Origin: Zobellia alginiliquefaciens
Lineage (GTDB): Bacteria > Bacteroidota > Bacteroidia > Flavobacteriales > Flavobacteriaceae
Length of the DNA: 64,000 nt
Direction of reading: 5' to 3'
NCBI RefSeq assembly: GCF_029323795.1
Contig: NZ_CP119758.1
Location: forward strand, 2,418,001 to 2,482,000
Shown here one piece after another: positions 1-64,000 of this stretch (position 1 is its first letter; the number at the start of each line of letters is the position of its first letter). The notes under the pieces were generated by a model. It was not told the origin of the DNA. It made no database searches and was given only the letters and a program-made list of their open reading frames with translations. A program made the translations under genes and the position numbers.

Positions 1-531
1 ACCTCGGCAGCAACATCGGCTAAAAATATACTCCAGTCTAGCGCGGAATCTCCACCTCCTGCAATTACCACTTTTTTGTCACGATAGACTTCAGGGTCCT
101 TTATGATGTATGAAACTCCATTGTCTTCATACTTTTTAAGATTCTGGAGTAATGGTTTTCTAGGTTCAAAACTGCCCAGACCACCAGCAATAGCAACAAC
201 GGGTGCATGATGTTTGGTGCCTTTATTTGTGGTAACTATGAAGGTGCCATCCTCTAGTTTTTCTATAGTCTGAGCCCTTTCGCCTAAAGTAAAGCCAGGT
301 TCAAAAGGTTTTATTTGATCCATAAGATTGTTCACTAAATCCCCTGCCAACACTTCAGGAAAGCCTGGTATGTCGTAAATTGGTTTTTTAGGATAAATCT
401 CGGAGCATTGTCCACCTGCTTGTGGTAGGGCATCTATTAAATGACATTTGAGCTTTAGTAGACCTGCCTCAAAAACGGCAAAAAGCCCTGTTGGGCCAGC
501 TCCTATAATCAATATGTCTGTCTTGATCATT
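1..531 (-). CDS. Thioredoxin reductase-like ferredoxin--NADP(+) reductase, N-terminal part (left edge), apparent frameshift
   Basis: This gene is cut by the left edge, and only about the first 177 codons are visible. The N-terminus carries the FAD-binding motif GAGPTG, followed by conserved stretches GGQCSEIYP and YDIPGFPE. A second dinucleotide-binding motif, IAGGGDSALDW, lies near the edge. Together these identify the YumC-type reductase, which moves electrons between NADPH and ferredoxin or flavodoxin in the cytoplasm. By my count of the printed bases, the reading frame before and after the A run at 480-485 differs by one. Five A's would restore GPTGLFAVFEAG, but six are present. It is therefore either a pseudogene or a homopolymer sequencing error. 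It lies about 70 bases downstream of the NifU-domain gene on the same strand, which fits an iron-sulfur/ferredoxin group. Confidence 0.8.
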
Positions 532-600
532 GAGTTTTGCATAAATTTTGGACGAAATTAGTGTTAAAAGGTCAGAAATAAAATGATAAAAATCAGCGTG

Positions 601-843
601 TTAAACGCCAATATTTATCACTTCTTCAATTTGTGGCGCATGCTTTTTAATAGTCATTTCCACACCACTCTTTAAGGTCATCTGGTTAACGCTGCAACCC
701 ACGCAAGCCCCTTCTAATCTCACTTTAACGGAATTTTCGTTATCTATGGAAACCAAAGATATATCTCCACCATCGCTCTGCAAAAAAGGACGGATTTCCT
801 CTAGTGCTTTTTCTACTTTCAGTGTTAATTCTTCTGAGGCCAT
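601..843 (-). CDS. NifU C-terminal domain protein (Fe-S scaffold/carrier)
   Basis: This 80-residue protein consists only of the NifU C-terminal (Nfu) domain. The motif GACVGC places the two cluster-ligand cysteines at residues 47 and 50, and FLQSDGGD is the usual N-terminal signature of the family. Such proteins carry a [4Fe-4S] cluster and pass it to target apoproteins in the cytosol. The start codon lies one base downstream of the stop of the Mrp ATPase gene, so the two are almost certainly cotranscribed and probably act in the same cluster-transfer route. It lacks the N-terminal A-type domain of proteobacterial NfuA, as is common for short Nfu proteins in Bacteroidota. Confidence 0.93.
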   Translation of the reverse strand: MASEELTLKVEKALEEIRPFLQSDGGDISLVSIDNENSVKVRLEGACVGCSVNQMTLKSGVEMTIKKHAPQIEEVINIGV

Positions 844-844
844 A

Positions 845-1984
845 TTATTTTTTCTTAACGGCAGAACAGCCTGCCATAGTTGTTATTTTAATTGCTTCGG
901 TTGGGGGAAGACTTTTGTTTCTGCCCACAACCTCTTGTACCACATTTTTTGTGATTTCTTCAAAGGCTTCTTCCACAGGAGTAGCAGTTTGCATTGCTGC
1001 TGGTCTTCCTACGTCTCCGGCTTCTCGTATGCTCTGAACTAGAGGAATCTCGCCCAAGAAAGGTACGTCTAAATCTTCAGACAGATTTTTTGCGCCTTCC
1101 TTACCAAAAATGTAATACTTATTATCAGGAAGCTCGTCTGGTGTAAAATAAGCCATATTCTCTACAATTCCCAAAACAGGAACATTTATAGAGTCTTGTT
1201 GAAACATAGCAACCCCTTTTCTGGCATCTGCCAAAGCAACGTTCTGAGGTGTGCTTACCACTACGGCTCCAGTTACGGGCATAGCTTGCATGATGCTCAA
1301 ATGAATATCTCCTGTTCCCGGAGGAAGGTCGATAAGCATAAAATCCAATTCGCCCCAATGTGCATCAAAAATCATTTGATTCAACGCTTTTGCAGCCATT
1401 GGACCACGCCAGATTACCGCTTGGTTGGGCTGGGTGAAAAAACCAATGGATAACATCTTTACGCCATAATTCTCTACCGGTTTCATTTTTGATTTTCCAT
1501 CAACATTAACAGCCAAAGGCTTTTCCATAGGAACATCAAACATTATTGGCATGGAAGGACCGTAAATGTCAGCATCTAAAACGCCTACTTTAAAGCCCAT
1601 TTTAGCCAAGGTTACCGCTAAATTTGCAGTAACCGTAGATTTACCTACACCACCTTTACCGGAAGCAACGGCTATTATATTTTTGATGCCGGGTAATGGT
1701 TTGCCCTTTATTTCATTGGCCTTAGGTTTTGCTGGAGCATCTACCTTAATGTTGACTTTTATCTTAGCCTTTTCGTAAACCTCACGGTGTATGATTTTTA
1801 GAATCTCCACCTCGGTTTTTTTTCTGGCCTGTAAACTAGGGTTGCCAATGGTAATATCCACTTCAACCTCATCTCCAAAAATCTGTATATTTTTAACTGC
1901 ACCGCTTTCTACCATATTTTGGCCCTCACCGGGTACGGTAATATTCTCTAGTGCTCTTAAAACTTCTTTTTTATCAATCTTCAT
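845..1984 (-). CDS. mrp: Mrp/NBP35-family P-loop ATPase (iron-sulfur carrier)
   Basis: The 379-residue protein has an N-terminal MIP18/DUF59 domain (about residues 1-85) and a Mrp-type deviant Walker A ATPase domain, with GKGGVGKS at 109-116. Further family motifs are LDADIYGPS, DLPPGTGD and VENMAYF. The family binds and delivers [4Fe-4S] clusters in the cytosol. In proteobacterial ApbC and eukaryotic Nbp35, a CxxC follows the ENM motif and bridges the cluster across the dimer. Here that position reads FTPDELPDNKYY and has no cysteines. The only nearby candidate is one cysteine close to the C-terminus, so cluster binding may differ. It heads the operon with the NifU-domain gene. The upstream 270 bases are AT-rich and must hold the promoter. 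Confidence 0.93.
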   Translation of the reverse strand: MKIDKKEVLRALENITVPGEGQNMVESGAVKNIQIFGDEVEVDITIGNPSLQARKKTEVEILKIIHREVYEKAKIKVNIKVDAPAKPKANEIKGKPLPGIKNIIAVASGKGGVGKSTVTANLAVTLAKMGFKVGVLDADIYGPSMPIMFDVPMEKPLAVNVDGKSKMKPVENYGVKMLSIGFFTQPNQAVIWRGPMAAKALNQMIFDAHWGELDFMLIDLPPGTGDIHLSIMQAMPVTGAVVVSTPQNVALADARKGVAMFQQDSINVPVLGIVENMAYFTPDELPDNKYYIFGKEGAKNLSEDLDVPFLGEIPLVQSIREAGDVGRPAAMQTATPVEEAFEEITKNVVQEVVGRNKSLPPTEAIKITTMAGCSAVKKK

Positions 1985-2218
1985 TATATAAAATCATTCT
2001 AAAGAACAAAGATACGGCATAAGGGTAAGAAACTAAAGTGTTTGTGTTGAAATGTAATAGAGGGTAATAGGTGTTAGTGATTAGGCGTTAGTATGATGTG
2101 TTCTAAGCTCTTATGGAAATGGAGATTTTTGGGACCTTATAAATAATTTAATCTTTTCAATTTGTCCTAATTTTTTTAAAATTTACAAATAATTACATAT
2201 ATTTATAATGGGATGATT

Positions 2219-2245
2219 TATCCTAAAAAATTAAAAATTAGGATA
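2219..2245. promoter_or_regulatory. Inverted repeat upstream of the Fic gene (candidate operator)
   Basis: TATCCTAA at 2219-2226 and TTAGGATA at 2238-2245 form a perfect 8-base inverted repeat with an 11-base spacer, ending 11 bases before the Fic start codon. Another TCCTAA lies at 2165-2170. The Fic protein has a winged-helix domain at its C-terminus, so an autoregulatory operator is plausible. The symmetry is visible in the sequence. The function is inferred. Confidence 0.4.
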
Positions 2246-2256
2246 TTTTATAAATT

Positions 2257-3621
2257 ATGATGGAAAAGGCACCTGATTTAGATGGTTATAATATTCGAGT
2301 GATACAAGATTTCAAAAACGAAAATGTTTATACAAGTTTAATTGTTCCACAATTAAATAAGATTGAAAAGGATTATTTGTATTGGGATAAAATCAAGTAT
2401 GTCAAAAAACCGAATTCTTTAGAAATGGAATATCCGGAGGATTATCCATCTGAAGTTTGGAGATTGGTGAAAACCCAAAGAATGCTTAATTTAAGAAGTT
2501 ATAGTTTAAGACGTTGGGATGATGATGGTAGATTTCCTAGTAGGGTTGGAATTGATTATAAATTTTACCCTAATTCCTCACTACAACAAAAGCTACACTA
2601 TCTAGATTTTAATTTCGGCGCAGGAATTCAAAAAGAAAAATTGCTTTCCGATTTAGATAAGGATCAGTATCTTAATAATGCCCTTATGGAAGAATCTATC
2701 TTTTCTTCTATGGTCGAAGGGGCCACGACTACGCGTGTGAAGGCGAAGGAGATGCTCAGGAAAAACAAGAAACCCAAGAGCAAATCGGAGCAGATGATTT
2801 TGAATAATTACCAAGCAATTCAATTTATTAGTGAGCATCAAGAGGAAGATATGTCTATTGATAAATTATTTGAAATTCACCGATTGGTAACAGTTGATAC
2901 TTTAGAGGATAGTAATATTGGTGTATTTCGAACATCAGATGACGTGCATGTAATGAACGATATTACTGGCGAAATTATCCACACACCTCCAAAATTTGAG
3001 GAACTTAATGAGTTAATGCAATCGTTCTGCGAGTTCTTTAATTCAAACCCAAAAGAAAATTTTATACATCCAATCGTTAAAGCTTCTATTTTGCATTTTC
3101 TCATTGGGTATGTTCACCCTTTTGTAGATGGAAATGGAAGAACAGCTCGTGCTATCTTTTATTGGTATCTTTTAAAAAATGGGTATTGGTTAGCTGAGTA
3201 CTTATCTATTTCAAGGGTAATAATAAAATCGAAAGTACAGTATGAAAAAGCATATATCTATACAGAAATTGATGATATGGATGTGACATATTTTGTTCAT
3301 TATCAGGTTAAAGTGCTTACTCAGGCTTTCGAGGATTTGAAAGAATACGTAGCTAAACAGAAAATAGAACAACATAGTTTTTCTAAATTTTTGAAAATCG
3401 ATGGTGTCAATGAGCGGCAGGCCCAGATACTTTTTTGGATTGAAAAAGATGGGAATCGCTCCTTTACTGTTAAAGAAATTGAAACCATTTTTTCTGTCAC
3501 TAATCAGACTGCTCGAGCTGATTTAGAGGAATTGGTACGTCAGGAATTTATAAAAAAAGTACCCATCGATAAAAAATCGTCTAATTATTGGAAAGGTGAT
3601 TTATTTGAATCACTTATCTAA
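2257..3621 (+). CDS. Fic family protein (class II), with C-terminal winged-helix domain
   Basis: This 454-residue protein carries the Fic active-site motif HPFVDGNGRTAR at 287-298, with the catalytic His and the nucleotide-binding GNGR intact. It probably transfers AMP or a related moiety to a target hydroxyl. An N-terminal inhibitory motif of the (S/T)xxxE(G/N) type, SSMVEG, lies at 150-155, which makes it a class II enzyme autoinhibited in cis. The C-terminal 70 residues look like a winged helix (VKEIETIFSVTNQTARADLEEL), a common add-on in DNA-associated Fic proteins. No antitoxin gene lies beside it, as expected for self-inhibited forms. The gene and its flank are AT-rich. It converges on the efflux operon, leaving only 10 bases between stop codons. 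The target is unknown. Start could also be the second Met. Confidence 0.9.
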   Translation: MMEKAPDLDGYNIRVIQDFKNENVYTSLIVPQLNKIEKDYLYWDKIKYVKKPNSLEMEYPEDYPSEVWRLVKTQRMLNLRSYSLRRWDDDGRFPSRVGIDYKFYPNSSLQQKLHYLDFNFGAGIQKEKLLSDLDKDQYLNNALMEESIFSSMVEGATTTRVKAKEMLRKNKKPKSKSEQMILNNYQAIQFISEHQEEDMSIDKLFEIHRLVTVDTLEDSNIGVFRTSDDVHVMNDITGEIIHTPPKFEELNELMQSFCEFFNSNPKENFIHPIVKASILHFLIGYVHPFVDGNGRTARAIFYWYLLKNGYWLAEYLSISRVIIKSKVQYEKAYIYTEIDDMDVTYFVHYQVKVLTQAFEDLKEYVAKQKIEQHSFSKFLKIDGVNERQAQILFWIEKDGNRSFTVKEIETIFSVTNQTARADLEELVRQEFIKKVPIDKKSSNYWKGDLFESLI

Positions 3622-3631
3622 AAAGAATTTA

Positions 3632-4294
3632 TCACACCATTCTTCCATCTAACAAATTAATAACACGCTTACCGTACGCAGCATTCTTTTCGGAATGGGT
3701 AACTTGAACTATGGTTACGCCTTCATTATTCAATTGCTTGAACAACTCCATAATTTCCTCTCCTTGAGTAGAGTTTAAGTTGCCAGTAGGTTCATCTGCT
3801 AGCAGGAGCTTTGGTTTTGATATCAAGGCGCGGGCTACCCCTACCAATTGTTGTTGGCCACCACTTAATTGCGTGGGAAAAAGGTCTTTTTTGCCAACAA
3901 TATTAAAACGGTCTAACATATCTGCCACCATCGCTTTACGTTCTGAACCCGAATGCTTTTTATACAATAAGGGCATTTCTAGGTTCTCATAGACTGTTAA
4001 TTCATCTATAAGGTGATAGGCTTGGAATACAAAACCAATGTACTGTTTGTATAGGTTAGCTCTATGTTTTTCTTTCAGTTGATGAACCGGTTCATCAAGA
4101 AAACTGTATTCACCTTCGTCAAAATCATCTAACATACCAATGACATTCAGTAACGTAGATTTTCCTGAGCCGGAAGGCCCCATGATAGAGATGAATTCTC
4201 CTTCTTCTACCTGAAGATTGATATCTTTCAGCAAAAAGACGCGCTGGCCACCCTGCTGAACCCACTTAAAAATATTGTTTAGTTGAAGTAGCAT
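3632..4294 (-). CDS. ABC transporter ATPase, MacB/LolD type (second ATPase of efflux operon)
   Basis: This 220-residue ATPase has Walker A GPSGSGKST, Walker B LLLADEPT and an H-loop in VTHS. It would energise one or more of the MacB-like permeases just upstream, in the type VII ABC (mechanotransmission) mode. The signature motif reads LSGGQQQLVGVARAL, where most relatives, including the other ATPase of this operon, have LSGGQQQRVAI(A/S)RA. The Arg-to-Leu change may alter ATP turnover or coupling. It is the last gene of the operon, 73 bases downstream of the third permease, and its stop converges with that of the Fic gene with no visible terminator between. Confidence 0.92.
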   Translation of the reverse strand: MLLQLNNIFKWVQQGGQRVFLLKDINLQVEEGEFISIMGPSGSGKSTLLNVIGMLDDFDEGEYSFLDEPVHQLKEKHRANLYKQYIGFVFQAYHLIDELTVYENLEMPLLYKKHSGSERKAMVADMLDRFNIVGKKDLFPTQLSGGQQQLVGVARALISKPKLLLADEPTGNLNSTQGEEIMELFKQLNNEGVTIVQVTHSEKNAAYGKRVINLLDGRMV

Positions 4295-4367
4295 ATTTCT
4301 TATTCATTACGTTTAATAGTATCGACTATTTTTTGTGACATTATATCTCCAAATATCTCATGGAAAT

Positions 4368-6767
4368 TTATTCCATTCTCAAACTCTTTATAGGGTTTCT
4401 GTTTGCGGCTTTAATTGCCTGAAAACTGACTGTGAGAATGGTTATGGCTAGGGCGCCTACTACTGCTAAAAGGAAAATCCACCATTCTAGTATTACGTGA
4501 TACGGATAGTCTTGCAACCAACCGTTCATAACAAAGTAGGATATAGGGATGGCAATAAAACAGGAAATGATGACCAGTTTCAAAAAGTCTCTTGAGAGCA
4601 TATTCCAAACATTAAAAACGGAGGCTCCCAATACTTTTCGAACTCCAATTTCTTTTTGGCGTTGCTCGGCAACGAAAGAGGTAAGGCCAAATAGTCCCAA
4701 ACAGCTGATTAAAATGGCAAGTGCGGTGAAAATAGATGAAAGAGAACCAATGCGTTCTTCCGCAGAAAACTTTTCACCATATTCAGAATCCACAAAATCA
4801 TATTGAAAAGGGATATCGGGAAAATGCGATTTAAAGACACTTTCAATAGTAGAAATATTTTCACTGGCACTTTTTTCAGGGTTTAGGCGTAAGTTGTAAA
4901 AACTGGCGTTTTCATGCTTGTCATACGCATAGATACCTTGTTTTACAGGTTCGTATGGCGACTGCGTAATCATATCTTGTACCACGCCAATTATTTTTAA
5001 GGGAGGAAACGGGTCTTCAATATCATCATCTTTTATGTACTTTCCTATGGGGTCTGTAAGTCCCATATATTTCACTGCGGTCTCATTAATGAGTACGGCA
5101 TTTGAGTCGGTTGCGAACTCTCTGGAGAAATCCCTTCCCTCTAATATCTTTAGGTTTAACGATTTTGCATATTCCGGTGTTACATCGGTCCACGCAAGAT
5201 CCTCTTGAAAGCCTTCCGGTTTCCCTTCCCAACTAAAACCACTTCTATTGGACCAAATCTGTGTAGTAGGTGCACTGGAAGCGGACATTTCTAATACCGC
5301 CCCGGATGCAGTAAACTCACTCCGCATTAAATCGTATTTACCACTAAAATCTTGACTCATAGTCGGTATTTGAACCAAACCTTCTTTCTCATAGCCTATG
5401 GGACGGTTTTTGGCAAAGTTTATTTGTTGCATTACGATTACCGTACCAATGATAAATGCTACGGAGACCGTAAACTGTAGCACCACCAATATTTTTCTAG
5501 GTAAACCTGCATGTTTTCCGGTAGTCATCGTGCCTTTCAGCACGTCTACAGGTTTAAAAGAAGACAGATATAGGGCAGGGTAGCTTCCAGCAAGTAGGGA
5601 GGTCAACAGGACAAATATGAATGAAGTAATCCAAAACATGCCATTGCCCCACGGGAAAACCATTTCCTTTTTAGCCAAATTGTTGAATCCGTCTAGGGAT
5701 AAAAGAACTATAAGAACAGCAATGCCAAAAGCAAACAGCACTACCAGAAAAGATTCGCTTAAAAATTGATAAATCAATTGATTTCTTTGTGACCCGATAG
5801 ATTTTCTAATGCCTACTTCTTTGGCACGTTTCTCTGATCTGGCCGTGCTCAGATTCATAAAGTTTATACAGGCCAATAGCAATACGAAAGCGCCTATTAT
5901 ACTAAATAACCAAACATATTTGATGCGGCCACCGTCCTGCTTACCGTTTTCAAAATTACTGCGTAGGTACCAATCTTTCATTGGGAGTAAGAACAGCTGC
6001 GGGTTAAATTCGGCCGCTTCCTCATTAAGGTTTTTCTTGACATCCTTAATGGAGGTCGAAATATCGGTCATATCTGTATTATCGGCAATCTGAACGAACA
6101 TTTGAAATGAGTTGTTGCCCCATTGGTCTTCAGCATTTTTTATCCACTCGAAAAGAGATAGATATTTCTCCCATGGCATGATGTATTCCAAATCACTGAA
6201 TGAATTGTTCTTGGGTATATCTTCAAACACGGCCGTTACTTCCATATCATATTGGCTATTGCCTTTTACTACTTTTCCTATGGGGTCTTCATTTCCGAAG
6301 AGGGCATTTGCTACGGACTCCGAAAGCATGATGGAATTAATCTTTCGTAGACCATCTTTTTCACCTTTTAAAATATTTAGATCTAGCAGCTCTGGGGCTT
6401 CGGCTTGCATGAAGTTTCCATCTTTCGAAAGACTTTTTTCGCCATAATTCAAATAGACAGAATTGTTCCAAGAAGACATGACAATATGTTTGAATTTATC
6501 ATTATGCTTATCTCGAAAGGCCATTTCCAAGGGTCTTGGAACGGCATTATTGGTGCCAGTTTCGCCATTGAATGTTTGTGATTGAACTACTTGTGCAATA
6601 CGCTCGTTTTTCTTGAAATAATCGTTGTACGAGAGTTCGTCGTTTACCCAAAGACCAATAATTAACGTTACCGCCATACCTAGGGCCAGACCACCAATAT
6701 TAATAGCGGAATAACCCTTGTTTTTCAAGAGGTTTCGCCAAGCGATTTTAAAATAGTTTTTAAGCAT
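4368..6767 (-). CDS. MacB-like ABC permease (FtsX family), paralogue 3
   Basis: This 799-residue protein starts with MLKNYFKIAWRNLLKNKG, the standard opening of Bacteroidota MacB-type permeases. It has an N-terminal membrane helix, a large MacB periplasmic domain, three helices of an FtsX domain (about 285-420), a second periplasmic domain and a final FtsX domain (about 680-799) ending PIKSLRME. The conserved KEVGIRKSIGS and KEIGVRKVLGAS coupling motifs are present. This doubled architecture is usual for the phylum. Members export drugs, lipids or peptides by coupling cytoplasmic ATP hydrolysis to periplasmic movement. It follows its paralogue after 30 bases. The substrate is unknown. Confidence 0.92.
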   Translation of the reverse strand: MLKNYFKIAWRNLLKNKGYSAINIGGLALGMAVTLIIGLWVNDELSYNDYFKKNERIAQVVQSQTFNGETGTNNAVPRPLEMAFRDKHNDKFKHIVMSSWNNSVYLNYGEKSLSKDGNFMQAEAPELLDLNILKGEKDGLRKINSIMLSESVANALFGNEDPIGKVVKGNSQYDMEVTAVFEDIPKNNSFSDLEYIMPWEKYLSLFEWIKNAEDQWGNNSFQMFVQIADNTDMTDISTSIKDVKKNLNEEAAEFNPQLFLLPMKDWYLRSNFENGKQDGGRIKYVWLFSIIGAFVLLLACINFMNLSTARSEKRAKEVGIRKSIGSQRNQLIYQFLSESFLVVLFAFGIAVLIVLLSLDGFNNLAKKEMVFPWGNGMFWITSFIFVLLTSLLAGSYPALYLSSFKPVDVLKGTMTTGKHAGLPRKILVVLQFTVSVAFIIGTVIVMQQINFAKNRPIGYEKEGLVQIPTMSQDFSGKYDLMRSEFTASGAVLEMSASSAPTTQIWSNRSGFSWEGKPEGFQEDLAWTDVTPEYAKSLNLKILEGRDFSREFATDSNAVLINETAVKYMGLTDPIGKYIKDDDIEDPFPPLKIIGVVQDMITQSPYEPVKQGIYAYDKHENASFYNLRLNPEKSASENISTIESVFKSHFPDIPFQYDFVDSEYGEKFSAEERIGSLSSIFTALAILISCLGLFGLTSFVAEQRQKEIGVRKVLGASVFNVWNMLSRDFLKLVIISCFIAIPISYFVMNGWLQDYPYHVILEWWIFLLAVVGALAITILTVSFQAIKAANRNPIKSLRME

Positions 6768-6797
6768 GATTTTAGTTTTTTGATTGGATTGATGATG

Positions 6798-9233
6798 TTA
6801 TTCTGTACGCAAGCTTTTTACTGGGTTGGTAATGGCTGCTTTAATGCTCTGATACCCCACGGTTAGTATTGAAATTGCAATAGCTAAGACTGCAGCAAGA
6901 ACGAACACCCACCAAGGAATGTCTATACGATAAGAAAAATCTTCAAGCCACTTATTCATGATAAACCAACCTATGGGAAGAGAAATAAGAATTGAAATAG
7001 CCACTAACTTTAAAAAGTCTAAGGACAATTTATAGCTTATTTGAGTAACGCTTGCACCCAATACTTTTCGGATTCCTATTTCTTTGGTTCTTTTTTCTGC
7101 ATTGAAAGCCGCTAACCCAAACAACCCTAAACAGGCAATAAGAATTGATAAAATGGTAAATATGATGAAGATTTTACCTAAGCGCTGTTCTGCTTTGTAG
7201 GTATCGTTAAAAGAGTCTTCCATGAAATAATAATCAAAAGGTTGGCCCGGGGCGACGGTATTCCATACCCTTTCTATACTTACTATAGCGCTTTGGAAAT
7301 CACCAGCTTCCAACTTAATTGCCATAGCATTTTTGTGTCCTTGTAATTGTATACTAAGGGCCTCAATACCCTCTTTTAAAGTGTCAAAATGAAAATCTTT
7401 TACTACACCAATTATGGTAAAATATTGTGGATTTTCATCTCCTAAGCTAGCAGTATACCTTTTCCCCAAGGCATCTTCTGGTGAAAGCCCCATGTGGGCA
7501 ACGGCAGTTTCGTTTACAATGATATTGGTAGAGTCGTTGCCTACTTCTTTACTAAAACTTCTACCGGCAACGAGTTTAAAATCCATTGTGGAAATGTAAT
7601 CGTAGTCTGCATTCCAAGTTTGCATGCTAATGGCATTCTCTTGTGTAGAATTACCTTCTTCGGGTTTAAAGGTAGTGTCACTACGATTGGAAGGTGTTGG
7701 AAAAAAGCTGCTTAAAGTGGCATTCTTTACAAAACTTAGTTGTTTTACTTCTTCTTTAAAAGAGGTTGCCTTGCTGCCTGCAACATACACATCATTTACA
7801 ATAAGCACTTGGTCCTTTGAGAAGCCTAAATCCTTACCCTGGATAAATTTGAGTTGCTGGTAAACGATCAACGTGCTTACAATTAAAAAAACGGAAATGG
7901 CAAACTGAAAAATTACTAATGAGTTTCTAATTTTTCCACCACCCACACTGCTCTGACCTCCACCCTTAAGGACTTTTACCGGTTTGAATCGAGACATGAA
8001 AAAAGCCGGGTAACTCCCAGAAAACAGGCCAAGAAAAATAACGAACCCTATCAAAATTAACCAGAAGGACGGATTCAAAAACGGAATGGAAATATCTTTA
8101 TCGGCTAATGAGTTGAAAAAAGGCAGTGCAATTAATGCCAATGTCATCGCCAATACGAGAGATAAAAAAGAAACCAACCCTGATTCTACTAAGAACTGTC
8201 TAATTAATTCTGACTTATTGGACCCTAAAGTTTTTCTTACCCCTACTTCTTTGGCTCTCTTTAGGGAGTGCGCCGTGGATAGGTTCATAAAATTGACGGC
8301 AGCCAAAACGATAAGAAAAATAGCAATAAAAGAAAGAATGTATATACTTTGGATGTCATTATTGGCGCTCACTTCTGCTACCCTATGCGAGTTTAAATGA
8401 ATAGCTGTTAGCGGAATAGTACTATAGATTAAATAATCTCCAGAAGCTTTTAGTTGTTCTTCGGTAACACCTGGAATAAATTTTTGAACTCCCGGTATTA
8501 CATATTTTCCTAAGAGTCCGCGTAAAGGAGCTTGGAGGTCGTTAATGTTCGCAGTGGGAATAAGTTTTATAAAGGTTTGATAGTTATTGCTGCCCCAGTT
8601 GACAATTTTAGAATCTTCATAACTGGACATTGACATATAAACGGTGTGGTCTCTTAAAAATGAGTTTTGGGGAAAGTCATCAATTACTCCGCTTACAGTA
8701 TAGGTTTCATTGTTGTTGAGCACTACATTTTGACCGATGGCAGTAAGAGTACCAAAGTGCTTTTCAGCAGCGGATTTGGTCAGAACTAAGGTGTTGGGCC
8801 GTTTTAAGGCAGTCTCCTTATCGCCAACTAAAAGGTCAATCCCGAACATGTCAAAAAAGCTGGGGTCTACAAAAGTGGTTTGTTCTTCTTTTGCATTGGC
8901 TTCTGCATTTTCTTTTCTTAATAATGCACTGCCCCAAGTCCTAAAACGAGTAACGGTTTCTATCTCTGAGAAGTCGCTTTTAAGTGCCGAAGCTAAAGGG
9001 GCAGGGGTAACGGCAAATTCTCTAGCTTCGCCTCCAAACTTAATATCTACATTTACTCTATGAATACGGTCCGCATCCGTAAACATGGTATCATAACTCA
9101 TTTCGTCATAGATATATAATGAAATAAGCAAAGCTCCAGCCATTCCAATGGCTAATCCAAAGATGTTCAGGAAGGTGAAAAACGGTTGCTTTTTTAGACT
9201 CCGCCAGGCAATTTTTATATAGTTTTTGAACAT
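6798..9233 (-). CDS. MacB-like ABC permease (FtsX family), paralogue 2
   Basis: This 811-residue protein has the same doubled MacB-periplasmic/FtsX layout as its neighbours: MFKNYIKIAWRSLKKQP at the start, KEVGVRKTLGS after the first helix group, KEIGIRKVLGAS before the last, and PVKSLRTE at the end. It is the middle one of three tandem permease genes separated by about 30 bases. The start and stop regions are closely similar in DNA to those of the neighbouring copy at 9264, pointing to tandem gene duplication. It probably pairs with one of the two ATPases in the operon, or forms a heterodimer with a paralogue. Which pairing occurs cannot be told from sequence. Confidence 0.92.
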   Translation of the reverse strand: MFKNYIKIAWRSLKKQPFFTFLNIFGLAIGMAGALLISLYIYDEMSYDTMFTDADRIHRVNVDIKFGGEAREFAVTPAPLASALKSDFSEIETVTRFRTWGSALLRKENAEANAKEEQTTFVDPSFFDMFGIDLLVGDKETALKRPNTLVLTKSAAEKHFGTLTAIGQNVVLNNNETYTVSGVIDDFPQNSFLRDHTVYMSMSSYEDSKIVNWGSNNYQTFIKLIPTANINDLQAPLRGLLGKYVIPGVQKFIPGVTEEQLKASGDYLIYSTIPLTAIHLNSHRVAEVSANNDIQSIYILSFIAIFLIVLAAVNFMNLSTAHSLKRAKEVGVRKTLGSNKSELIRQFLVESGLVSFLSLVLAMTLALIALPFFNSLADKDISIPFLNPSFWLILIGFVIFLGLFSGSYPAFFMSRFKPVKVLKGGGQSSVGGGKIRNSLVIFQFAISVFLIVSTLIVYQQLKFIQGKDLGFSKDQVLIVNDVYVAGSKATSFKEEVKQLSFVKNATLSSFFPTPSNRSDTTFKPEEGNSTQENAISMQTWNADYDYISTMDFKLVAGRSFSKEVGNDSTNIIVNETAVAHMGLSPEDALGKRYTASLGDENPQYFTIIGVVKDFHFDTLKEGIEALSIQLQGHKNAMAIKLEAGDFQSAIVSIERVWNTVAPGQPFDYYFMEDSFNDTYKAEQRLGKIFIIFTILSILIACLGLFGLAAFNAEKRTKEIGIRKVLGASVTQISYKLSLDFLKLVAISILISLPIGWFIMNKWLEDFSYRIDIPWWVFVLAAVLAIAISILTVGYQSIKAAITNPVKSLRTE

Positions 9234-9263
9234 GATTCTCGTTTTTTGATTTAATTGATGACC

Positions 9264-11693
9264 TTATTCCGTACGCAAGCTTTTTACAGGGTTGGCTATT
9301 GCAGACCGAAGCGATTGTATGCCCACTGTTACGATGGTAATGATTAAAGCGAAGCCACCGCTTACCAAGAACACCCACCATTGTATTTCAATCCTATAAG
9401 TGAAATTCTCAAGCCATCGGGAAATAAAATAATATGCAATAGGCGAGGCAATGAGAAATGCGATCAATACCAGCTTTACAAAATCTTTTGTTAACAATTG
9501 AACGACCGATTGTACGCTGGCCCCTAGCACTTTGCGGATACCTATTTCTTTTTTCTTCTGTTCCGTTACATAGGAGATTAATCCGAACAAACCTAGGCAG
9601 CTAATGAAAATGGCCAGTATGGTAAAGGCTATGGAAATAAGACCCAGCCGCTTTTCCTCATCATATAATTTTTCTACCTCTTCATCAACAAACCTGTAAT
9701 CAAAAGGCACATTACTTACAACAGACTTCCATTGTGTTTCCAAACTGCTTAAAAGGGTATTGTAATTTGTAGTGTTCGTCTTAAGGAACAACCAATTTGG
9801 TTCATTTTCCTTATGGAGAAATAAAGGGGCAATTTCATCTTTTAACGAAGCAAAATGGTAATCTTCCGTCACGCCAATTATTCGCATTTCAAAAGTTTCG
9901 TCACCGGATCCTTGCATCAATGTTGAGCTAAGGGCTTCTTCTTCCTTAATATCAAATGCACGGAGAGTTGCTTGGTTAACGATGATTTGGTCAACGGTAT
10001 CTGCAGGGGTGAAATCGCGTCCTTTTAAAAGTTTGATTCCCATAGTTTTAAAATAACCATCGCTTACACCATTCCGTTTTACAACCGTTCGGTCTTCACT
10101 ATTTCCATTAGGTAAGTAAAAGCCGTTATCGGCTAGTACGATTTCTGATGGCGCATAGTTTCCGCTCGAAACATCAAGCACGCCAGGAATATTTAAAAAT
10201 GCAGATTTTATAGATTCAAATTTGCTGGAAGCCGCATCGGTGCCAATTCGTAAGGCAATCAGATTATCTTTTGAATAACCAAGGTCCTTTTCTTGAGTAA
10301 ACCTGAATTGTTGGGTAATTACAATTACAGTAGCCACTAGGCCAATGGATACTACAAATTGAAATACCACAAGGGCTTTTCTAAAATTACCGCTTCCCGA
10401 TTGTAATATGGCAGAACTTTTCAGTGCCTTTACCGGTTTTATTGAGGATAAAACTATAGCAGGGTAAATGCCTGCGGCAAGACCGGTGAAGATGCCCAGT
10501 GCCAAAAGGATAGAAATAATTTCCACTTCATAGAAGTTTAAATAGGTCAAGGATTCTTGCGTAATGTTGTTTACAAATGGCAATAACAGTAGAACTATGG
10601 GAATGCTGATTAGTATGGCAAAGAATGACAAGAGCAAAGATTCTCCTAAAAATTGACGCATTAATGCATTTTTTCCGGCACCTACCACCTTACGAACACC
10701 AATTTCACGGGCTCTTTTACTTGCTCTTGCCGTACTTAGATTTATGAAGTTAATACAGGCGACCAACTGAATAAAAAATGCTAGACTCAGTAAAAAGTAG
10801 AGATAGGTGATATTTGAAATCTTATCAATTTGATGTTTTGTGCCTTCAGAAAATAAATGAATGTCTGCTGCTTTTTTTAATTCTAAATCTTTTTTTCGCA
10901 TACCTGCATCTGCAATGTCTTTAGCGGCCCTTTCCTGAATGAAGCCCGGCATTTTGCCCTGAAGTGAAATTGCATTGCTATTGGGGAACAATTTTATATA
11001 ACTGTATACGAAGTTGTTGGTTGCGAAATTGTCAAAATTTTGGACGAACGTACCCATGCCCGGTGTGCTCATACTAACCACATAGTTGGGGTTTAGGTGT
11101 GTTTTATTGGCTTTTTCATCAAATACACCTGTAACGGTCAATGTAAGTGCGTCTTCACCTGTACCCCAGATTATGGATTTGTTCACTGCATTTTGGTCTC
11201 CGAATAATTTTTGTTTTATATAAGAAGAAAGCACCACTGCATTGGGCTCGTTTAAAGAGGTTAGTTGGTCTCCTTCCAAAAAATTATAATCAAAAACTTT
11301 AAAAAAGGTAGAATCGGCCATGTAAACGCGAGGTTCATAATAGGCATCTGTACTCTCCGCAGCACGAACTAACATACTGTAAAAAACATCGGTCAAAACA
11401 ACCCTTGTCGCTTCTTCTATCTCGGCAAAATCTTCCTTAAGAGCAAAGGCTATAGGTGGAGATGAGGTTGCAGAATGATAGGTTTCACTATTACTGCGCT
11501 CTATTTTTGTTTCTACACGGTAAATAGAGTCCATTTCCTTATGGTGTTGATCGTACCCAAGTTGAGCAAAGACATAAAGCAAAATAGTTAAACAGCTAAC
11601 GGTGCCAAGAGTAAGCCCCAGAAGGTTTATGATAGTCTGCTGCTTGTTCTTTAACAGATTTCTCCAGGCAATTTTTATATAGTTTTTGAACAT
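9264..11693 (-). CDS. MacB-like ABC permease (FtsX family), paralogue 1
   Basis: This 809-residue permease starts MFKNYIKIAWRNLLKNKQ and ends PVKSLRTE. It has two large periplasmic domains alternating with FtsX membrane domains, and coupling motifs REIGVRKVVGAG and KEIGIRKVLGAS. It is the first permease after the ATPase at 11780 and is the likeliest partner for that ATPase. The 5' leader (GATTCTCGTTTTT just before the ATG on the plus strand) and the last 30 bases of the gene are shared nearly base for base with the next copy. The tandem set of three is a duplication product whose central parts have diverged. Confidence 0.92.
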   Translation of the reverse strand: MFKNYIKIAWRNLLKNKQQTIINLLGLTLGTVSCLTILLYVFAQLGYDQHHKEMDSIYRVETKIERSNSETYHSATSSPPIAFALKEDFAEIEEATRVVLTDVFYSMLVRAAESTDAYYEPRVYMADSTFFKVFDYNFLEGDQLTSLNEPNAVVLSSYIKQKLFGDQNAVNKSIIWGTGEDALTLTVTGVFDEKANKTHLNPNYVVSMSTPGMGTFVQNFDNFATNNFVYSYIKLFPNSNAISLQGKMPGFIQERAAKDIADAGMRKKDLELKKAADIHLFSEGTKHQIDKISNITYLYFLLSLAFFIQLVACINFINLSTARASKRAREIGVRKVVGAGKNALMRQFLGESLLLSFFAILISIPIVLLLLPFVNNITQESLTYLNFYEVEIISILLALGIFTGLAAGIYPAIVLSSIKPVKALKSSAILQSGSGNFRKALVVFQFVVSIGLVATVIVITQQFRFTQEKDLGYSKDNLIALRIGTDAASSKFESIKSAFLNIPGVLDVSSGNYAPSEIVLADNGFYLPNGNSEDRTVVKRNGVSDGYFKTMGIKLLKGRDFTPADTVDQIIVNQATLRAFDIKEEEALSSTLMQGSGDETFEMRIIGVTEDYHFASLKDEIAPLFLHKENEPNWLFLKTNTTNYNTLLSSLETQWKSVVSNVPFDYRFVDEEVEKLYDEEKRLGLISIAFTILAIFISCLGLFGLISYVTEQKKKEIGIRKVLGASVQSVVQLLTKDFVKLVLIAFLIASPIAYYFISRWLENFTYRIEIQWWVFLVSGGFALIITIVTVGIQSLRSAIANPVKSLRTE

Positions 11694-11779
11694 GATTCTC
11701 GTTTTTGGCTGATTACTTATTTATCCGTGATTAAGGGATAAGTTTGGTTGATTAGTTGTTGATTGATGAATAAACTCCT

Positions 11780-12475
11780 TTACATTATGGCTCCTATGGC
11801 CCGGTTTTGGCTTTCGGTTACGATTTGACCATCAAATAGGTTAACTACCCCGTGGGCGTAGTGCGAATCCCTGTCCGAGTGTGTTACCATTACAATTGTA
11901 GTTCCCTCTTGGTTGAGTTCTGTTAACAGGTTCATTACTTCAATTCCGTTTTTGGAATCTAGGTTCCCTGTTGGTTCATCGGCCAATATTAATTTCGGAT
12001 TGGTGACTACCGCTCTGGAAATTGCCACACGTTGTTGTTGACCTCCGGACAATTGCTGAGGAAAGTGCTTTTCCCTATGGGCGATTTTCATTCGTTCTAA
12101 AACTTCGCGTACTTTCTGCTTACGTTCCGCTTTACCCATTTTTAGATAGATTAAAGGTAGTTCTACATTTTCATAAACGGTAAGTTCATCAATAAGGTTG
12201 AAACTCTGAAATACGAAACCTAAATTGCCTTTTCGCAGTTCGGTACGCTGGCGTTCTTTGAGGTTGCTGACCTCATGACCGGCAAATTGGTAGGTGCCCT
12301 CGTTGGGGTTGTCTAACATTCCTATGATGTTCAAAAGGGTTGATTTTCCACAACCTGATGGGCCCATAATGGCTACGAATTCGCCTTCTTCTACCTTTAG
12401 GTTTACATTGTTGAGTGCTAAGGTTTCTACCTCTTCGGTTCTGAAACTCTTTTTTATATTCTGTATGTGTATCAT
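11780..12475 (-). CDS. ABC transporter ATPase, MacB/LolD type (first ATPase of efflux operon)
   Basis: This 231-residue ATPase has Walker A GPSGCGKST, signature LSGGQQQRVAISRA, Walker B LILADEPT and H-loop VTHSDRD, all canonical. It is in the LolD/MacB subfamily that drives FtsX-type permeases without moving substrate across the inner membrane. It is 86 bases ahead of the first permease and 55 bases after the membrane fusion protein gene, so it is the core ATPase of the tripartite system. A short C-terminal tail past the usual end (SQNRAIGAIM) has no clear function. Confidence 0.94.
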   Translation of the reverse strand: MIHIQNIKKSFRTEEVETLALNNVNLKVEEGEFVAIMGPSGCGKSTLLNIIGMLDNPNEGTYQFAGHEVSNLKERQRTELRKGNLGFVFQSFNLIDELTVYENVELPLIYLKMGKAERKQKVREVLERMKIAHREKHFPQQLSGGQQQRVAISRAVVTNPKLILADEPTGNLDSKNGIEVMNLLTELNQEGTTIVMVTHSDRDSHYAHGVVNLFDGQIVTESQNRAIGAIM

Positions 12476-12530
12476 GATTTGATTGATTTCGTTGTTATAA
12501 AAGACTATGTTTTAGTGAAATAGTGACAGT

Positions 12531-13781
12531 TTATTTTAATATAATTTTTTCCGCTTCACCAAAAGAATCGTAATTGCTGGTTATTACTTTCTCACCGGCT
12601 TCAAGACCTTCTAGGACTTCATAGTGTTTTGAATTCTGTTTCCCAATTCTGATATTTCTTTTTATGGCCTCATCACCATCTGCCGTTACAACAAAAATCC
12701 ATTGTCCGCCAGTGCTCTGAAAAAAGCTGCCTTTAGGTAACAATAAGGCGTCATTGGATTCACCCAATTGCAATCTAATATTGTAACTCTGCCCCGTGCG
12801 TATTGTTTCCGGTTTCTCTGCGGTAAATACCAAATCTACTTTAAACCTGCCGTTGCGAACCTCAGGATACACTTTTCTGACCCTCAACGGGAATTGTTTT
12901 CCATTCCGCTCCAATACGGCTACAAGTTCTCTTTTAACCCGGTCTATGTAATGCTCATCTATATTGGCTTCAATTTTGTAATCCGTTAGAACATTAATTT
13001 GTCCAATACGTTGCCCTTGCGATATATTTTGACCTATTTCGGCATCAAGGAAACCTAGTTGACCATCGGCAGGAGCCCTTACGTTTAAGTGGTCAAGACG
13101 TTGGTAGACCATACCCAAAGTTTTCTGCATTCGGTTTAAATCGGCATCAAGCCCCGTTAGGGATGTTTCACGTAGTTCATCATCGTTTTCGGTCTGCATT
13201 TTTATAATCTCGAACTGTTTTTTAGAAAGGTCATAGTTCTCTTTTGAGGTCAAATATTCTTCTCTAGAAATCAATTCGTCATCAAATAAAGCTTGGTTCT
13301 GTTCAAAATTTCTTTTTAACCGCTGAAGCTCGGTACTAGCAGTGGCCAATGACTTACGGCCTTCCACTTGTCTAGAATCAAAATTGAGTTTAGTGGAACG
13401 AAGATCGTTTTGCTTTAAGGCCAAGTTGCTTTCACTCTGTAGGATTTGCTCATAAAGGTTAATATTTTCAAGCTTTAGGATAATGTCTCCTTTTTTTACC
13501 GTAGCTCCTTCTTCAATTAGTTTTTCGCTCACACGCCCACCTTCATAAGCATCCATGTAAATAGTTGTGATGGGCGCTACGTTTCCGCTTATAGTAATGT
13601 AATCGTCAAATTTGCCATCAGTAACGGTAGCAACAGAAAGTTTTTCTTTATCCGTTCGGAATGTGGAAACCGAATTGGCAAACAGAAATTGATAACCCAC
13701 AAAAAGTAGCAATAGACCTAAGGCAATATAACCGTAGTGTTTTGCCCGTAACCCTTTTTTCTTTTCTAATTGTATATCCAT
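12531..13781 (-). CDS. Membrane fusion protein (HlyD/MacA family) of efflux system
   Basis: The 416-residue protein has one N-terminal membrane helix (about 16-36), a lipoyl-like half motif (GGRVSEKLIEEGATVKKGD), a long alpha-helical hairpin (about 110-230) rich in Glu, Gln and Leu, and the returning lipoyl half (VRAPADGQLG). Beta-barrel and membrane-proximal domains follow. It bridges the inner-membrane permeases and the TolC-like channel in the periplasm. It sits between the outer-membrane factor gene (42 bases) and the first ATPase gene (55 bases), the standard order for MacA-MacB-TolC type operons in this phylum. Confidence 0.93.
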   Translation of the reverse strand: MDIQLEKKKGLRAKHYGYIALGLLLLFVGYQFLFANSVSTFRTDKEKLSVATVTDGKFDDYITISGNVAPITTIYMDAYEGGRVSEKLIEEGATVKKGDIILKLENINLYEQILQSESNLALKQNDLRSTKLNFDSRQVEGRKSLATASTELQRLKRNFEQNQALFDDELISREEYLTSKENYDLSKKQFEIIKMQTENDDELRETSLTGLDADLNRMQKTLGMVYQRLDHLNVRAPADGQLGFLDAEIGQNISQGQRIGQINVLTDYKIEANIDEHYIDRVKRELVAVLERNGKQFPLRVRKVYPEVRNGRFKVDLVFTAEKPETIRTGQSYNIRLQLGESNDALLLPKGSFFQSTGGQWIFVVTADGDEAIKRNIRIGKQNSKHYEVLEGLEAGEKVITSNYDSFGEAEKIILK

Positions 13782-13823
13782 TATTGTATTAATTATCTTG
13801 GTTGATTTGTTCTTGTTTAAGGC

Positions 13824-15170
13824 TTATTGTATGTCAAAAATGGGCAATCCACGGTAAAAGTCCAGTGTGCTTTTATTGATTTCCGATTGAAGCTTCACCT
13901 GCAAATTCTCATTCTGCGCACTAGCAAATAGATTCTTTGCCGTGAAGAGCTCTAAAGCGTTTATGAGTCCCTTTTCATATCTTTTTTGAGCAATGGTGAA
14001 CGCCAGTTCTTGTGCTTTTACTTTTTGAGAGCTTTGTGTACGCTGCACTTCCAGTGATTCATAGGATTGCACCAACTGTTGGATTGTTTGGAAAACCAGC
14101 TGTTGTTGTATTTTAAGGTTATTTTCTGCACGGTACCTTTCAATTTTTTGTTGTTTTATTCTGCCACGAGCAGACCAAATATTACTAATGGGAACATCAA
14201 GACTGACACCAATAAATTGAGAGGTGTTATCCTTGAATTGGTCACGAAAGGGAATAGTAGAACCTAAACTATCACGTGTGGTTTCAAAATATCCACTTGC
14301 CGTACCGGCAAATAAAGAAAGAGACGGAAATAAAGAACCTCTCTCCGCTGCCAGTTGTTTTTTAGCCGCTTTTACACGCAGCTCCTGTGCTTTTAGAAGG
14401 GGCATGAATTCTTGTGCTTCGGCAAATATGGTGTCCGACTGTATGACGCTGTTTGCCTGCGCCACCTGGTTATCAGTTAAATTGTCTTGTATCGTTATTT
14501 TGCTGGTTCCTTCTAAATTCATTTCTTGAATTAGTTGTAGTTGGGCATTGGCAAGTTGGTTTTTACTTTGGGTAAGGTTTAATTTATCCGTAAGTAACAA
14601 AGATTCAGCTTCATAAAGGTCCGCACCTGCTTTGAGTCCCAATTCAATTTGCCTTGCTACTAGGTCGTAATTGGCTTGTGAGACGGTCAGCTGTTCTTTT
14701 GAAATCGCGACCAGACCTTGAAAAAATTTAATATCGTAAAAGGCTTGCATCACTCTAAAAGCAAGAAGATAGCGTTGTTGTAGGTTTTCCTCTTGAGTTG
14801 CTTTATAAAGAAACTTGGTGGCCTTAATGGTATTTATTTTTTGGAAGCCCCTAAATAGGTCTACGGAACTTTCTAGGGTGTAGCGGTTCGAAAAGAAATC
14901 AGTGGTCACAACATCATTGGTAAAAGGATCTGTGCTACGTCCAAAATTGATGACATAGTTAGTAGATGCGTTTACGGAAGGTAAAAGATCCCGGATAGAT
15001 TGACGATAAGTTTCCCTGTCCGATGCCGTATTAAGCGTATAGTCCTTTAACTGTAAATTATGCTCTAATGCATAAGCCACGCATTCATCTAACGTATAAG
15101 TTTCTTGACCACTTAATTTGGATGAAAGCAAGAGAAGAATAAAAACTAAATATTTAAATAATTGAATCAT
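13824..15170 (-). CDS. TolC-like outer membrane efflux protein
   Basis: The 448-residue protein starts with a signal peptide (FKYLVFILLLLSSKLSGQ, cut after about residue 21). The body consists of two outer-membrane-efflux repeats rich in long amphipathic helices, with YTLDECVAYALEHN at the mature N-terminus as in most Bacteroidota TolC homologues. It forms the trimeric outer-membrane channel of the tripartite pump. It is the first gene of the seven-gene operon. A sigma-54-like promoter ends about 27 bases before its start codon. Confidence 0.93.
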   Translation of the reverse strand: MIQLFKYLVFILLLLSSKLSGQETYTLDECVAYALEHNLQLKDYTLNTASDRETYRQSIRDLLPSVNASTNYVINFGRSTDPFTNDVVTTDFFSNRYTLESSVDLFRGFQKINTIKATKFLYKATQEENLQQRYLLAFRVMQAFYDIKFFQGLVAISKEQLTVSQANYDLVARQIELGLKAGADLYEAESLLLTDKLNLTQSKNQLANAQLQLIQEMNLEGTSKITIQDNLTDNQVAQANSVIQSDTIFAEAQEFMPLLKAQELRVKAAKKQLAAERGSLFPSLSLFAGTASGYFETTRDSLGSTIPFRDQFKDNTSQFIGVSLDVPISNIWSARGRIKQQKIERYRAENNLKIQQQLVFQTIQQLVQSYESLEVQRTQSSQKVKAQELAFTIAQKRYEKGLINALELFTAKNLFASAQNENLQVKLQSEINKSTLDFYRGLPIFDIQ

Positions 15171-15196
15171 AATCGTGTTGGTATGCCAAACTTATA

Positions 15197-15212
15197 ACGA
15201 TTCTCGTGCCAA
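15197..15212 (-). promoter_or_regulatory. Sigma-54-like promoter for the efflux operon
   Basis: Read on the minus strand, TTGGCACG (15212-15205), four bases, then TCGT (15200-15197). The -24 half matches the sigma-54 consensus TGGCACG exactly. The -12 half has GT in place of the usual GC, which weakens the call. The implied start point is about 16 bases before the TolC-like start codon. The divergent NtrC-type regulator supports sigma-54 control. Confidence 0.55.
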
Positions 15213-15296
15213 TAATGTAATATACTGATTTTTAAATTTTTATGAATATTATTTTCTATTTGCATAGTTTATGGTGTAAAAAATATGTACAGCAAT

Positions 15297-15313
15297 TGTC
15301 AAAATTTTGGACA
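15297..15313. promoter_or_regulatory. Near-palindrome TGTC(A)AAATTTT(G)GACA, candidate enhancer site
   Basis: A 17-base near-perfect dyad lies 19 bases before the annotated start of the NtrC-type regulator and about 85-100 bases upstream of the sigma-54-like element of the divergent efflux operon. That is the distance expected for an upstream activator site. It could serve both as activator site for the operon and as an autoregulatory site. Confidence 0.45.
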
Positions 15314-15331
15314 CTGTTTAAAAAGTTTTAA

Positions 15332-16747
15332 ATGCAAGTTGTAGTTTTAAATGAACTTAGTAAAGCCTCTGGTAATCAAATGGTAGATGCAAATATTTTA
15401 ATTATAGATGATAATAAGAGCGTCCTTAGCGCACTTGAAATTCTATTGCAGTTTGAATACAAAACCATACAGACCATCTCAAACCCGAATCAGATTACAT
15501 CTTTTCCTGATTTAAAGGAAGTAGATATTGTACTGCTGGATATGAATTTCTCTGCGGGAGTAAACACCGGGAATGAAGGTCTGTATTGGTTGCGTGAGCT
15601 TAAGAAAAAGACGCCCCAGACTTCGGTCATAATGATGACAGCCTATGGTGCTGTAGATTTGGCGGTAATGGCATTAAAAGAAGGAGCTTCTGATTTTATT
15701 CTTAAACCTTGGAATAACGATAAGCTTTTGGCAACGGTTAAATCTGCATACGAGCTTAGAAAATCAAAGAAGCAGGTTACTGAACTGAAACAGAAAGAAA
15801 GTCACCTTAAACAGGTTATCAATCAGAACAAAAATTACATTATAGGTAATTCTAAGGCGTTAAATTCAGTGCTAAAGTTGGTCTCCAAAGTAGCCAAAAC
15901 CGATGTGAACGTACTGATTACTGGAGAAAATGGTACTGGTAAAGAACTCATAGCACGTGAGCTTCACAAACTTTCAAGTAGGAATAACGAAGTATTTATT
16001 TCGGTGGATATGGGTTCAATATCAGAAAACCTTTTCGAAAGTGAACTTTTTGGACATACCAAAGGTTCTTTTACCGATGCCAAAGAAGACAGAGCCGGAA
16101 AATTTGAAGCAGCCAACGGTGGCACGCTGTTTTTAGATGAAATAGGAAACTTATCGCTTCAGGCGCAGGCAAAACTATTATCGGCCATTCAGAATAGAAC
16201 TATTGTCCGCGTGGGGTCCAATAAACCAATTTCAGTAGATATACGTTTGATTTGTGCAACGAACGAGGATTTAGATAAAATGGTCGCCGAAGGACTTTTT
16301 AGGGAGGATTTATTGTATCGAATAAATACCATAAGGGTAGAAGTGCCTGCGTTACGCGAGCGTGATCAAGATATTTTGGTCCTGGCGGATTTCTACTTGA
16401 AAAAATTCACTTCAAAATATGGAAAACCAGGACTGAGAATGAATCAAGCGGCTCAAGAAAAATTAATGGATTATGGTTGGCCGGGCAACATTAGAGAACT
16501 GTTACATACTATTGAAAGGGCCGTTATCCTGTCGGAAGGAAATGTGCTTAAGTCAGAAGATTTTTTGTTGACCAATAAACAAACCGTATCATCCAATTTA
16601 AACGGTCCTGCAACTTTAGAGGAAATGGAATTTCTGATGATCAATAACGCGTTGAAGCAAAATGAGGGAAATTACAGTGCAGCGGCGGAACAGTTGGGTA
16701 TTTCTCGGCAAACGCTCTACAATAAATTAAAGAAAATAGGGAAGTAG
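15332..16747 (+). CDS. NtrC-family sigma-54-dependent response regulator
   Basis: This 471-residue regulator has a receiver domain (about 20-140, acidic pocket in IDDNKS, phosphoacceptor in LLDMNF, Lys in LKPW), an AAA+ domain (about 168-400, Walker A TGENGTGKE, Walker B LFLDEIG) and a Fis-type helix-turn-helix at the end (SAAAEQLGISRQTLYNKLKK). The sigma-54 contact loop reads GSFTDA rather than GAFTGA, and variants of this kind are common in Bacteroidota. The true start may be the Met at 15380, since the receiver begins just after it. It is divergent from the efflux operon and is followed after two bases by its kinase, so it most likely switches the pump on in response to an envelope signal. 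Confidence 0.92.
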   Translation: MQVVVLNELSKASGNQMVDANILIIDDNKSVLSALEILLQFEYKTIQTISNPNQITSFPDLKEVDIVLLDMNFSAGVNTGNEGLYWLRELKKKTPQTSVIMMTAYGAVDLAVMALKEGASDFILKPWNNDKLLATVKSAYELRKSKKQVTELKQKESHLKQVINQNKNYIIGNSKALNSVLKLVSKVAKTDVNVLITGENGTGKELIARELHKLSSRNNEVFISVDMGSISENLFESELFGHTKGSFTDAKEDRAGKFEAANGGTLFLDEIGNLSLQAQAKLLSAIQNRTIVRVGSNKPISVDIRLICATNEDLDKMVAEGLFREDLLYRINTIRVEVPALRERDQDILVLADFYLKKFTSKYGKPGLRMNQAAQEKLMDYGWPGNIRELLHTIERAVILSEGNVLKSEDFLLTNKQTVSSNLNGPATLEEMEFLMINNALKQNEGNYSAAAEQLGISRQTLYNKLKKIGK

Positions 16748-16749
16748 GT

Positions 16750-18090
16750 ATGATGAGCAAACATATTTATCTGCAATTAATCGTTCGGGTTCTATTACTT
16801 GCGATTACCGCGTTGGCCGTAGGTTTTCTGTTTTTTTATGAAAATTATATATTATTTGCGGTTTTTCTTTTTCTGCTGGGGCTGCAAACCTATTATTTGC
16901 TTTACTATGTTAATCAGACCAACAGAAAAATAGCCTATTTTTTTGATGCTATAAAAAATGAGGATTTTACACTGCGTTTTCCTGAAAAGCTTAGCGGAAA
17001 ATCATTAACGGAGCTTAATCACAGCCTGAACATGCTTAATACCATGGTGCAGGACATTCACCTTAAAAAGCAGGCACAAGAGCATTTTTACCAAGAGATC
17101 TTAAAACAGGCGGATATTGGTATTATGACCATTAATCCCAAAGGGCATATTCTGTACGCCAACCCAACAATTGAAAAATTACTCGATTACCATCCTTTAA
17201 ATCATGTGAAACAACTCCAACAGATAGACGAAAAGCTATACGATAAGTTTGCCGGACTGAAACCTTTTGAAAGTAGCACCCATCAATTCGTCAATGAACG
17301 TGAAAAAACAGAATTGGCAATGAAAGCTACGGCGGTGACGGTAGACGGTCAAGAACTCTTGCTGGTGATTGTGCAGGATATTCGTAAAGAGTTGGATGAA
17401 AAAGAAACGGATTCTTGGGTGAAACTGATTCGGGTTTTAACCCATGAAATCATGAATACCATTACGCCTATAACTTCAATTTCAGAATCTATTTTAAAGT
17501 ATTATAAAAAAGGGGAAATGGTTTTGGAAGCTTCGGAATTGCCGGGAGAGCATTTAAAAAGTACGGTGAAGGGGCTTGAGGTTATTCAAGAACAAGGCAA
17601 TGGTTTAATGAATTTTGTACAGTCATACCGAAAATTTTTAAGCGTACCTGAACCCGATAGAGAACTTGTGCCTGCACAAAACCTTTTGGAAAAAGTAAAG
17701 TTGTTGTTAGACGATAAATCTGAAAATATAAAATTTGAGGTAGATGTGGTTCCTAATAGTTTAGAGTTGTATTTAGATCAAAGACAGATATCTCAAGTAC
17801 TCTTAAATCTGGGTAAAAACGCGAAACAATCGTTGGGTGCTCAAGAGAACGGGGCAATTAAATTTGTTGCCGGAATTAATGAAGCGAATAAAAAATACAT
17901 TCAAGTATGGGACAATGGTCCAGGAATTCCCCCCGAATTAATGGATGAGATTTTTGTTCCTTTTTTCACTACTAAAAACACGGGAACCGGTATAGGACTC
18001 AGTCTTTCCAAACAAATCATGAGATTGCACGGGGGGAGTATACGGGTATTATCAAAAGAGCACACTGTATTCACTTTGACTTTTGATTAA
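16750..18090 (+). CDS. NtrB-like sensor histidine kinase
   Basis: The 446-residue protein has two N-terminal membrane helices (about 8-25 and 28-50) with almost no periplasmic loop, a HAMP-like linker, a PAS domain (about 110-215), a phosphoacceptor box LTHEIMNTITPI (His near 232) and an HATPase domain (N-box NLGKNAKQ, DNGPGIP, GTGIGLSLS). The short loop suggests it senses within the membrane or cytoplasm. It starts two bases after the regulator stop and should phosphorylate it. Its stop is 15 bases from the convergent alkyltransferase-like gene. Confidence 0.92.
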   Translation: MMSKHIYLQLIVRVLLLAITALAVGFLFFYENYILFAVFLFLLGLQTYYLLYYVNQTNRKIAYFFDAIKNEDFTLRFPEKLSGKSLTELNHSLNMLNTMVQDIHLKKQAQEHFYQEILKQADIGIMTINPKGHILYANPTIEKLLDYHPLNHVKQLQQIDEKLYDKFAGLKPFESSTHQFVNEREKTELAMKATAVTVDGQELLLVIVQDIRKELDEKETDSWVKLIRVLTHEIMNTITPITSISESILKYYKKGEMVLEASELPGEHLKSTVKGLEVIQEQGNGLMNFVQSYRKFLSVPEPDRELVPAQNLLEKVKLLLDDKSENIKFEVDVVPNSLELYLDQRQISQVLLNLGKNAKQSLGAQENGAIKFVAGINEANKKYIQVWDNGPGIPPELMDEIFVPFFTTKNTGTGIGLSLSKQIMRLHGGSIRVLSKEHTVFTLTFD

Positions 18091-18105
18091 AAAATCAGAG
18101 AATAA

Positions 18106-18441
18106 TTAACCCAACTCTTTAAATGGGTCCCAAAAGTGCTTTTCAAAATCTATGATTTGATTGTCAACCACCTTTATGCCTTCATTTTCTAAAAGCTGTT
18201 GCATTAGGTTGGTGCCATCAAAATGATGTTTTCCCGTTAGCAGTCCTATTTTATTTACCACACGGTGCGCAGGTACTTCTGGCATACTCCCTGCTCCGTT
18301 CATTGCCCAGCCCACCATTCTTGCACTTCTGGCGGCACCCAGATATTTGGCTATGGCGCCATAAGACGTAACACGCCCTTCAGGTATAAGCGCTGCCACC
18401 TCGTATACTTTTTGAAAGAAGTTTTTGTTCTCAGGTTTCAT
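18106..18441 (-). CDS. Alkyltransferase-like protein (Atl), PAHR motif
   Basis: This 111-residue protein is the DNA-binding half of the O6-alkylguanine-DNA alkyltransferase family: EGRVTSYGAIAKYLG, then ARMVGWAMNG and PAHRVVN. The active-site PCHR motif of MGMT reads PAHR here (Ala at 58), so it cannot accept alkyl groups. Proteins with this change bind O6-alkylguanine in DNA, flip the base and hand the lesion to nucleotide excision repair. Its start overlaps the stop of the LysE-family gene by one base (TAATG), so the two are translationally coupled. Confidence 0.92.
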   Translation of the reverse strand: MKPENKNFFQKVYEVAALIPEGRVTSYGAIAKYLGAARSARMVGWAMNGAGSMPEVPAHRVVNKIGLLTGKHHFDGTNLMQQLLENEGIKVVDNQIIDFEKHFWDPFKELG

Positions 18442-19070
18442 TAGCGAAATATAATTCTTAGAATGGTAATAATCAATAGAACCAACATAAGGGCACTGAG
18501 GATATAATTGCTATTCTGCGAAAACCGGTTTGATTTATGTTCTAGCTTATTGAAATAAACGGTATACATATAAAGCACGGTAAAAGTGCCCGAGCCCGCT
18601 GCTAGAATAAATACAAGAATATCCCAAACCTGAAATTTTATCCAGCCGGAAGCGTTCCACATAATGTTCAGTCCGCTATAATAGGGTATGGTCAATAAAT
18701 TTAACGCGGCCAAAAGTACACCCTTAAAAAAACTGTTCTTTTTACTAACCTTTACGGTTTTTATTTTTTTTGTTTTGTTCTTCTTGGCTGCAATAAAAAA
18801 GTATACCATAAAAAAAGCGAAAACCACTACCGCAATTTTAAGAAGTATATCTACAACTTCAGGGTTTTTATGCAGGAATTTTGAGATGTAAACGGCTATG
18901 GTTGCCTGTAGAATGACCATTATGGCTACTCCCAAGCTAAAAATAATTCCGTTTAGTTTACCTTTTTCTACACTGACCTTTGCGGCGTTCATATTCAAAA
19001 GACCAGGAGGCACTGTGGCCATGAAAGCTGCGGAAAACGTAGCAAAAAAAAGTATCAAAAGATGTTGCAT
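18441..19070 (-). CDS. LysE-family transporter
   Basis: This 209-residue integral membrane protein has six predicted helices. The first helix contains ATVPPGLLNMNAAKVS, the usual LysE/RhtB opening with its conserved PPG. The family exports amino acids or related metabolites. A Lys-rich cytoplasmic loop (KKNKTKKIKTVKVSKKN) separates the two three-helix halves. It lies three bases downstream of trmB and overlaps the alkyltransferase-like gene, so all three are probably one transcript. The substrate is not evident. Confidence 0.85.
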   Translation of the reverse strand: MQHLLILFFATFSAAFMATVPPGLLNMNAAKVSVEKGKLNGIIFSLGVAIMVILQATIAVYISKFLHKNPEVVDILLKIAVVVFAFFMVYFFIAAKKNKTKKIKTVKVSKKNSFFKGVLLAALNLLTIPYYSGLNIMWNASGWIKFQVWDILVFILAAGSGTFTVLYMYTVYFNKLEHKSNRFSQNSNYILSALMLVLLIITILRIIFR

Positions 19071-19073
19071 GGA

Positions 19074-19742
19074 CTAGTGTACCTTGAATTGGATATAGGT
19101 AATGGGTTTGCCTTTTTCAAGATACTGCTTTTCATAGAAAGTCTGAAGTTCTAGAACCTCTTTTGGACTACCTTCATTCTTATATACGTCGTGATTGGCA
19201 TAATTAATTTCTAATCCTAGGCCGTGCAAAAGCCCTAGCGTATAACCGTGCATGAATTCACTATCGGTTTTGAGATGCATAAGACCGTCCGGACGTAGAA
19301 TTTTCTTGTATTTTGCCAAGAAGCTCTCGTTGGTCATGCGGTGTTTGGTGCGTTTGTATTTTATTTGCGGGTCCGGAAAGGTAATCCATATTTCGGAAAC
19401 CTCGTCTTTGTCAAAAAGCTCATCAACCAATTCAATCTGTGTTCTTAAAAAAGCCACGTTTTTAAGGTTGTCCTCTAAGGCGGTTTTTGCGCCACGCCAT
19501 AAACGGGCTCCCTTAATATCTATGCCAATAAAGTTTTTGTTGGGGTCTTGTTTTGCCAAGCCAACGGTGTATTCTCCTTTTCCGCATCCCAATTCCAAGA
19601 CAATAGGGTTGTCGTTGCCAAAAAAGTCATTCCATTTACCTTTCTTCTCAAACCCTTCTTTTACGGCTTCCCGATTAGGTTGAATGACATTAGAAAAAGT
19701 TTCGTTCTCTTTAAAACGTTTAAGTTTGTTCTTGCTTCCCAA
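19074..19742 (-). CDS. trmB: tRNA (guanine-N7)-methyltransferase
   Basis: The 222-residue protein has the SAM-binding motif LELGCGKGEYT, followed by FIGIDIKGARL and the hallmark TrmB motif ITFPDPQIKYKRTKHR, in which other members read FPDPW. It methylates N7 of G46 in the tRNA variable loop. Length and domain order are normal. It follows the PhoR-like kinase gene after 10 bases and precedes the LysE-family gene by three bases. Confidence 0.93.
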   Translation of the reverse strand: MGSKNKLKRFKENETFSNVIQPNREAVKEGFEKKGKWNDFFGNDNPIVLELGCGKGEYTVGLAKQDPNKNFIGIDIKGARLWRGAKTALEDNLKNVAFLRTQIELVDELFDKDEVSEIWITFPDPQIKYKRTKHRMTNESFLAKYKKILRPDGLMHLKTDSEFMHGYTLGLLHGLGLEINYANHDVYKNEGSPKEVLELQTFYEKQYLEKGKPITYIQFKVH

Positions 19743-19752
19743 TAGAATAAAA

Positions 19753-20829
19753 TTAGATTTTTGCTGAGGTAGTGGTCGTGTTCTTGTCTTTCGCTTTTTC
19801 CAAAGTAAAAGAAAATTCCGAACCTACGTCTATTTCACTTTCTACATATATCTTTTCTCCGTGTGCCTCTACAATATGTTTTACTATGGCAAGACCAAGA
19901 CCTGACCCACCTTCACTACGGCTACCGCTTTTGTCTACGCGGTAAAAACGTTCAAACAGGCGTGGTATATGTTGTTTGGGAATACCTTCGCCATTGTCTG
20001 TTACGCGTACAATTACTTTGTTTTTGATGAGGTTTTCTACACTTACCTCGGTAGTGCCATTGGTGTGGCCGTATTTAATTGAATTTACCAAAAAGTTAGT
20101 TACTACCTGTTGTATTTTTTCCTTGTCCGCAAAGACCATTATGGGTTCATCATACTCCATATCAAAAGTGAGTGTGATTTTCTTCTTTGCAGATTTCATT
20201 TCTAAGAGGTCAAAAACATTCTGTATAAGTTCAATAATGTCAAACGGCTCTCTATTAAGATTAAGATCGCCTACCTCTAGTTTTGTAATGAGATCTAGAT
20301 CTTTAACAATGTAAATTAACCTGTCTACGCCCTTATTAGCCCGTTGAAGATATTTGCGACGCACATTTTTGTCGTTTATAGCGCCATCCAAGAGCGTTTC
20401 TATATAGCCTTGAACGGTAAAAAGTGGAGTTTTAAGCTCGTGCGATACGTTACCAAGGAAGTCTTTTCTGTATTCTTCCCTAATTTTTAAGGTGTCTATT
20501 TCTACACGTTTGTCTTGGGCAAACTTCCCTATCTCTTCGGTTAGGGTTTTCATATCGGTCGTTATGGGGCCTGTGCTAATAGATGAGGTTTCCAACATGG
20601 CAACATCATCATAAATCTTTTTAATACGACGATAAATGAACCTTTCTATTCGTATCTGTAAAACAATGAAGGCAATAGGAAATAGTAGTAGGGCAGAAAT
20701 AATGATTGCCGTCCAGTCAAAAGAATTGAAAAGATGTAGGAACAATGCCAAAAGCGATACAAATGCCACGGAGATCATAAAAGAAGACCTTAGCGCAAAG
20801 CGATATGACCTTCTTAGTTTAGCGGACAT
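19753..20829 (-). CDS. PhoR-like sensor histidine kinase
   Basis: The preferred start is the ATG at 20827-20829, giving 358 residues (MSAKLRRSYRF). An in-frame upstream Met at 20895 would add 22 residues with no membrane or domain character. Two membrane helices follow, then a short linker and a HisKA domain with NVSHELKTPLFTVQGYIETLLDGA, typical of PhoR. The HATPase domain has NSIKYG, DNGEGIP and GSGLGLAIVK. No PAS or sizeable sensor domain is present. It is cotranscribed with the PhoB-like regulator upstream. By likeness to PhoR it may respond to phosphate through a partner, but this is not shown by the sequence. Confidence 0.88.
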   Translation of the reverse strand: MSAKLRRSYRFALRSSFMISVAFVSLLALFLHLFNSFDWTAIIISALLLFPIAFIVLQIRIERFIYRRIKKIYDDVAMLETSSISTGPITTDMKTLTEEIGKFAQDKRVEIDTLKIREEYRKDFLGNVSHELKTPLFTVQGYIETLLDGAINDKNVRRKYLQRANKGVDRLIYIVKDLDLITKLEVGDLNLNREPFDIIELIQNVFDLLEMKSAKKKITLTFDMEYDEPIMVFADKEKIQQVVTNFLVNSIKYGHTNGTTEVSVENLIKNKVIVRVTDNGEGIPKQHIPRLFERFYRVDKSGSRSEGGSGLGLAIVKHIVEAHGEKIYVESEIDVGSEFSFTLEKAKDKNTTTTSAKI

Positions 20830-20941
20830 AAGAAAACGGTTTTGTTTGTGCCGAAAAAATGGGTATGTATAATCATGGAACGAGTCACCGCCCAAAATTA
20901 CTACAAAAAAGACGTATAACTTAATTAATAGGCAGACTTAA

Positions 20942-21628
20942 TTAAAGAACAAACTTGTAGCCAACCCCTTTTACAGTCTTAAAATGTTGTTCGCCTATCT
21001 TCTCACGAAGTTTTCTGATATGAACGTCTATAGTACGCCCACCAACAACAACCTCGTTACCCCAGACCCTGTCAAGAATAACTTCTCTTTTGAAAACTTT
21101 ACTAGGTTTGGAGGTGAGTAGGGCCAAAAGTTCAAACTCTTTTCTTGGCAGAACAATCTCTTCGCCGTCGTTAATTATTTTGTATTCCTCTCTGTTAATG
21201 ATAATGTTACCAACGGTTACAATATCATCTTGTGGTGCGTTATCTTCTTTTAACCTTCTTAATAAGGCCTTTACCTTACTCACCAAAACTTTTGGTCTAA
21301 TAGGTTTGGTAATATAATCGTCCGCACCAGCATCAAAACCCGCTACTTGAGAGTAGTCCTCTCCACGAGCGGTTAGAAAGGTAATGATTGAATTTTCTAG
21401 ACCCGCTGTGCTACGAATGGTTTCACAAGCTTCAATGCCATCCATTTCTGGCATCATTACATCTAAGATAATTAAATGGGGTTGTTTCTTCTTGGCCATG
21501 GCAACGCCTTCAACTCCATTCTTGGCGGTAAAGACCTGATAACCTTCGGAAGTTAGGTTGTAGCCTACTATTTCTAGTATATCTGGCTCATCGTCAACAA
21601 GTAATATCTTAATGTCTTTCTTTTTCAT
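20942..21628 (-). CDS. PhoB/OmpR-family response regulator
   Basis: This 228-residue regulator has a receiver domain (VDDEPDILEIVGYNL, phosphoacceptor in ILDVMMPEMDG, Lys in ITKPI) and a C-terminal OmpR-type winged helix (EFELLALLTSKPSKVF, VWGNEVVVGGRTIDVHIRKLREK). It is transcribed ahead of the PhoR-like kinase. The divergent gene is the duplicated lipoprotein, which is followed by a TonB-dependent receptor. This arrangement suggests that the regulator controls that pair. A role in phosphate control fits the nearby phosphatase locus but is inferred. Confidence 0.9.
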   Translation of the reverse strand: MKKKDIKILLVDDEPDILEIVGYNLTSEGYQVFTAKNGVEGVAMAKKKQPHLIILDVMMPEMDGIEACETIRSTAGLENSIITFLTARGEDYSQVAGFDAGADDYITKPIRPKVLVSKVKALLRRLKEDNAPQDDIVTVGNIIINREEYKIINDGEEIVLPRKEFELLALLTSKPSKVFKREVILDRVWGNEVVVGGRTIDVHIRKLREKIGEQHFKTVKGVGYKFVL

Positions 21629-21681
21629 TGGGTCTATAAAGATGGTTAATTCGTCAAAAGTAAAGATAATACCGACATACC

Positions 21682-21742
21682 AACGTCTCTTAACGTTGAT
21701 TTAATATAGTAACGTTAACCTAACCTTATTGCAATAAAGGTT
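21682..21742. promoter_or_regulatory. Repeat-rich control region between PhoB-like regulator and lipoprotein
   Basis: AACGTC at 21682, AACGTT at 21692 and AACGTT at 21711 recur on one strand, the first pair one helical turn apart. They are followed by an imperfect 21-base palindrome at 21722-21742 (AACCTTATTGC with GCAATAAAGGTT). The divergent genes are regulator and putative target, so this is the likely site for PhoB-like binding. No match to the Escherichia coli Pho box can be claimed. Confidence 0.4.
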
Positions 21743-21842
21743 TAACATACGCGTAACTCGACTTTTACCTCACGTGGCTTTATTTGCGGTGTTCAAATTG
21801 AGTATAACTCGTAACATAAAAATGAAGCTAAATACTAACAAA

Positions 21843-24230
21843 ATGAAAAAATTAATTTTCTCTTTATTGACAATCACGTCATTCGCTATTATCTCTTGTA
21901 GTAGTGATGATGGAGGAACAACCCCGACCGATGATGATAATCCAGTGGATCCAGTTGGTGAAGAAATTAGATTATCCGGTATTATTACTGAAGATGAAAC
22001 TTGGGAAGCTGAGAACATTTACATCTTAGATGGCAAAGTGGTGGTTGACGAAGGTGTTACCCTTACAATTGAGCCAGGAACTATTATTAAAGGTGAGCTT
22101 GGTGAAGAAACTCTAGCTTCTGCACTTGTAGTGGATCAAGGTGGTAAGATTATGGCAGAAGGTACTGCTAGCCAACCTATTATCTTTACTTCTATTGAAG
22201 ATGGTATTGAACAAGGTGAAACTACAGGAACTCTTACTACAGCTACTAAGGGCCGTTGGGGTGGTGTTATCATCTTGGGTAACGCTCCTATCTCTGTAAA
22301 CGGAGACCTTCAAACTGCACAGGTAGAAGGTTTGCCTGTTGATGAATCTTACGGACAGTACGGTGGTACTGATACAGCTGATGACTCAGGTGTTCTTAAA
22401 TATGTATCTATACGTCACGGTGGTGTTACAATTGCACCGGATAACGAAATCAACGGATTAACCCTAGGTGGTGTTGGTTCTGGTACGGTTATAGAAAATA
22501 TTGAGGTAATAGCTAACGATGATGATGGTATCGAATGGTTCGGTGGATCTGTAAACGTTACAAATGCTTTGGTATGGGCACAAAGTGATGATGGTTTTGA
22601 TACTGATGAAGCTTGGTCTGGAACGCTTACTAACGGTGTAGTTATTATGGAGGGCGAATCTGGTTCAGGTCTTGAGCTTGATGGTCCTGCAGGTAGTGCT
22701 GCTACTGAAAGTACTGCTTTCACCATGACAGGTATTACACTTATAGGAAACGGAAGTACTAGCAAGTATGCAGATCTAAGAGACGGAACACTTGTTAACC
22801 TTAACAATGTTTTGGCCTATGGTTTCTCTGAAGGTTCTACTGTAAATATCGCTGATGCCGATACTGCTAAAGAGCTTACTGATGGTCGTATCACTTTTGC
22901 TAACTGGGAAATGGTATTGCCAGAAGGAAGCACTATTGCAGATGTTTTAGCTGGTGATGATATTGCAGAAGGAGACGAAACTAAATTTACTGATAACGCT
23001 ACGGCTGTTGGAACAGGAACTACAGGTGCTGATTTAGATGCATTTGCATGGACTGTAGCTGCTAGTGAACAAGCTATTGCTGTTACGCCACAAGGAACTA
23101 CGATTACAAAATCAGGTATTCTTACTTCGGACGAAACTTGGACAGCTGATAACATTTATATCTTAGACGGTAAAGTTGTAGTAGACGAAGGTGTTACTCT
23201 TACAATTGAACCAGGAACTATTATTAAAGGTGAGCTTGGTGAAGAAACTCTTGCGTCTGCACTTGTAGTGGATCAAGGAGGAATGATCATGGCCGAAGGT
23301 ACTTCTGATAAACCAATTATTTTTACTACAGTAGAAGATGGAATCGTTCAAGGAGAAACTGCAAGCACGCTTACCACTGCCACTAAAGGCCGTTGGGGTG
23401 GTGTTATCGTTCTTGGTAAAGCACCAATCTCTGTAAACGGTGATATTGAGACTGCTCAGGTAGAAGGTTTGCCTGTTGATGAATCTTACGGACAGTACGG
23501 TGGTACTGATGCAGCAGATAACTCTGGTGTTCTTAAATATGTATCTATACGTCACGGTGGTGTTACAATTGCACCGGATAACGAAATCAACGGATTAACC
23601 CTAGGTGGTGTTGGTTCTGGTACGGTTGTAGAAAATATTGAAGTAGTTGCTAACGATGATGACGGTATCGAGTGGTTCGGTGGGTCTGTAAACGTTACAA
23701 ATGCTGTAGTATGGGCACAAAGTGATGACGGTTTTGATACTGATGAAGCTTGGTCTGGAACGCTTACTAACGGTGTAGTTATAATGGAAGGTGAATCTGG
23801 TTCAGGTCTTGAGCTTGATGGTCCTGCAGGTAGTTCTGCTACGGAAGCTACGGCGTTCACTATGACAGGTATTACACTTATAGGAAACGGAAGTACTAGC
23901 AAGTATGCGGATCTAAGAGACGGAACCCTTGTTAACCTTAACAATGTTTTGGCTTATGGTTTCTCTGCAGGTTCTACAGTAAACATTGCTGATGCTGATG
24001 CAGCTAAAGAACTTACTGATGGTCGTATCACTTTCTCTAACTGGGAAATGGTTCTTCCTGAAGGTACTACTGTTGCTGATGTTTTAGCAGGTGATGATAT
24101 TGCACAAGGTGATGAAACTAAGTTTACTGACAACGCTAATGGTATCGCAGCTGCAGCTGATGCTTCTGAAGGTGTTGGTGCTGATCTATCTGCTTTTTCA
24201 TGGGCATGGTCTGCTGGTGAATTAGAATAG
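21843..24230 (+). CDS. Lipoprotein with internally duplicated 379-residue beta-helix-like domain
   Basis: The start chosen is the ATG at 21843, giving MKKLIFSLLTITSFAIISC with the lipid-anchor Cys at residue 19. Longer in-frame starts exist at 21774 and 21822. The mature protein is two copies of one domain, each opening with DETW..(D/E)NIYILDGKVVVDEG and TIEPGTIIKGELGEE, with Gly-rich turns and WGGVI(I/V)LG. This looks like a right-handed beta-helix repeat protein of a family usually about 400 residues long, so this one is doubled. The family often sits beside a TonB-dependent receptor, as here. It is probably surface-exposed and highly expressed. The ligand is unknown. Confidence 0.85.
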   Translation: MKKLIFSLLTITSFAIISCSSDDGGTTPTDDDNPVDPVGEEIRLSGIITEDETWEAENIYILDGKVVVDEGVTLTIEPGTIIKGELGEETLASALVVDQGGKIMAEGTASQPIIFTSIEDGIEQGETTGTLTTATKGRWGGVIILGNAPISVNGDLQTAQVEGLPVDESYGQYGGTDTADDSGVLKYVSIRHGGVTIAPDNEINGLTLGGVGSGTVIENIEVIANDDDGIEWFGGSVNVTNALVWAQSDDGFDTDEAWSGTLTNGVVIMEGESGSGLELDGPAGSAATESTAFTMTGITLIGNGSTSKYADLRDGTLVNLNNVLAYGFSEGSTVNIADADTAKELTDGRITFANWEMVLPEGSTIADVLAGDDIAEGDETKFTDNATAVGTGTTGADLDAFAWTVAASEQAIAVTPQGTTITKSGILTSDETWTADNIYILDGKVVVDEGVTLTIEPGTIIKGELGEETLASALVVDQGGMIMAEGTSDKPIIFTTVEDGIVQGETASTLTTATKGRWGGVIVLGKAPISVNGDIETAQVEGLPVDESYGQYGGTDAADNSGVLKYVSIRHGGVTIAPDNEINGLTLGGVGSGTVVENIEVVANDDDGIEWFGGSVNVTNAVVWAQSDDGFDTDEAWSGTLTNGVVIMEGESGSGLELDGPAGSSATEATAFTMTGITLIGNGSTSKYADLRDGTLVNLNNVLAYGFSAGSTVNIADADAAKELTDGRITFSNWEMVLPEGTTVADVLAGDDIAQGDETKFTDNANGIAAAADASEGVGADLSAFSWAWSAGELE
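21976..23072 (+). repeat. Intragenic tandem repeat, copy 1
   Basis: This is the first half of the lipoprotein gene, repeated with an exact offset of 1137 bases (379 codons). The DNA is identical over about 100 bases around 22391-22490 (against 23528-23627). Elsewhere it differs mainly at third codon positions, a patchy pattern that suggests gene conversion or a fairly recent duplication. Confidence 0.9.
23113..24227 (+). repeat. Intragenic tandem repeat, copy 2
   Basis: This is the second half of the lipoprotein gene, aligned to copy 1 at an offset of 1137 bases without gaps over most of its length. It ends at the stop codon with an altered tail (SAGELE). Confidence 0.9.
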
Positions 24231-24264
24231 TTGCAACGCACTAGAAGAATATAAAAAGAAAAAT

Positions 24265-24300
24265 GTCCAAAGGCTTTGATTTTAAGCCTTTGGACTATTT
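24265..24300 (+). terminator. Rho-independent terminator or attenuator after the lipoprotein gene
   Basis: GTCCAAAGGCTT (24265-24276) pairs perfectly with AAGCCTTTGGAC (24284-24295) around a 7-base loop, and TATTTT follows. It separates the lipoprotein from the TonB-dependent receptor and would lower receptor expression relative to the lipoprotein. Confidence 0.85.
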
Positions 24301-24335
24301 TGTTAATAATTGAGCACTATATAAATTAACATAAA

Positions 24336-27152
24336 ATGCTGAAAAAAATACTCTTTGCAACTACCCTTGTTCTCGCACAATGGTGTTTTGCTCAAACCGG
24401 GACCATATCAGGGAAAATGATGGACGGTGAGTTTAATGATGTACTTCCGTTTGCCAATATCTTGATAAAGGGAACCACCATAGGAAGCTCCTCCGATTTT
24501 GATGGGGTGTATGCCTTGGAGGTTGAGCCCGGTAAGTACACAGTTTCGTTTTCATATATTGGTTACACATCCAAAGAAATTACCGATGTAGTTGTTGAAG
24601 CTGGTAAGGCTACTGAAGTGAACGTAACACTTCAGCCTGCTTCCGCTCAGTTAGATGAAGTAGTTGTGACAACTACAGTAAGCAAGAACACGGAAGCATC
24701 GGTTTTAAACCTTCAAAAAAATTCGGTTAACCTTATGGATGGGTTATCGTTAGAGGCTATAAAAACTACTGGGGCTAGTAATATTGCCTCGGCTATTAAG
24801 AGTGTACCAGGGGTATCGGTGCAAGAAGGAAAATATGTGATTGTAAGAGGTTTGGGGGATCGTTATACCAAATCTATTTTAAATGGAATGGATATACCAG
24901 GTTTGGATCCGGATAAAAACACGGTTCAGATGGATATATTTCCTACCAATATTCTAGAAAATGTAATCGTTCTAAAATCTGCCGCAGCGGAATTGCCTGC
25001 TGATTTTACCGGGGGTGTGGTAAACGTGGTTACCAAAGATTTTCCTGCTCAGAAACAGATGTCTTTTTCTGCGTCTGTGGGTTATAATAACAATATGCAC
25101 TTTAAAGATAATTATTTATCCTACGAAGGTGGTGGAACTGATTTCCTTGGTTTTGATGATGGTACAAGAGAGTTGCCTATTTCTAAACAGGCGGTTATTC
25201 CAAGCCCATCTTCTTCGGAGAATGAAAATTTAGAGGGTATTACACGTTCTTTTGAAAAAACTATGGCCACGGAACGGCAAAATTCGAAACCCGATTTTAG
25301 CCTAGGTTTTAGTTACGGAAATCAATTTGACGTAGGTGATAACAAACTTGGTTTTATTGCATCTTTAGATTATAAAAACACCACTACTTTTTACGAGGGC
25401 TTTGAAAACGGTATCTACCAAAAAAACCCTGAAAGTGATGTTAACGAACTACGTTTTGATAGAAGGCAAGAAGGGGATATAGGTTCTAATAACGTATTGG
25501 CATCTATTTTAACGGGCTTGTCTTATAAAACGGGCAAATCTAAGTACCGTTTAAACTTTCTTCACATTCAAAATGGAGAGTCAAGAGCGGCACTTTATGA
25601 TCAAGAAACACAAATTTCCAATTCTATTGAAGTAGTTAAGGATAACCTTGAATATACACAGAGTTCGGTAACTAACTTATTGCTTTCTGGTAAACATACG
25701 TCTGAGGATGCTTCGTTTGTTACAGAATGGAGTTTGTCACCCACTTTGGCCAAAGTTCATGATAAGGATATAAGGTTGAGTACTTTTATTGTTGAACCTA
25801 ATGGTTTCTCTATAAGTCCTGATGCTGGTTTTCCTCAACGTCTTTGGAGAAATCTTGAAGAAACCAATGCTGTAGGAAAAATTGATTTTTCTAAGAGTTA
25901 TGAAATGTTCGGCAACAAGTCTATGTTGAAATTTGGTGGTCTTTACAGTTACAAGCAAAGAGAGTATGATATTCAAAACTATAGAATTCGTTTCTTTGAT
26001 TTTACAACAGCGGACCTAAACGGTGACCCGGATTTAATTTTGGCAGATGAAAATATATGGAGCTTGGATAATAATTCTGGATCTTATTTTAGCGGTAACT
26101 TTCAGCCAGCTAACAACTACGATGCAGAACAGAATACCATTGCGGCATATCTTTCCAATGAGTTTAAATTTTCGGAGAAGTTCCGTGCTATCCTTGGCTT
26201 AAGAGCTGAGCAGTTTACAACGTATTTTACAGGTCAAAACAATACAGGTAGTGAAATCTATGATAATGAAAAAACCATAGATGAACTTGATTTCTTTCCT
26301 TCTGCAAATTTAATTTACGGATTTAAGGAAAATATGAACTTTAGAGTTTCATATTCAAGAACTACGGCTCGTCCAAGCTTTAAAGAACTTTCAGTAGTTC
26401 AAATTACAGATCTTTTAACGGGTACACTTTTCATAGGTAATTTAGATTTGGTTCCTACCTATGTTGATAATTTTGACTTCAGGTATGAGGTTTTTGGAGA
26501 CAGGGCTCAGATGTTGGCTTTCAGTAGCTTTTATAAAAAACTAAAAGATCCTATTGAGATAGTAGCTTACAGTAACGTAGCGCCTAATCAGATTACGCCT
26601 CGTAATGCCCCTTCTGCTGATATATTTGGATTAGAATTTGAAGCGCGTAAGAATTTTGGATTTATTTCTGAGTCACTTAGTAACTTAAGCGTAAACTTAA
26701 ATGTCTCTGTTATTGATTCTAAAATTGAAATGGCAAAAGGTGAGGACCAAGAATATGAAACTAGACTTGCTTTTGCTAGAGATGGTGAAACAATTGAAGA
26801 AACGAGAGAGCTGCAAGGGCAATCTCCTTACCTAGTAAATGTGGGTATAAACTATAATAACAGGGAAACTGGATTTGAAGCCGGAGCATTTTTTAACGTT
26901 CAGGGCAAAACGTTACAAGTTATTGGTTTTGGTCAAAATGCTGACGTTTATACGCAACCTTTCAATAGTTTGAATTTCAATATATCTAAGGCCTTTGGAG
27001 AGGAGCAACGCTCTAAAGTAAGTTTTAAAGCGAACAACATTCTTGGTGATGATCGTGAAAGTCTTTACGAATCTTTCGGAGGAATTACAAACCGTTACTC
27101 TTACAGGGATCCGGGTGTATCATTCTCTTTAGGATATAGCTTATCATTTTAA
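24336..27152 (+). CDS. TonB-dependent outer membrane receptor with N-terminal carboxypeptidase-regulatory-like domain
   Basis: This 938-residue protein has a signal peptide ending LAQWCFAQ, a carboxypeptidase D regulatory-like domain (about 22-108, GTTIGSSSDFDGVYALEVEPG), a plug domain (about 125-235, VIVRGLGDRYTKSILNGMDIPG) and a C-terminal barrel ending VSFSLGYSLSF, with the terminal Phe of an outer-membrane beta signal. It is not of the SusC type. It imports an unknown ligand powered by TonB-ExbBD. It follows the duplicated lipoprotein after a terminator hairpin, so the pair probably forms a receptor with a surface lipoprotein partner. Confidence 0.92.
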   Translation: MLKKILFATTLVLAQWCFAQTGTISGKMMDGEFNDVLPFANILIKGTTIGSSSDFDGVYALEVEPGKYTVSFSYIGYTSKEITDVVVEAGKATEVNVTLQPASAQLDEVVVTTTVSKNTEASVLNLQKNSVNLMDGLSLEAIKTTGASNIASAIKSVPGVSVQEGKYVIVRGLGDRYTKSILNGMDIPGLDPDKNTVQMDIFPTNILENVIVLKSAAAELPADFTGGVVNVVTKDFPAQKQMSFSASVGYNNNMHFKDNYLSYEGGGTDFLGFDDGTRELPISKQAVIPSPSSSENENLEGITRSFEKTMATERQNSKPDFSLGFSYGNQFDVGDNKLGFIASLDYKNTTTFYEGFENGIYQKNPESDVNELRFDRRQEGDIGSNNVLASILTGLSYKTGKSKYRLNFLHIQNGESRAALYDQETQISNSIEVVKDNLEYTQSSVTNLLLSGKHTSEDASFVTEWSLSPTLAKVHDKDIRLSTFIVEPNGFSISPDAGFPQRLWRNLEETNAVGKIDFSKSYEMFGNKSMLKFGGLYSYKQREYDIQNYRIRFFDFTTADLNGDPDLILADENIWSLDNNSGSYFSGNFQPANNYDAEQNTIAAYLSNEFKFSEKFRAILGLRAEQFTTYFTGQNNTGSEIYDNEKTIDELDFFPSANLIYGFKENMNFRVSYSRTTARPSFKELSVVQITDLLTGTLFIGNLDLVPTYVDNFDFRYEVFGDRAQMLAFSSFYKKLKDPIEIVAYSNVAPNQITPRNAPSADIFGLEFEARKNFGFISESLSNLSVNLNVSVIDSKIEMAKGEDQEYETRLAFARDGETIEETRELQGQSPYLVNVGINYNNRETGFEAGAFFNVQGKTLQVIGFGQNADVYTQPFNSLNFNISKAFGEEQRSKVSFKANNILGDDRESLYESFGGITNRYSYRDPGVSFSLGYSLSF

Positions 27153-27174
27153 ATTTTTGGACACAGTATCATTT

Positions 27175-27201
27175 AAAAACCCCGCAATTGCGGGGTTTTT
27201 T
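27175..27201. terminator. Bidirectional terminator between TonB receptor and acyltransferase genes
   Basis: CCCCGCAATTGCGGGG (27180-27195) is a perfect palindrome flanked by AAAAA and TTTTT, so it has a U-run in both directions. It serves the two convergent genes. Confidence 0.92.
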
Positions 27202-27235
27202 ATTTCCAATTAAACTGTAGGGTTTTAAACTGTTT

Positions 27236-28339
27236 CTAGACTTTTATGTAAATCTTCTTTTTATCCAACCAAAGGCCTATACTCCAACAAAAGAGCATAA
27301 AAACCAGAGCAAAGGCTAGAGAACCAAAGTAAGGACCGATCCAACTAAAACCTTTTTCGTACACATAGCTATAAAGTGATTGCTCACCATTAACCCGGAT
27401 AAAGAGAGCGCCAATAGCTACATATTCCGAAAGTAGATAAATGAAAAGCGGGTTCTTCCCAAATACCTCAAAGAAATTGTAATTAACGGGTTTTTTTACA
27501 AAGTCTATGGTATAGACAAGTACGGATAACACTACAATGTCTAGACCCACGGTAAGTGTTACAAAAGAGCTTGTCCATAATTTTTTGTTTACCGGGAAGC
27601 CTAAATCCCATAGATAGGCAACCACCAATAGACCGGCACCCATCAGTAGCATTTTTGCCAGCTTCTCGTAATTCATGCCGCCATCAATAATATATTTTCC
27701 AATAAGATAGCCTACCAAGACGTTACAAATGGAAGGCAGCGTGCTCAAAAGTCCTTCCGGATCAAACGGTATACCATTGCCTATATATAGATGACTATCA
27801 CCTAGTATAAGACGGTCTACGGTTCTGGCAAAGTTTCCTTCAAGGGTATAGTCGCCAAATGCGGCCAACAGTCCCCAATAGCTTAGTAACAAGATAACCG
27901 AAGCTATGATCAGTTGCCTATTGGTTAAAAAGTATATCATCACGGCCCCAATAAAATAACATAAAGCTATGCGTTGGAGTACCCCAAGAATGCGTGTTTC
28001 ACTAAACGGTACGGCAGCAAGGTTACCGGTTTCTGTCCAGGAAACAAACGGGATCCAGTACATGATATACCCGAGTAAAAAAATAATCAAGGTGCGCTTC
28101 GCTATTTTTTTGAATACTTCGGAGAAAGGTTTGTCTCCCCATTTGGTCTTTACAAAAGCAAAGGCGTTACCTACTGCAAATAAAAACGAGGGAAAAACCA
28201 AATCGGTAGGTGTAAAGCCATGCCATTTGGCGTGTAACAGAGGTGAAAAGGTAGAGTTCCAGTCGCCAGGGGTATTTACAATAATCATTAGGCATACGGT
28301 CAATCCCCGGAATACATCGAGCGCTTTAAATCTTTTCAT
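27236..28339 (-). CDS. NagX-like (heparan-alpha-glucosaminide N-acetyltransferase-type) membrane protein, DUF5009
   Basis: The 367-residue protein has about ten membrane helices and opens with RFKALDVFRGLTVCLMIIVN, the signature of the COG4299/DUF5009 family related to eukaryotic HGSNAT. These are thought to transfer acyl groups across the inner membrane to amino sugars. The conserved catalytic region GWHGFTP is seen here as AKWHGFTPTDLVFP. It is the last gene of the SusCD locus, 12 bases after the phosphatase fusion gene. Its presence hints that the imported ligand contains an amino sugar, but this is inference. Confidence 0.88.
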   Translation of the reverse strand: MKRFKALDVFRGLTVCLMIIVNTPGDWNSTFSPLLHAKWHGFTPTDLVFPSFLFAVGNAFAFVKTKWGDKPFSEVFKKIAKRTLIIFLLGYIMYWIPFVSWTETGNLAAVPFSETRILGVLQRIALCYFIGAVMIYFLTNRQLIIASVILLLSYWGLLAAFGDYTLEGNFARTVDRLILGDSHLYIGNGIPFDPEGLLSTLPSICNVLVGYLIGKYIIDGGMNYEKLAKMLLMGAGLLVVAYLWDLGFPVNKKLWTSSFVTLTVGLDIVVLSVLVYTIDFVKKPVNYNFFEVFGKNPLFIYLLSEYVAIGALFIRVNGEQSLYSYVYEKGFSWIGPYFGSLAFALVFMLFCWSIGLWLDKKKIYIKV

Positions 28340-28351
28340 GGTCGGTTACTT

Positions 28352-30160
28352 TTAGTTATCCCCTAAGTTAAGCGCTTTAATTATTTTTTCAAATACATCG
28401 CTGTTTTCGTAGGTGCCTTGAAAATATTGGGAACGGGGCCCATACGCAAATATCGGCACCATTGTGGCCGTATGATCATAGGTTGTAAAAGTTCCTTCAA
28501 TAATACTTTCCTTTAAATTGCCCTGTGGAATGGAAAAACCTCCGGTTTCGTGATCTGCAGTAACTATTACTAAAGTATTTCCAGAAGTGTCTGCAAATTT
28601 TATAGCTTCGGTAATGGCCCTGTCAAAGTCAATTCCTTCGGTAACTATACCACCAACGTTATTGCGGTGCCCGTTGCTATCTATTTGTGCCGCTTCCACC
28701 ATTAAGAAAAATGGTATTTTCTTGGAGTTTAAAAACTCAATGCCGTTTGTTGTTGCTTCGGCTAAGGCATTGCCCCTTCCGTTTAGTACGCCGGGAACAC
28801 CTTCCACGGAAAGAAAATGTCCTAATTTATCAGCTGTATTAGCCCCGATCTCATTGATGTTTTTTACAAGGGTGAAATCTGTCTTTTTCCAATCGAATTC
28901 AAAATCTTCAGAACCACCACCTACAAAAAGAGAAAGTTTACTTTTCAATAGGTCATTGGCAATAAGCTCCGTATCAGAACGGTCTTTTTGATGGGAGAAG
29001 AACGAGGCTGGTGTAGCTCCGGTAACATGGTCAGTAGTAATTACGCCCGAAACAAAATTGTGTTTGGAAAGAAATTCGGGCATGTTTTCAATGGGTTCTC
29101 TATTAGGGTTTAAACCAATAGCTCTATTGTAGGTCTTGGTGCCAGTAGCTAAAGCAGTACCTGCAGCAGCAGAATCTGTGGTAAAATCATCTGAAGATTG
29201 GGTTTTTATAAAACCGATACTTTTTAGTTGAGATAGGGTCAACTCACCTCCATTGGCCAAAACAGCCGATGAAATCTGGTTAAGGCCATTCCCATCTCCA
29301 ATAAGGAATATCACATTCTTTATAGGCATGTCTTTTTGGTCCGTAGCATAGGTTGGTTTATATACTTCCGATTTAATTTCATTTTTATAGGTGCGCTGTT
29401 CCAATGTGTTTACATACGTAGTGGCCTTATGCGGCATATCCGTATTTATAATGTCTACGCCTAGATCAGAAAATGCTTTCCAGGCAGTTTTGGAATCTGG
29501 TGTGCCCCAGAAGCGGAAAGGTTTTTTTAGTGCATGTGCTTTTTTAATGGCTCCGGAGACTTTTTTATAGTCTTCCTCAGTAAGTCTGCCTTTTCCGTTC
29601 CATTCCGAAAAGTTTTTGAAGCTAACACTTATAAAAGCTACTTTTTGCCAATCATCAGAAGCTAGGTTACTTTCTAATTTTTGATGGTCAAAATAAATAA
29701 AGTGGGGATAGGAATCATATGTTTTGGCATCGGGCCTGTGCCCGGAAATGACGATTTTTATATCGGGTCTGGTGGTGATTTCAGGGTATTTTTTAAGAAC
29801 TGCTAGTATCTTTTTTAACGTAGGTTCAGCATCTGATTTAATGTCTAACATGAGCATAAGGCCGGATGGGTCGCCAATGTTGTTTTCTATGGCGTATTTT
29901 AAAGGCTCTAAGTAAAGGACCTGTAAGGTGTTGCCTTCAATGATTTCAGCTTCGGTATGGGTGACATTTAGTTTTCCGTTCTTCAAAAAGACATCGGCCT
30001 CAAGAATATCTAGTCCGTTGGCATAAGCCTTCCAAAACGGGACGCTTTGAAGATAATCGTTATGCGAATGAATGAGTGTTTTCCGGTCTTCTTGTGCGGA
30101 TAAAATCACAAGGCTGAAAAGTGCGATTAAAATGGTAAAATGGATTTTAAATCTCTGCAT
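28352..30160 (-). CDS. Secreted PI-PLC/GDPD-like phosphodiesterase fused to alkaline phosphatase
   Basis: The preferred start is the ATG at 30158-30160, giving a signal peptide (MQRFKIHFTILIALFSLVILSAQ) and 602 residues. The N-terminal part (about 25-260) is a glycerophosphodiesterase/PI-PLC-like barrel: HSHNDY, DILEADVFLKNG and VTHTEAE supply the His and acidic residues of that fold. The C-terminal part (about 275-602) is an alkaline phosphatase with FLIGDGNG, the nucleophile Ser in TTDSAAAGT (near 327), TDHVTGATPASF, IDSNGHRNN and TADHETGG. Such a protein could open a phosphodiester and then release phosphate from the product in the periplasm. It is coexpressed with SusCD, after a terminator-like hairpin. 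Confidence 0.9.
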   Translation of the reverse strand: MQRFKIHFTILIALFSLVILSAQEDRKTLIHSHNDYLQSVPFWKAYANGLDILEADVFLKNGKLNVTHTEAEIIEGNTLQVLYLEPLKYAIENNIGDPSGLMLMLDIKSDAEPTLKKILAVLKKYPEITTRPDIKIVISGHRPDAKTYDSYPHFIYFDHQKLESNLASDDWQKVAFISVSFKNFSEWNGKGRLTEEDYKKVSGAIKKAHALKKPFRFWGTPDSKTAWKAFSDLGVDIINTDMPHKATTYVNTLEQRTYKNEIKSEVYKPTYATDQKDMPIKNVIFLIGDGNGLNQISSAVLANGGELTLSQLKSIGFIKTQSSDDFTTDSAAAGTALATGTKTYNRAIGLNPNREPIENMPEFLSKHNFVSGVITTDHVTGATPASFFSHQKDRSDTELIANDLLKSKLSLFVGGGSEDFEFDWKKTDFTLVKNINEIGANTADKLGHFLSVEGVPGVLNGRGNALAEATTNGIEFLNSKKIPFFLMVEAAQIDSNGHRNNVGGIVTEGIDFDRAITEAIKFADTSGNTLVIVTADHETGGFSIPQGNLKESIIEGTFTTYDHTATMVPIFAYGPRSQYFQGTYENSDVFEKIIKALNLGDN

Positions 30161-30172
30161 GGGTTGAAATTG

Positions 30173-30205
30173 AAAAAAGGGCGCTCCATAAGGTAGCACC
30201 CTTTT
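30173..30205 (-). terminator. Terminator/attenuator between susD-like gene and phosphatase fusion gene
   Basis: On the minus strand, AAAAGGGTGCT (30205-30195) pairs with AGCGCCCTTTT (30185-30175), with one G-U pair and a 9-base loop, and is followed by more T's. It lies just before the phosphatase start and would make expression of SusCD higher than that of the enzyme genes. Confidence 0.8.
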
Positions 30206-30244
30206 AGTGAAAAAACTAAACTAACTAACGAACTATTTTTAATG

Positions 30245-31834
30245 TTACCATCCTTTATTTTGGGGGATTCCAGATGATTCAATAACTGTACTTGGTATAG
30301 GCCAAACGTGCATGTAGGAAGCGTCAAAATTTCTAGCCGGCCAAACAATCTCTGAGGTGTACGGAGAGTCCGGGTTGGAACGATCTGTATAAATACGGCC
30401 GTATATTGGCTCAGCATAGGTAGCAGCGGCATCTCCCCAACGTACAAGATCAAAATGTCTGTTGGCAAATTCGCCGGCCAATTCTACTCGTCTTTCATGT
30501 TTTAAATCCTCCATAGTGGCATTGGTAATTGCAGGAAGACCCGCTCTTTCACGAACCATATTCAATGGGGCATCACCATTTTTTCCATCCATAATTAATG
30601 CTTCGGCTTTCATAAGTAAAACTTCCGCGTAGCGCATTAGTGGAACATTGTATACTGTAGATGGGTCATCTCCATTACTGTTCAGATAAGTTCCGATAGG
30701 ATTTTCGAACTGGAACTCATACATGTATTTGTTGAATTGAAACCCGGATAAAGAGTTCTCCGATTGGTATCTTCGGTCTTCTCCGAAAAAGGTAAAGTCA
30801 TCGCCAAAATTTAAAATGGTAACCGCCTTTCTAGCATCATCTGCTTCAAACTCATTGTACAATCCTTCGGAAGGCGTATAATAGCCCCAGCCATTATATT
30901 TACCCCAACCCTTGTTCTCTAGCATAACACCGGTTAGAATGCTGCCTTTGTCCACTCCGGAGTTTACGGACCAAATATATTCGCTGGTCCAATTGTTTAA
31001 ATGACTGTGCAGTTCTCGGTAATCTTGTGATGGATTGCCCGTGTTGATCAATGCTCTGCCAGACCCGCTGTTGGTAACGGCATCCACATGTTTCACCACC
31101 TCGGCATATCTAGAAGCATCATATTGTGCCCAGTAGAGGTTGGTTTTTGCCATGTATGCCAATGCAGCATCTCTATGAGGGCGGCCATAATTTTCGGAAG
31201 AATAGTCGGTAAACAAGGGCAGTAATTCGGCAGCTTTCATTAAATCTGCTTCTATCTGCTTGTAATTTTCGACAACACTTGCCGGTCTTGAGTAGCTACC
31301 GGGTTCATCGTTCATATTCTCTTCCGTAATGATGGGGACACCCCCGTTTTCTCCATTATCTCCATAGGTATGGGCTACCCAGAAATAACTGAAAGCACGC
31401 ATAAAATAAGCTTCTCCTAAATATTGGTTTTTTAGGGTTTCGCTAATATCCATATTGGGTACATTTAGAATAACATCATTGGCACGACGTATTACTTTAT
31501 AGCTATTGGGGTAGCAAGTTGAGGTGTAACCGCCTTCGCCACCGGTGATATTAAAGTCTTTGATATTATCTGCAGAAGCTTTAATACGACCCGTAATCAT
31601 ATCGTCCGAAGCGTTAATGTACCAGAAGAAACCTCTAGAGAACATCTCTTGGTCGGTCATATAGGCGTACATACTGTTCACCGCTTCCGAGGCATCTTGC
31701 TCGGAGGTCCAAAAGTTGGCGTAAGATGTGCTTCCAAGCGGACTTACCTCTGTGAAATCGTCTGAGCATGTAATGAGGTTTAGACCTGCTAGACCTACTA
31801 CCAAACTCATTGTTTTTATTCTATTGAATTTCAT
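30245..31834 (-). CDS. SusD/RagB-family surface lipoprotein
   Basis: The 529-residue lipoprotein has its anchor Cys at 23 (LNLITCSDDF). The SusD helical TPR-like N-terminal region is visible in LGEAYFMRAFSYFWVAHTYGD, and the C-terminal RagB signature in LMRYAEVLLMKAEAL, RRVELAGEFANRHFDLVRWGD and YMHVWPIPSTVI. It forms the lid of the SusC channel and captures the ligand outside the cell. It follows SusC by 18 bases. The ligand cannot be told from sequence. The neighbouring phosphodiesterase-phosphatase suggests a phosphorylated compound. Confidence 0.95.
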   Translation of the reverse strand: MKFNRIKTMSLVVGLAGLNLITCSDDFTEVSPLGSTSYANFWTSEQDASEAVNSMYAYMTDQEMFSRGFFWYINASDDMITGRIKASADNIKDFNITGGEGGYTSTCYPNSYKVIRRANDVILNVPNMDISETLKNQYLGEAYFMRAFSYFWVAHTYGDNGENGGVPIITEENMNDEPGSYSRPASVVENYKQIEADLMKAAELLPLFTDYSSENYGRPHRDAALAYMAKTNLYWAQYDASRYAEVVKHVDAVTNSGSGRALINTGNPSQDYRELHSHLNNWTSEYIWSVNSGVDKGSILTGVMLENKGWGKYNGWGYYTPSEGLYNEFEADDARKAVTILNFGDDFTFFGEDRRYQSENSLSGFQFNKYMYEFQFENPIGTYLNSNGDDPSTVYNVPLMRYAEVLLMKAEALIMDGKNGDAPLNMVRERAGLPAITNATMEDLKHERRVELAGEFANRHFDLVRWGDAAATYAEPIYGRIYTDRSNPDSPYTSEIVWPARNFDASYMHVWPIPSTVIESSGIPQNKGW

Positions 31835-31852
31835 TTTTTAGTTTTTTTTTGG

Positions 31853-34800
31853 TTAGAGCGATAATGATAAACCTGCAGTGATGGTTCTTGATAATGGATA
31901 TCGTGCAACATCTAATCCTTTGCCACCAACCTCAGGATCAATACCTGTATAATCCGTTATCGTAAATAGGTTTTCTGCTGAAATGTAGAAACGTAGAGAT
32001 GAGCCGGGCAATAGGGAACGCATAATACGGTCATCTACAGTGTAGCCCAACGTAACATTTTTCATTCTTAAATACGAAGCGTCTTCAAGATACCAGCTAG
32101 AGGCCAAGCCAAAGTTCTGGTTGTCATCTTTTGTTGACAATCTAGGTGTTGTGGCACTGGTATTGGTAGTGGACCAAGCATCAAGCACTCTGTTGTCTAG
32201 ATTGTAACCTGTTAATGAAGCGTTATAAGTAGAGAATTTATAGCCATTGAAAACTTCAACACCAGAAACTCCTTGGAACAGCATACCTAAATCAAAGTTT
32301 TTATAATTTAGGTTTAAACCGAAGTTGTATGTGAAATCTGGTTGGTAGCTATCGTAGAACACTTTGTCATTGTCATCTATCTTACCATCATTATTGCTAT
32401 CTGCAAATTTGAAATCTCCTGGCTGTGCGTTAGGCTGTATTAAGTTACCCTCTTTTGTATGGGCGTCAATTTCTGACTGATTTTGAAATATACCCAATTG
32501 AGGAACTACATAAACGGAATATAATGACCTTCCTACTTCGGAGCGGTACGGTCTAAGTACACCTCTTACATTATCCGAATGTGCAATAAAATCAATACCA
32601 CTGCTGTTGTATCCATCTAAGTTTACCAATTCATTGTCCAGCACACTGGTATTGGCATTGAGGGTGAAATCTAAGTCGCCGACCTTGTTGGAGTAGCTGG
32701 CCGAGATTTCAAAACCATTGTTTTTAACCTCTCCGCCATTCACGTCTGCAGCGCTTGTACCTTGGTGTAAATCTTCAAGCCCTGGCAATATCATGCCTTT
32801 GGTGTTTTTTTCGAAATAATCAAAAGTAAGGCTCAGAGTATTATTGAATAGTGCAGCATCAAGACCAAAGTTGATGGATTCCGAAACTTCCCAATTAAGG
32901 TTTGGATTGGATTGTTTTCCAACATACGAACCTTTGTCGTCAAAAGAAGCATCTTCTCCAATGGTAACAACAGTGGTATTCAAAGGAACATCAAATGAAT
33001 AATAGCCTACCGAATTAATATTTCCTATTTGTCCCCAAGAAGCTCTGAATTTTAGATCATTAATAGCTCCAACATTAAAGAAGGACTCATCTGATAATCT
33101 CCACCCAACTGTTGCGGATGGAAAATTGTCCGCTTGGTTATTGGCGGCAAGTCGTGAGGTCATATCTCTTCTGATACTTCCAGAAATAAAATAACGGTTC
33201 TTGTAATTGTACATTACCCTGCCTATGGCGGAGGTTAATGCATCTTCATACACTTCTGTTGTTGGATTTCTAATCACGGAAGCATTGGATAGATACTGGT
33301 TAAATGCCTCTTCATTACTGAAGCCTTCGCCTCTGCTGGATAATTTTTCAAAATCAGTATGCTGAGAAGAATAAATGGCCGTTACATCTAGATTATGGTC
33401 TCCAAATGATTGTTTGTAGCTCAGCTGATTGTCCCATACCCAACGGTTTGTTGTGGCGTTAGACTGATCCAGATAATTGTTAGGGTTGGAACGGCCTAAC
33501 TCTGGTACTCTAGGCTGAAACCTTTTGTACTCTGTATTGGTGTAACTGTAGGAGTAATTGGTCTTAAAGGATAGTCCGTTTATAATATCGTATTTTAAAA
33601 ATACGTTGGCATTTAAAAAGTTGGTAGGTGAGGTGGTGGTTGGCCGCAACAATAACGCCAATGGGTTGTAGACATCTCCATAAGCTCCTGCAAATTGCGA
33701 TAATTCTTCTGGTGCTACACCGGCAAAACTACCATCTGCATAACGTGTGGGGGACGCAGAAGGCATGTAAATTGCGTTGATGATCGTTCCTGAGTACGGA
33801 TTGTCCGTATTGGTTCCTACAGCTTCGGAGCGTGAGAAATAAACATTCTCTCCAATCTTTATTTTATCCGAAAGGTCAAAATCCGACTTCACCCTAAAAT
33901 TATACCGTTCTGAGCTGGTGCCTTCCAAAAGACCGTTTCTTTTGGTATAGCCAAATGAGGTTAGGTAGTTCATGCTTTCTCCCGCACCGCTAATATTAAC
34001 ATTGGCATTGTTCATTCCCGCTGGGCGAAAAATAGCATCTACCCAATTGGTACGGTTTACTTGTCCGTAAGGGTTTTGTTCGGCGTCATGTGCGGATTGT
34101 CTAGGTGTACCTGCGTTATCTGCAGCTGTATTGTATACATTGGCTTGCTCTTGTGCCGTAAGTGGTGTAGGCAAATTAGTGGCTTCTTGGATACCACCAT
34201 AGTAATCTACAGTAATGCGAGGTTTTCCTATTTCACCTTTTTTGGTCTGGATAACAATAACACCAGATGCCGCTTGCGCGCCGTAAATAGCTGCTGATGC
34301 CGCATCTTTAAGAACGGAAACCGAAGCAATATCATTAGGGTTAATGGCCGGACCATAGTAAGGAACACCATCTACAACCGTAAGTGGTTGCTCATTGGCG
34401 AAAGTTCCCAAACCACGTATAACTACGTTACCGCTAGAGGTGGGGTCACCACCTTGACTAAGTACCGTTACCCCCGCAACGTTACCTTGCAAGAACTCCG
34501 TAATGTTGGCAACAGGTCGTGAGGCAATGCTCTCCACGTTGTTGACCGTTGCAATTGCTGTGGTTAAATCACCTTTTCTAGAAGAACCGTAGCCAATAAG
34601 AACTACTTCATCTAAAAAACTAGCTTCTTCACTTAAAGCTACATTTAGGGTTTGATCTCCTGAAAAAGGTATTTCCTTACTGGCAAAACCTAATGAAGAG
34701 AAAACCAATGTTCCGCTTTCTTCTGAAATGTTTATAGTAAAGTTACCGTCAAAGTCTGTGGAGGTTCCTATTTGATTACCTCCTTTTAATATAATGGATA

Positions 34801-34918
34801 CAGAGGGAATTGGCATCCCGTCCATTTCGGAAACTACCGTTCCCTTTACTGTTACTTGCGAATAAGAAAAGGAAATACATCCTAATGCTATTAGCAGAAC
34901 TAAGTACACTTTTTTCAT
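31853..34918 (-). CDS. SusC/RagA-family TonB-linked outer membrane protein
   Basis: The 1021-residue receptor has a signal peptide (to SYS/QV, about residue 20), a carboxypeptidase-regulatory-like domain (about 22-105), the SusC motif in the plug region (EVVLIGYGSSRKGDLTTAI) and GVIVIQTKKG, followed by a large barrel ending TAGLSLSL. It imports ligand captured by the SusD partner using TonB energy. It is the first gene of the operon, placed 180 bases from the regulator gene, with repeated motifs in the gap that could be the regulator's binding sites. Confidence 0.95.
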   Translation of the reverse strand: MKKVYLVLLIALGCISFSYSQVTVKGTVVSEMDGMPIPSVSIILKGGNQIGTSTDFDGNFTINISEESGTLVFSSLGFASKEIPFSGDQTLNVALSEEASFLDEVVLIGYGSSRKGDLTTAIATVNNVESIASRPVANITEFLQGNVAGVTVLSQGGDPTSSGNVVIRGLGTFANEQPLTVVDGVPYYGPAINPNDIASVSVLKDAASAAIYGAQAASGVIVIQTKKGEIGKPRITVDYYGGIQEATNLPTPLTAQEQANVYNTAADNAGTPRQSAHDAEQNPYGQVNRTNWVDAIFRPAGMNNANVNISGAGESMNYLTSFGYTKRNGLLEGTSSERYNFRVKSDFDLSDKIKIGENVYFSRSEAVGTNTDNPYSGTIINAIYMPSASPTRYADGSFAGVAPEELSQFAGAYGDVYNPLALLLRPTTTSPTNFLNANVFLKYDIINGLSFKTNYSYSYTNTEYKRFQPRVPELGRSNPNNYLDQSNATTNRWVWDNQLSYKQSFGDHNLDVTAIYSSQHTDFEKLSSRGEGFSNEEAFNQYLSNASVIRNPTTEVYEDALTSAIGRVMYNYKNRYFISGSIRRDMTSRLAANNQADNFPSATVGWRLSDESFFNVGAINDLKFRASWGQIGNINSVGYYSFDVPLNTTVVTIGEDASFDDKGSYVGKQSNPNLNWEVSESINFGLDAALFNNTLSLTFDYFEKNTKGMILPGLEDLHQGTSAADVNGGEVKNNGFEISASYSNKVGDLDFTLNANTSVLDNELVNLDGYNSSGIDFIAHSDNVRGVLRPYRSEVGRSLYSVYVVPQLGIFQNQSEIDAHTKEGNLIQPNAQPGDFKFADSNNDGKIDDNDKVFYDSYQPDFTYNFGLNLNYKNFDLGMLFQGVSGVEVFNGYKFSTYNASLTGYNLDNRVLDAWSTTNTSATTPRLSTKDDNQNFGLASSWYLEDASYLRMKNVTLGYTVDDRIMRSLLPGSSLRFYISAENLFTITDYTGIDPEVGGKGLDVARYPLSRTITAGLSLSL

Positions 34919-34950
34919 TTAGTTGATTTTTTTAGAATTGGATTACCGTT

Positions 34951-34958
34951 CAAAAGTA
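34951..34958 (-). promoter_or_regulatory. Bacteroidota -7 promoter element for the SusC operon
   Basis: On the minus strand TACTTTTG matches the -7 consensus TAnnTTTG of this phylum, 33 bases before the SusC start codon. A convincing -33 TTTG is not seen (CTGG at the right distance), as expected for an activator-dependent promoter. Confidence 0.5.
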
Positions 34959-34992
34959 GATGGCGGCATTGCTTAACCAGATGAAAAAAGAA

Positions 34993-35051
34993 TCACAAAG
35001 GTGCACTTATGACTCACAAAAGGGGGTGAATGGTTTCTTTTTAGTGCACTT
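34993..35051. promoter_or_regulatory. Direct repeats upstream of SusC promoter (candidate regulator sites)
   Basis: GTGCACTT occurs at 35001-35008 and 35044-35051, 43 bases apart (about four helical turns). TCACAAA occurs at 34993-34999 and 35014-35020, 21 bases apart (two turns). They sit 35-95 bases upstream of the -7 element, where an AraC-type activator would bind. Confidence 0.5.
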
Positions 35052-35098
35052 TTGTTACAATAATTATAGCGTAACCTTGTGATAATATGCTGATAACA

Positions 35099-38000
35099 TT
35101 AAACCTTTGAGGTTTTTGCCCGATATTCTTTTGGGCTACACTCAAAATTTTTCTTAAAGAGGCGGCTAAAGTATTTGGGATCGTTAAAACCACATTCCAT
35201 ACTTATTTCTGAGATGTTCAAAGTGTGGTTTTTGAGAAGATATTCTGCTTTTTGCAGACGTAGTTTTATAATCACGTCAGAAGGAGATTGTTGCAACACT
35301 TCCTTAAAAGCTCGATAGCATTTTATTTTCGATACAAACAGCATTTCCTTTAGTTTTTGAACGTTGAAAGAAGGGTCGTTCAGGTTCTCATTGATAAGGT
35401 TCAATGCCTTTTTTACCAATTTTTCGTTCACGGATAAAGTTTGGTCTTCAGTAAACGGGGTTTCAAAAAACAGGTGTTTAGATGAATTGTTGGCGTATTT
35501 TTTTCTTACGGATAAAAGTTTGGTAAGCTTACTTTGGATAAAAGACTTGCTTACAGGTAATTGTATAAAGGCATCCACGCCCAGCTCAGTGGTCTGTAGA
35601 CGTAAAGAATGGTCAATATCTTCTGAGATGTATAGTATAGGCAGCGTAATTTGTACACCGTTGTGCTTGGTAAGGTGAAAGAGTTTCACCAGCTGTTCGT
35701 CAATAGGTACATTGTACAGTATTAAACAGTGGATATCAACATGTTTTATGGCCGAAGCAATTGCTGCCGTAGTTCGCTCAAATACCAAATTGTTTTCCTG
35801 GTGATCAAACAATTGAAATGCAGGTAGGTAATCATTATCATTACAGAAGATAAGGATGTTATTTTTATCGGAGGGTAGTTTTTCGTTCAGGTCTAAATGC
35901 TTCCAGAGCACTTCTTCAATCTTATTAGAATCAGTATCCACCACATTTATGGGTAGATGTACGGTGATCGTTAAGTTGTTCTCATGGCTCACCGTAAGAG
36001 TGCCCTCCATAGCCGTTAAAAGGGTGTTTGCCGCTCTAAAATACGGACTGTAATGCTGTATGCTAAAAAAATTATCGATTAAGACTTTACTGTCGGACTC
36101 CACATGGAGTTCAAGAGACTCTTTTGTTATTACGCTTACTTTTAGATAACTGCCTTTGGAAATGTATTTTAAGATATCGTTAAACAGATATTTGAAAAAT
36201 AGTTTAAATCGTAGAGAATCTAATTCAACCCATTGGTTTTCTATAGCCAGTGAATAGTCCAGATTTACCTTGGATTTTTTGGCCTGTACCGAAAGTCCGT
36301 CTATAAGAGCTTTTACCGTCTGCTTTATTTTGGTGGCCGATTTTTTTAATTCGCCAATATCTTTAGAATTGGTAAGGTAGTCCCACTCAGAAAGCAATGT
36401 GATCAGTTTACTGGATTCGGCATTGATGTTCAGTTTTGCACTTTCATCTTCAATAAGAGTTTTAGAGTTTTCAATTATTTTAGAAACAGGTTCTTTAAAC
36501 TCGGACAGAACAAAGGTCTTGAACTTTTCAATTTCAAAATCTTCATTCTTTAATTGATGATAGGAGTTTAGCAGTTCTTCTCTCTGGCGATTTATCTCCT
36601 TGTTCTTTTCATCCAGTGTCTGGTTTACTTTAATTAAGCGTTCCTTTTGCCGGTTAATGGTATCGGTTCTTTCTTCTATTTTTAGTTCTAGTTCTCTCTG
36701 GTTTTTTGCTATGTTCCTATTTCTGGTTAAAACCCAAATCGTGAAAGTGGTAAGTGAAGTAATTAGCAGTAGAATATAGAACCAAGTGGTTTTGTAAAAT
36801 GGTTTTTGGATTATTATAGGTATACTGGAAATGGCCAGGTCATTGGCCAAAGAATTTTTGACTTCAAATTTATATTCCCCATCGGGGATATTTGTATATT
36901 GAATAGGATTGTTCTTGAACGTTTGAAAACCGTTGTCATAGCCCGATAGTTTATATAGGACCTTATTGTTTGGGTCGTTGGAAAAAACAATAGGTTCAAT
37001 TTTTATCTCTAATGAGTTTTCTCCGTAACTTTTAGTAATGCCTTGCGAGAATTCTCTAGTGTTGTCTATATTTATTTTTAGTTTGGGCAGTTCTTTTGTG
37101 ATGTTCAAGGAAGCAGGGGAGAAGTAGTTTAATCCATTAATTCCGGCAAAGAACAAGGTGCCTTTTCGGTCTTGGTAGTAAGCACCTTCTGAAAATTCCC
37201 GAGCCTGCCAACCTTCATCCATATTTAATGGGGTTACCACAAAATTACTTCGTTCTACCGTGGCTATTCCTTTAGTGGTGCTTATCCAAATTTTATCACC
37301 TTCTAAAAGCAGACCGTATACCATATGGCTGGGAAGCCCTTCGTTTTCGGAAATATTATGAACAATCCCTTCATTTTTATCATATACACTGATTCCCCCT
37401 AAGCTTGCAATCCAATAATAGCCAGATTGTTTGTCCTTAAAAGAGGAAAAGACACTATTACCTAAAATACCGTCATTAACGGTGATTTTTTCCAATGCAC
37501 CAGTGTCTACCTCCAGTATAAAAAAACCTTGATTTTCTGTGCTGATCAAAAGTTCATTATCTGCAAATGTGATATTTCTAATATGATATTCGTTAAGCGC
37601 GTTTTGACCTTTAAAAGGTTCAAAGGTGTTGGTTTTTAAATTGAATTTAGCAGCTCCTCCCCAGCAGGAAATCCAAAGGTTGTTTTGGTGGTCTTCATGA
37701 AAAGAATAATTTCTGTCATTGGGAAAGGCATCAATATTCTTGGATTCATATAGTTGGTACGTATGGTCTGTTATTCTAATAATTCCGGCATAGGTTCCAA
37801 CCCAAATCTCACCTTCGGAAGTGGTGTATAAAGAACGAATACGCTCCCAATCTCCGTTCTCTTGGGCTTCTTGAACATTATATTTTACAAAACAACCTAG
37901 GTCCAGATCAAAATAAAGAAGCCCCTGTGTATAATAGCCTAGCCAAATTCTACTTTTAAAATCGGTAGTAATGGCCCGTATGGTTTCATTGGGTAGGTGC

Positions 38001-38818
38001 GGAAATTTTACGGGGTGCGGGGTAATTGTGGTTATTTTATCTGAATTGGTATAGGCCATACTTAGCCCGCCATCTTTGTGCCCCAGCCATATGTTTCCAA
38101 AATCGTCTTCGTACAACTTTTCAACTTCGTCACTATTAAAACTATGTGGGTTGTACAGATCATGAAAATAGTGGTCTATTTGTTCATTATTAAGATTGTT
38201 ACGATGGTTAGGGATAATGTAGACCCCGTTTCTTCTGGTGGCGTACCATATATGACCGGATTTGTCCTTTAGAACATCATTTATGATATTGTTAGGGTGT
38301 TTCTTAAGTAGAATGTCTTCTAAAATGCGCTTATCTTCTTTTTTTTCAACAAATTGATTTTCTATGAATTCACCATCTATAAATTCATAGTTGTTTTTTT
38401 GAGTTGTAATGCCAATAGTGCCGTTCTGGGTAATCATTAAATTCTTTGGGGTGGTATCAAAAGAGAAATTTTGGAATTTATCATTCCCAATATATCTGCT
38501 TAGCTTTTTATCTTTGGTCAGCACCCATATATTGCCCGCTATGTCTTTTTTTAAGTGCTCTATATTGTTTCCGGCTATGGAATTGGGTACTTTAATGTCA
38601 TGTTTGTAAACGGTAAATGTGCTACCGTTATAGCGGTTTAATCCATCCCAAGTGGCAATCCATAAGGCACCATCATCATCGCTCACCATATCCGTAACGG
38701 AATTATTGGACAACCCATCATTGGTGCTAAGCGTTTTGAATTTTATATTCTGGGCATAAGCAGTATTGCTGAATAGCAATATTGAGAAATTAAGAAAAAG
38801 ATAATATAGCAATCTCAT
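35099..38818 (-). CDS. Hybrid two-component regulator (HTCS) with degenerate kinase and receiver, AraC-type output
   Basis: The start at 38816-38818 gives a signal/anchor peptide (MRLLYYLFLNFSILLFSNTAYA) and 1239 residues. A periplasmic two-propeller sensor (reg_prop repeats such as LSNNSVTDMVSDDDGALWIATWDG), a Y_Y_Y domain, one membrane helix (about 690-710) and a coiled coil follow. In the kinase part, the box expected to read SHEFRTPL reads LSEFKEPV, with Ser near residue 772 in place of His. The ATPase N, G1 and G2 boxes are not recognisable. The receiver has lost its acidic pair (FCNDND), its phosphoacceptor (LYNVP) and its Lys (QLP). The AraC helix-turn-helix (about 1140-1239) is intact. 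It probably activates the adjacent SusC operon without a phosphorelay. Confidence 0.9.
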   Translation of the reverse strand: MRLLYYLFLNFSILLFSNTAYAQNIKFKTLSTNDGLSNNSVTDMVSDDDGALWIATWDGLNRYNGSTFTVYKHDIKVPNSIAGNNIEHLKKDIAGNIWVLTKDKKLSRYIGNDKFQNFSFDTTPKNLMITQNGTIGITTQKNNYEFIDGEFIENQFVEKKEDKRILEDILLKKHPNNIINDVLKDKSGHIWYATRRNGVYIIPNHRNNLNNEQIDHYFHDLYNPHSFNSDEVEKLYEDDFGNIWLGHKDGGLSMAYTNSDKITTITPHPVKFPHLPNETIRAITTDFKSRIWLGYYTQGLLYFDLDLGCFVKYNVQEAQENGDWERIRSLYTTSEGEIWVGTYAGIIRITDHTYQLYESKNIDAFPNDRNYSFHEDHQNNLWISCWGGAAKFNLKTNTFEPFKGQNALNEYHIRNITFADNELLISTENQGFFILEVDTGALEKITVNDGILGNSVFSSFKDKQSGYYWIASLGGISVYDKNEGIVHNISENEGLPSHMVYGLLLEGDKIWISTTKGIATVERSNFVVTPLNMDEGWQAREFSEGAYYQDRKGTLFFAGINGLNYFSPASLNITKELPKLKINIDNTREFSQGITKSYGENSLEIKIEPIVFSNDPNNKVLYKLSGYDNGFQTFKNNPIQYTNIPDGEYKFEVKNSLANDLAISSIPIIIQKPFYKTTWFYILLLITSLTTFTIWVLTRNRNIAKNQRELELKIEERTDTINRQKERLIKVNQTLDEKNKEINRQREELLNSYHQLKNEDFEIEKFKTFVLSEFKEPVSKIIENSKTLIEDESAKLNINAESSKLITLLSEWDYLTNSKDIGELKKSATKIKQTVKALIDGLSVQAKKSKVNLDYSLAIENQWVELDSLRFKLFFKYLFNDILKYISKGSYLKVSVITKESLELHVESDSKVLIDNFFSIQHYSPYFRAANTLLTAMEGTLTVSHENNLTITVHLPINVVDTDSNKIEEVLWKHLDLNEKLPSDKNNILIFCNDNDYLPAFQLFDHQENNLVFERTTAAIASAIKHVDIHCLILYNVPIDEQLVKLFHLTKHNGVQITLPILYISEDIDHSLRLQTTELGVDAFIQLPVSKSFIQSKLTKLLSVRKKYANNSSKHLFFETPFTEDQTLSVNEKLVKKALNLINENLNDPSFNVQKLKEMLFVSKIKCYRAFKEVLQQSPSDVIIKLRLQKAEYLLKNHTLNISEISMECGFNDPKYFSRLFKKNFECSPKEYRAKTSKV

Positions 38819-38978
38819 GACGGGGCAGGTGTAGCACAATAGTAGTGGATAGGCTAAAATAGCAAAATAATGCTATAAGAACAGATTATACATTTTGTGT
38901 TTACGTTATAAAATATTCGCCGGAGTAAAGTACAATCAGCCTCCAAGCGCATCTTCTAAAACTTTAACACTCCTAAGA

Positions 38979-38993
38979 TTGGATATAATCCAA
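38979..38993. promoter_or_regulatory. Dyad TTGGAT-ATA-ATCCAA upstream of dinB
   Basis: A perfect 6-base inverted repeat with a 3-base spacer ends 47 bases before the dinB start. It could be an operator of the damage-response type. No known LexA box for this phylum was matched. Confidence 0.35.
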
Positions 38994-39040
38994 ATAATAG
39001 GAAATATTCCATAATTTAGCATTGTTGTTTCAGTACAATT

Positions 39041-40255
39041 ATGGAGAAAACCATTTTACATTTAGACCTTGATACATTTTATGTATCCGTAGAGCGGCTC
39101 ATTAATAGTGAGTTGAAGAAGAAGCCCTTATTGGTTGGCGGTCTCAGCGATAGGGGCGTGGTGGCCGCTTGTAGCTATGAGACCCGTGGCTATGGTGTGC
39201 ATTCCGGTATGCCCATGAAAATGGCCAAGGAACTCTGCCCGGAGGCTATTGCAATACGGGGTAATGCGGGAACGTATAGTAAGCACTCAGATGTTGTAAC
39301 GGAAATTATACAAGAGCAGGTGCCGCTTTTTGAAAAATCCAGTATAGATGAATTTTATGCAGATCTTACCGGAATGGACCGTTTTTTTGGTTCTTATAAA
39401 TATGCTTCAGAATTGCGTAAGCGTATTATTAGGGAAACGGGGTTACCTATCTCTTTTGGGCTTTCAAGTAATAAAGTGGTTTCTAAGGTGGCTACAGGAG
39501 AAGCTAAACCCAATAACCAGTTGAAAATAGATTACGGATTCGAGAAACCTTTTCTGGCGCCTCTTTCCGTTAAGAAAATACCTATGGTGGGCGATAAGAC
39601 CTATCAAACCCTTCGGAACCTAGGGCTTCGGAAAATACAGACCGTACAAGAAATGCCAATGGATGTTATGCGCCATGTTTTGGGAAAAAACGGGACGGTT
39701 ATTTGGAAACGCGCAAATGGATTGGATAATACTCCGGTAATACCGTTTTGTGAGCGAAAATCTATTTCTACGGAACGCACGTTCGACAAGGATACTATAG
39801 ACATAACCATGCTTAGGGGCATTCTCATTGCAATGACCGAGAATTTGGCCTACCAATTAAGACGTGGAGAAAAGCTTACGGCTTGCATAGCGGTGAAAAT
39901 TAGATATTCAGATTTTAATACCTATTCAAAACAATTGCGCATACCCTATACCAGTGCCGATCATATTCTAATCCCTAAAATACTGGATATGTTCAAAATG
40001 CTGTATAACCGTAGGTTGTTGGTGCGTTTGATCGGTATTCGTTTTAGCCATTTGGTGGGAGGGAACTACCAAATCAACCTTTTTGACGATACGGAAGAGG
40101 CGTTAAATTTATATGATGCCATGGATAGGATTAGAAATAGATATGGCGATAAGAGCGTCATTAGAGCCTCGGCTATGGGCGCACGTACTATTGGGCGAAT
40201 GCAGAATCCGTTTGATGGTCGTCCTCCGGTTGTTCTGGCACATAGAAAACAATAA
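39041..40255 (+). CDS. dinB: DNA polymerase IV-type Y-family polymerase
   Basis: This 404-residue Y-family polymerase has the catalytic LDLDTFYVSVE (metal-binding Asp at 9) and SSIDEFYADL motifs, and finger and little-finger domains of normal length. A clamp-binding pentapeptide QINLF lies at 344-348, so it can work on the beta clamp. It performs error-prone synthesis past lesions. The next gene, 77 bases on, is a second-type DnaE, so the two form a translesion cassette. There is no ImuA/SulA-like or S24 repressor gene within the cassette. Confidence 0.92.
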   Translation: MEKTILHLDLDTFYVSVERLINSELKKKPLLVGGLSDRGVVAACSYETRGYGVHSGMPMKMAKELCPEAIAIRGNAGTYSKHSDVVTEIIQEQVPLFEKSSIDEFYADLTGMDRFFGSYKYASELRKRIIRETGLPISFGLSSNKVVSKVATGEAKPNNQLKIDYGFEKPFLAPLSVKKIPMVGDKTYQTLRNLGLRKIQTVQEMPMDVMRHVLGKNGTVIWKRANGLDNTPVIPFCERKSISTERTFDKDTIDITMLRGILIAMTENLAYQLRRGEKLTACIAVKIRYSDFNTYSKQLRIPYTSADHILIPKILDMFKMLYNRRLLVRLIGIRFSHLVGGNYQINLFDDTEEALNLYDAMDRIRNRYGDKSVIRASAMGARTIGRMQNPFDGRPPVVLAHRKQ

Positions 40256-40332
40256 TTAAGATTGAAATTCTAATGGTTTTTTAGCCTGAAGAATCAGATA
40301 TCATTTTGCTAAATCATTAACCCCAAATTAAT

Positions 40333-43300
40333 TTGTATTTAAACTGCCATACCTATTACAGTCTGCGCTACGGTACTTTCTCAGAAACCGAACTCTTGCA
40401 TTTGGCACAGGCCAATCATGTAACTCAGTTGGTTTTGACGGATATCAATAATACATCGGCTGCGCTCAATTTTGTAAGAAAGTCTCCGGAATATAATGTT
40501 AGACCTATTTTGGGCATCGATTTTAGAAATGGGGTGGATCAATGTTTTGTGGGTATTGCTAAAAATAATGAGGGGTACTTGGAGCTCAATAATTATCTGT
40601 CACGGCATTTACATCAAAAAAAGGAAATGCCCGCCACAGCCCCCAGGTTTCAGCATGCTTATGTTGTGTACCCGTTTGAAAAAGTAATGGAGAACAATTG
40701 TTTTGCTTTTGCCGAAAATGAATTTATAGGAATATCCATTTCTGATTTAAGGCGGTTACCTTTTTCAAAAATACTGAAATTGAAAGACAAACTGGTAGTG
40801 CAGCAGCCGGTTACATTTCGTAATAAAGGAGATTTTAATGCCCATAGGTTGTTGCGAGCTATTGATAATAATTGCGTGCTTAGTAAATTAGATAAAACAG
40901 AAGAAGGTAACGAGGAAGAAAAAATGTTCCCGATTCAGAATCTAGCGGCAGCCTTTTCCGAATATCCTTTTATTCTTGAAAATACAGAACACGTATTGAA
41001 CACCTGTTCCATTTCATTTGATTTTTCAGAAAATAGGCCTCCACAAAATCAAAAAACATATTCTGGCAGTAGTGAAGAAGATGAAGTTTTGTTAGAAAAA
41101 CTTTGTAAAGAAGGTCTGTCCTATAGGTATGAAACGGTTGATCAAGAGATAATGAATCGTTTGGACAAAGAACTGGAGCTTATTAAGAGCATGGGTTTTA
41201 TATCCTACTTTCTCCTGAATTGGGATATTGTTTCCCATGCTCGTAAACAAGGTTTTTTTTATGTAGGCAGGGGAAGTGGGGCTAATAGTATTGTGGCCTA
41301 TTTGCTGCGTATTACAGATGTGGACCCCATGGAGCTAGACTTGTATTTTGAACGGTTTATCAATTTATATCGCGCCAATCCCCCGGATTTTGATATTGAT
41401 TTTTCGCATCGCGATCGGCCCGAAATGACCAAGTACATTTTTGAACGTTTTGAAAACGTTGCTTTATTGGGTACATATGTGACTTTTAAAGAAAGAGGTG
41501 TTATTCGTGAATTGGGAAAAGTATTCGGGTTGCCAAAAAGTGAAATCGATTTGCTTTGTGAGGGCAGATTGGATTTGTCAAAGCTTGATGAGGTTTCTCG
41601 TTTGGTTTTAAAATACGGCCGCCTGATCAAAGGTATGCCCAACTATTTGAGTATACATGCTGGCGGCATTTTAATCAGTGAAAAACCCTTGCATTGCTTC
41701 TCGGCAACACACCTGCCTCCCAAAGGATTCCCGACTGTGCAGTTTGATATGGTTATAGCCGAAGATGTAGGTTTGTTCAAATTTGATATTCTTGGACAAC
41801 GTGGACTGGCGAAAATACGAGAAGCCTTAGATATTATCGCATATAATCAACCCCAAAAAAAGAATACGTTCGATATTCATGATATAAAAAAAATAAAGAC
41901 TGATGAGTTTGTGAATAACCTAGTGAAGACTGCACAATGTATGGGGTGTTTTTACGTAGAATCTCCAGCCATGCGTATGCTTTTAAAGAAATTAGAGGTA
42001 GATAATTACTTGGGCTTGGTAGCGGCCAGTTCTATTATTAGACCGGGTGTCGCCAAAAGCGGAATGATGCGCGAATATATTTTACGACATCGTAATCCGG
42101 GAAGGACAGAAGAGAAAGCACACCCTGTTTTGCTAAGTATTATGCCGGAGACGTATGGGGTTATGGTCTATCAGGAAGATGTTATAAAGGTGGCTCACCA
42201 TTTTGCCGATTTAGATCTGGGCGAGGCCGATGTATTGCGTCGTGGCATGAGCGGAAAATTCAGGTCGCGTGAAGAATTTCAGAAAGTAAAGGATAAGTTT
42301 ATAGATAACTGTAGGCGGAAAGGAGAGAGCGACGAAGTTATTTTTGAAGTGTGGGAACAGATTGCAAGTTTTGCAGGATATGCCTTTGCCAAAGGGCACT
42401 CTGCCTCGTATGCCGTAGAAAGTTATCAGACACTTTTCTTAAGGGCTTATTTTCCGTTGGAATACATGGTGGCCGTACTCAATAATGGTGGCGGGTTTTA
42501 TCGCCCTGAATTTTATGTTCATGAAGTCCGTATGTTGGGCGGCACCGTGCATCCGCCCTGTATAAATAACAGCCATTACTCAAATGCTATCTTCGGAACC
42601 GATGTTTTTATAGGTTTTGGCTTTTTACGGGAATTGGAAGATAGGGTCGTAGAACGTATTTTAAAGGAACGGGCAAGCAATGGTGAATTTAAATCATTGG
42701 AAGATTTTTTAGATCGGGTACTTATTTCGGTAGAACAGGTAGATGTGCTTATTCGTATAAATGCATTTGGATTTACGGCAATCAACAAACATGAATTATT
42801 ATGGAAAGCTTATTTTTTTCTCAGTAAGGGAAAAAAAATAGAGCACCCAAAGCTCTTCCCGCCCAAACATCAAGAATTTAAAATTCCGGAATTGTATACC
42901 ACTCATTTGGAAATGGCATTTACCCAGTTAGAACTGCTAGGTTTTTGTTTGTGCAGTCCGTTTGAACTATTGGCTGAACCTCCGAAAAATAATACGGGAA
43001 GCAAAGATCTAGAAAAATATCTTAACCGCCATATAGATATGTATGGGTATTTGGTAACGGTTAAAAATACAAGGACACATACAGGTAAACCCATGCATTT
43101 TGCCACTTTGGTGGATCAATATGGGCAGGTTTTCGATACCGTTCTCTTTCCGCCGGTAGCTGCTAAATATAATTTTAGGGGCAAAGGTATTTATCGGTTT
43201 TACGGCAAGGTGGTAAGCGAATTTGGTTTTTTAAGCATTGAGGTCATAAAAATGCAAAAGGAAGATTATGTTCAAGATCCAAGATATGCAGATATGAAAA

Positions 43301-43359
43301 CGAGTACGAAGGTATTTGAGAATAAGAAAGCGCAAGCAAATACCAAGTTGAGTTCTTAG
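40333..43359 (+). CDS. dnaE2: DnaE-type (error-prone class) DNA polymerase III alpha subunit
   Basis: The 1008-residue protein is shorter than replicative DnaE. The start must be TTG at 40333: it gives the conserved MYLNCHTYYSLRYGT, an in-frame stop lies 13 bases upstream (40318-40320), and the next Met is near residue 98. The PHP domain is degenerate (NCHTYYS where HxH is usual), so proofreading by it is unlikely. The polymerase site is intact: GRGSGANSIVAYLL (about 310), PDFDIDF (about 351-357) and FKFDILGQRGL. The C-terminus has helix-hairpin-helix and OB-like parts (FATLVDQYGQVFDTVLFP). With DinB it likely performs translesion synthesis. Confidence 0.9.
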   Translation: MYLNCHTYYSLRYGTFSETELLHLAQANHVTQLVLTDINNTSAALNFVRKSPEYNVRPILGIDFRNGVDQCFVGIAKNNEGYLELNNYLSRHLHQKKEMPATAPRFQHAYVVYPFEKVMENNCFAFAENEFIGISISDLRRLPFSKILKLKDKLVVQQPVTFRNKGDFNAHRLLRAIDNNCVLSKLDKTEEGNEEEKMFPIQNLAAAFSEYPFILENTEHVLNTCSISFDFSENRPPQNQKTYSGSSEEDEVLLEKLCKEGLSYRYETVDQEIMNRLDKELELIKSMGFISYFLLNWDIVSHARKQGFFYVGRGSGANSIVAYLLRITDVDPMELDLYFERFINLYRANPPDFDIDFSHRDRPEMTKYIFERFENVALLGTYVTFKERGVIRELGKVFGLPKSEIDLLCEGRLDLSKLDEVSRLVLKYGRLIKGMPNYLSIHAGGILISEKPLHCFSATHLPPKGFPTVQFDMVIAEDVGLFKFDILGQRGLAKIREALDIIAYNQPQKKNTFDIHDIKKIKTDEFVNNLVKTAQCMGCFYVESPAMRMLLKKLEVDNYLGLVAASSIIRPGVAKSGMMREYILRHRNPGRTEEKAHPVLLSIMPETYGVMVYQEDVIKVAHHFADLDLGEADVLRRGMSGKFRSREEFQKVKDKFIDNCRRKGESDEVIFEVWEQIASFAGYAFAKGHSASYAVESYQTLFLRAYFPLEYMVAVLNNGGGFYRPEFYVHEVRMLGGTVHPPCINNSHYSNAIFGTDVFIGFGFLRELEDRVVERILKERASNGEFKSLEDFLDRVLISVEQVDVLIRINAFGFTAINKHELLWKAYFFLSKGKKIEHPKLFPPKHQEFKIPELYTTHLEMAFTQLELLGFCLCSPFELLAEPPKNNTGSKDLEKYLNRHIDMYGYLVTVKNTRTHTGKPMHFATLVDQYGQVFDTVLFPPVAAKYNFRGKGIYRFYGKVVSEFGFLSIEVIKMQKEDYVQDPRYADMKTSTKVFENKKAQANTKLSS

Positions 43360-43376
43360 ATTTAGAAAGCACAATT

Positions 43377-44924
43377 TTATTTTAACTCTGGCATTTTCCT
43401 ATGTTTTGTGCCTTGCTCGTAAGAATATGCCAAACCGATCAATACGGGCTCATCATACATTCTACTTAAAAATTGTAGTCCTGCAGGTAGGTTTTCTGTT
43501 GTAAAGCCCATAGGAACCGTAAAGGCGGGTTGGCCGGTATGTGGACTAATTACTTGGTTATTATCGCCTTTGTATTCTTCTTGAAAATTATCAATTCTTG
43601 CTGGTGGATTATTCCATGAAGGGTAAACTATGGCGTCTAGTTTTAGGGAGTCCATCACGTTTTCGATCGCCTCCCTAAAAGCAACCCTTCTAATATCCGA
43701 ATAAGCATCTAAACACGGTATTTCAGAATCTTCCCACCTACCGGAATGGGCTGCATTTCGTATTAATCGCTCGCTGGCAAAATCTGATTTGCTTCCAACT
43801 TTTATAATGTCCTCAATTGTTTTTAGAGAATCACTTTTTACATAATCCTCCAGGAAAGCTTGTATATCTTCACGAAACGGAGCACACCATTGATTCTCTT
43901 TTAAACTTGCAAAATTTGGAATGACTATGGGGTCCACCACGGTAGCACCCAGCGAATCCAGTTCAGAAAGCGATTTCTCAAATAACTGCTTAATTTCTGG
44001 GTGGGGACTGTCTTCACTCAACTCTCTAAGCACTCCAATTCTGGCGCCTTTCAGAGCATCGCTCTTAAGAAATTGTGTGTAGCTGGGAGGTATTTTGTTG
44101 TTGGAGTTTTTGGTCAATGGATCATCAGCGTCATAACCAGCAATAACTTCTAATATTTTGGTAGCGTCTTCTACAGTTCTGGCCATAGGACCAACTACGT
44201 CGTTTCTCAAATAAAGTGGAACAATGGCGCTTCTGCTGACTAAACCTAATGTTGTGCGAAACCCTACTAATGCGTTATGTGAGGAAGGCCCTCTAATGGA
44301 ATTTCCTGTGTCTGTTCCCAGGCCAACAGTGCCAAAATTGGAGGCAATGGAAGCTCCTGTTCCACCACTGGATCCAGCTGGCACATAATCCGTGTTGTAG
44401 GGATTTCTAGTGGTTCCTGCAGTAGAACTTTCAGTATGCATGGGGCTAAAGGCCCATTCGGCCATGTTGGACTTAGCTAGTACTATAGCTCCGGCAGCAA
44501 CTAGTTTTTTAATTATAAAAGCATCTTCTTTTGGTGTATAATCTTCTAAAGCCAATGAGCCTGCCGTAGTAGGGAGCCCTGAGGTATTAATATTGTCCTT
44601 TACAATAATTGGAATTCCGTGTAAAGGCCGTAATAAGCCCGTTTCTCTATATTCCTTATCCAGCGCTTCGGCAACCGCTATGGCTTTTGGGTTTATAACC
44701 GTAATTGAATTTATGGTGCTGTCAAAACCCTCAATACGCTCTACATATGCTTCTACTAATTGCTTGCTATTAAAAGAACCGTCTTTATACGCTTTATGGA
44801 TATCTGAAATAGTTAGCTCGGATAGTTCTATTGCGTGGTCATCTGTAGGTGTTGCTGTGTGGTCTTTGCAATTATAGAATCCTATGAAAACTACTAGTAG
44901 ACAGAAAGCTCTGAATTTTATCAT
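43377..44924 (-). CDS. Amidase-signature family lipoprotein
   Basis: The 515-residue protein has a lipid-anchor Cys at 19 (IGFYNC), so it acts in the periplasm or on the outer membrane. The amidase signature catalytic set is present: Lys in PIIVKDNINTSG, the cis-Ser in GGTGAS (SSGGTG), and the nucleophile Ser in GTDTGNSIRGP, where most relatives have GGSIR. It hydrolyses an unknown amide. It converges on dnaE with 17 bases between stops. A GatA role is excluded by the signal peptide and the lack of GatB or GatC. Confidence 0.9.
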   Translation of the reverse strand: MIKFRAFCLLVVFIGFYNCKDHTATPTDDHAIELSELTISDIHKAYKDGSFNSKQLVEAYVERIEGFDSTINSITVINPKAIAVAEALDKEYRETGLLRPLHGIPIIVKDNINTSGLPTTAGSLALEDYTPKEDAFIIKKLVAAGAIVLAKSNMAEWAFSPMHTESSTAGTTRNPYNTDYVPAGSSGGTGASIASNFGTVGLGTDTGNSIRGPSSHNALVGFRTTLGLVSRSAIVPLYLRNDVVGPMARTVEDATKILEVIAGYDADDPLTKNSNNKIPPSYTQFLKSDALKGARIGVLRELSEDSPHPEIKQLFEKSLSELDSLGATVVDPIVIPNFASLKENQWCAPFREDIQAFLEDYVKSDSLKTIEDIIKVGSKSDFASERLIRNAAHSGRWEDSEIPCLDAYSDIRRVAFREAIENVMDSLKLDAIVYPSWNNPPARIDNFQEEYKGDNNQVISPHTGQPAFTVPMGFTTENLPAGLQFLSRMYDEPVLIGLAYSYEQGTKHRKMPELK

Positions 44925-45236
44925 ATTGTAATTAGTAAAGGTTCTCGGTTTCTATTTGCTAAATAGCTTTTTTACATGAAATACAGTAAGGCGACTCTAA
45001 GTTAAATAATAAACTAGAAGTTTCTTTGTGAACTACGGAATAGCATGATAGAATTGTTAAGTTGATTTATTTCAAGAGCAATTTTTGCTTCCTAAACATT
45101 CTAATTTGGCGAAAATCCGTTATCACCAATGACTGCATCTGAAAGTTATTTTACATCGTTTTTGGCCAGTTCCTTCTGAAATTTGGTCAATTGGTAGGTA
45201 TTCTCTTTCGGCTAAAGAATTTAATTCTTAACGGTT
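44925..45236. other. 312-base intergenic stretch without a convincing gene
   Basis: It holds the amidase promoter region and the downstream flank of the DUF1684 gene. On the minus strand, a short open stretch around 45150-45210 reads YQLTKFQKELAKNDVK before a stop, which looks protein-like and may be the tail of a decayed gene. AAGAATTTAATTCTT at 45214-45230 is a small dyad. Nothing else is supportable. Confidence 0.4.
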
Positions 45237-45839
45237 CTATTTTTTCACGGCTTTAACACCGGCTTCTATTTTTAACTGAAGGTCATTCTCCTTTGGAGGA
45301 ATAGGGCAGGAGCTATAATTATTGTAGGCACAATAAGGGTTGTAGGCCTTATTAAAATCGATTACAATTTTGTCCGAATCTGGGATTTTTAAATCAATGT
45401 ACCTGCCACCGCCGTAGGTTTCTTTTCCATTGGTTTGGTCGGTAAAGGGTAGAAATAAATAGTCTTTAAATTCTTCGGTTTTCCGTAAACGATGGCTTTG
45501 GTAAATAGTTAATTTATATGGTTTTTCTTCTATTTCAAAAAAAATTTCCCCATATTTTTCATAGGTAGGGGCCCTATTGGTCGTAGTTTTCATTTGAAAC
45601 GGTAGTGGGTCTAAAATTCTGGTGAATTTAGCCTCTACGCGGAATGTTTCCTTAATGGGGTAAAAGTCATGACCGGTAAACCTCTTTCGCTCTTTTTTAC
45701 TTAAAGGCGATTTATCAGGGTTTTTGAATTCGGTATTCAGTTCTTTTTGGAATTCCTTGATTTCGTTAATGTGAGAATGGTCTTGAGCAAATACTATAGA
45801 GTTTGTTAGAAGGAACAGTATTGCGATTATGGTTTTCAT
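45237..45839 (-). CDS. DUF1684 family secreted protein
   Basis: This 200-residue protein has a signal peptide (MKTIIAILFLLTNSIVFAQ). The core matches DUF1684: LSKKERKRFTGHDFYPI, a central beta region, YGGGRYIDLKIP, then IDFNKAYNPYCAYN and CPIPPKEN near the C-terminus with the conserved cysteine pair. The biochemical function of the family is not known. It stands alone, between the HEPN-like gene and the amidase, on the same strand as both. Confidence 0.88.
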   Translation of the reverse strand: MKTIIAILFLLTNSIVFAQDHSHINEIKEFQKELNTEFKNPDKSPLSKKERKRFTGHDFYPIKETFRVEAKFTRILDPLPFQMKTTTNRAPTYEKYGEIFFEIEEKPYKLTIYQSHRLRKTEEFKDYLFLPFTDQTNGKETYGGGRYIDLKIPDSDKIVIDFNKAYNPYCAYNNYSSCPIPPKENDLQLKIEAGVKAVKK

Positions 45840-45896
45840 TTTAATTGATTTATTTTATACAGAACGAATTTGTAAAAAATAACTTAGAGTAGTTTT

Positions 45897-46724
45897 CTAG
45901 AGTTTGAGCTCTTTGGCTACTCCATATACAAGTTCATTCACGGATTGAATTAATCCTATAATAGCTTTTTTGTCAGTTATTACTTCCTTTCCTTCTTTTG
46001 TTTTGCCATTTCGATGAACTAAATCGTGCCTCATTAAAACATATTGGTATGTCTCTTTTATTTTAGGAAAGTCAATTTCAAAAGTATTTCGATACATTTC
46101 TCTAACAGTTGGTAGATTATGATAAATGGTGTTGAGCATAATCTTTTTAGCTGTTTCTTTCAGATTGTCCGATTGTTCGAATATTTCCTTTAACTCAAAT
46201 TTTCTTTTTTCAAAATCGGGATGTGTCTTGACAAATTTTCTAAAATATTTTTCGTTTTCAAAAGATAGGTTAATAAAGACATCGGCTAGAAACGTCTCCA
46301 TTGTTCCTATAACTCCAATGAATATTTGCCTATTAAGTACTGATTTGAGAGTATCGTCGGGTGTTTTTAAATGGGTCAAGGCCTTGAGGTTCTCAATATC
46401 AATTTCGTATTTTTTTACAAAATGCTTGTTGTCAGTTATTGTTTCAAATTGTTCTTCATAATTGAATTTTTCATCTAATTCCCAGGGATAAAATTTAACT
46501 GAAGTGTTATGGTCTAGTCTTTTTATTTTATCCAAAATTTTCTGTGGGGAAGATGGGTAGAACTGAATAACATATTGGTATATAATCCCGTGGGTGCTCT
46601 CTTCTGTCAATAATTTATAATCTAATAGCTGCCAGTCTTCTATTGAAATATCTAATAATTCTGCCAACTCTTTATTAAATTTTGCATCTTCTATGTTATT
46701 AATCCAATCTTTAATACTTCCCAT
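45897..46724 (-). CDS. HEPN-like domain protein of unknown function
   Basis: The 275-residue protein is soluble, Lys/Glu-rich and has no signal peptide. The N-terminal 125 residues match nothing I know. The C-terminal half is helical and contains RHDLVHRNG (Arg 232, His 237), which fits the R-x4-6-H motif of HEPN domains that act as RNases or RNA-binding modules. Helices around VIGTMETFLADVFINLSFE resemble the RiboL-PSP/MAE-type HEPN families. No nucleotidyltransferase antitoxin lies beside it. AT-rich codon use is slightly above its neighbours, so it may be an acquired gene. The functional call is tentative. Confidence 0.6.
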   Translation of the reverse strand: MGSIKDWINNIEDAKFNKELAELLDISIEDWQLLDYKLLTEESTHGIIYQYVIQFYPSSPQKILDKIKRLDHNTSVKFYPWELDEKFNYEEQFETITDNKHFVKKYEIDIENLKALTHLKTPDDTLKSVLNRQIFIGVIGTMETFLADVFINLSFENEKYFRKFVKTHPDFEKRKFELKEIFEQSDNLKETAKKIMLNTIYHNLPTVREMYRNTFEIDFPKIKETYQYVLMRHDLVHRNGKTKEGKEVITDKKAIIGLIQSVNELVYGVAKELKL

Positions 46725-46789
46725 GTTGTATTTTTAATTATTGGGTTAAATTGCTCATAAAGAATTTAAAGAACACACCGATACATCAG

Positions 46790-47440
46790 TTACTCCCCCA
46801 ATTCCGTAATCTTCTTTTCATAAAGCTTCTTGCTTTCCACTACGGCAACGTTCAATTCTTGCATGATACCTTCTACACGGCCTTCTATGCTTTTCATTTG
46901 GTCGTTTATATTGTCAAAAGAGTTCAAGGCAGCGGCTACTTCTAAGGCTTTTACAACTTCTACGGCATCACCATGTAATAGCTTTAGTTTGTCAATGGCT
47001 TTTGAGGTGTTTGTTAAGGTGCCGTTATATTTGGTGCGAGCTTTTTCAATGGCGCTCAAAAGTGTCTTTTTGCTAGTTTCGTCACTAAGGCTATTGGTCT
47101 GTTTTTCCATGGCAGTGAACAGATTGGACGCTTTTTCTTTAAGGTCTTCGTACTCTTTGTTCAAGTTCTGTACGCGACGGTCTACTTTCTCCCAATCGCC
47201 ATACACCTTGGCAAATTCCTTGTCCTCATTTTTGGTGTCTTCCAATGCTGTTTTTAACGCATTTAAAGACTCAAGACCTTTGTTTACGTTTTTGTTGGCT
47301 GTTTCTTTTTTGTTTTCAAAAGTAGACACCTGACTTTTAAATTTGTCCTTTAGGCGAATAAGGTCTTCGGGACTTTTGTTTTTCCAACAAGAAGTAAGTG
47401 CAAGCGCAGTGAGGGCAATTAATAGTGTTCTTTTAAACAT
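46790..47440 (-). CDS. Coiled-coil lipoprotein
   Basis: The 216-residue protein has lipid-anchor Cys at 18 (LTSCWKNKSPEDLIRL). The rest is almost wholly alpha-helical, with heptad-like Leu/Val/Ala spacing and many charged residues (for example LNKEYEDLKEKASNLFTAMEK), so it should be an elongated periplasmic coiled coil. No enzymatic motif is seen. It follows the metallophosphoesterase gene by 45 bases on the same strand. A 167-codon open frame on the other strand (46830-47333) is a composition shadow. Confidence 0.75.
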   Translation of the reverse strand: MFKRTLLIALTALALTSCWKNKSPEDLIRLKDKFKSQVSTFENKKETANKNVNKGLESLNALKTALEDTKNEDKEFAKVYGDWEKVDRRVQNLNKEYEDLKEKASNLFTAMEKQTNSLSDETSKKTLLSAIEKARTKYNGTLTNTSKAIDKLKLLHGDAVEVVKALEVAAALNSFDNINDQMKSIEGRVEGIMQELNVAVVESKKLYEKKITELGE

Positions 47441-47485
47441 GAATTGTGATTATTATTTAATGGTAGGGCAAAGATACATATTCTT

Positions 47486-48403
47486 CTAACCATTCGCTTT
47501 TTGGTAATCCTGCAGTTTTTGTGGGCCTTCTAGTAAAACACGTACTACGCGGAGCGTGCCATCTTCCGTTGTGGAAATTTGCCATTTGATCAATGAAATA
47601 GAACCCTTTTCTATTTCAATGCCCGTAATACTACGTGGGTGAACGCAGCTACCATCATTAAAAAACGGAATGTCTCCAGGTTCGGGAAAGCGTGGTCTGT
47701 GGGTGTGGCCAACAATGGTGATCAAAAGGTTGTTCTTTAGAATCCATCGCTTAATTCGTCGTTCAATTTTAATAAGCTCTTTGTAGTTTTTGGCTGGGCT
47801 CGTAGGATCTGCAATGCCCCAGACTTGTAGGGGTTTCCAAAGAGCACGAACCAGAAAGCGGCTCCAGCGCCAAAAGGTATAGTTCCACCAATCTGCTTGG
47901 TGGCCGTGCGTCAAGAAAATTTCTTGTTGCGTGTTCTTGTGTTTTAGTACAATGCCTTCGTGATAGGTAATGCCTTCAAAAAGCGCCTTAGATTCCCCAT
48001 CTATAGGCTCAAAATAGCGGCTAAGGTGCTTTTTTACATATTCTGGGTCTTTGTACACCATATCATGGTTGCCCCATATCATATGTAATTTTTTGCTCCA
48101 ATGAAATTTTCTTAAAAGCTCATAAACATTTTTATGTGCCTCAAAAATGGACTCAAAAAAACGGTTCTCCCAAAGTTCGTCCCCATCACCTATTTCACAA
48201 TAATCAAACCCTTCTTTGAAATAAAAATTAAGGGCATGAAAGTAGATGTTTCGGTTGTTGGCGAAGTCATCTGCAAAACTATTGTCGCCTCTATGGCAGT
48301 CACTGAAGAGAATAAATTTCGATTCATCGTCAAAAGGCACCACTTTGGCATTTTGGTATGCTCTGGATAACCGGGTATTGGACGACATATTGTAAATTTG
48401 CAT
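47486..48403 (-). CDS. Calcineurin-like metallophosphoesterase
   Basis: The 305-residue cytoplasmic protein has all the metal-binding motifs of the calcineurin-like fold: FSDCHRGD, GDGDELWENR, WGNHDMV, LTHGHQADWW and VGHTHRPRF. The GDGDE (in place of GDxxD) and the WW after GHQ resemble UDP-2,3-diacylglucosamine pyrophosphatase-like members, but identity as LpxH cannot be claimed. An alternative start is the Met at 48388. It is divergent from the GAF-domain gene across a 94-base gap that must hold both promoters. Confidence 0.88.
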   Translation of the reverse strand: MQIYNMSSNTRLSRAYQNAKVVPFDDESKFILFSDCHRGDNSFADDFANNRNIYFHALNFYFKEGFDYCEIGDGDELWENRFFESIFEAHKNVYELLRKFHWSKKLHMIWGNHDMVYKDPEYVKKHLSRYFEPIDGESKALFEGITYHEGIVLKHKNTQQEIFLTHGHQADWWNYTFWRWSRFLVRALWKPLQVWGIADPTSPAKNYKELIKIERRIKRWILKNNLLITIVGHTHRPRFPEPGDIPFFNDGSCVHPRSITGIEIEKGSISLIKWQISTTEDGTLRVVRVLLEGPQKLQDYQKANG

Positions 48404-48497
48404 AAATATCTAAAAAAAGCGACGAAAGGCATAAACTTTGTTTTAACAAAACATTATTTTCTTTTGTAACTTTATATAGGTATTTACGACTGATTAG

Positions 48498-50882
48498 ATG
48501 AGAATGGAGAAAAACTACGAAAACGAATTACCTATCAGCCGCCTCATTAGCTTTGATAAGCTTTTGCGGCAGTACGATGCTATGGCCAAAGGTGACAATA
48601 TCACTACGGCTAAAATGGCGCAGCGTATTTTAGAGGCTGCAGCGCCATACCCCGAACTTAGAGAAGGGTTTAGCGATCCAAGTTTATTAAAAAAACATAA
48701 AGACGTAATTGATATAATTCTTCAAGATATCTTTTCGGAGGTCTTGACTAACAATGAGATAAAGGCGGCTTCTTTGCCGTATGACAATATTATTTTCAAT
48801 TCTTCAAAAAGGTTTAGAAGAATATTAAAAGATGCCGGTGGGGTAGATTTTGTGCCAGAAATGCGCAACTTGCCGGAGCACCAAATGTATATTGTAGCGT
48901 GTACCGTAATTTTGAATTTTTACTACGGTTTCAACTTTGATTTTAAAAGACCATTTTTCTACGATATTCCCGATAAAAATGGGGTAATGCGGCATTACAG
49001 AATTCTGTATAATGCCGATTTTATGGAAATTCTACCTACCGATAAAGCAAAAGACCTTACCCAGGAAGATGTAGATGAACTCTTGGACAATTTTGATAAT
49101 ATTGAACTTTGGATGGAGAAAATTCCACCAAATAGTTTTATTTCCAAGGGGTTTGTTATCTCTAATATGTTCGATGTTACTGCGGAGCATTCCATTTCTG
49201 AGATAAAATCCAGTCTCATTGCTAATGACAAGCGAAACGATGAAAGCTTTATTGGCGATTTTCAGGAGACATTTCGCTCGTTCTTTAATGCGCCCAATAT
49301 TAATGTGGGCCTAATGGAGTACAACGCTAAAGAGAAAAGTTTTGAAAGGGTATACGGTACAGGTATGGAGAGTTTTCTTTTAGGGGAAAATGATGAAATG
49401 GCTTGTGTTAGCGCCCTATGCGAAAAATCGTATCAAAAATTATTGAACGAGAATAAGTATTTTGCTATTTCAGATGTTGATCGGTATATCGCAAAAGCCG
49501 GTGATATGAATCTGTACAATAGATTTCAGGAACAAGGCATCAAGAGTGCAATTTTGGCACCAATTGCCCAAAACGGAGAGCTTTTGGGTGTCATTGAGCT
49601 TGTAGCTTACAAAGTTAACGTGCTTAATAGTGTAAATGCTAATAAGTTAGAAGATATAATGCCGTTTATTGTGTCTGCCGTTTTACGATCTAAAACGGAA
49701 GAGAGCAATTTGGTAGATGCCGTCATACAGAACGAGTGTACATCTGTTCACGATTCTGTATACTGGCGTTTTGAAGAAGAGGCCAAACGTTTTATAAAAG
49801 ATAACCAAGAAGGCGGGCACCCTACTTTTAAGGAGATTGTTTTTAAAGATGTGTATCCTTTATACGGGCAGGTAGATATAAAAAATTCTTCCCAAGCACG
49901 CAATATGGCTATCCAAAGAGATTTGATGATTCAGCTTTCTACGGTAAACAATGTGCTTGAGGCTGCGTGGCAGAAGAGCAAGTTGCCTATCTATGAAGAG
50001 CTGATGTTCAGGGTTAACGGCCATGTTGATAGTATAAAAGAAACGCTTCACACCAATAGCGAACAGGCTATCTTCAATTTTGTGATGGATGAAATAAATC
50101 CTGTTTTTTCACATTTGAAGAAATCCGATGATGAATTGAAAAACCTAATTCGCTCTTATGAATCATCGGTAGACATGGGTACGGAGTCTTATTATGATCA
50201 CCGTCGTAATTATGATGAAAGCGTCACCCAGATTAATATGACGTTGGCGGCTTTAATGGATAAAAAGCAAAAAGGAGCCCAAGCCATGTTCCCTCATTAT
50301 TTTGAGCGGTATAAGACAGATGGTGTTGAGCACAACATGTATATAGGTGAAGAAATAGTAGGAGATCGTGATTTTGATATGCTTTACCTAAACAATCTTA
50401 GGTTATGGCAATTACAGGTGATGTGCGAAATGGAAAATGCCCATTACGCGCTAAAACCAGAGCTTCCTGTTCCTTTAGATGTTGCCTCGCTTATATTGGT
50501 ATACAGTACGTCTCTCTCTATCCGCTTTAGAATGGATGAGAAGCGTTTTGATGTAGATGGTACTTATAATGCCCGATACGAGATTATAAAAAAACGAATT
50601 GATAAGTCCTTTATAAAAGGAACCAATGAACGTTTAACACAAGCGGGAAAGATGGTCATTGTCTATTCTCAGAAAAATGATGAGTTAGAATATCTTAGAT
50701 ATATCACTTTCCTAAGATCAAAAGGCTATTTTACGGGAAAGGTAGAGATAGTGGAGCTGGAAGGTTTGCAGGGTGTAAGTGGGCTCAAGGCCATACGCGC
50801 AGATATTCTGTATAAGACCAAAGAGAACAACTTGGAAAAGACCTACACTTACGAGGACCTTATGAACGAGTTAAAATCTTAA
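48498..50882 (+). CDS. GAF-domain protein of unknown function
   Basis: The 794-residue soluble protein has an unrecognised helical N-terminal region (1-240), a GAF-like domain (about 250-405, with IKSAILAPIAQNGELLGVIELVAY) and a long helical C-terminal part. There is no kinase, cyclase or DNA-binding domain. It appears to be a conserved Flavobacteriaceae protein whose GAF domain may bind a small ligand. Start Met 1 or Met 3 are both possible. It converges on the HD-PycTM gene, with a strong shared terminator. Confidence 0.75.
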   Translation: MRMEKNYENELPISRLISFDKLLRQYDAMAKGDNITTAKMAQRILEAAAPYPELREGFSDPSLLKKHKDVIDIILQDIFSEVLTNNEIKAASLPYDNIIFNSSKRFRRILKDAGGVDFVPEMRNLPEHQMYIVACTVILNFYYGFNFDFKRPFFYDIPDKNGVMRHYRILYNADFMEILPTDKAKDLTQEDVDELLDNFDNIELWMEKIPPNSFISKGFVISNMFDVTAEHSISEIKSSLIANDKRNDESFIGDFQETFRSFFNAPNINVGLMEYNAKEKSFERVYGTGMESFLLGENDEMACVSALCEKSYQKLLNENKYFAISDVDRYIAKAGDMNLYNRFQEQGIKSAILAPIAQNGELLGVIELVAYKVNVLNSVNANKLEDIMPFIVSAVLRSKTEESNLVDAVIQNECTSVHDSVYWRFEEEAKRFIKDNQEGGHPTFKEIVFKDVYPLYGQVDIKNSSQARNMAIQRDLMIQLSTVNNVLEAAWQKSKLPIYEELMFRVNGHVDSIKETLHTNSEQAIFNFVMDEINPVFSHLKKSDDELKNLIRSYESSVDMGTESYYDHRRNYDESVTQINMTLAALMDKKQKGAQAMFPHYFERYKTDGVEHNMYIGEEIVGDRDFDMLYLNNLRLWQLQVMCEMENAHYALKPELPVPLDVASLILVYSTSLSIRFRMDEKRFDVDGTYNARYEIIKKRIDKSFIKGTNERLTQAGKMVIVYSQKNDELEYLRYITFLRSKGYFTGKVEIVELEGLQGVSGLKAIRADILYKTKENNLEKTYTYEDLMNELKS

Positions 50883-50889
50883 TGTTGAC

Positions 50890-50926
50890 CAGCGCTATAG
50901 GATTCAGGTTCTATAGCGCTGATTAG
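50890..50926. terminator. Bidirectional terminator, 11-bp perfect stem
   Basis: CAGCGCTATAG (50890-50900) pairs perfectly with CTATAGCGCTG (50911-50921) around a 10-base loop, and ATTAGTTTTT follows. It lies between the convergent GAF and HD-PycTM genes. Confidence 0.85.
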
Positions 50927-50929
50927 TTT

Positions 50930-52132
50930 TTAGGTGGGTAGTTCAATTATTCTTTCTGGGCCGTAAAACTTAAGTGCTACAAAAAATGCAATTACGGAGA
51001 GGGTCATACCGATCATAAAAATAGTATACGTCCAACGTAGTAATTTGTACTTTCTGTCTAAAACTACACCCAAAAAATAAAGGTCTTTTGTTAAAGAGTC
51101 ATAGACGTATTTTTGGTCTTTAATCAATTCTTGAATGGCCCACTCATAGTCTTCAAGCTTCATTTTATGAAAATTTCCAAAGAACAATAGGTTTACCTTC
51201 TTTTGGTTTACATCTTCTTTGGTAAACTCACCGCTTGTTACATTTGGCCTGGTCGCCAAGACCGACATTATCATTGAGGTAACACTGAACATTACAAAAA
51301 TAGCGGCAGGAATAATTAAGTAGTCGTTAGATGGATTATCCAGTTTTGGAATTAGATTGGTAAGCATCAATGAAATGATAATGGCATTGACGGATAAAAG
51401 AATATTCGCTTTTGTATCTGCGATGTCACTTAATTTTAAGTGGTTACGCATGGTAACCCGGAACATGGTTTGTATGCCTCGTTCTGGACTCTGGTTTTTT
51501 AGTTTAACCTTAAGTTCCTCTTTTTTACGCGTTTTATTCTGCTTTTTATCCTGCTTAATTAGTTTTTTAAGGTTGTCATCTTTTCCTTCTTGCCAATTCT
51601 TAATGGCATAATCCGTATAAAAACGATGCTCTGTTTGGAACATTTTAATATTGCTTCGGCGCCATTCTTTTTGTGAAATTTCGGCAATACCTAAAAGTCG
51701 CAATTCTTCCCGTAGCATTTCGCAGGTTTGGTCATAACTAGATTGTGCCAAGTGAGACGCATCTGCATCCCTCATAATTTCTTCCATTAAATTTTGTGGC
51801 TCATGACCTCTCTTGGTGGCCATGATCAAATTGCATATAGTTTCTATAGTTTGTGCTTCGCAATTTTGTTGAGTAAGAAATTCCCTAGCTATATCGCAGC
51901 TGCTTTCTTCGTGGTTCTCAACGCCCTTTGTGTAGCCAGTGTCATGTAGCCAGGCCGCTATCGTTATTGCATCACTATCAATAGCGTTTAAATTATAGAA
52001 ATCCAGCAATTCTTTAGTACTTTTGACCACTCGCTGTGTATGCCTTAGATTATGATACAAGTAGTTGGGGTCTAAATCTTTGACTAGCAGGTTAGTTGCA
52101 AATTCTTCGGTTTTCGATAGTAATTCCGGCAT
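50930..52132 (-). CDS. HD-domain phosphohydrolase fused to Pycsar-effector-like membrane domain (DUF5706)
   Basis: The N-terminal part (about 1-190) is an HD domain with YHNLRHTQRV, the paired His-Asp in WLHDTGYTKG (63-64) and RDADASH. It probably hydrolyses a nucleotide or phosphate ester. A charged Lys-rich linker follows (about 195-220). The C-terminal part (about 222-395) has TMRNHLKLSDIADTKANILLSVNAIIISLML and three membrane helices, the pattern of the PycTM/DUF5706 membrane effector of Pycsar anti-phage systems. No nucleotide cyclase lies beside it, so a stand-alone role is likelier than a Pycsar operon. Divergent from the phosphoesterase-barrel gene by only 39 bases. Confidence 0.8.
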   Translation of the reverse strand: MPELLSKTEEFATNLLVKDLDPNYLYHNLRHTQRVVKSTKELLDFYNLNAIDSDAITIAAWLHDTGYTKGVENHEESSCDIAREFLTQQNCEAQTIETICNLIMATKRGHEPQNLMEEIMRDADASHLAQSSYDQTCEMLREELRLLGIAEISQKEWRRSNIKMFQTEHRFYTDYAIKNWQEGKDDNLKKLIKQDKKQNKTRKKEELKVKLKNQSPERGIQTMFRVTMRNHLKLSDIADTKANILLSVNAIIISLMLTNLIPKLDNPSNDYLIIPAAIFVMFSVTSMIMSVLATRPNVTSGEFTKEDVNQKKVNLLFFGNFHKMKLEDYEWAIQELIKDQKYVYDSLTKDLYFLGVVLDRKYKLLRWTYTIFMIGMTLSVIAFFVALKFYGPERIIELPT

Positions 52133-52171
52133 GAAAAATTGTTTATGGTTCCAAAATACAAAATATTGAGA

Positions 52172-55100
52172 ATGAATGGTATTCTATTACGTAAACATTT
52201 TACTTTAATAGCATTGGTTTCTCTATTGGCAAGTTGTGCCACTTCTAAGTCTAAATACGCAAGTGAAGTAGGAAAAACGGATGTTCCCACCTCAAAAGAA
52301 ATAGCACATACATTTTTTTTAATTGGAGACGCGGGCCTATCTCCTATGAACGGGATGAACGATGCTCTTAAGATTTTTAAGGCTAAATTGGATGGGGCGG
52401 ATCAAAATAGTACAGCACTATTTTTAGGGGATAATATCTACCCAGCAGGTCTTCCTGATCCCATTGATTCTACTGCAGCCTATATTAAGGCTAAAAATGA
52501 CCTTGACGCCCAATTAAAAACATTGGAAAATTTTAAAGGGAAACCCATTTTCATTCCTGGTAACCATGATTGGTATACTGAAGGTCTTGTAGGTTTAAAG
52601 CGAGAACAGGACTATATTCAAGAACATTTAGATAGTGACGAGGTTTTTTTTCCTGAAGATGGGTGTCCTATAAAGACTATTGAAGTCAATGATAAAGTGG
52701 CTATAATAGCAATAGATACAGAATGGTACCTAACAAATTGGAACCATCGTCCGGATATCAATGATAAATGCGATATCAAGACTCGAGATAGATTTTGGTT
52801 AGAACTAGAGGATGAAATTAAGGATAACCGGCAGCGCACTACTATAATAGCCGCGCACCACCCAATGTTCAGTTATGGTACGCATGGCGGGCAATTTTCA
52901 CTCAGGTCACATTTCTATCCTAAAGGTAATATTGGGCCGCTTCCTATTTTTGGTAGTTTTATTAATGTTTTGAGAAAAACAACGGGGGCATCTGTTGAAG
53001 ATATGCAGAACAAGCGGTATACGGAGTTAAGAAAACGCTTGTTGACATTGGCACAGTACTCCAATAAAGTAATTTTGGCATCGGGTCATGAACATACGCT
53101 ACAATATATCGTGGAGGAGAATACACCACAGATTGTGAGTGGTTCAGGCGCTAAATCCGGTGCAACGCGTTTGTTGAATGGAAGTAAATTCTCAACTGGT
53201 CAAAGGGGCTATGCTACGTTAGAGGTCTACAATGATGGTTCTTCCCAAGTACGTTATTTTGGAGTAGATGAAAATAAAGAAGAGGAGTTTTTATTTACAT
53301 CTCAGGTATTACCTCCGGACAGGGAATTTTTTGAAGAGAATTATCCGGAACAATTTGCAGATAGTGTTGAGGCTTCAGTGTATAGTAACGATGAGGTAGA
53401 AAGGAGCGGTTTTTTTAAATTCTTATGGGGAAACCGATATCGAGATTATTATAATGCCAAGGTTAAGGTTCCAACGGTGAATTTAGATACGCTCATGGGA
53501 GGTCTTAAACCTGTACATATGGGAGGTGGGCATCAATCAAAATCATTGCGATTACGTCATAAAAGCGGAAAGGAATATGTTATGAGGGCCATTCGTAAAA
53601 ATGCGGAATTGTACCTGCAGGCTATGGCATTCCAAGACCAATACGTGATGGGTGATTTTGAGGGAACGTATACAGAGAAATTTCTTCTTGACTTTTATAC
53701 CGGATCACATCCGTACGGGGCTTTTACCGTTGGTGTATTGTCTGATGCAGTTGGACTGTTTCACACCAACCCGGTTTTGTATTATGTGCCAAAACAACCG
53801 GCATTAAAAGGATATAACCAATCTTTTGGCGATGAGCTTTATATGATTGAAGAACATACCGGTGACGGACATGGCGATTTAGAAAGCTTTGGTTTTGCAA
53901 ACGACTTAAAAAGTACGGACAGCATGCTCGAAGATTTACGTGATGATGAGAAATATTCCGTAGACTCTGAGCTATACTTAAGGGCTCGCCTTTTTGATAT
54001 GGTTATGGGAGATTGGGACCGTCATGTGGACCAGTGGAGATGGGCGGAATTTAAAGATAAAAAAACAAAAATGGTAGTTTACAAGCCGGTACCACGGGAT
54101 CGTGATATGGTCTTTTCAAAACATGGTGACGGTCCGCTTATGAAGCTAGCAACTAGAATTGTACCGGCATTACGCTTAATGGAGGGTTTTGATGATAAAA
54201 TAAGAAATGTAAAAGGATTTAATTCTTCGCCTAAAACATATGTATTGGATATGGCCCTTTTAACCGAGACTACGTTGGAGGATTGGCAAAAACAGGCTCA
54301 GTTTATAAGAGAAAACATAACTCCTGAGGTAATAGATCAAGCCTTCAGGCATTTTCCAATAGAAGTAAGGGATAAGACAGCTGCAGATATAAAAAAGATG
54401 TTGTTGGCCAGAACAGCCCATATTGAGGAAACCGCACGCATTTATTATGGCGTTTTAAATAAATATGCGGTAGTTGTAGGAACGGATAAAGATGATTGGT
54501 TTGAGGTGAACATCTTAAACAACAAAGAAACCGAGGTCAAAGTCTACCGAAATATTAAAGGTAAGAAAGATAAGTTGTACTTCAGTAAAGTATTCAATAG
54601 GGAAAATACTAAAGAAGTATGGGTCTACGGTTTAGATGATGATGATATTTTTGAGGTAAACGGAGATAACAGAAGCGCTATCAAAATGCGCTTGGTGGGA
54701 GGTCAAAATAATGACATCTATCGTGTGGGCGAAGGTGGGAACATCGCTATATATGATTACAAATCAAAAAAGAATACAATTGAAGAGCGTAGCGGTTCTA
54801 AATTAAAACTTACGGATGATTACAATACCAATAACTATTTGCCTTTGCAAATCCGTAATTCGGTCAATCAAATAGTTCCAACTATAGGTTTTAATCCGGA
54901 TGACGGGGTTAAAATAGGAATCAGTGACACCTATACGTACAACGGCTTCAGGCAGAACCCTTTTACGCAACAACATAAGGTAGATGCTTCGTTTTACTTT
55001 GCGACCAGTGGTTTTGAATTAGGATACGGAGGGGAATTTGCCCATATTTTTGAAAATTGGAATTTACATTTGGGAGCTCGTTTTACAAGTCCAAATTTTG

Positions 55101-55897
55101 CGATTAACTTTTTTGATTTTGGAAATAGTACAGAGAATCTTGATGATGATTTAGGATTGGATTTCAACCGAGTACGTTTGCAAACACTAAAATTTGCACC
55201 GGCTTTGGTTTGGCGAGGCGACTTGGGTGCCAAGTTTAAAGCCGGGGTTTCCTATGAATCCATAGAAGTTGAGGAAAGTGATAATAGGTTTATAAATACC
55301 TATTACCAAGGTAATGGAGAGGAAACGTTAAATAGGTTTGTTGGGGTTGATGCCACCTATTCTTATGCCAATGCGGATAATGCAGCTTTCCCAACAATGG
55401 GTATGTCCACTTCGCTAGAAACCGGTTATAAGAGAAGTACGGAGAACGGAAAGGCTTTTGGGTATATTAAGCCCAGTCTTGCGTTTGATTATAAGTTGGT
55501 GCCGAGCGGTAGATTGGTGTTGGCCACAAAATGGAAAGCTCATTTTAATATAGGCGATGATTATGAGTTTTATCAGGCGGCGAGCATAGGTGGTATTGAT
55601 GGGTTAAGAGGTTTTAGAAACCAACGTTTCACCGGTAAAAAGTCGTATTATCAGAACACGGATGTCCGTTATAGCCTCAGAAAGATAAAAACACAGCTCC
55701 TGCCTTTGTCTATGGGTTTCTACGGAGGGTTTGACTATGGAAGAGTGTGGTTGCCCAATGAGGATTCAAAAGAGTGGCACACCTCATATGGCGGCGGATT
55801 TTTCCTTAACGGTGCGGATATTGTTACAGCTCGCTTAGCTTTATTTAATAGTTATGACGGTATGCGATTTTCCTTTGGGTTAGGTTTTGGTTTCTAG
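52172..55897 (+). CDS. Outer-membrane lipoprotein: metallophosphoesterase + CotH-like kinase region + beta-barrel
   Basis: The start at 52172 gives a lipoprotein signal (LIALVSLLASC). The frame is open from 52139, and the residue numbers here count from that. Residues 58-400 form a calcineurin-like phosphoesterase (GDAG 63-66, LGDN 96-99, GNHDW 141-145, AAHHPMF, SGHEHT). Residues about 470-660 have motifs of the CotH/FAM20/HipA kinase-like fold: a Lys-containing strand (KEYVMRAIRK, about 478), a hinge-like LYMIEEH, a catalytic-loop-like GDWDRHVDQW (from 624) and a metal-loop-like PRDRDMVF (about 651). The C-terminal 350 residues form a BamA/D15-like barrel ending FGLGFGF. Phosphatase and barrel are clear, and the kinase-like part is my inference. 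Confidence 0.85.
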   Translation: MNGILLRKHFTLIALVSLLASCATSKSKYASEVGKTDVPTSKEIAHTFFLIGDAGLSPMNGMNDALKIFKAKLDGADQNSTALFLGDNIYPAGLPDPIDSTAAYIKAKNDLDAQLKTLENFKGKPIFIPGNHDWYTEGLVGLKREQDYIQEHLDSDEVFFPEDGCPIKTIEVNDKVAIIAIDTEWYLTNWNHRPDINDKCDIKTRDRFWLELEDEIKDNRQRTTIIAAHHPMFSYGTHGGQFSLRSHFYPKGNIGPLPIFGSFINVLRKTTGASVEDMQNKRYTELRKRLLTLAQYSNKVILASGHEHTLQYIVEENTPQIVSGSGAKSGATRLLNGSKFSTGQRGYATLEVYNDGSSQVRYFGVDENKEEEFLFTSQVLPPDREFFEENYPEQFADSVEASVYSNDEVERSGFFKFLWGNRYRDYYNAKVKVPTVNLDTLMGGLKPVHMGGGHQSKSLRLRHKSGKEYVMRAIRKNAELYLQAMAFQDQYVMGDFEGTYTEKFLLDFYTGSHPYGAFTVGVLSDAVGLFHTNPVLYYVPKQPALKGYNQSFGDELYMIEEHTGDGHGDLESFGFANDLKSTDSMLEDLRDDEKYSVDSELYLRARLFDMVMGDWDRHVDQWRWAEFKDKKTKMVVYKPVPRDRDMVFSKHGDGPLMKLATRIVPALRLMEGFDDKIRNVKGFNSSPKTYVLDMALLTETTLEDWQKQAQFIRENITPEVIDQAFRHFPIEVRDKTAADIKKMLLARTAHIEETARIYYGVLNKYAVVVGTDKDDWFEVNILNNKETEVKVYRNIKGKKDKLYFSKVFNRENTKEVWVYGLDDDDIFEVNGDNRSAIKMRLVGGQNNDIYRVGEGGNIAIYDYKSKKNTIEERSGSKLKLTDDYNTNNYLPLQIRNSVNQIVPTIGFNPDDGVKIGISDTYTYNGFRQNPFTQQHKVDASFYFATSGFELGYGGEFAHIFENWNLHLGARFTSPNFAINFFDFGNSTENLDDDLGLDFNRVRLQTLKFAPALVWRGDLGAKFKAGVSYESIEVEESDNRFINTYYQGNGEETLNRFVGVDATYSYANADNAAFPTMGMSTSLETGYKRSTENGKAFGYIKPSLAFDYKLVPSGRLVLATKWKAHFNIGDDYEFYQAASIGGIDGLRGFRNQRFTGKKSYYQNTDVRYSLRKIKTQLLPLSMGFYGGFDYGRVWLPNEDSKEWHTSYGGGFFLNGADIVTARLALFNSYDGMRFSFGLGFGF

Positions 55898-55911
55898 AAT
55901 TGAAGTCAGAC

Positions 55912-56778
55912 CTATTTTAACTCGTATTTGTAAAGGTTTCCACCATCCGTTTTTGTTTCCTCATCAGAAAGTAAAAGGGTTGTGTTGTCTATAAAAGTGA
56001 TGGATTCCAGTTGAGAGCGTACCAGTAAATCAATTTCTTCTAGAGTGCTATTGGGTAAATCTTCTAAGTCAACATTGGAAATAGTCCAGATTTTACCGGT
56101 ACTTAATAGAGCCACAGTTTTACCATCTGGTGAGATATCTGCAGAAGTGATTCTACACGTATCCCAATCATTACAGGGGGATATTTTACCTAAAAACTCA
56201 GCTTCATAATCTCCTTTTGTATCAGGTACACGGTATACCAATGACTCTCCGGTAAAAGGGTCAGCTCTGTTTTTGGTAAAAATATAAAGGTAATTGTTGT
56301 AGTGGAAAAAAGCTTCGGCATCATAAAGGCGTTCGTTTTTTTTAGGCGGGAATTTTTTTTGTTCTGGATACCTAAACGTTATCTGTTCCGCTGTAATATG
56401 GTCACCGCTTTCATACTCCGGATTTGGCAATTTGTAGATAACAAGGTTTTTTCGTGAACTATTGTTGTTGCCAAAATCACCTATATACAAGTTGCCTTTT
56501 TTGTCTTCGGTAAGGTCTTCCCAATCCTTATTTTTACCGTTTTTTACTTTCAGTTCCTTTAGAACTTCGCCTCGGTAATCCACTTTGGTAATGATGTCGT
56601 CATTGCCGCTGTCCTCAACAAACCAGGCAGAATTATCATTGTAGGCCGCTATTCCCGAGTTTTCTTCTAAGCTTTTAGGTAATTTGGTCACATAAATTAA
56701 TTGACCATGATTGGCACAGCTGTAAAAAAGAAAAAGTACTACAATTTGAATCGAAAGATGTTTTGCCTTTAATTTCAT
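55912..56778 (-). CDS. Beta-propeller-like lipoprotein
   Basis: The start at 56776-56778 gives MKLKAKHLSIQIVVLFLFYSC, with lipid-anchor Cys at 21, and avoids overlap with the upstream gene. A longer frame to 56907 has no signal character. The 289-residue protein has repeated strands with NGKNKDWEDLTEDKKGNLYIGDFGNN and ADISPDGKTVALLSTGK, as in the SdiA-regulated/phytase-like propellers. The catalytic role is unknown. It converges on the barrel protein gene with 14 bases between stops. Confidence 0.75.
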   Translation of the reverse strand: MKLKAKHLSIQIVVLFLFYSCANHGQLIYVTKLPKSLEENSGIAAYNDNSAWFVEDSGNDDIITKVDYRGEVLKELKVKNGKNKDWEDLTEDKKGNLYIGDFGNNNSSRKNLVIYKLPNPEYESGDHITAEQITFRYPEQKKFPPKKNERLYDAEAFFHYNNYLYIFTKNRADPFTGESLVYRVPDTKGDYEAEFLGKISPCNDWDTCRITSADISPDGKTVALLSTGKIWTISNVDLEDLPNSTLEEIDLLVRSQLESITFIDNTTLLLSDEETKTDGGNLYKYELK

Positions 56779-56812
56779 TGGGGTAAAATTTAATGGAATG
56801 TAAAGGTACGGC

Positions 56813-57718
56813 CTATTCGGATTCTTGTGCTTGCAAAGGCATAAAAATTTCCGCTTTCCATTCCAGTTCATTTCCGCCCATATTTGGGTTGGTATGAAAT
56901 ACCTCAATAGGCGTTTTGGAAACCGTAAGTTTCTTTTTGGCAGCGTAGTCTAGTAATGCATACCAAGCACGGTCCGAGGTTAGATAGTTTCCGTTATAGA
57001 TGGCCTTTAAGGCTTTTTGCTCTTCTATGCGTTTGTAGAATATACCTTCTTTTTGCGGAAGACTATCGGATTTAATAATGGGAAAGCAAAAGTTATATGT
57101 AATACTGTCTTTTTGTACATCCCATTTTTCTATAGCGACCATAGGTCGTCCATCAAGTTCAATGTTATTTTTTGCTATAAAGCCACTTAGTTTAGCGTAG
57201 TTCTCCATCATACCCTTTACTTTTTCTAGCTGGGTACTTTTTAAAGGAATACAGGCGCAATATTTCTCTGGAATAATAGCCTCGCCCAGAACGTTCGTTT
57301 TAAAGTTGGAAAGGTGACTGTTCAATAGATCAAAAACTTCCTTGACGGTGTTTTTAGAACGTTTTTCAAAATCAGTATCCAAAAAGGGAATCAGTATTCT
57401 GTTAATTAGACTATTCTCTTGGTCCGTAATGTAGACTTTTACTTGAGAGGTAGAATCGTTTAACCTGGTTACCTGCCAATTATAGGTTAGGCTAGTATCG
57501 TTCAATGATTGAATATGGGTGAAATCGCCCAAGTTATTTTGAGTCACAAAATAGGCGTTTTCATTTTGATTAACCCAAAATTTTGCAATCTGGTTGACCG
57601 TTCCGGTGGAAGCTTTGGTATGAAACCGGACTGTATAATCATTCGGTTTAATAAAGAGATACCAAACTAGCGCTACTAATACTAGAGCGACTAGAATTAG
57701 TCCTATTTTTTTGCGCAT
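56813..57718 (-). CDS. Membrane-anchored SRPBCC-like and GyrI-like domain protein
   Basis: The 301-residue protein has one N-terminal membrane helix (KIGLILVALVLVALVWYLFI), a START/SRPBCC-like region (about 25-145) and a C-terminal GyrI-like ligand-binding domain (about 150-297, EVFHTNPNMGGNELEWKAEIFMPL at the end). This combination occurs in many Bacteroidota. It probably binds a small hydrophobic compound at the periplasmic face. It follows the haloperoxidase-like gene after five bases, so it is cotranscribed with it. Confidence 0.78.
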   Translation of the reverse strand: MRKKIGLILVALVLVALVWYLFIKPNDYTVRFHTKASTGTVNQIAKFWVNQNENAYFVTQNNLGDFTHIQSLNDTSLTYNWQVTRLNDSTSQVKVYITDQENSLINRILIPFLDTDFEKRSKNTVKEVFDLLNSHLSNFKTNVLGEAIIPEKYCACIPLKSTQLEKVKGMMENYAKLSGFIAKNNIELDGRPMVAIEKWDVQKDSITYNFCFPIIKSDSLPQKEGIFYKRIEEQKALKAIYNGNYLTSDRAWYALLDYAAKKKLTVSKTPIEVFHTNPNMGGNELEWKAEIFMPLQAQESE

Positions 57719-57723
57719 AGTGC

Positions 57724-59076
57724 TTAGTTTTGAGCGACTTTGCTGTTGTTGAGCATGTTTAGATTCGCCATGATAAAATCACCCAGGTCCCTGCCCTGTT
57801 TAACACCTACTTCTACTGCAGCACGGTAATGGATACCTCCGTACATACGGCTAATGGCAGCTTCATCTGCCGCTTGTTTAAAAGAAGTAAAACTACGGAC
57901 CGGTAGGCCATAAGGTGTTTCGGTATCATCATCAAAAGCAAAATTATCTCCAAAAACATCGGTCAAAGCTACGGATGCAGCACCTGAAACTACACTGTGT
58001 CCGCTTGTGTATTCCGGAAACGGAGGTGTTTGTAAAACAGGTTTCCAACTGTCATCAATATGCTGGTTAATCAATGTTTCAGGTCTGATAAGGTTACTTC
58101 TATATTTTTCGTCCCAACAGCTAATAAAAGCATCTGCCATAGCAACAGAAGCTTTGGTGTAAGCATATAACGTCTTGGCAAAGTCACTATCCGTTTTACG
58201 GGCTGCAATTTTTGTAATGCCCATCCAATGCGCACCTGGGGTGATTTTTTTAGTTGCAAACATTAAATGACCCCGTGTTACCGAAACATAAGGATTACAG
58301 TCCCAAAACTGGGCAATCTGAATTTCTTCTGAGCTATCTCCTTCTTCTGTAATTTTATTGCTGATATCATAGACTTCCTTTAGTTCTTTGTAAAAATCGG
58401 AATCCTCTTCAAGCGAAAATGCCGGTGGTGGAATAGGCTTGAACTGAGCCGCAGAATCAATTACGAACGTTCTGATTTTGTTCCAGTGAGGCTCAATGCC
58501 GTCCATATAAGCCGGAGGTGTAGGCTGCCATCGGGTTTCGTCATCCGCATCTACCGTGAATTTTGGCATAGTACGGGTCTGTGCGTAATTATCGGTTTTC
58601 ATCCATTCTCCAATATGATCTGCAACTAGTAGACCGTAAGTTTTAGAACTGGTGAACAAAGCTGGGTTTTTGCCTTGCCACACGGTGTAAAGGCTGTCGC
58701 GTAAGCTTTCCATACGGTCTTCGGAGAATATCAACCTTTTACTAAGTTCCATGTGGGCAACCATTGCTGCCACATCGTAGTTGATGGTTTTTGTAGTGTC
58801 AGGTTTAGGTATGGGGGTAAGTCCATTTAACTGACCTGCCAAAGGGTTGTAATTATCATTAGACATGGCCATTATTTCATAAGCCGCTACGTTTGGATAA
58901 GCAAATATTCTACTCGCTACCGGAGGAGAGAATATATCGTGAATCATAATTTCCGTAACCTCGTCTATAGAAGCATTAAGGTCTTCAGGACTAATGATAA
59001 TAGGTTCTTCCTTTTGAGGAGCTTTGCACGAAATGGCAAAAACAAGCGATAGTATTGCAATAAAAATTTTATTCAT
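57724..59076 (-). CDS. Vanadium-dependent haloperoxidase/PAP2-superfamily lipoprotein
   Basis: The 450-residue protein has lipid-anchor Cys at 17 (LVFAISCKAP). The vanadate/phosphate pocket motifs are present: KYRSNLIRP, PFPEYTSGHS (near 350) and SRMYGGIHYRAAVEVG (near 405), with the catalytic His and Arg intact. Such proteins either oxidise halides with peroxide or act as acid phosphatases, and sequence cannot decide which. Bromo- and iodoperoxidases are common in marine Flavobacteriaceae. Its start overlaps the stop of the ASPIC/UnbV gene upstream by eight bases, so the two are coupled. Confidence 0.85.
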   Translation of the reverse strand: MNKIFIAILSLVFAISCKAPQKEEPIIISPEDLNASIDEVTEIMIHDIFSPPVASRIFAYPNVAAYEIMAMSNDNYNPLAGQLNGLTPIPKPDTTKTINYDVAAMVAHMELSKRLIFSEDRMESLRDSLYTVWQGKNPALFTSSKTYGLLVADHIGEWMKTDNYAQTRTMPKFTVDADDETRWQPTPPAYMDGIEPHWNKIRTFVIDSAAQFKPIPPPAFSLEEDSDFYKELKEVYDISNKITEEGDSSEEIQIAQFWDCNPYVSVTRGHLMFATKKITPGAHWMGITKIAARKTDSDFAKTLYAYTKASVAMADAFISCWDEKYRSNLIRPETLINQHIDDSWKPVLQTPPFPEYTSGHSVVSGAASVALTDVFGDNFAFDDDTETPYGLPVRSFTSFKQAADEAAISRMYGGIHYRAAVEVGVKQGRDLGDFIMANLNMLNNSKVAQN

Positions 59077-62000
59077 TGGTATTTTTTTTTCTTTTCAATC
59101 GATAAACCTCTGCAGCATTGTTGTTGATCGTGACCAATAGATATTTTTCACTTTTAAGGTCAATGATATTTAGATGGCGCACTGATTTTTGACTTAAGTC
59201 AAAACCAATTTGAGGGCCTAAAATTACATTATTTTCATCTTTAATCAATGCGCCCCCAAAAGAATCGAATCTGCCGTGATAGGGTTTAACACCAAAATAA
59301 TTTCCGGCGACCAAGACCTCTTCATTTCCATCGCCATCAAAATCATACGGAAGCAATGCCATAATTGGTGAGACCTGTAGCTCATTTTGAAACGGGACGA
59401 AGTTGAATTTACCATTTTCGTTTTTTAAATAGCCAGAACGAAGTTCGTTTACCTCCAGTATTTTTGCTTGTTTTAAAACCTCTTTATCAAAAATATCTTC
59501 AATGGAGGAACCCGCAAATGAAGCATAGGTATTGAATTTCTTTTTAAGGAAAACGAGTTGGGAGGAAAGCCCGTCCAGACCTTCCAAAGGATAGTATTTA
59601 CCATCTTTTTCTATAGTGGTTATGGTTTCGGTCTGTCTGTTGTTGTCAAAATCACCGTAGAACATTTTCAAAGGATGTTCTGCAGACGCTTTGAACTTCG
59701 TGTTGCTGCCCCAATTGCCAAGCAAGTAATCCGTATCGCCATCATGGTCTATGTCAAAAGGAACAATAGTTTGCCAGAGTCCATTTAAATTTTTCTGGAT
59801 AACATCAACTTTACTCAGTTTTCCTTTTACATTCTTAAAAAATACCGGAGACATCCATTCGCCAATTACAATGAGGTCATCTGTGCCGTCAGAATCAAAA
59901 TCGGTCCAAATGGCGTCAGTTACCATACCCAAATTAGACAGACTTTCTTCGTTCTTATTCAAAAATGTGCCATTCTCGTTTATAAATAGAGCGGATTCAG
60001 GAATTTTTCCAAAGTCATTTGAAATGGTCTGGCCGCCAACAAAAAGGTCAAGATCTCCATCTTCGTCTACATCAAAAGAAGCTATAACTGAAGTGTTCTT
60101 GAAGCTTTCGGGTAGACTTGAAGTTTCAAACGTAGTATTGTTTTGAATGTAGTACGAATCCAATAACGGTTCCATTTTATTATAGAAGTCACCACCGCCC
60201 GTTCCAACAATGAGGTCGTTTTTACCGTCTGAATTAAAATCGGAAATAATTGCAGTTATGTCTTCCTTGATAGAATCTTTTGTTATTTCGGTTATATGAA
60301 ACGGAGCAAATGCCGTATCGTTCTGGATATAAACTTGTGAGGGGATATACTTTGATCCACCAAAGAAAATATCTTTATTGCCATCACCGTTTAAATCTCC
60401 TATTGCCGTTGCGGGACCGCGGTCCGATATCTGATAAGGGATAAGTTTTTGACGATTGAAATCCGTATAATTATCCTCGATATGAATAAAATCGATACCT
60501 AAATTATGTTCAAGCTTTTCAAAGAGTGGTTGGTTGCGTGCTTGTAAACTGGCATATTCAAATTTAGCTGTGTTTTTGGGTTTTACAACCAAAGTTTGAT
60601 TGGTTTCTACATTTTTTAAAGTTTGATATGTGCCATTTGGCCAGATTACTTTAAGAGAGTCAACCTGTGTGATATCTCCATAACCAAAATGAATTACAGG
60701 TTCGGAAGAAGCCTGAAACCCACGAACAGTGTATAGTTCTTTATACTGCAATTTTCCTTTGGTGTAAGAGAAAACCTTGGTGCCAATACCAAAGGTGTTA
60801 TTGTTTTTATTTTTCAATTTTAGCTTTAGGTAGTTTGCTTTATTGTCTGTTTTATTAATGTAGAGCGCAGCGGTTCCGTTCAGGTTGTTGGTAACCAGGT
60901 CCAAGTCGCCATCATTGTCTAGGTCGCCCATGGCCGTAGCTCCAGAAACCAGCGTATCTGTAGCTATCCATTGACCGGATTCATCTTTGAAGGTTAAATC
61001 ATCAGAACCCTTAAAAATGTAGTTATGGATTTTTCCGGCAGGCATTTTGTCCAAAGCTTGTTGGTCCATTAACTTGGTATTGTTCATCTTGCTTTGAATT
61101 TTCTCGCTACTGACAAAATTGATGAAATCTAAATCGTTCGGTCGTTTAGGGATACCATTGGCAATGAACAGATCTTGTTCGCCATCTTGGTCATAATCAC
61201 CAAAAAGGGCACTCCAGCTCCAGTCCGTAGCGGCTACGCCACTCATAAGTGCAATTTCTGAAAAAGTGCTGTTTTGCTGATTGATGTTCAACATATTTCT
61301 AGTGAACTGGTACCCGTATCCATAACGCTCTGTACGCAATTTTTGGGTTTGTATATTGTCATCACCTTCAGATGATTTCAAAACTTTTTCATCTTGCGGA
61401 AGCATATCCAAGGAAATCAAATCAGGCCAGCCATCATGATTAATATCCGCCACGTCATTACCCATAGAAAAGCGAGAGGTATGTCCAAAAAATTGTTTTG
61501 AGCTTTCGGTAAAAGTACCATCGCCATTGTTCAAATAGTAGTAATCATCTTCATGGAAATCATTGCCCACATAAATATCAGGATAACCATCTTGGTTAAA
61601 ATCTGAAATTGCTAGTCCTAAACCGTATCCGTTTACACCGCCATAGATTCCCGCATTTTCACTTACATCTGTAAATGTATTGCCGTCATTACGCAGTAGT
61701 TTGTCTCCAGTTTGAAAATTACGTTTGAGACGTAAATCTGCTTTTCCAAAAGACTCTTGGGTGTGTACGGCATGGTTCAACAGGTAGATGTCTAAGTCAC
61801 CATCTAAATCAAAATCTAAAAAAGCGGCATTGGAACTGTACGAATCAAAATCAAGTCCGTATGTAGCGGCACTTTCTGTAAAAGTGCCATCGCCGTTATT
61901 TAAAAACAGTTCGTTATAACCGTTGAAGCCATTAATGCCCACCACGGCGCATACGTAAATATCCAAGAGACCGTCTCCGTTTATATCGCCCATTACGGAA

Positions 62001-62386
62001 CCTGTGTTCCAAGTGCTGTTCCCTTCAATACCGGCAGTTTCACTAATATCTTCAAACTGTAGATTGCCTTTGTTCCTATAGAGTTTGTTCTTTACTTGGT
62101 TACCCGAGAAGAAAATATCAGGAAGCCCGTCATTGTCAATATCTCCAATGGCTACTCCGCCTCCGTTATAAAAATAGAGATAGTCTAAAATGTTAAGGTC
62201 ATCTGTTTCTGTAAGGGTATTTTTAAAGGTAATACCTGTCTCTTCGGCAGGTGGATTATTAAAAAGTGAACCCTGCTTTTTACCGCAACCGGAAAAAGTA
62301 AAGAGTGCGAGGTAGAAGTATATATATGTGTGTTTGAAAAGCACGAACGGTAAGTTTTTTCTTTGAGATTCTTTAGGTAGCAACAT
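59069..62386 (-). CDS. ASPIC/UnbV-type FG-GAP (VCBS) propeller lipoprotein, paralogue 2
   Basis: The 1105-residue protein has a lipoprotein signal (FYLALFTFSGC). It contains many FG-GAP repeats with calcium-binding loops (VAIGDIDNDGLPDIFFSGN and variants), an ASPIC/UnbV insert near the middle (VDSLKVIWPNGTYQTLKNV) and a second run of FG-GAP repeats. It is probably a large surface propeller that binds glycans, protein or metal. Its start codon overlaps the stop of the same-strand paralogue by one base (TAATG). Encoded between a paralogue and a haloperoxidase-like protein, it may scaffold or assist that enzyme. Confidence 0.88.
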   Translation of the reverse strand: MLLPKESQRKNLPFVLFKHTYIYFYLALFTFSGCGKKQGSLFNNPPAEETGITFKNTLTETDDLNILDYLYFYNGGGVAIGDIDNDGLPDIFFSGNQVKNKLYRNKGNLQFEDISETAGIEGNSTWNTGSVMGDINGDGLLDIYVCAVVGINGFNGYNELFLNNGDGTFTESAATYGLDFDSYSSNAAFLDFDLDGDLDIYLLNHAVHTQESFGKADLRLKRNFQTGDKLLRNDGNTFTDVSENAGIYGGVNGYGLGLAISDFNQDGYPDIYVGNDFHEDDYYYLNNGDGTFTESSKQFFGHTSRFSMGNDVADINHDGWPDLISLDMLPQDEKVLKSSEGDDNIQTQKLRTERYGYGYQFTRNMLNINQQNSTFSEIALMSGVAATDWSWSALFGDYDQDGEQDLFIANGIPKRPNDLDFINFVSSEKIQSKMNNTKLMDQQALDKMPAGKIHNYIFKGSDDLTFKDESGQWIATDTLVSGATAMGDLDNDGDLDLVTNNLNGTAALYINKTDNKANYLKLKLKNKNNNTFGIGTKVFSYTKGKLQYKELYTVRGFQASSEPVIHFGYGDITQVDSLKVIWPNGTYQTLKNVETNQTLVVKPKNTAKFEYASLQARNQPLFEKLEHNLGIDFIHIEDNYTDFNRQKLIPYQISDRGPATAIGDLNGDGNKDIFFGGSKYIPSQVYIQNDTAFAPFHITEITKDSIKEDITAIISDFNSDGKNDLIVGTGGGDFYNKMEPLLDSYYIQNNTTFETSSLPESFKNTSVIASFDVDEDGDLDLFVGGQTISNDFGKIPESALFINENGTFLNKNEESLSNLGMVTDAIWTDFDSDGTDDLIVIGEWMSPVFFKNVKGKLSKVDVIQKNLNGLWQTIVPFDIDHDGDTDYLLGNWGSNTKFKASAEHPLKMFYGDFDNNRQTETITTIEKDGKYYPLEGLDGLSSQLVFLKKKFNTYASFAGSSIEDIFDKEVLKQAKILEVNELRSGYLKNENGKFNFVPFQNELQVSPIMALLPYDFDGDGNEEVLVAGNYFGVKPYHGRFDSFGGALIKDENNVILGPQIGFDLSQKSVRHLNIIDLKSEKYLLVTINNNAAEVYRLKRKKNTNE

Positions 62387-64000
62387 TAATCTAACGCGTA
62401 AATTTTTGGAGAGCTATTGTTTATAGCTGCAATCAGATAACTTTTGCCATTTTTATCTTTGAATTGTTTCAAGTGTTTTACTTCATTTTTTATAAAAAAA
62501 CCACTAGTGCCATAATCTTGCCATTTAAAATTTAGGTTTCCATCGCCTATAAGTACATTGCCGTAGCTGGCATCCAAGCGTGAATATTGGGGCTTGAATT
62601 CAAAATTGTTCCCTGCCATAATCAAATCTAGGTTGCCATCTTTATTAACATCGGCACAAGTAATACCGCAAACGCATGAAAGTTGAACACGTGAGGGCAA
62701 TTTTTTAATAGTGAATTTACCACCACCTTCATTAATGGCAATTACGGAAGACATGGTGTTGGCTTCTTTAACAATACTGCGCTCAAATATTTCTTTAGGG
62801 AAAAGTTCGCCAATTGTTTTTTTGGCATATTCCGAAGCTTTTAAACTTTGCTTTTTTAACGAAACAATTTGCCCTGTCAGCTCTTTTTTCTGGTGGATAG
62901 GATAATCCTTTCCATCAAACCCTCGGGTTGTAATCTGTTCCAATGTTCCGTTATTGTCATAGTCATTGATCCACAATTTCATGGGATGTTCTTTAGAGGC
63001 CTCGTAGGGTACGTTTGTACCTTGATTTCCTAACACCAAATCCATATCGCCATCATCATCAAGGTCAACGGCTTCCGCAGTGTTCCACCACCCGTAAAGA
63101 CTGTCAAGGTTTGTTGAAAGTCGGCTTAAGCGCCTACCTGAATTTTTGTAAATATTGGGTCTTCCCCATTCGGATGTAGTAACAAGATCCTGTTTGCCAT
63201 CCCCATCAATATCGGCCCAAATAGCATCCGTTACCATGCCTGCATCTTTAAGGTCGTATGCCAATCGCTCCGTGGCATCAACGAATTTTCCATCACCTTG
63301 ATTCTCCAAAAAGAGATGATCGGGATCAATGCCGTAGGTGCCAACAACACTTCTTGAACCAACAAACAGGTCAATATCGCCATCTTGGTCAAAATCATAG
63401 GGAGAAATAACTGAAATGTTTTTAAAGACAGAAGGGAGGTCATCTTTTGCTTTACTAAAATTCCCTCTTCCGTCATTTAGATATAATCTAGGTTTATATG
63501 TGTTTTCTTGATTAATGCGATTTCCGCCCGAGCCCACCACCAAGTCTTGGTCGCCATCGCCATCGGCATCAAAAAATGCAGCAGCGGTATCCTCAAAGTC
63601 AATATCAAAGCTTAATGGCTTTTTAGAAAGCTTGCCATTACCGGAATGGATATATACTACTCCGGGCTGCCCATCGGCTCCTCCTAAGAAAATATCTTCA
63701 TTGCCATCGCCATTTGCATCACCAACAGCCAATGCAGGGCCTTCTTGTGATACCGATTTGGAAATTAATCCCTCGTAATCAAAGTCTTGATAAACATCTT
63801 CTTTGTGTGGGGCTAGCTTATCGTTTTTCAGTTCGGTGAGCAGTGTTTTTAGTTTGGATGGTTTGGGCAGGCTATATTTCTCGGTTGCCTCAGACCTTTT
63901 TAAGGTTAAAAGCTGGTCTGCGGAAACATTCTCTAGTTTCTGGGTGTAATCATCTGGCCAAATAACCCGAAGGGAATCTACGGTTGTGGTTGCACCTAGA
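62386..64000 (-). CDS. ASPIC/UnbV-type FG-GAP (VCBS) protein, C-terminal part (right edge), paralogue 1
   Basis: The gene is open to the right edge, and about 538 residues are visible. The frame begins with an ASPIC/UnbV motif (VDSLRVIWPDDYTQKLENV, near 63960), then FG-GAP repeats (LAVGDANGDGNEDIFLGGA, WADIDGDGKQDLV). The apparent ATG-less start at 63732 is only a Leu TTG codon, so the true start lies beyond the window. The stretch matches the second half of the 1105-residue neighbour in order and spacing. Overlap of the stop with the next start shows translational coupling. Confidence 0.85.
   Translation of the reverse strand, partial: LGATTTVDSLRVIWPDDYTQKLENVSADQLLTLKRSEATEKYSLPKPSKLKTLLTELKNDKLAPHKEDVYQDFDYEGLISKSVSQEGPALAVGDANGDGNEDIFLGGADGQPGVVYIHSGNGKLSKKPLSFDIDFEDTAAAFFDADGDGDQDLVVGSGGNRINQENTYKPRLYLNDGRGNFSKAKDDLPSVFKNISVISPYDFDQDGDIDLFVGSRSVVGTYGIDPDHLFLENQGDGKFVDATERLAYDLKDAGMVTDAIWADIDGDGKQDLVTTSEWGRPNIYKNSGRRLSRLSTNLDSLYGWWNTAEAVDLDDDGDMDLVLGNQGTNVPYEASKEHPMKLWINDYDNNGTLEQITTRGFDGKDYPIHQKKELTGQIVSLKKQSLKASEYAKKTIGELFPKEIFERSIVKEANTMSSVIAINEGGGKFTIKKLPSRVQLSCVCGITCADVNKDGNLDLIMAGNNFEFKPQYSRLDASYGNVLIGDGNLNFKWQDYGTSGFFIKNEVKHLKQFKDKNGKSYLIAAINNSSPKIYALD

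Follow-up and report, generated by a model that had tools for sequence, protein, structure and literature searches.

A conserved HTCS-derived regulator without phosphorelay residues heads a SusCD-phosphatase locus in Zobellia alginiliquefaciens

HTCSs are a major class of regulators of polysaccharide loci in Bacteroides (PMC11253607). In the window analyzed here, a 64,000-nucleotide stretch of the Zobellia alginiliquefaciens genome (contig NZ_CP119758.1), one regulator gene with the layout of an HTCS appeared to have lost its entire phosphorelay. This raises the question of whether, and by what means, such a protein could still carry a signal from the periplasm to DNA. The original prediction, made from sequence alone, proposed that ligand binding is transmitted mechanically to the DNA-binding domain.

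The predicted open frame of 1239 codons was recovered on the minus strand (35099-38818), starting from ATG 38818 or, with 1246 codons, from TTG 38839. As in HTCSs, a Reg_prop/Y_Y_Y sensor, a transmembrane helix, and an AraC output are all present in one chain (Pfam matches: Reg_prop, 1e-26; Y_Y_Y, 2e-6; HTH_18, 4e-20; HTH_AraC, 4e-12) (Table 1). Residues 1 to 22 were assigned by eye as a signal peptide, and the solved chain nearest in sequence to the propeller sensor was 4a2l (E = 2e-54). Up to E = 1 and within HMMER's filters, no Pfam match to HisKA, HATPase_c, or Response_reg was obtained in the regulator; the same library gave 41.0 and 55.3 bits for HisKA, 89.7 and 92.2 bits for HATPase_c, and 87.6 and 86.5 bits for Response_reg in two intact paralogues of this genome (L024 and L033, respectively).

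Table 1. Features of the regulator gene, its locus, and the associated upstream regions (positions in the window)
Feature	Position	Strand	Basis or remark
Pseudo-HTCS regulator CDS	35099..38818	-	1239 aa, stop counted in
Periplasmic beta-propeller sensor, residues 23-610	36989..38752	-	Reg_prop
Y_Y_Y domain, residues 611-679	36782..36988	-	Pfam
Transmembrane helix, residues 680-698	36725..36781	-	Hydropathy
Lengthened coiled coil, residues 699-763	36530..36724	-	Coiled coil judged from sequence
Pseudo-HisKA (DHp), residues 764-833, Ser772 at His position	36320..36529	-	Alignments
Pseudo-ATPase (CA), residues 834-975, N-box Asn to Asp881, lid and G2 deleted	35894..36319	-	Alignments
Pseudo-receiver, residues 982-1110, Asn1036, Leu1087	35489..35875	-	Alignments
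AraC-type DNA-binding domain, residues 1131-1239	35102..35428	-	HTH_18, 4e-20
Four 11-bp RTTA-N7 repeats, PHO-box-like	35061..35097	-	Sole exact match in this genome
21/22-bp direct repeats, consensus TTttTGaAACAAAAgTnCaCC, putative regulator operator	34979..35063	-	
-7-like promoter element TACTTTTG	34951..34958	-	+105 from first repeat
SusC/RagA TonB-dependent transporter	31853..34918	-	TIGR04056
SusD-like lipoprotein	30245..31834	-	Pfam
Alkaline phosphatase with GDPD_2 segment	28352..30199	-	Pfam
NagX/HGSNAT-like membrane acyltransferase	27236..28339	-	NagX match below cut-off
11-bp RTTA array upstream of PhoB-like gene	21710..21757	-	Two overlapping one-mismatch matches
PhoB-like response regulator	20942..21628	-	Best NCBIfam match PhoB, 210 bits, below 296 cut-off
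PhoR/PnpS-like histidine kinase	19753..20895	-	Below cut-off

In the multiple alignment, all 24 rows of this type (pseudo rows) carry Ser or Ala at the kinase His position, Asp or Glu at the N-box Asn position, and Leu at the receiver Lys position, and their ATP-lid stretch is 12 to 19 residues shorter. The receiver Asp is replaced by Asn or Gln in 22/24 rows, the two that keep it being other copies than the one studied here. These four residues are all kept in 14/14 intact hybrid kinases. As predicted, the kinase His of our regulator is replaced by Ser (Ser772), and no His occurs anywhere in residues 764 to 833. The N-box Asn is Asp881 and the first N-box Asn is Tyr877, the G1 region reads ESDSKVL, and the stretch from G1 to past G2 measures 30 aa versus 42 to 49 in intact hybrid kinases, indicating that the lid and G2 are gone. 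The claim that the N box is unrecognizable is slightly overstated, since its helix and Lys884 persist. In the receiver, the predicted losses were all found: the Glu-Asp pair is Cys992-Asn993 (an Asp is present one column further), the phospho-Asp is Asn1036, and the Lys is Leu1087, leaving the Thr/Ser position (Ser1065) as the sole survivor.

Intact DHp-CA-REC aligned with the entire remnant over 339 columns in a profile-profile comparison (hhalign, E = 8e-16; Prob 98.6), showing that the relay residues were replaced rather than misplaced. Misalignment of the motifs was thus ruled out by this comparison together with two multiple alignments. HTCS descent was likewise confirmed, and the pseudo-receiver profile also matched the HTCS receiver 12aw_A (E = 4e-7). 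As a control, the phosphoacceptor His was kept in 30/30 Y_Y_Y-bearing kinases (23 by pattern and 7 by reading the sequence), a nonrandom sample drawn from the top-scoring Y_Y_Y loci in 100 genomes of the family; it includes L001 from this genome, which, like L150, also belongs to the 14-row intact set. Residue counts, tree, and motif training omit the frameshifted copy L088, and the intact counts omit L030. These alignments support the conclusion that the regulator lacks the residues needed for autophosphorylation and receiver phosphorylation. Furthermore, the span from the transmembrane helix to the former His is 73 to 75 aa in 24/24 pseudo rows versus 26 to 40 aa in 14/14 intact hybrid kinases.

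The regulator is present in 6/8 other Zobellia and in 13 other Flavobacteriaceae genera, and orthologues with the same losses were found in 14 genera including Zobellia, where examined. Of the copies examined, a single one is frameshifted, and the frames of the others are open. A tree without L086 and L030, comprising 23 pseudo and 14 intact rows, placed the pseudo rows in one clade with a support of 100/100. Five candidates for intact orthologues, L067 to L070 and the 28%-identical L034, were rejected, as all keep the His and lie outside the clade; the similarity of L067 to L069 (about 990 aa) is confined to the cytoplasmic part. Additional matches in g142 (L123 to L127, one of them split across two contigs) fall outside the orthologue analysis. 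A search beyond the family at E ≤ 1e-15 matched at least 12 of 395 order genomes and at least 5 of 395 phylum genomes, two overlapping samples, and all matches belong to the same family.

In the closest Zobellia pair, dN/dS was 0.018 for HisKA, 0.071 for CA, 0.033 for REC, 0.068 for the propeller, and 0.020 for the AraC domain; the other close pair gave 0.25 for HisKA and 0.24 for the coiled coil, from very few changes, and all these within-genus ratios are based mostly on near-saturated synonymous sites. Judged by them, the remnant domains are under purifying selection within Zobellia. The best-conserved parts are the sensor propeller and the DNA-binding domain, with mean identities to 12 other genera of 53% and 63%, compared to 36 to 43% for the remnants and 38% for Y_Y_Y. 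The length of the coiled coil is nearly fixed, few gap columns occur in the coiled coil and remnants, and none in AraC residues 1131 to 1236 across 24 aligned rows.

The regulator gene is the head of a susC-susD-phosphatase locus. The regulator-susC-susD order was found in 12/12 other genera, with the phosphatase gene too in 11/12, while in g142 a different type of SusCD and a homologue of the phosphatase lie beside the regulator in 6/6 loci. GDPD_2 was detected in 6/6 locus phosphatases tested (5 above cut-off), and in each of the four named Zobellia loci the phosphatase gene is followed by a NagX/HGSNAT-like gene. A SusCD adjoining a phosphatase/phosphodiesterase is typical of PUS loci. PUSII of Flavobacterium johnsoniae, which is induced by phosphate depletion, is described as combining a SusCD-type pair with a PhoA-type phosphatase (pf00245 and pf13653) (PMC8115612). 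Our locus shares with it the SusCD-type pair and a phosphatase with the same extra domain (pf13653), but the PUSII regulator is listed there as FecR-like, whereas here it is a pseudo-HTCS.

Predicted HTCS motifs are direct repeats with an average of 21 bp (PMC3878776), and repeats about 21 bp apart, a putative operator, indeed lie upstream of the presumed target susC. Three were located at 35043-35063, 35022-35042, and 35000-35020, and a fourth, at 34979-34999, was set by spacing alone. Lags of 21, 22, 43, and 64 bp were each reached by 0/500 shuffles, as were lags of 42 and 45 bp; this test is independent of the repeat weight matrix, which was trained on the same regions it scored. Downstream, TAnnTTTG occurs at +105 or +107 in 15/23 regions, and the -7-like element is absent by pattern in 4/23 (L010 and L014 were left out of the promoter analysis). 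A sigma-70 and terminator scan of 34800-35200 found nothing. The 11-bp array is found upstream of both susC and the phoB-like gene, and is at chance level in 2/23 regions (L062 and L058). PhoU was not found in this genome, which therefore offers no PHO-box anchor from phoU.

The reading that we favor, with a probability of roughly 60%, takes the protein for a one-component transcription activator that spans the membrane and derives from an HTCS. Its periplasmic propellers would bind a ligand tied to organic phosphate, which the adjacent SusCD would import and the locus phosphatase would cut. The signal would cross the membrane via Y_Y_Y, the single transmembrane helix, and the lengthened coiled coil, and the former kinase and receiver modules, their chemistry lost, would form a conserved scaffold for the dimer and a lever positioning the AraC domains on the 21/22-bp direct repeats upstream of susC. 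Because the relay parts are all lost and yet relatives keep the protein intact, the signal is probably passed by shape change alone, without phosphate transfer. Mechanical transmission and activation are indirectly favored by the conserved propellers, by the longer coiled coil with its almost constant length, and by the HTCS-type repeats, which keep a fixed distance to a promoter-like element, although the pseudo-domains could be retained for reasons besides force transmission. In operation the protein would be comparable to one-component transmembrane regulators such as ToxR and CadC: a single chain joins the sensor to the DNA-binding domain and is devoid of phosphorelay residues. The resemblance of the 11-bp array to that upstream of the PhoB-like gene suggests that PhoB would feed phosphate starvation into this promoter as a second signal. 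Given the PUS-type organophosphate locus and the PHO-box-like array, a context absent from the original prediction, the regulator may share control with PhoB instead of being the only switch, and it probably works as a co-activator.

Alternatively, the protein could be a constitutive DNA-binding scaffold permanently on the operator, with PhoB as the only switch and ligand sensing vestigial or tuning. The PHO-box-like array adjoining the putative operator would fit this, as would the S/CHIP His, which is Thr here and is kept in 2/24 pseudo rows versus 13/14 intact ones (the DK half of S/CHIP-DK had no confident placement in the alignment); an S/CHIP substitution in a B. theta HTCS fragment allowed phosphorylation-independent DNA binding (PMC11253607). 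Two g142 genomes keep a propeller-less copy, and in one of them (L086) the frame is open. The existence of such copies suggests that in g142 the cytoplasmic half may be partly active without a sensor or is being lost. However, the second copy (L088) is frameshifted, and the propellers are among the best-conserved parts and have a low dN/dS in the closest pair, making a permanent scaffold unlikely.

A little less probable still is that a cytoplasmic ligand or a partner protein has come to be recognized by the remnant CA or receiver, which would act as a second sensor, as in some pseudo-receivers; ligand-binding pseudo-receivers do exist (PMC12632262). Residues that have newly become invariant in the remnants (Tyr877, Ser910, and Leu1087 in 24/24 rows; Tyr885, Ser924-Pro925, Tyr1035, and Glu1066 in 19/19) are compatible with this, but along with Y_Y_Y the remnants are among the least-conserved folded parts, and no additional neighboring gene was seen to accompany the locus in every genus. 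Regulated proteolysis freeing the DNA-binding half from the membrane after ligand binding would need phosphate equally little, but it is very improbable, as little constraint would be expected on the coiled coil and remnants, which nevertheless have few gap columns and, in the closest pair, low dN/dS. Finally, a decaying HTCS pseudogene, which would account for the loss of all catalytic residues and for the two propeller-less g142 copies, was rejected for this clade as hardly credible, being contradicted by the open frames and shared losses in 14 genera, the purifying selection, and the conserved locus and repeat array.

As canonical HTCS references we took B. theta BT4663 and BT4124 (PMC11253607) and 9/10 of the Y_Y_Y paralogues examined in this genome; three more Y_Y_Y matches lie outside this comparison. 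The regulator resembles them in domain order, propeller/Y_Y_Y sensor (best solved match 4a2l), AraC output, SusCD neighbors, and repeat spacing, but lacks the phosphoacceptor His, the ATP site, the receiver Lys, and (in 22/24 rows) the receiver Asp, has a transmembrane-to-His span about twice longer, and has lost the S/CHIP motif. A partial precedent is B. theta BT4236, in which Gln848 replaces the kinase His and S/CHIP-DK also deviates, and for which Gao, Wu, and Stock (2024) suggested a phosphorylation-independent mechanism (PMC11253607). As described there, this is one His replacement in one protein, whereas the losses described here disable kinase, ATPase, and receiver alike in 14 genera. 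Similarly, the pseudo-histidine kinase DivL (PMC9430884) and bacterial pseudo-receivers keep the fold and lose catalysis, but DivL regulates the working kinase CckA, while here a single transmembrane regulator contains both pseudo-modules along with a DNA-binding domain of its own. Reported background rates are 0.9% of HisKA domains missing the His and 2.0% of receivers missing the Asp (PMC12632262). Among the matches listed from open-licence PMC papers, we found no description of a relay-dead HTCS clade.

How pseudo-receivers are switched has been called a mystery (PMC12632262). A natural, conserved, and fully relay-dead HTCS is a direct test case for signaling by HTCS domains without phosphate transfer, and the question is directly testable because operator and promoter have been predicted and the class of signal is likely known. 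The regulator is also a candidate organophosphate sensor for Zobellia and its relatives. Overall, we tentatively suggest, with the odds somewhat against the full combination, that in this Flavobacteriaceae clade the whole two-component chassis may have become a mechanical transmembrane lever and, together with PhoB, may form a two-input switch at one promoter of fixed geometry, responding to the presence of organic phosphate and the scarcity of inorganic phosphate.

The regulator, a pseudo-HTCS, is open over 1239 codons counted from the ATG, as originally noted. In Pfam it matched the propellers, Y_Y_Y, and the AraC-type domain, and no match to a kinase, ATPase, or receiver was found anywhere in it; two intact paralogues in the same genome give strong scores for each of these domains. 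A profile built from 18 orthologous remnants (the DHp-CA-REC part) could be aligned over 339 columns to one built from 14 intact DHp-CA-REC regions (E = 8e-16). Searched alone against solved structures, the remnant profile hit the HTCS receiver 12aw_A at 4e-7 as well as ATPase domains of kinases, the best at 0.0015.

We counted relay residues in one alignment of 24 rows of regulator orthologues (pseudo rows) and 14 hybrid kinases that retain the relay residues (intact rows; nine from the window's genome, five from elsewhere), which confirmed the replacements. The kinase histidine, invariant in the 14 intact rows, is serine in 17 pseudo rows and alanine in 7. The ATPase motifs, described beforehand as unrecognizable, are so only in part: the N-box asparagine (N14 in intact rows) is replaced by aspartate (22) or glutamate (2), and the stretch from G1 to past G2 measures 30 aa in 24/24 pseudo rows versus 42 to 49 aa, but the N-box helix and its lysine are still present. 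Similarly, the claimed receiver losses hold for the lysine (leucine in all 24, K14 in intact rows) and, in 22 of 24, for the phosphoacceptor aspartate (N12/Q10/D2 versus D14), but two orthologues, L059 and L064, retain this aspartate, and the second acidic position is Asp/Glu in 12 of 24, the window copy not among them. In L059, a weak Response_reg match remains (E = 0.011). The relay losses in the regulator are real and complete, and on its residues a phosphorelay inside it is excluded. Furthermore, the span from the transmembrane segment to the former histidine is 73 to 75 aa in 24/24 pseudo rows versus 26 to 40 aa in 14/14 intact hybrid kinases; a kinase aligned without a receiver (L030) has a span of 50 and a similar coiled coil.

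Such losses could have marked a decaying copy, but relay-dead orthologues were found across genera, and every pseudo row included in the tree (23) fell into one clade (100/100) separate from the 14 intact rows. The regulator occurs in 6/8 other Zobellia genomes (E ≤ 1e-60; identity, 75 to 88%). Searching 397 family genomes with the remnant (E ≤ 1e-6) gave 20 matches, 16 of them strong (the window's genome, 3 other Zobellia, and 12 other genera); the 4 weak ones were rejected as hybrid kinases with an intact histidine. A further Flavobacteriaceae genus, g142, contributed 6 of the matches listed in the order sample and 6/61 genomes in its own, and all matches listed from the order and phylum samples fell within Flavobacteriaceae. 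For the closest Zobellia pair, dN/dS was 0.018 (HisKA), 0.071 (CA), 0.033 (REC), 0.020 (AraC), and 0.068 (propeller); the other close pair, with very few changes, gave 0.25, 0.10, 0.014, 0.044, and 0.14. Mean identity to the 12 other genera was 63% for AraC, 53% for the propeller, 48% for the transmembrane segment and coiled coil, 38% for Y_Y_Y, and 36 to 43% for the remnants. Judged by sequence, the regulator is conserved, not decaying. Two g142 copies have lost the propellers and most of Y_Y_Y, joining about residue 56-65 to about 669-677; one is open (625 aa) and the other frameshifted within the coiled coil, which fits either loss of function after sensor loss or a short sensor-free form.

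Features in the window and at compared loci
Location	Strand	Feature	Remark
4368-11693	-	MacB/FtsX-type permease genes	Three in a row; first and third 32% identical
20942-21628	-	PhoB-like gene	11-bp RTTA array upstream
21774-24230	+	818-aa protein, no Pfam family	Divergent from PhoB-like gene; three named Zobellia loci have proteins 31-32% identical to it downstream of the regulator locus
24336-27152		TonB-dependent receptor	Adjoins the 818-aa protein gene
35099-38818	-	Regulator
52139-55897	+	1252-aa protein, calcineurin-like phosphoesterase domain	C-terminal ShlB match slightly under cut-off
L021:13864-23678		Both SusCD types in tandem	Wenyingzhuangia marina
L086:8063-9940		Propeller-less regulator copy	g142; frame open
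L088:8990-10869		Propeller-less regulator copy	g142; frameshifted

Regulator, susC, and susD lie side by side in 12/12 other genera, and a phosphatase/GDPD_2 homologue comes next in 11/12; in Wenyingzhuangia marina a second SusCD takes its place within the stretch examined, which ends there. All six g142 loci carry SusCD of this second type (59 to 64% identical), their SusC being 32 to 33% identical to that of Zobellia, and keep the regulator and phosphatase homologue, with an extra ORF ahead of the phosphatase in three. Across L021 and the g142 loci L083-L088, lineages differ in SusCD type but share the regulator and the phosphatase homologue. GDPD_2 was detected in 6/6 phosphatases tested from other genera and g142, 5/6 above cut-off. 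The same enzyme type is found in F. johnsoniae PUSII, which is reported to be induced by phosphate depletion but has a FecR-like regulator (PMC8115612) rather than a pseudo-HTCS.

In 23 regulator-susC regions, an RTTA array (four units, 11 bp apart) is followed by direct repeats and then by TAnnTTTG, which we take to be a -7-type element. Nine regions had a best array score of 16/16, eight had 15, and two each had 14, 13, and 12; resampled sequence comes within range of both scores of 12 (29/200 and 25/200) and perhaps of the 13 of L061 (8/200). The window's array is the sole exact match in its genome, where up to one mismatch gives 17 matches versus 7 for the reversed control pattern. The direct repeats start at 0, +21, +43, and +64 (consensus TTttTGaAACAAAAgTnCaCC; 59 sites, 22 regions); few regions show all four, and three were scored in the window. 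Among 15 non-redundant regions, lags 11, 21, 22, 43, and 64 gave z = 10.0, 6.4, 7.4, 6.3, and 4.6, each reached by 0/500 shuffles, as were lags 42 and 45 (z = 3.4 and 3.9). Counted from the first repeat, TAnnTTTG lies at +105 or +107 in 15/23 regions, variants ending in A at +105/+106 in four more, and the pattern is absent from 4/23. Published HTCS motifs are predicted direct repeats with an average spacing of 21 bp (PMC3878776).

The 11-bp array also stands upstream of the PhoB-like gene, homologues of which occur in 16/16 genomes searched, all preselected for carrying the regulator. Their 250-bp upstream regions scored 15/16 in eight genomes, a score that 0-1 of 200 resampled sequences equalled or exceeded; six genomes scored 14 (2-9 of 200) and two scored 13 (22-23 of 200); a second PhoB-like gene in the window's genome scored 11 (177/200). 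Given these scores and a PhoB assignment of 210 bits, below the curated cut-off of 296, the array is a candidate PHO box, a good lead and not a result. PhoU, sought via PF01895, was not found in the window's genome but was present in 13/14 control genomes.

The main rival explanation is that the regulator is a permanently bound scaffold with PhoB as the sole switch. It has lost the S/CHIP motif, which speaks for this; substitution of that motif in a B. theta HTCS fragment permitted DNA binding independent of phosphorylation (PMC11253607). The same paper reports that glutamine replaces the kinase histidine in BT4236, so the idea of a phosphorylation-independent HTCS is already known; the open-licence literature searched yielded no HTCS clade in which kinase, ATPase, and receiver have all been inactivated. 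We favor ligand-driven conformational signaling, because the sensor is conserved, the coiled coil is lengthened, the remnants are folded with new invariant residues, and the repeats follow an HTCS-type grammar. A ligand at the conserved sensor would cause a change of shape that is passed to the DNA-bound dimer, with PhoB nearby.
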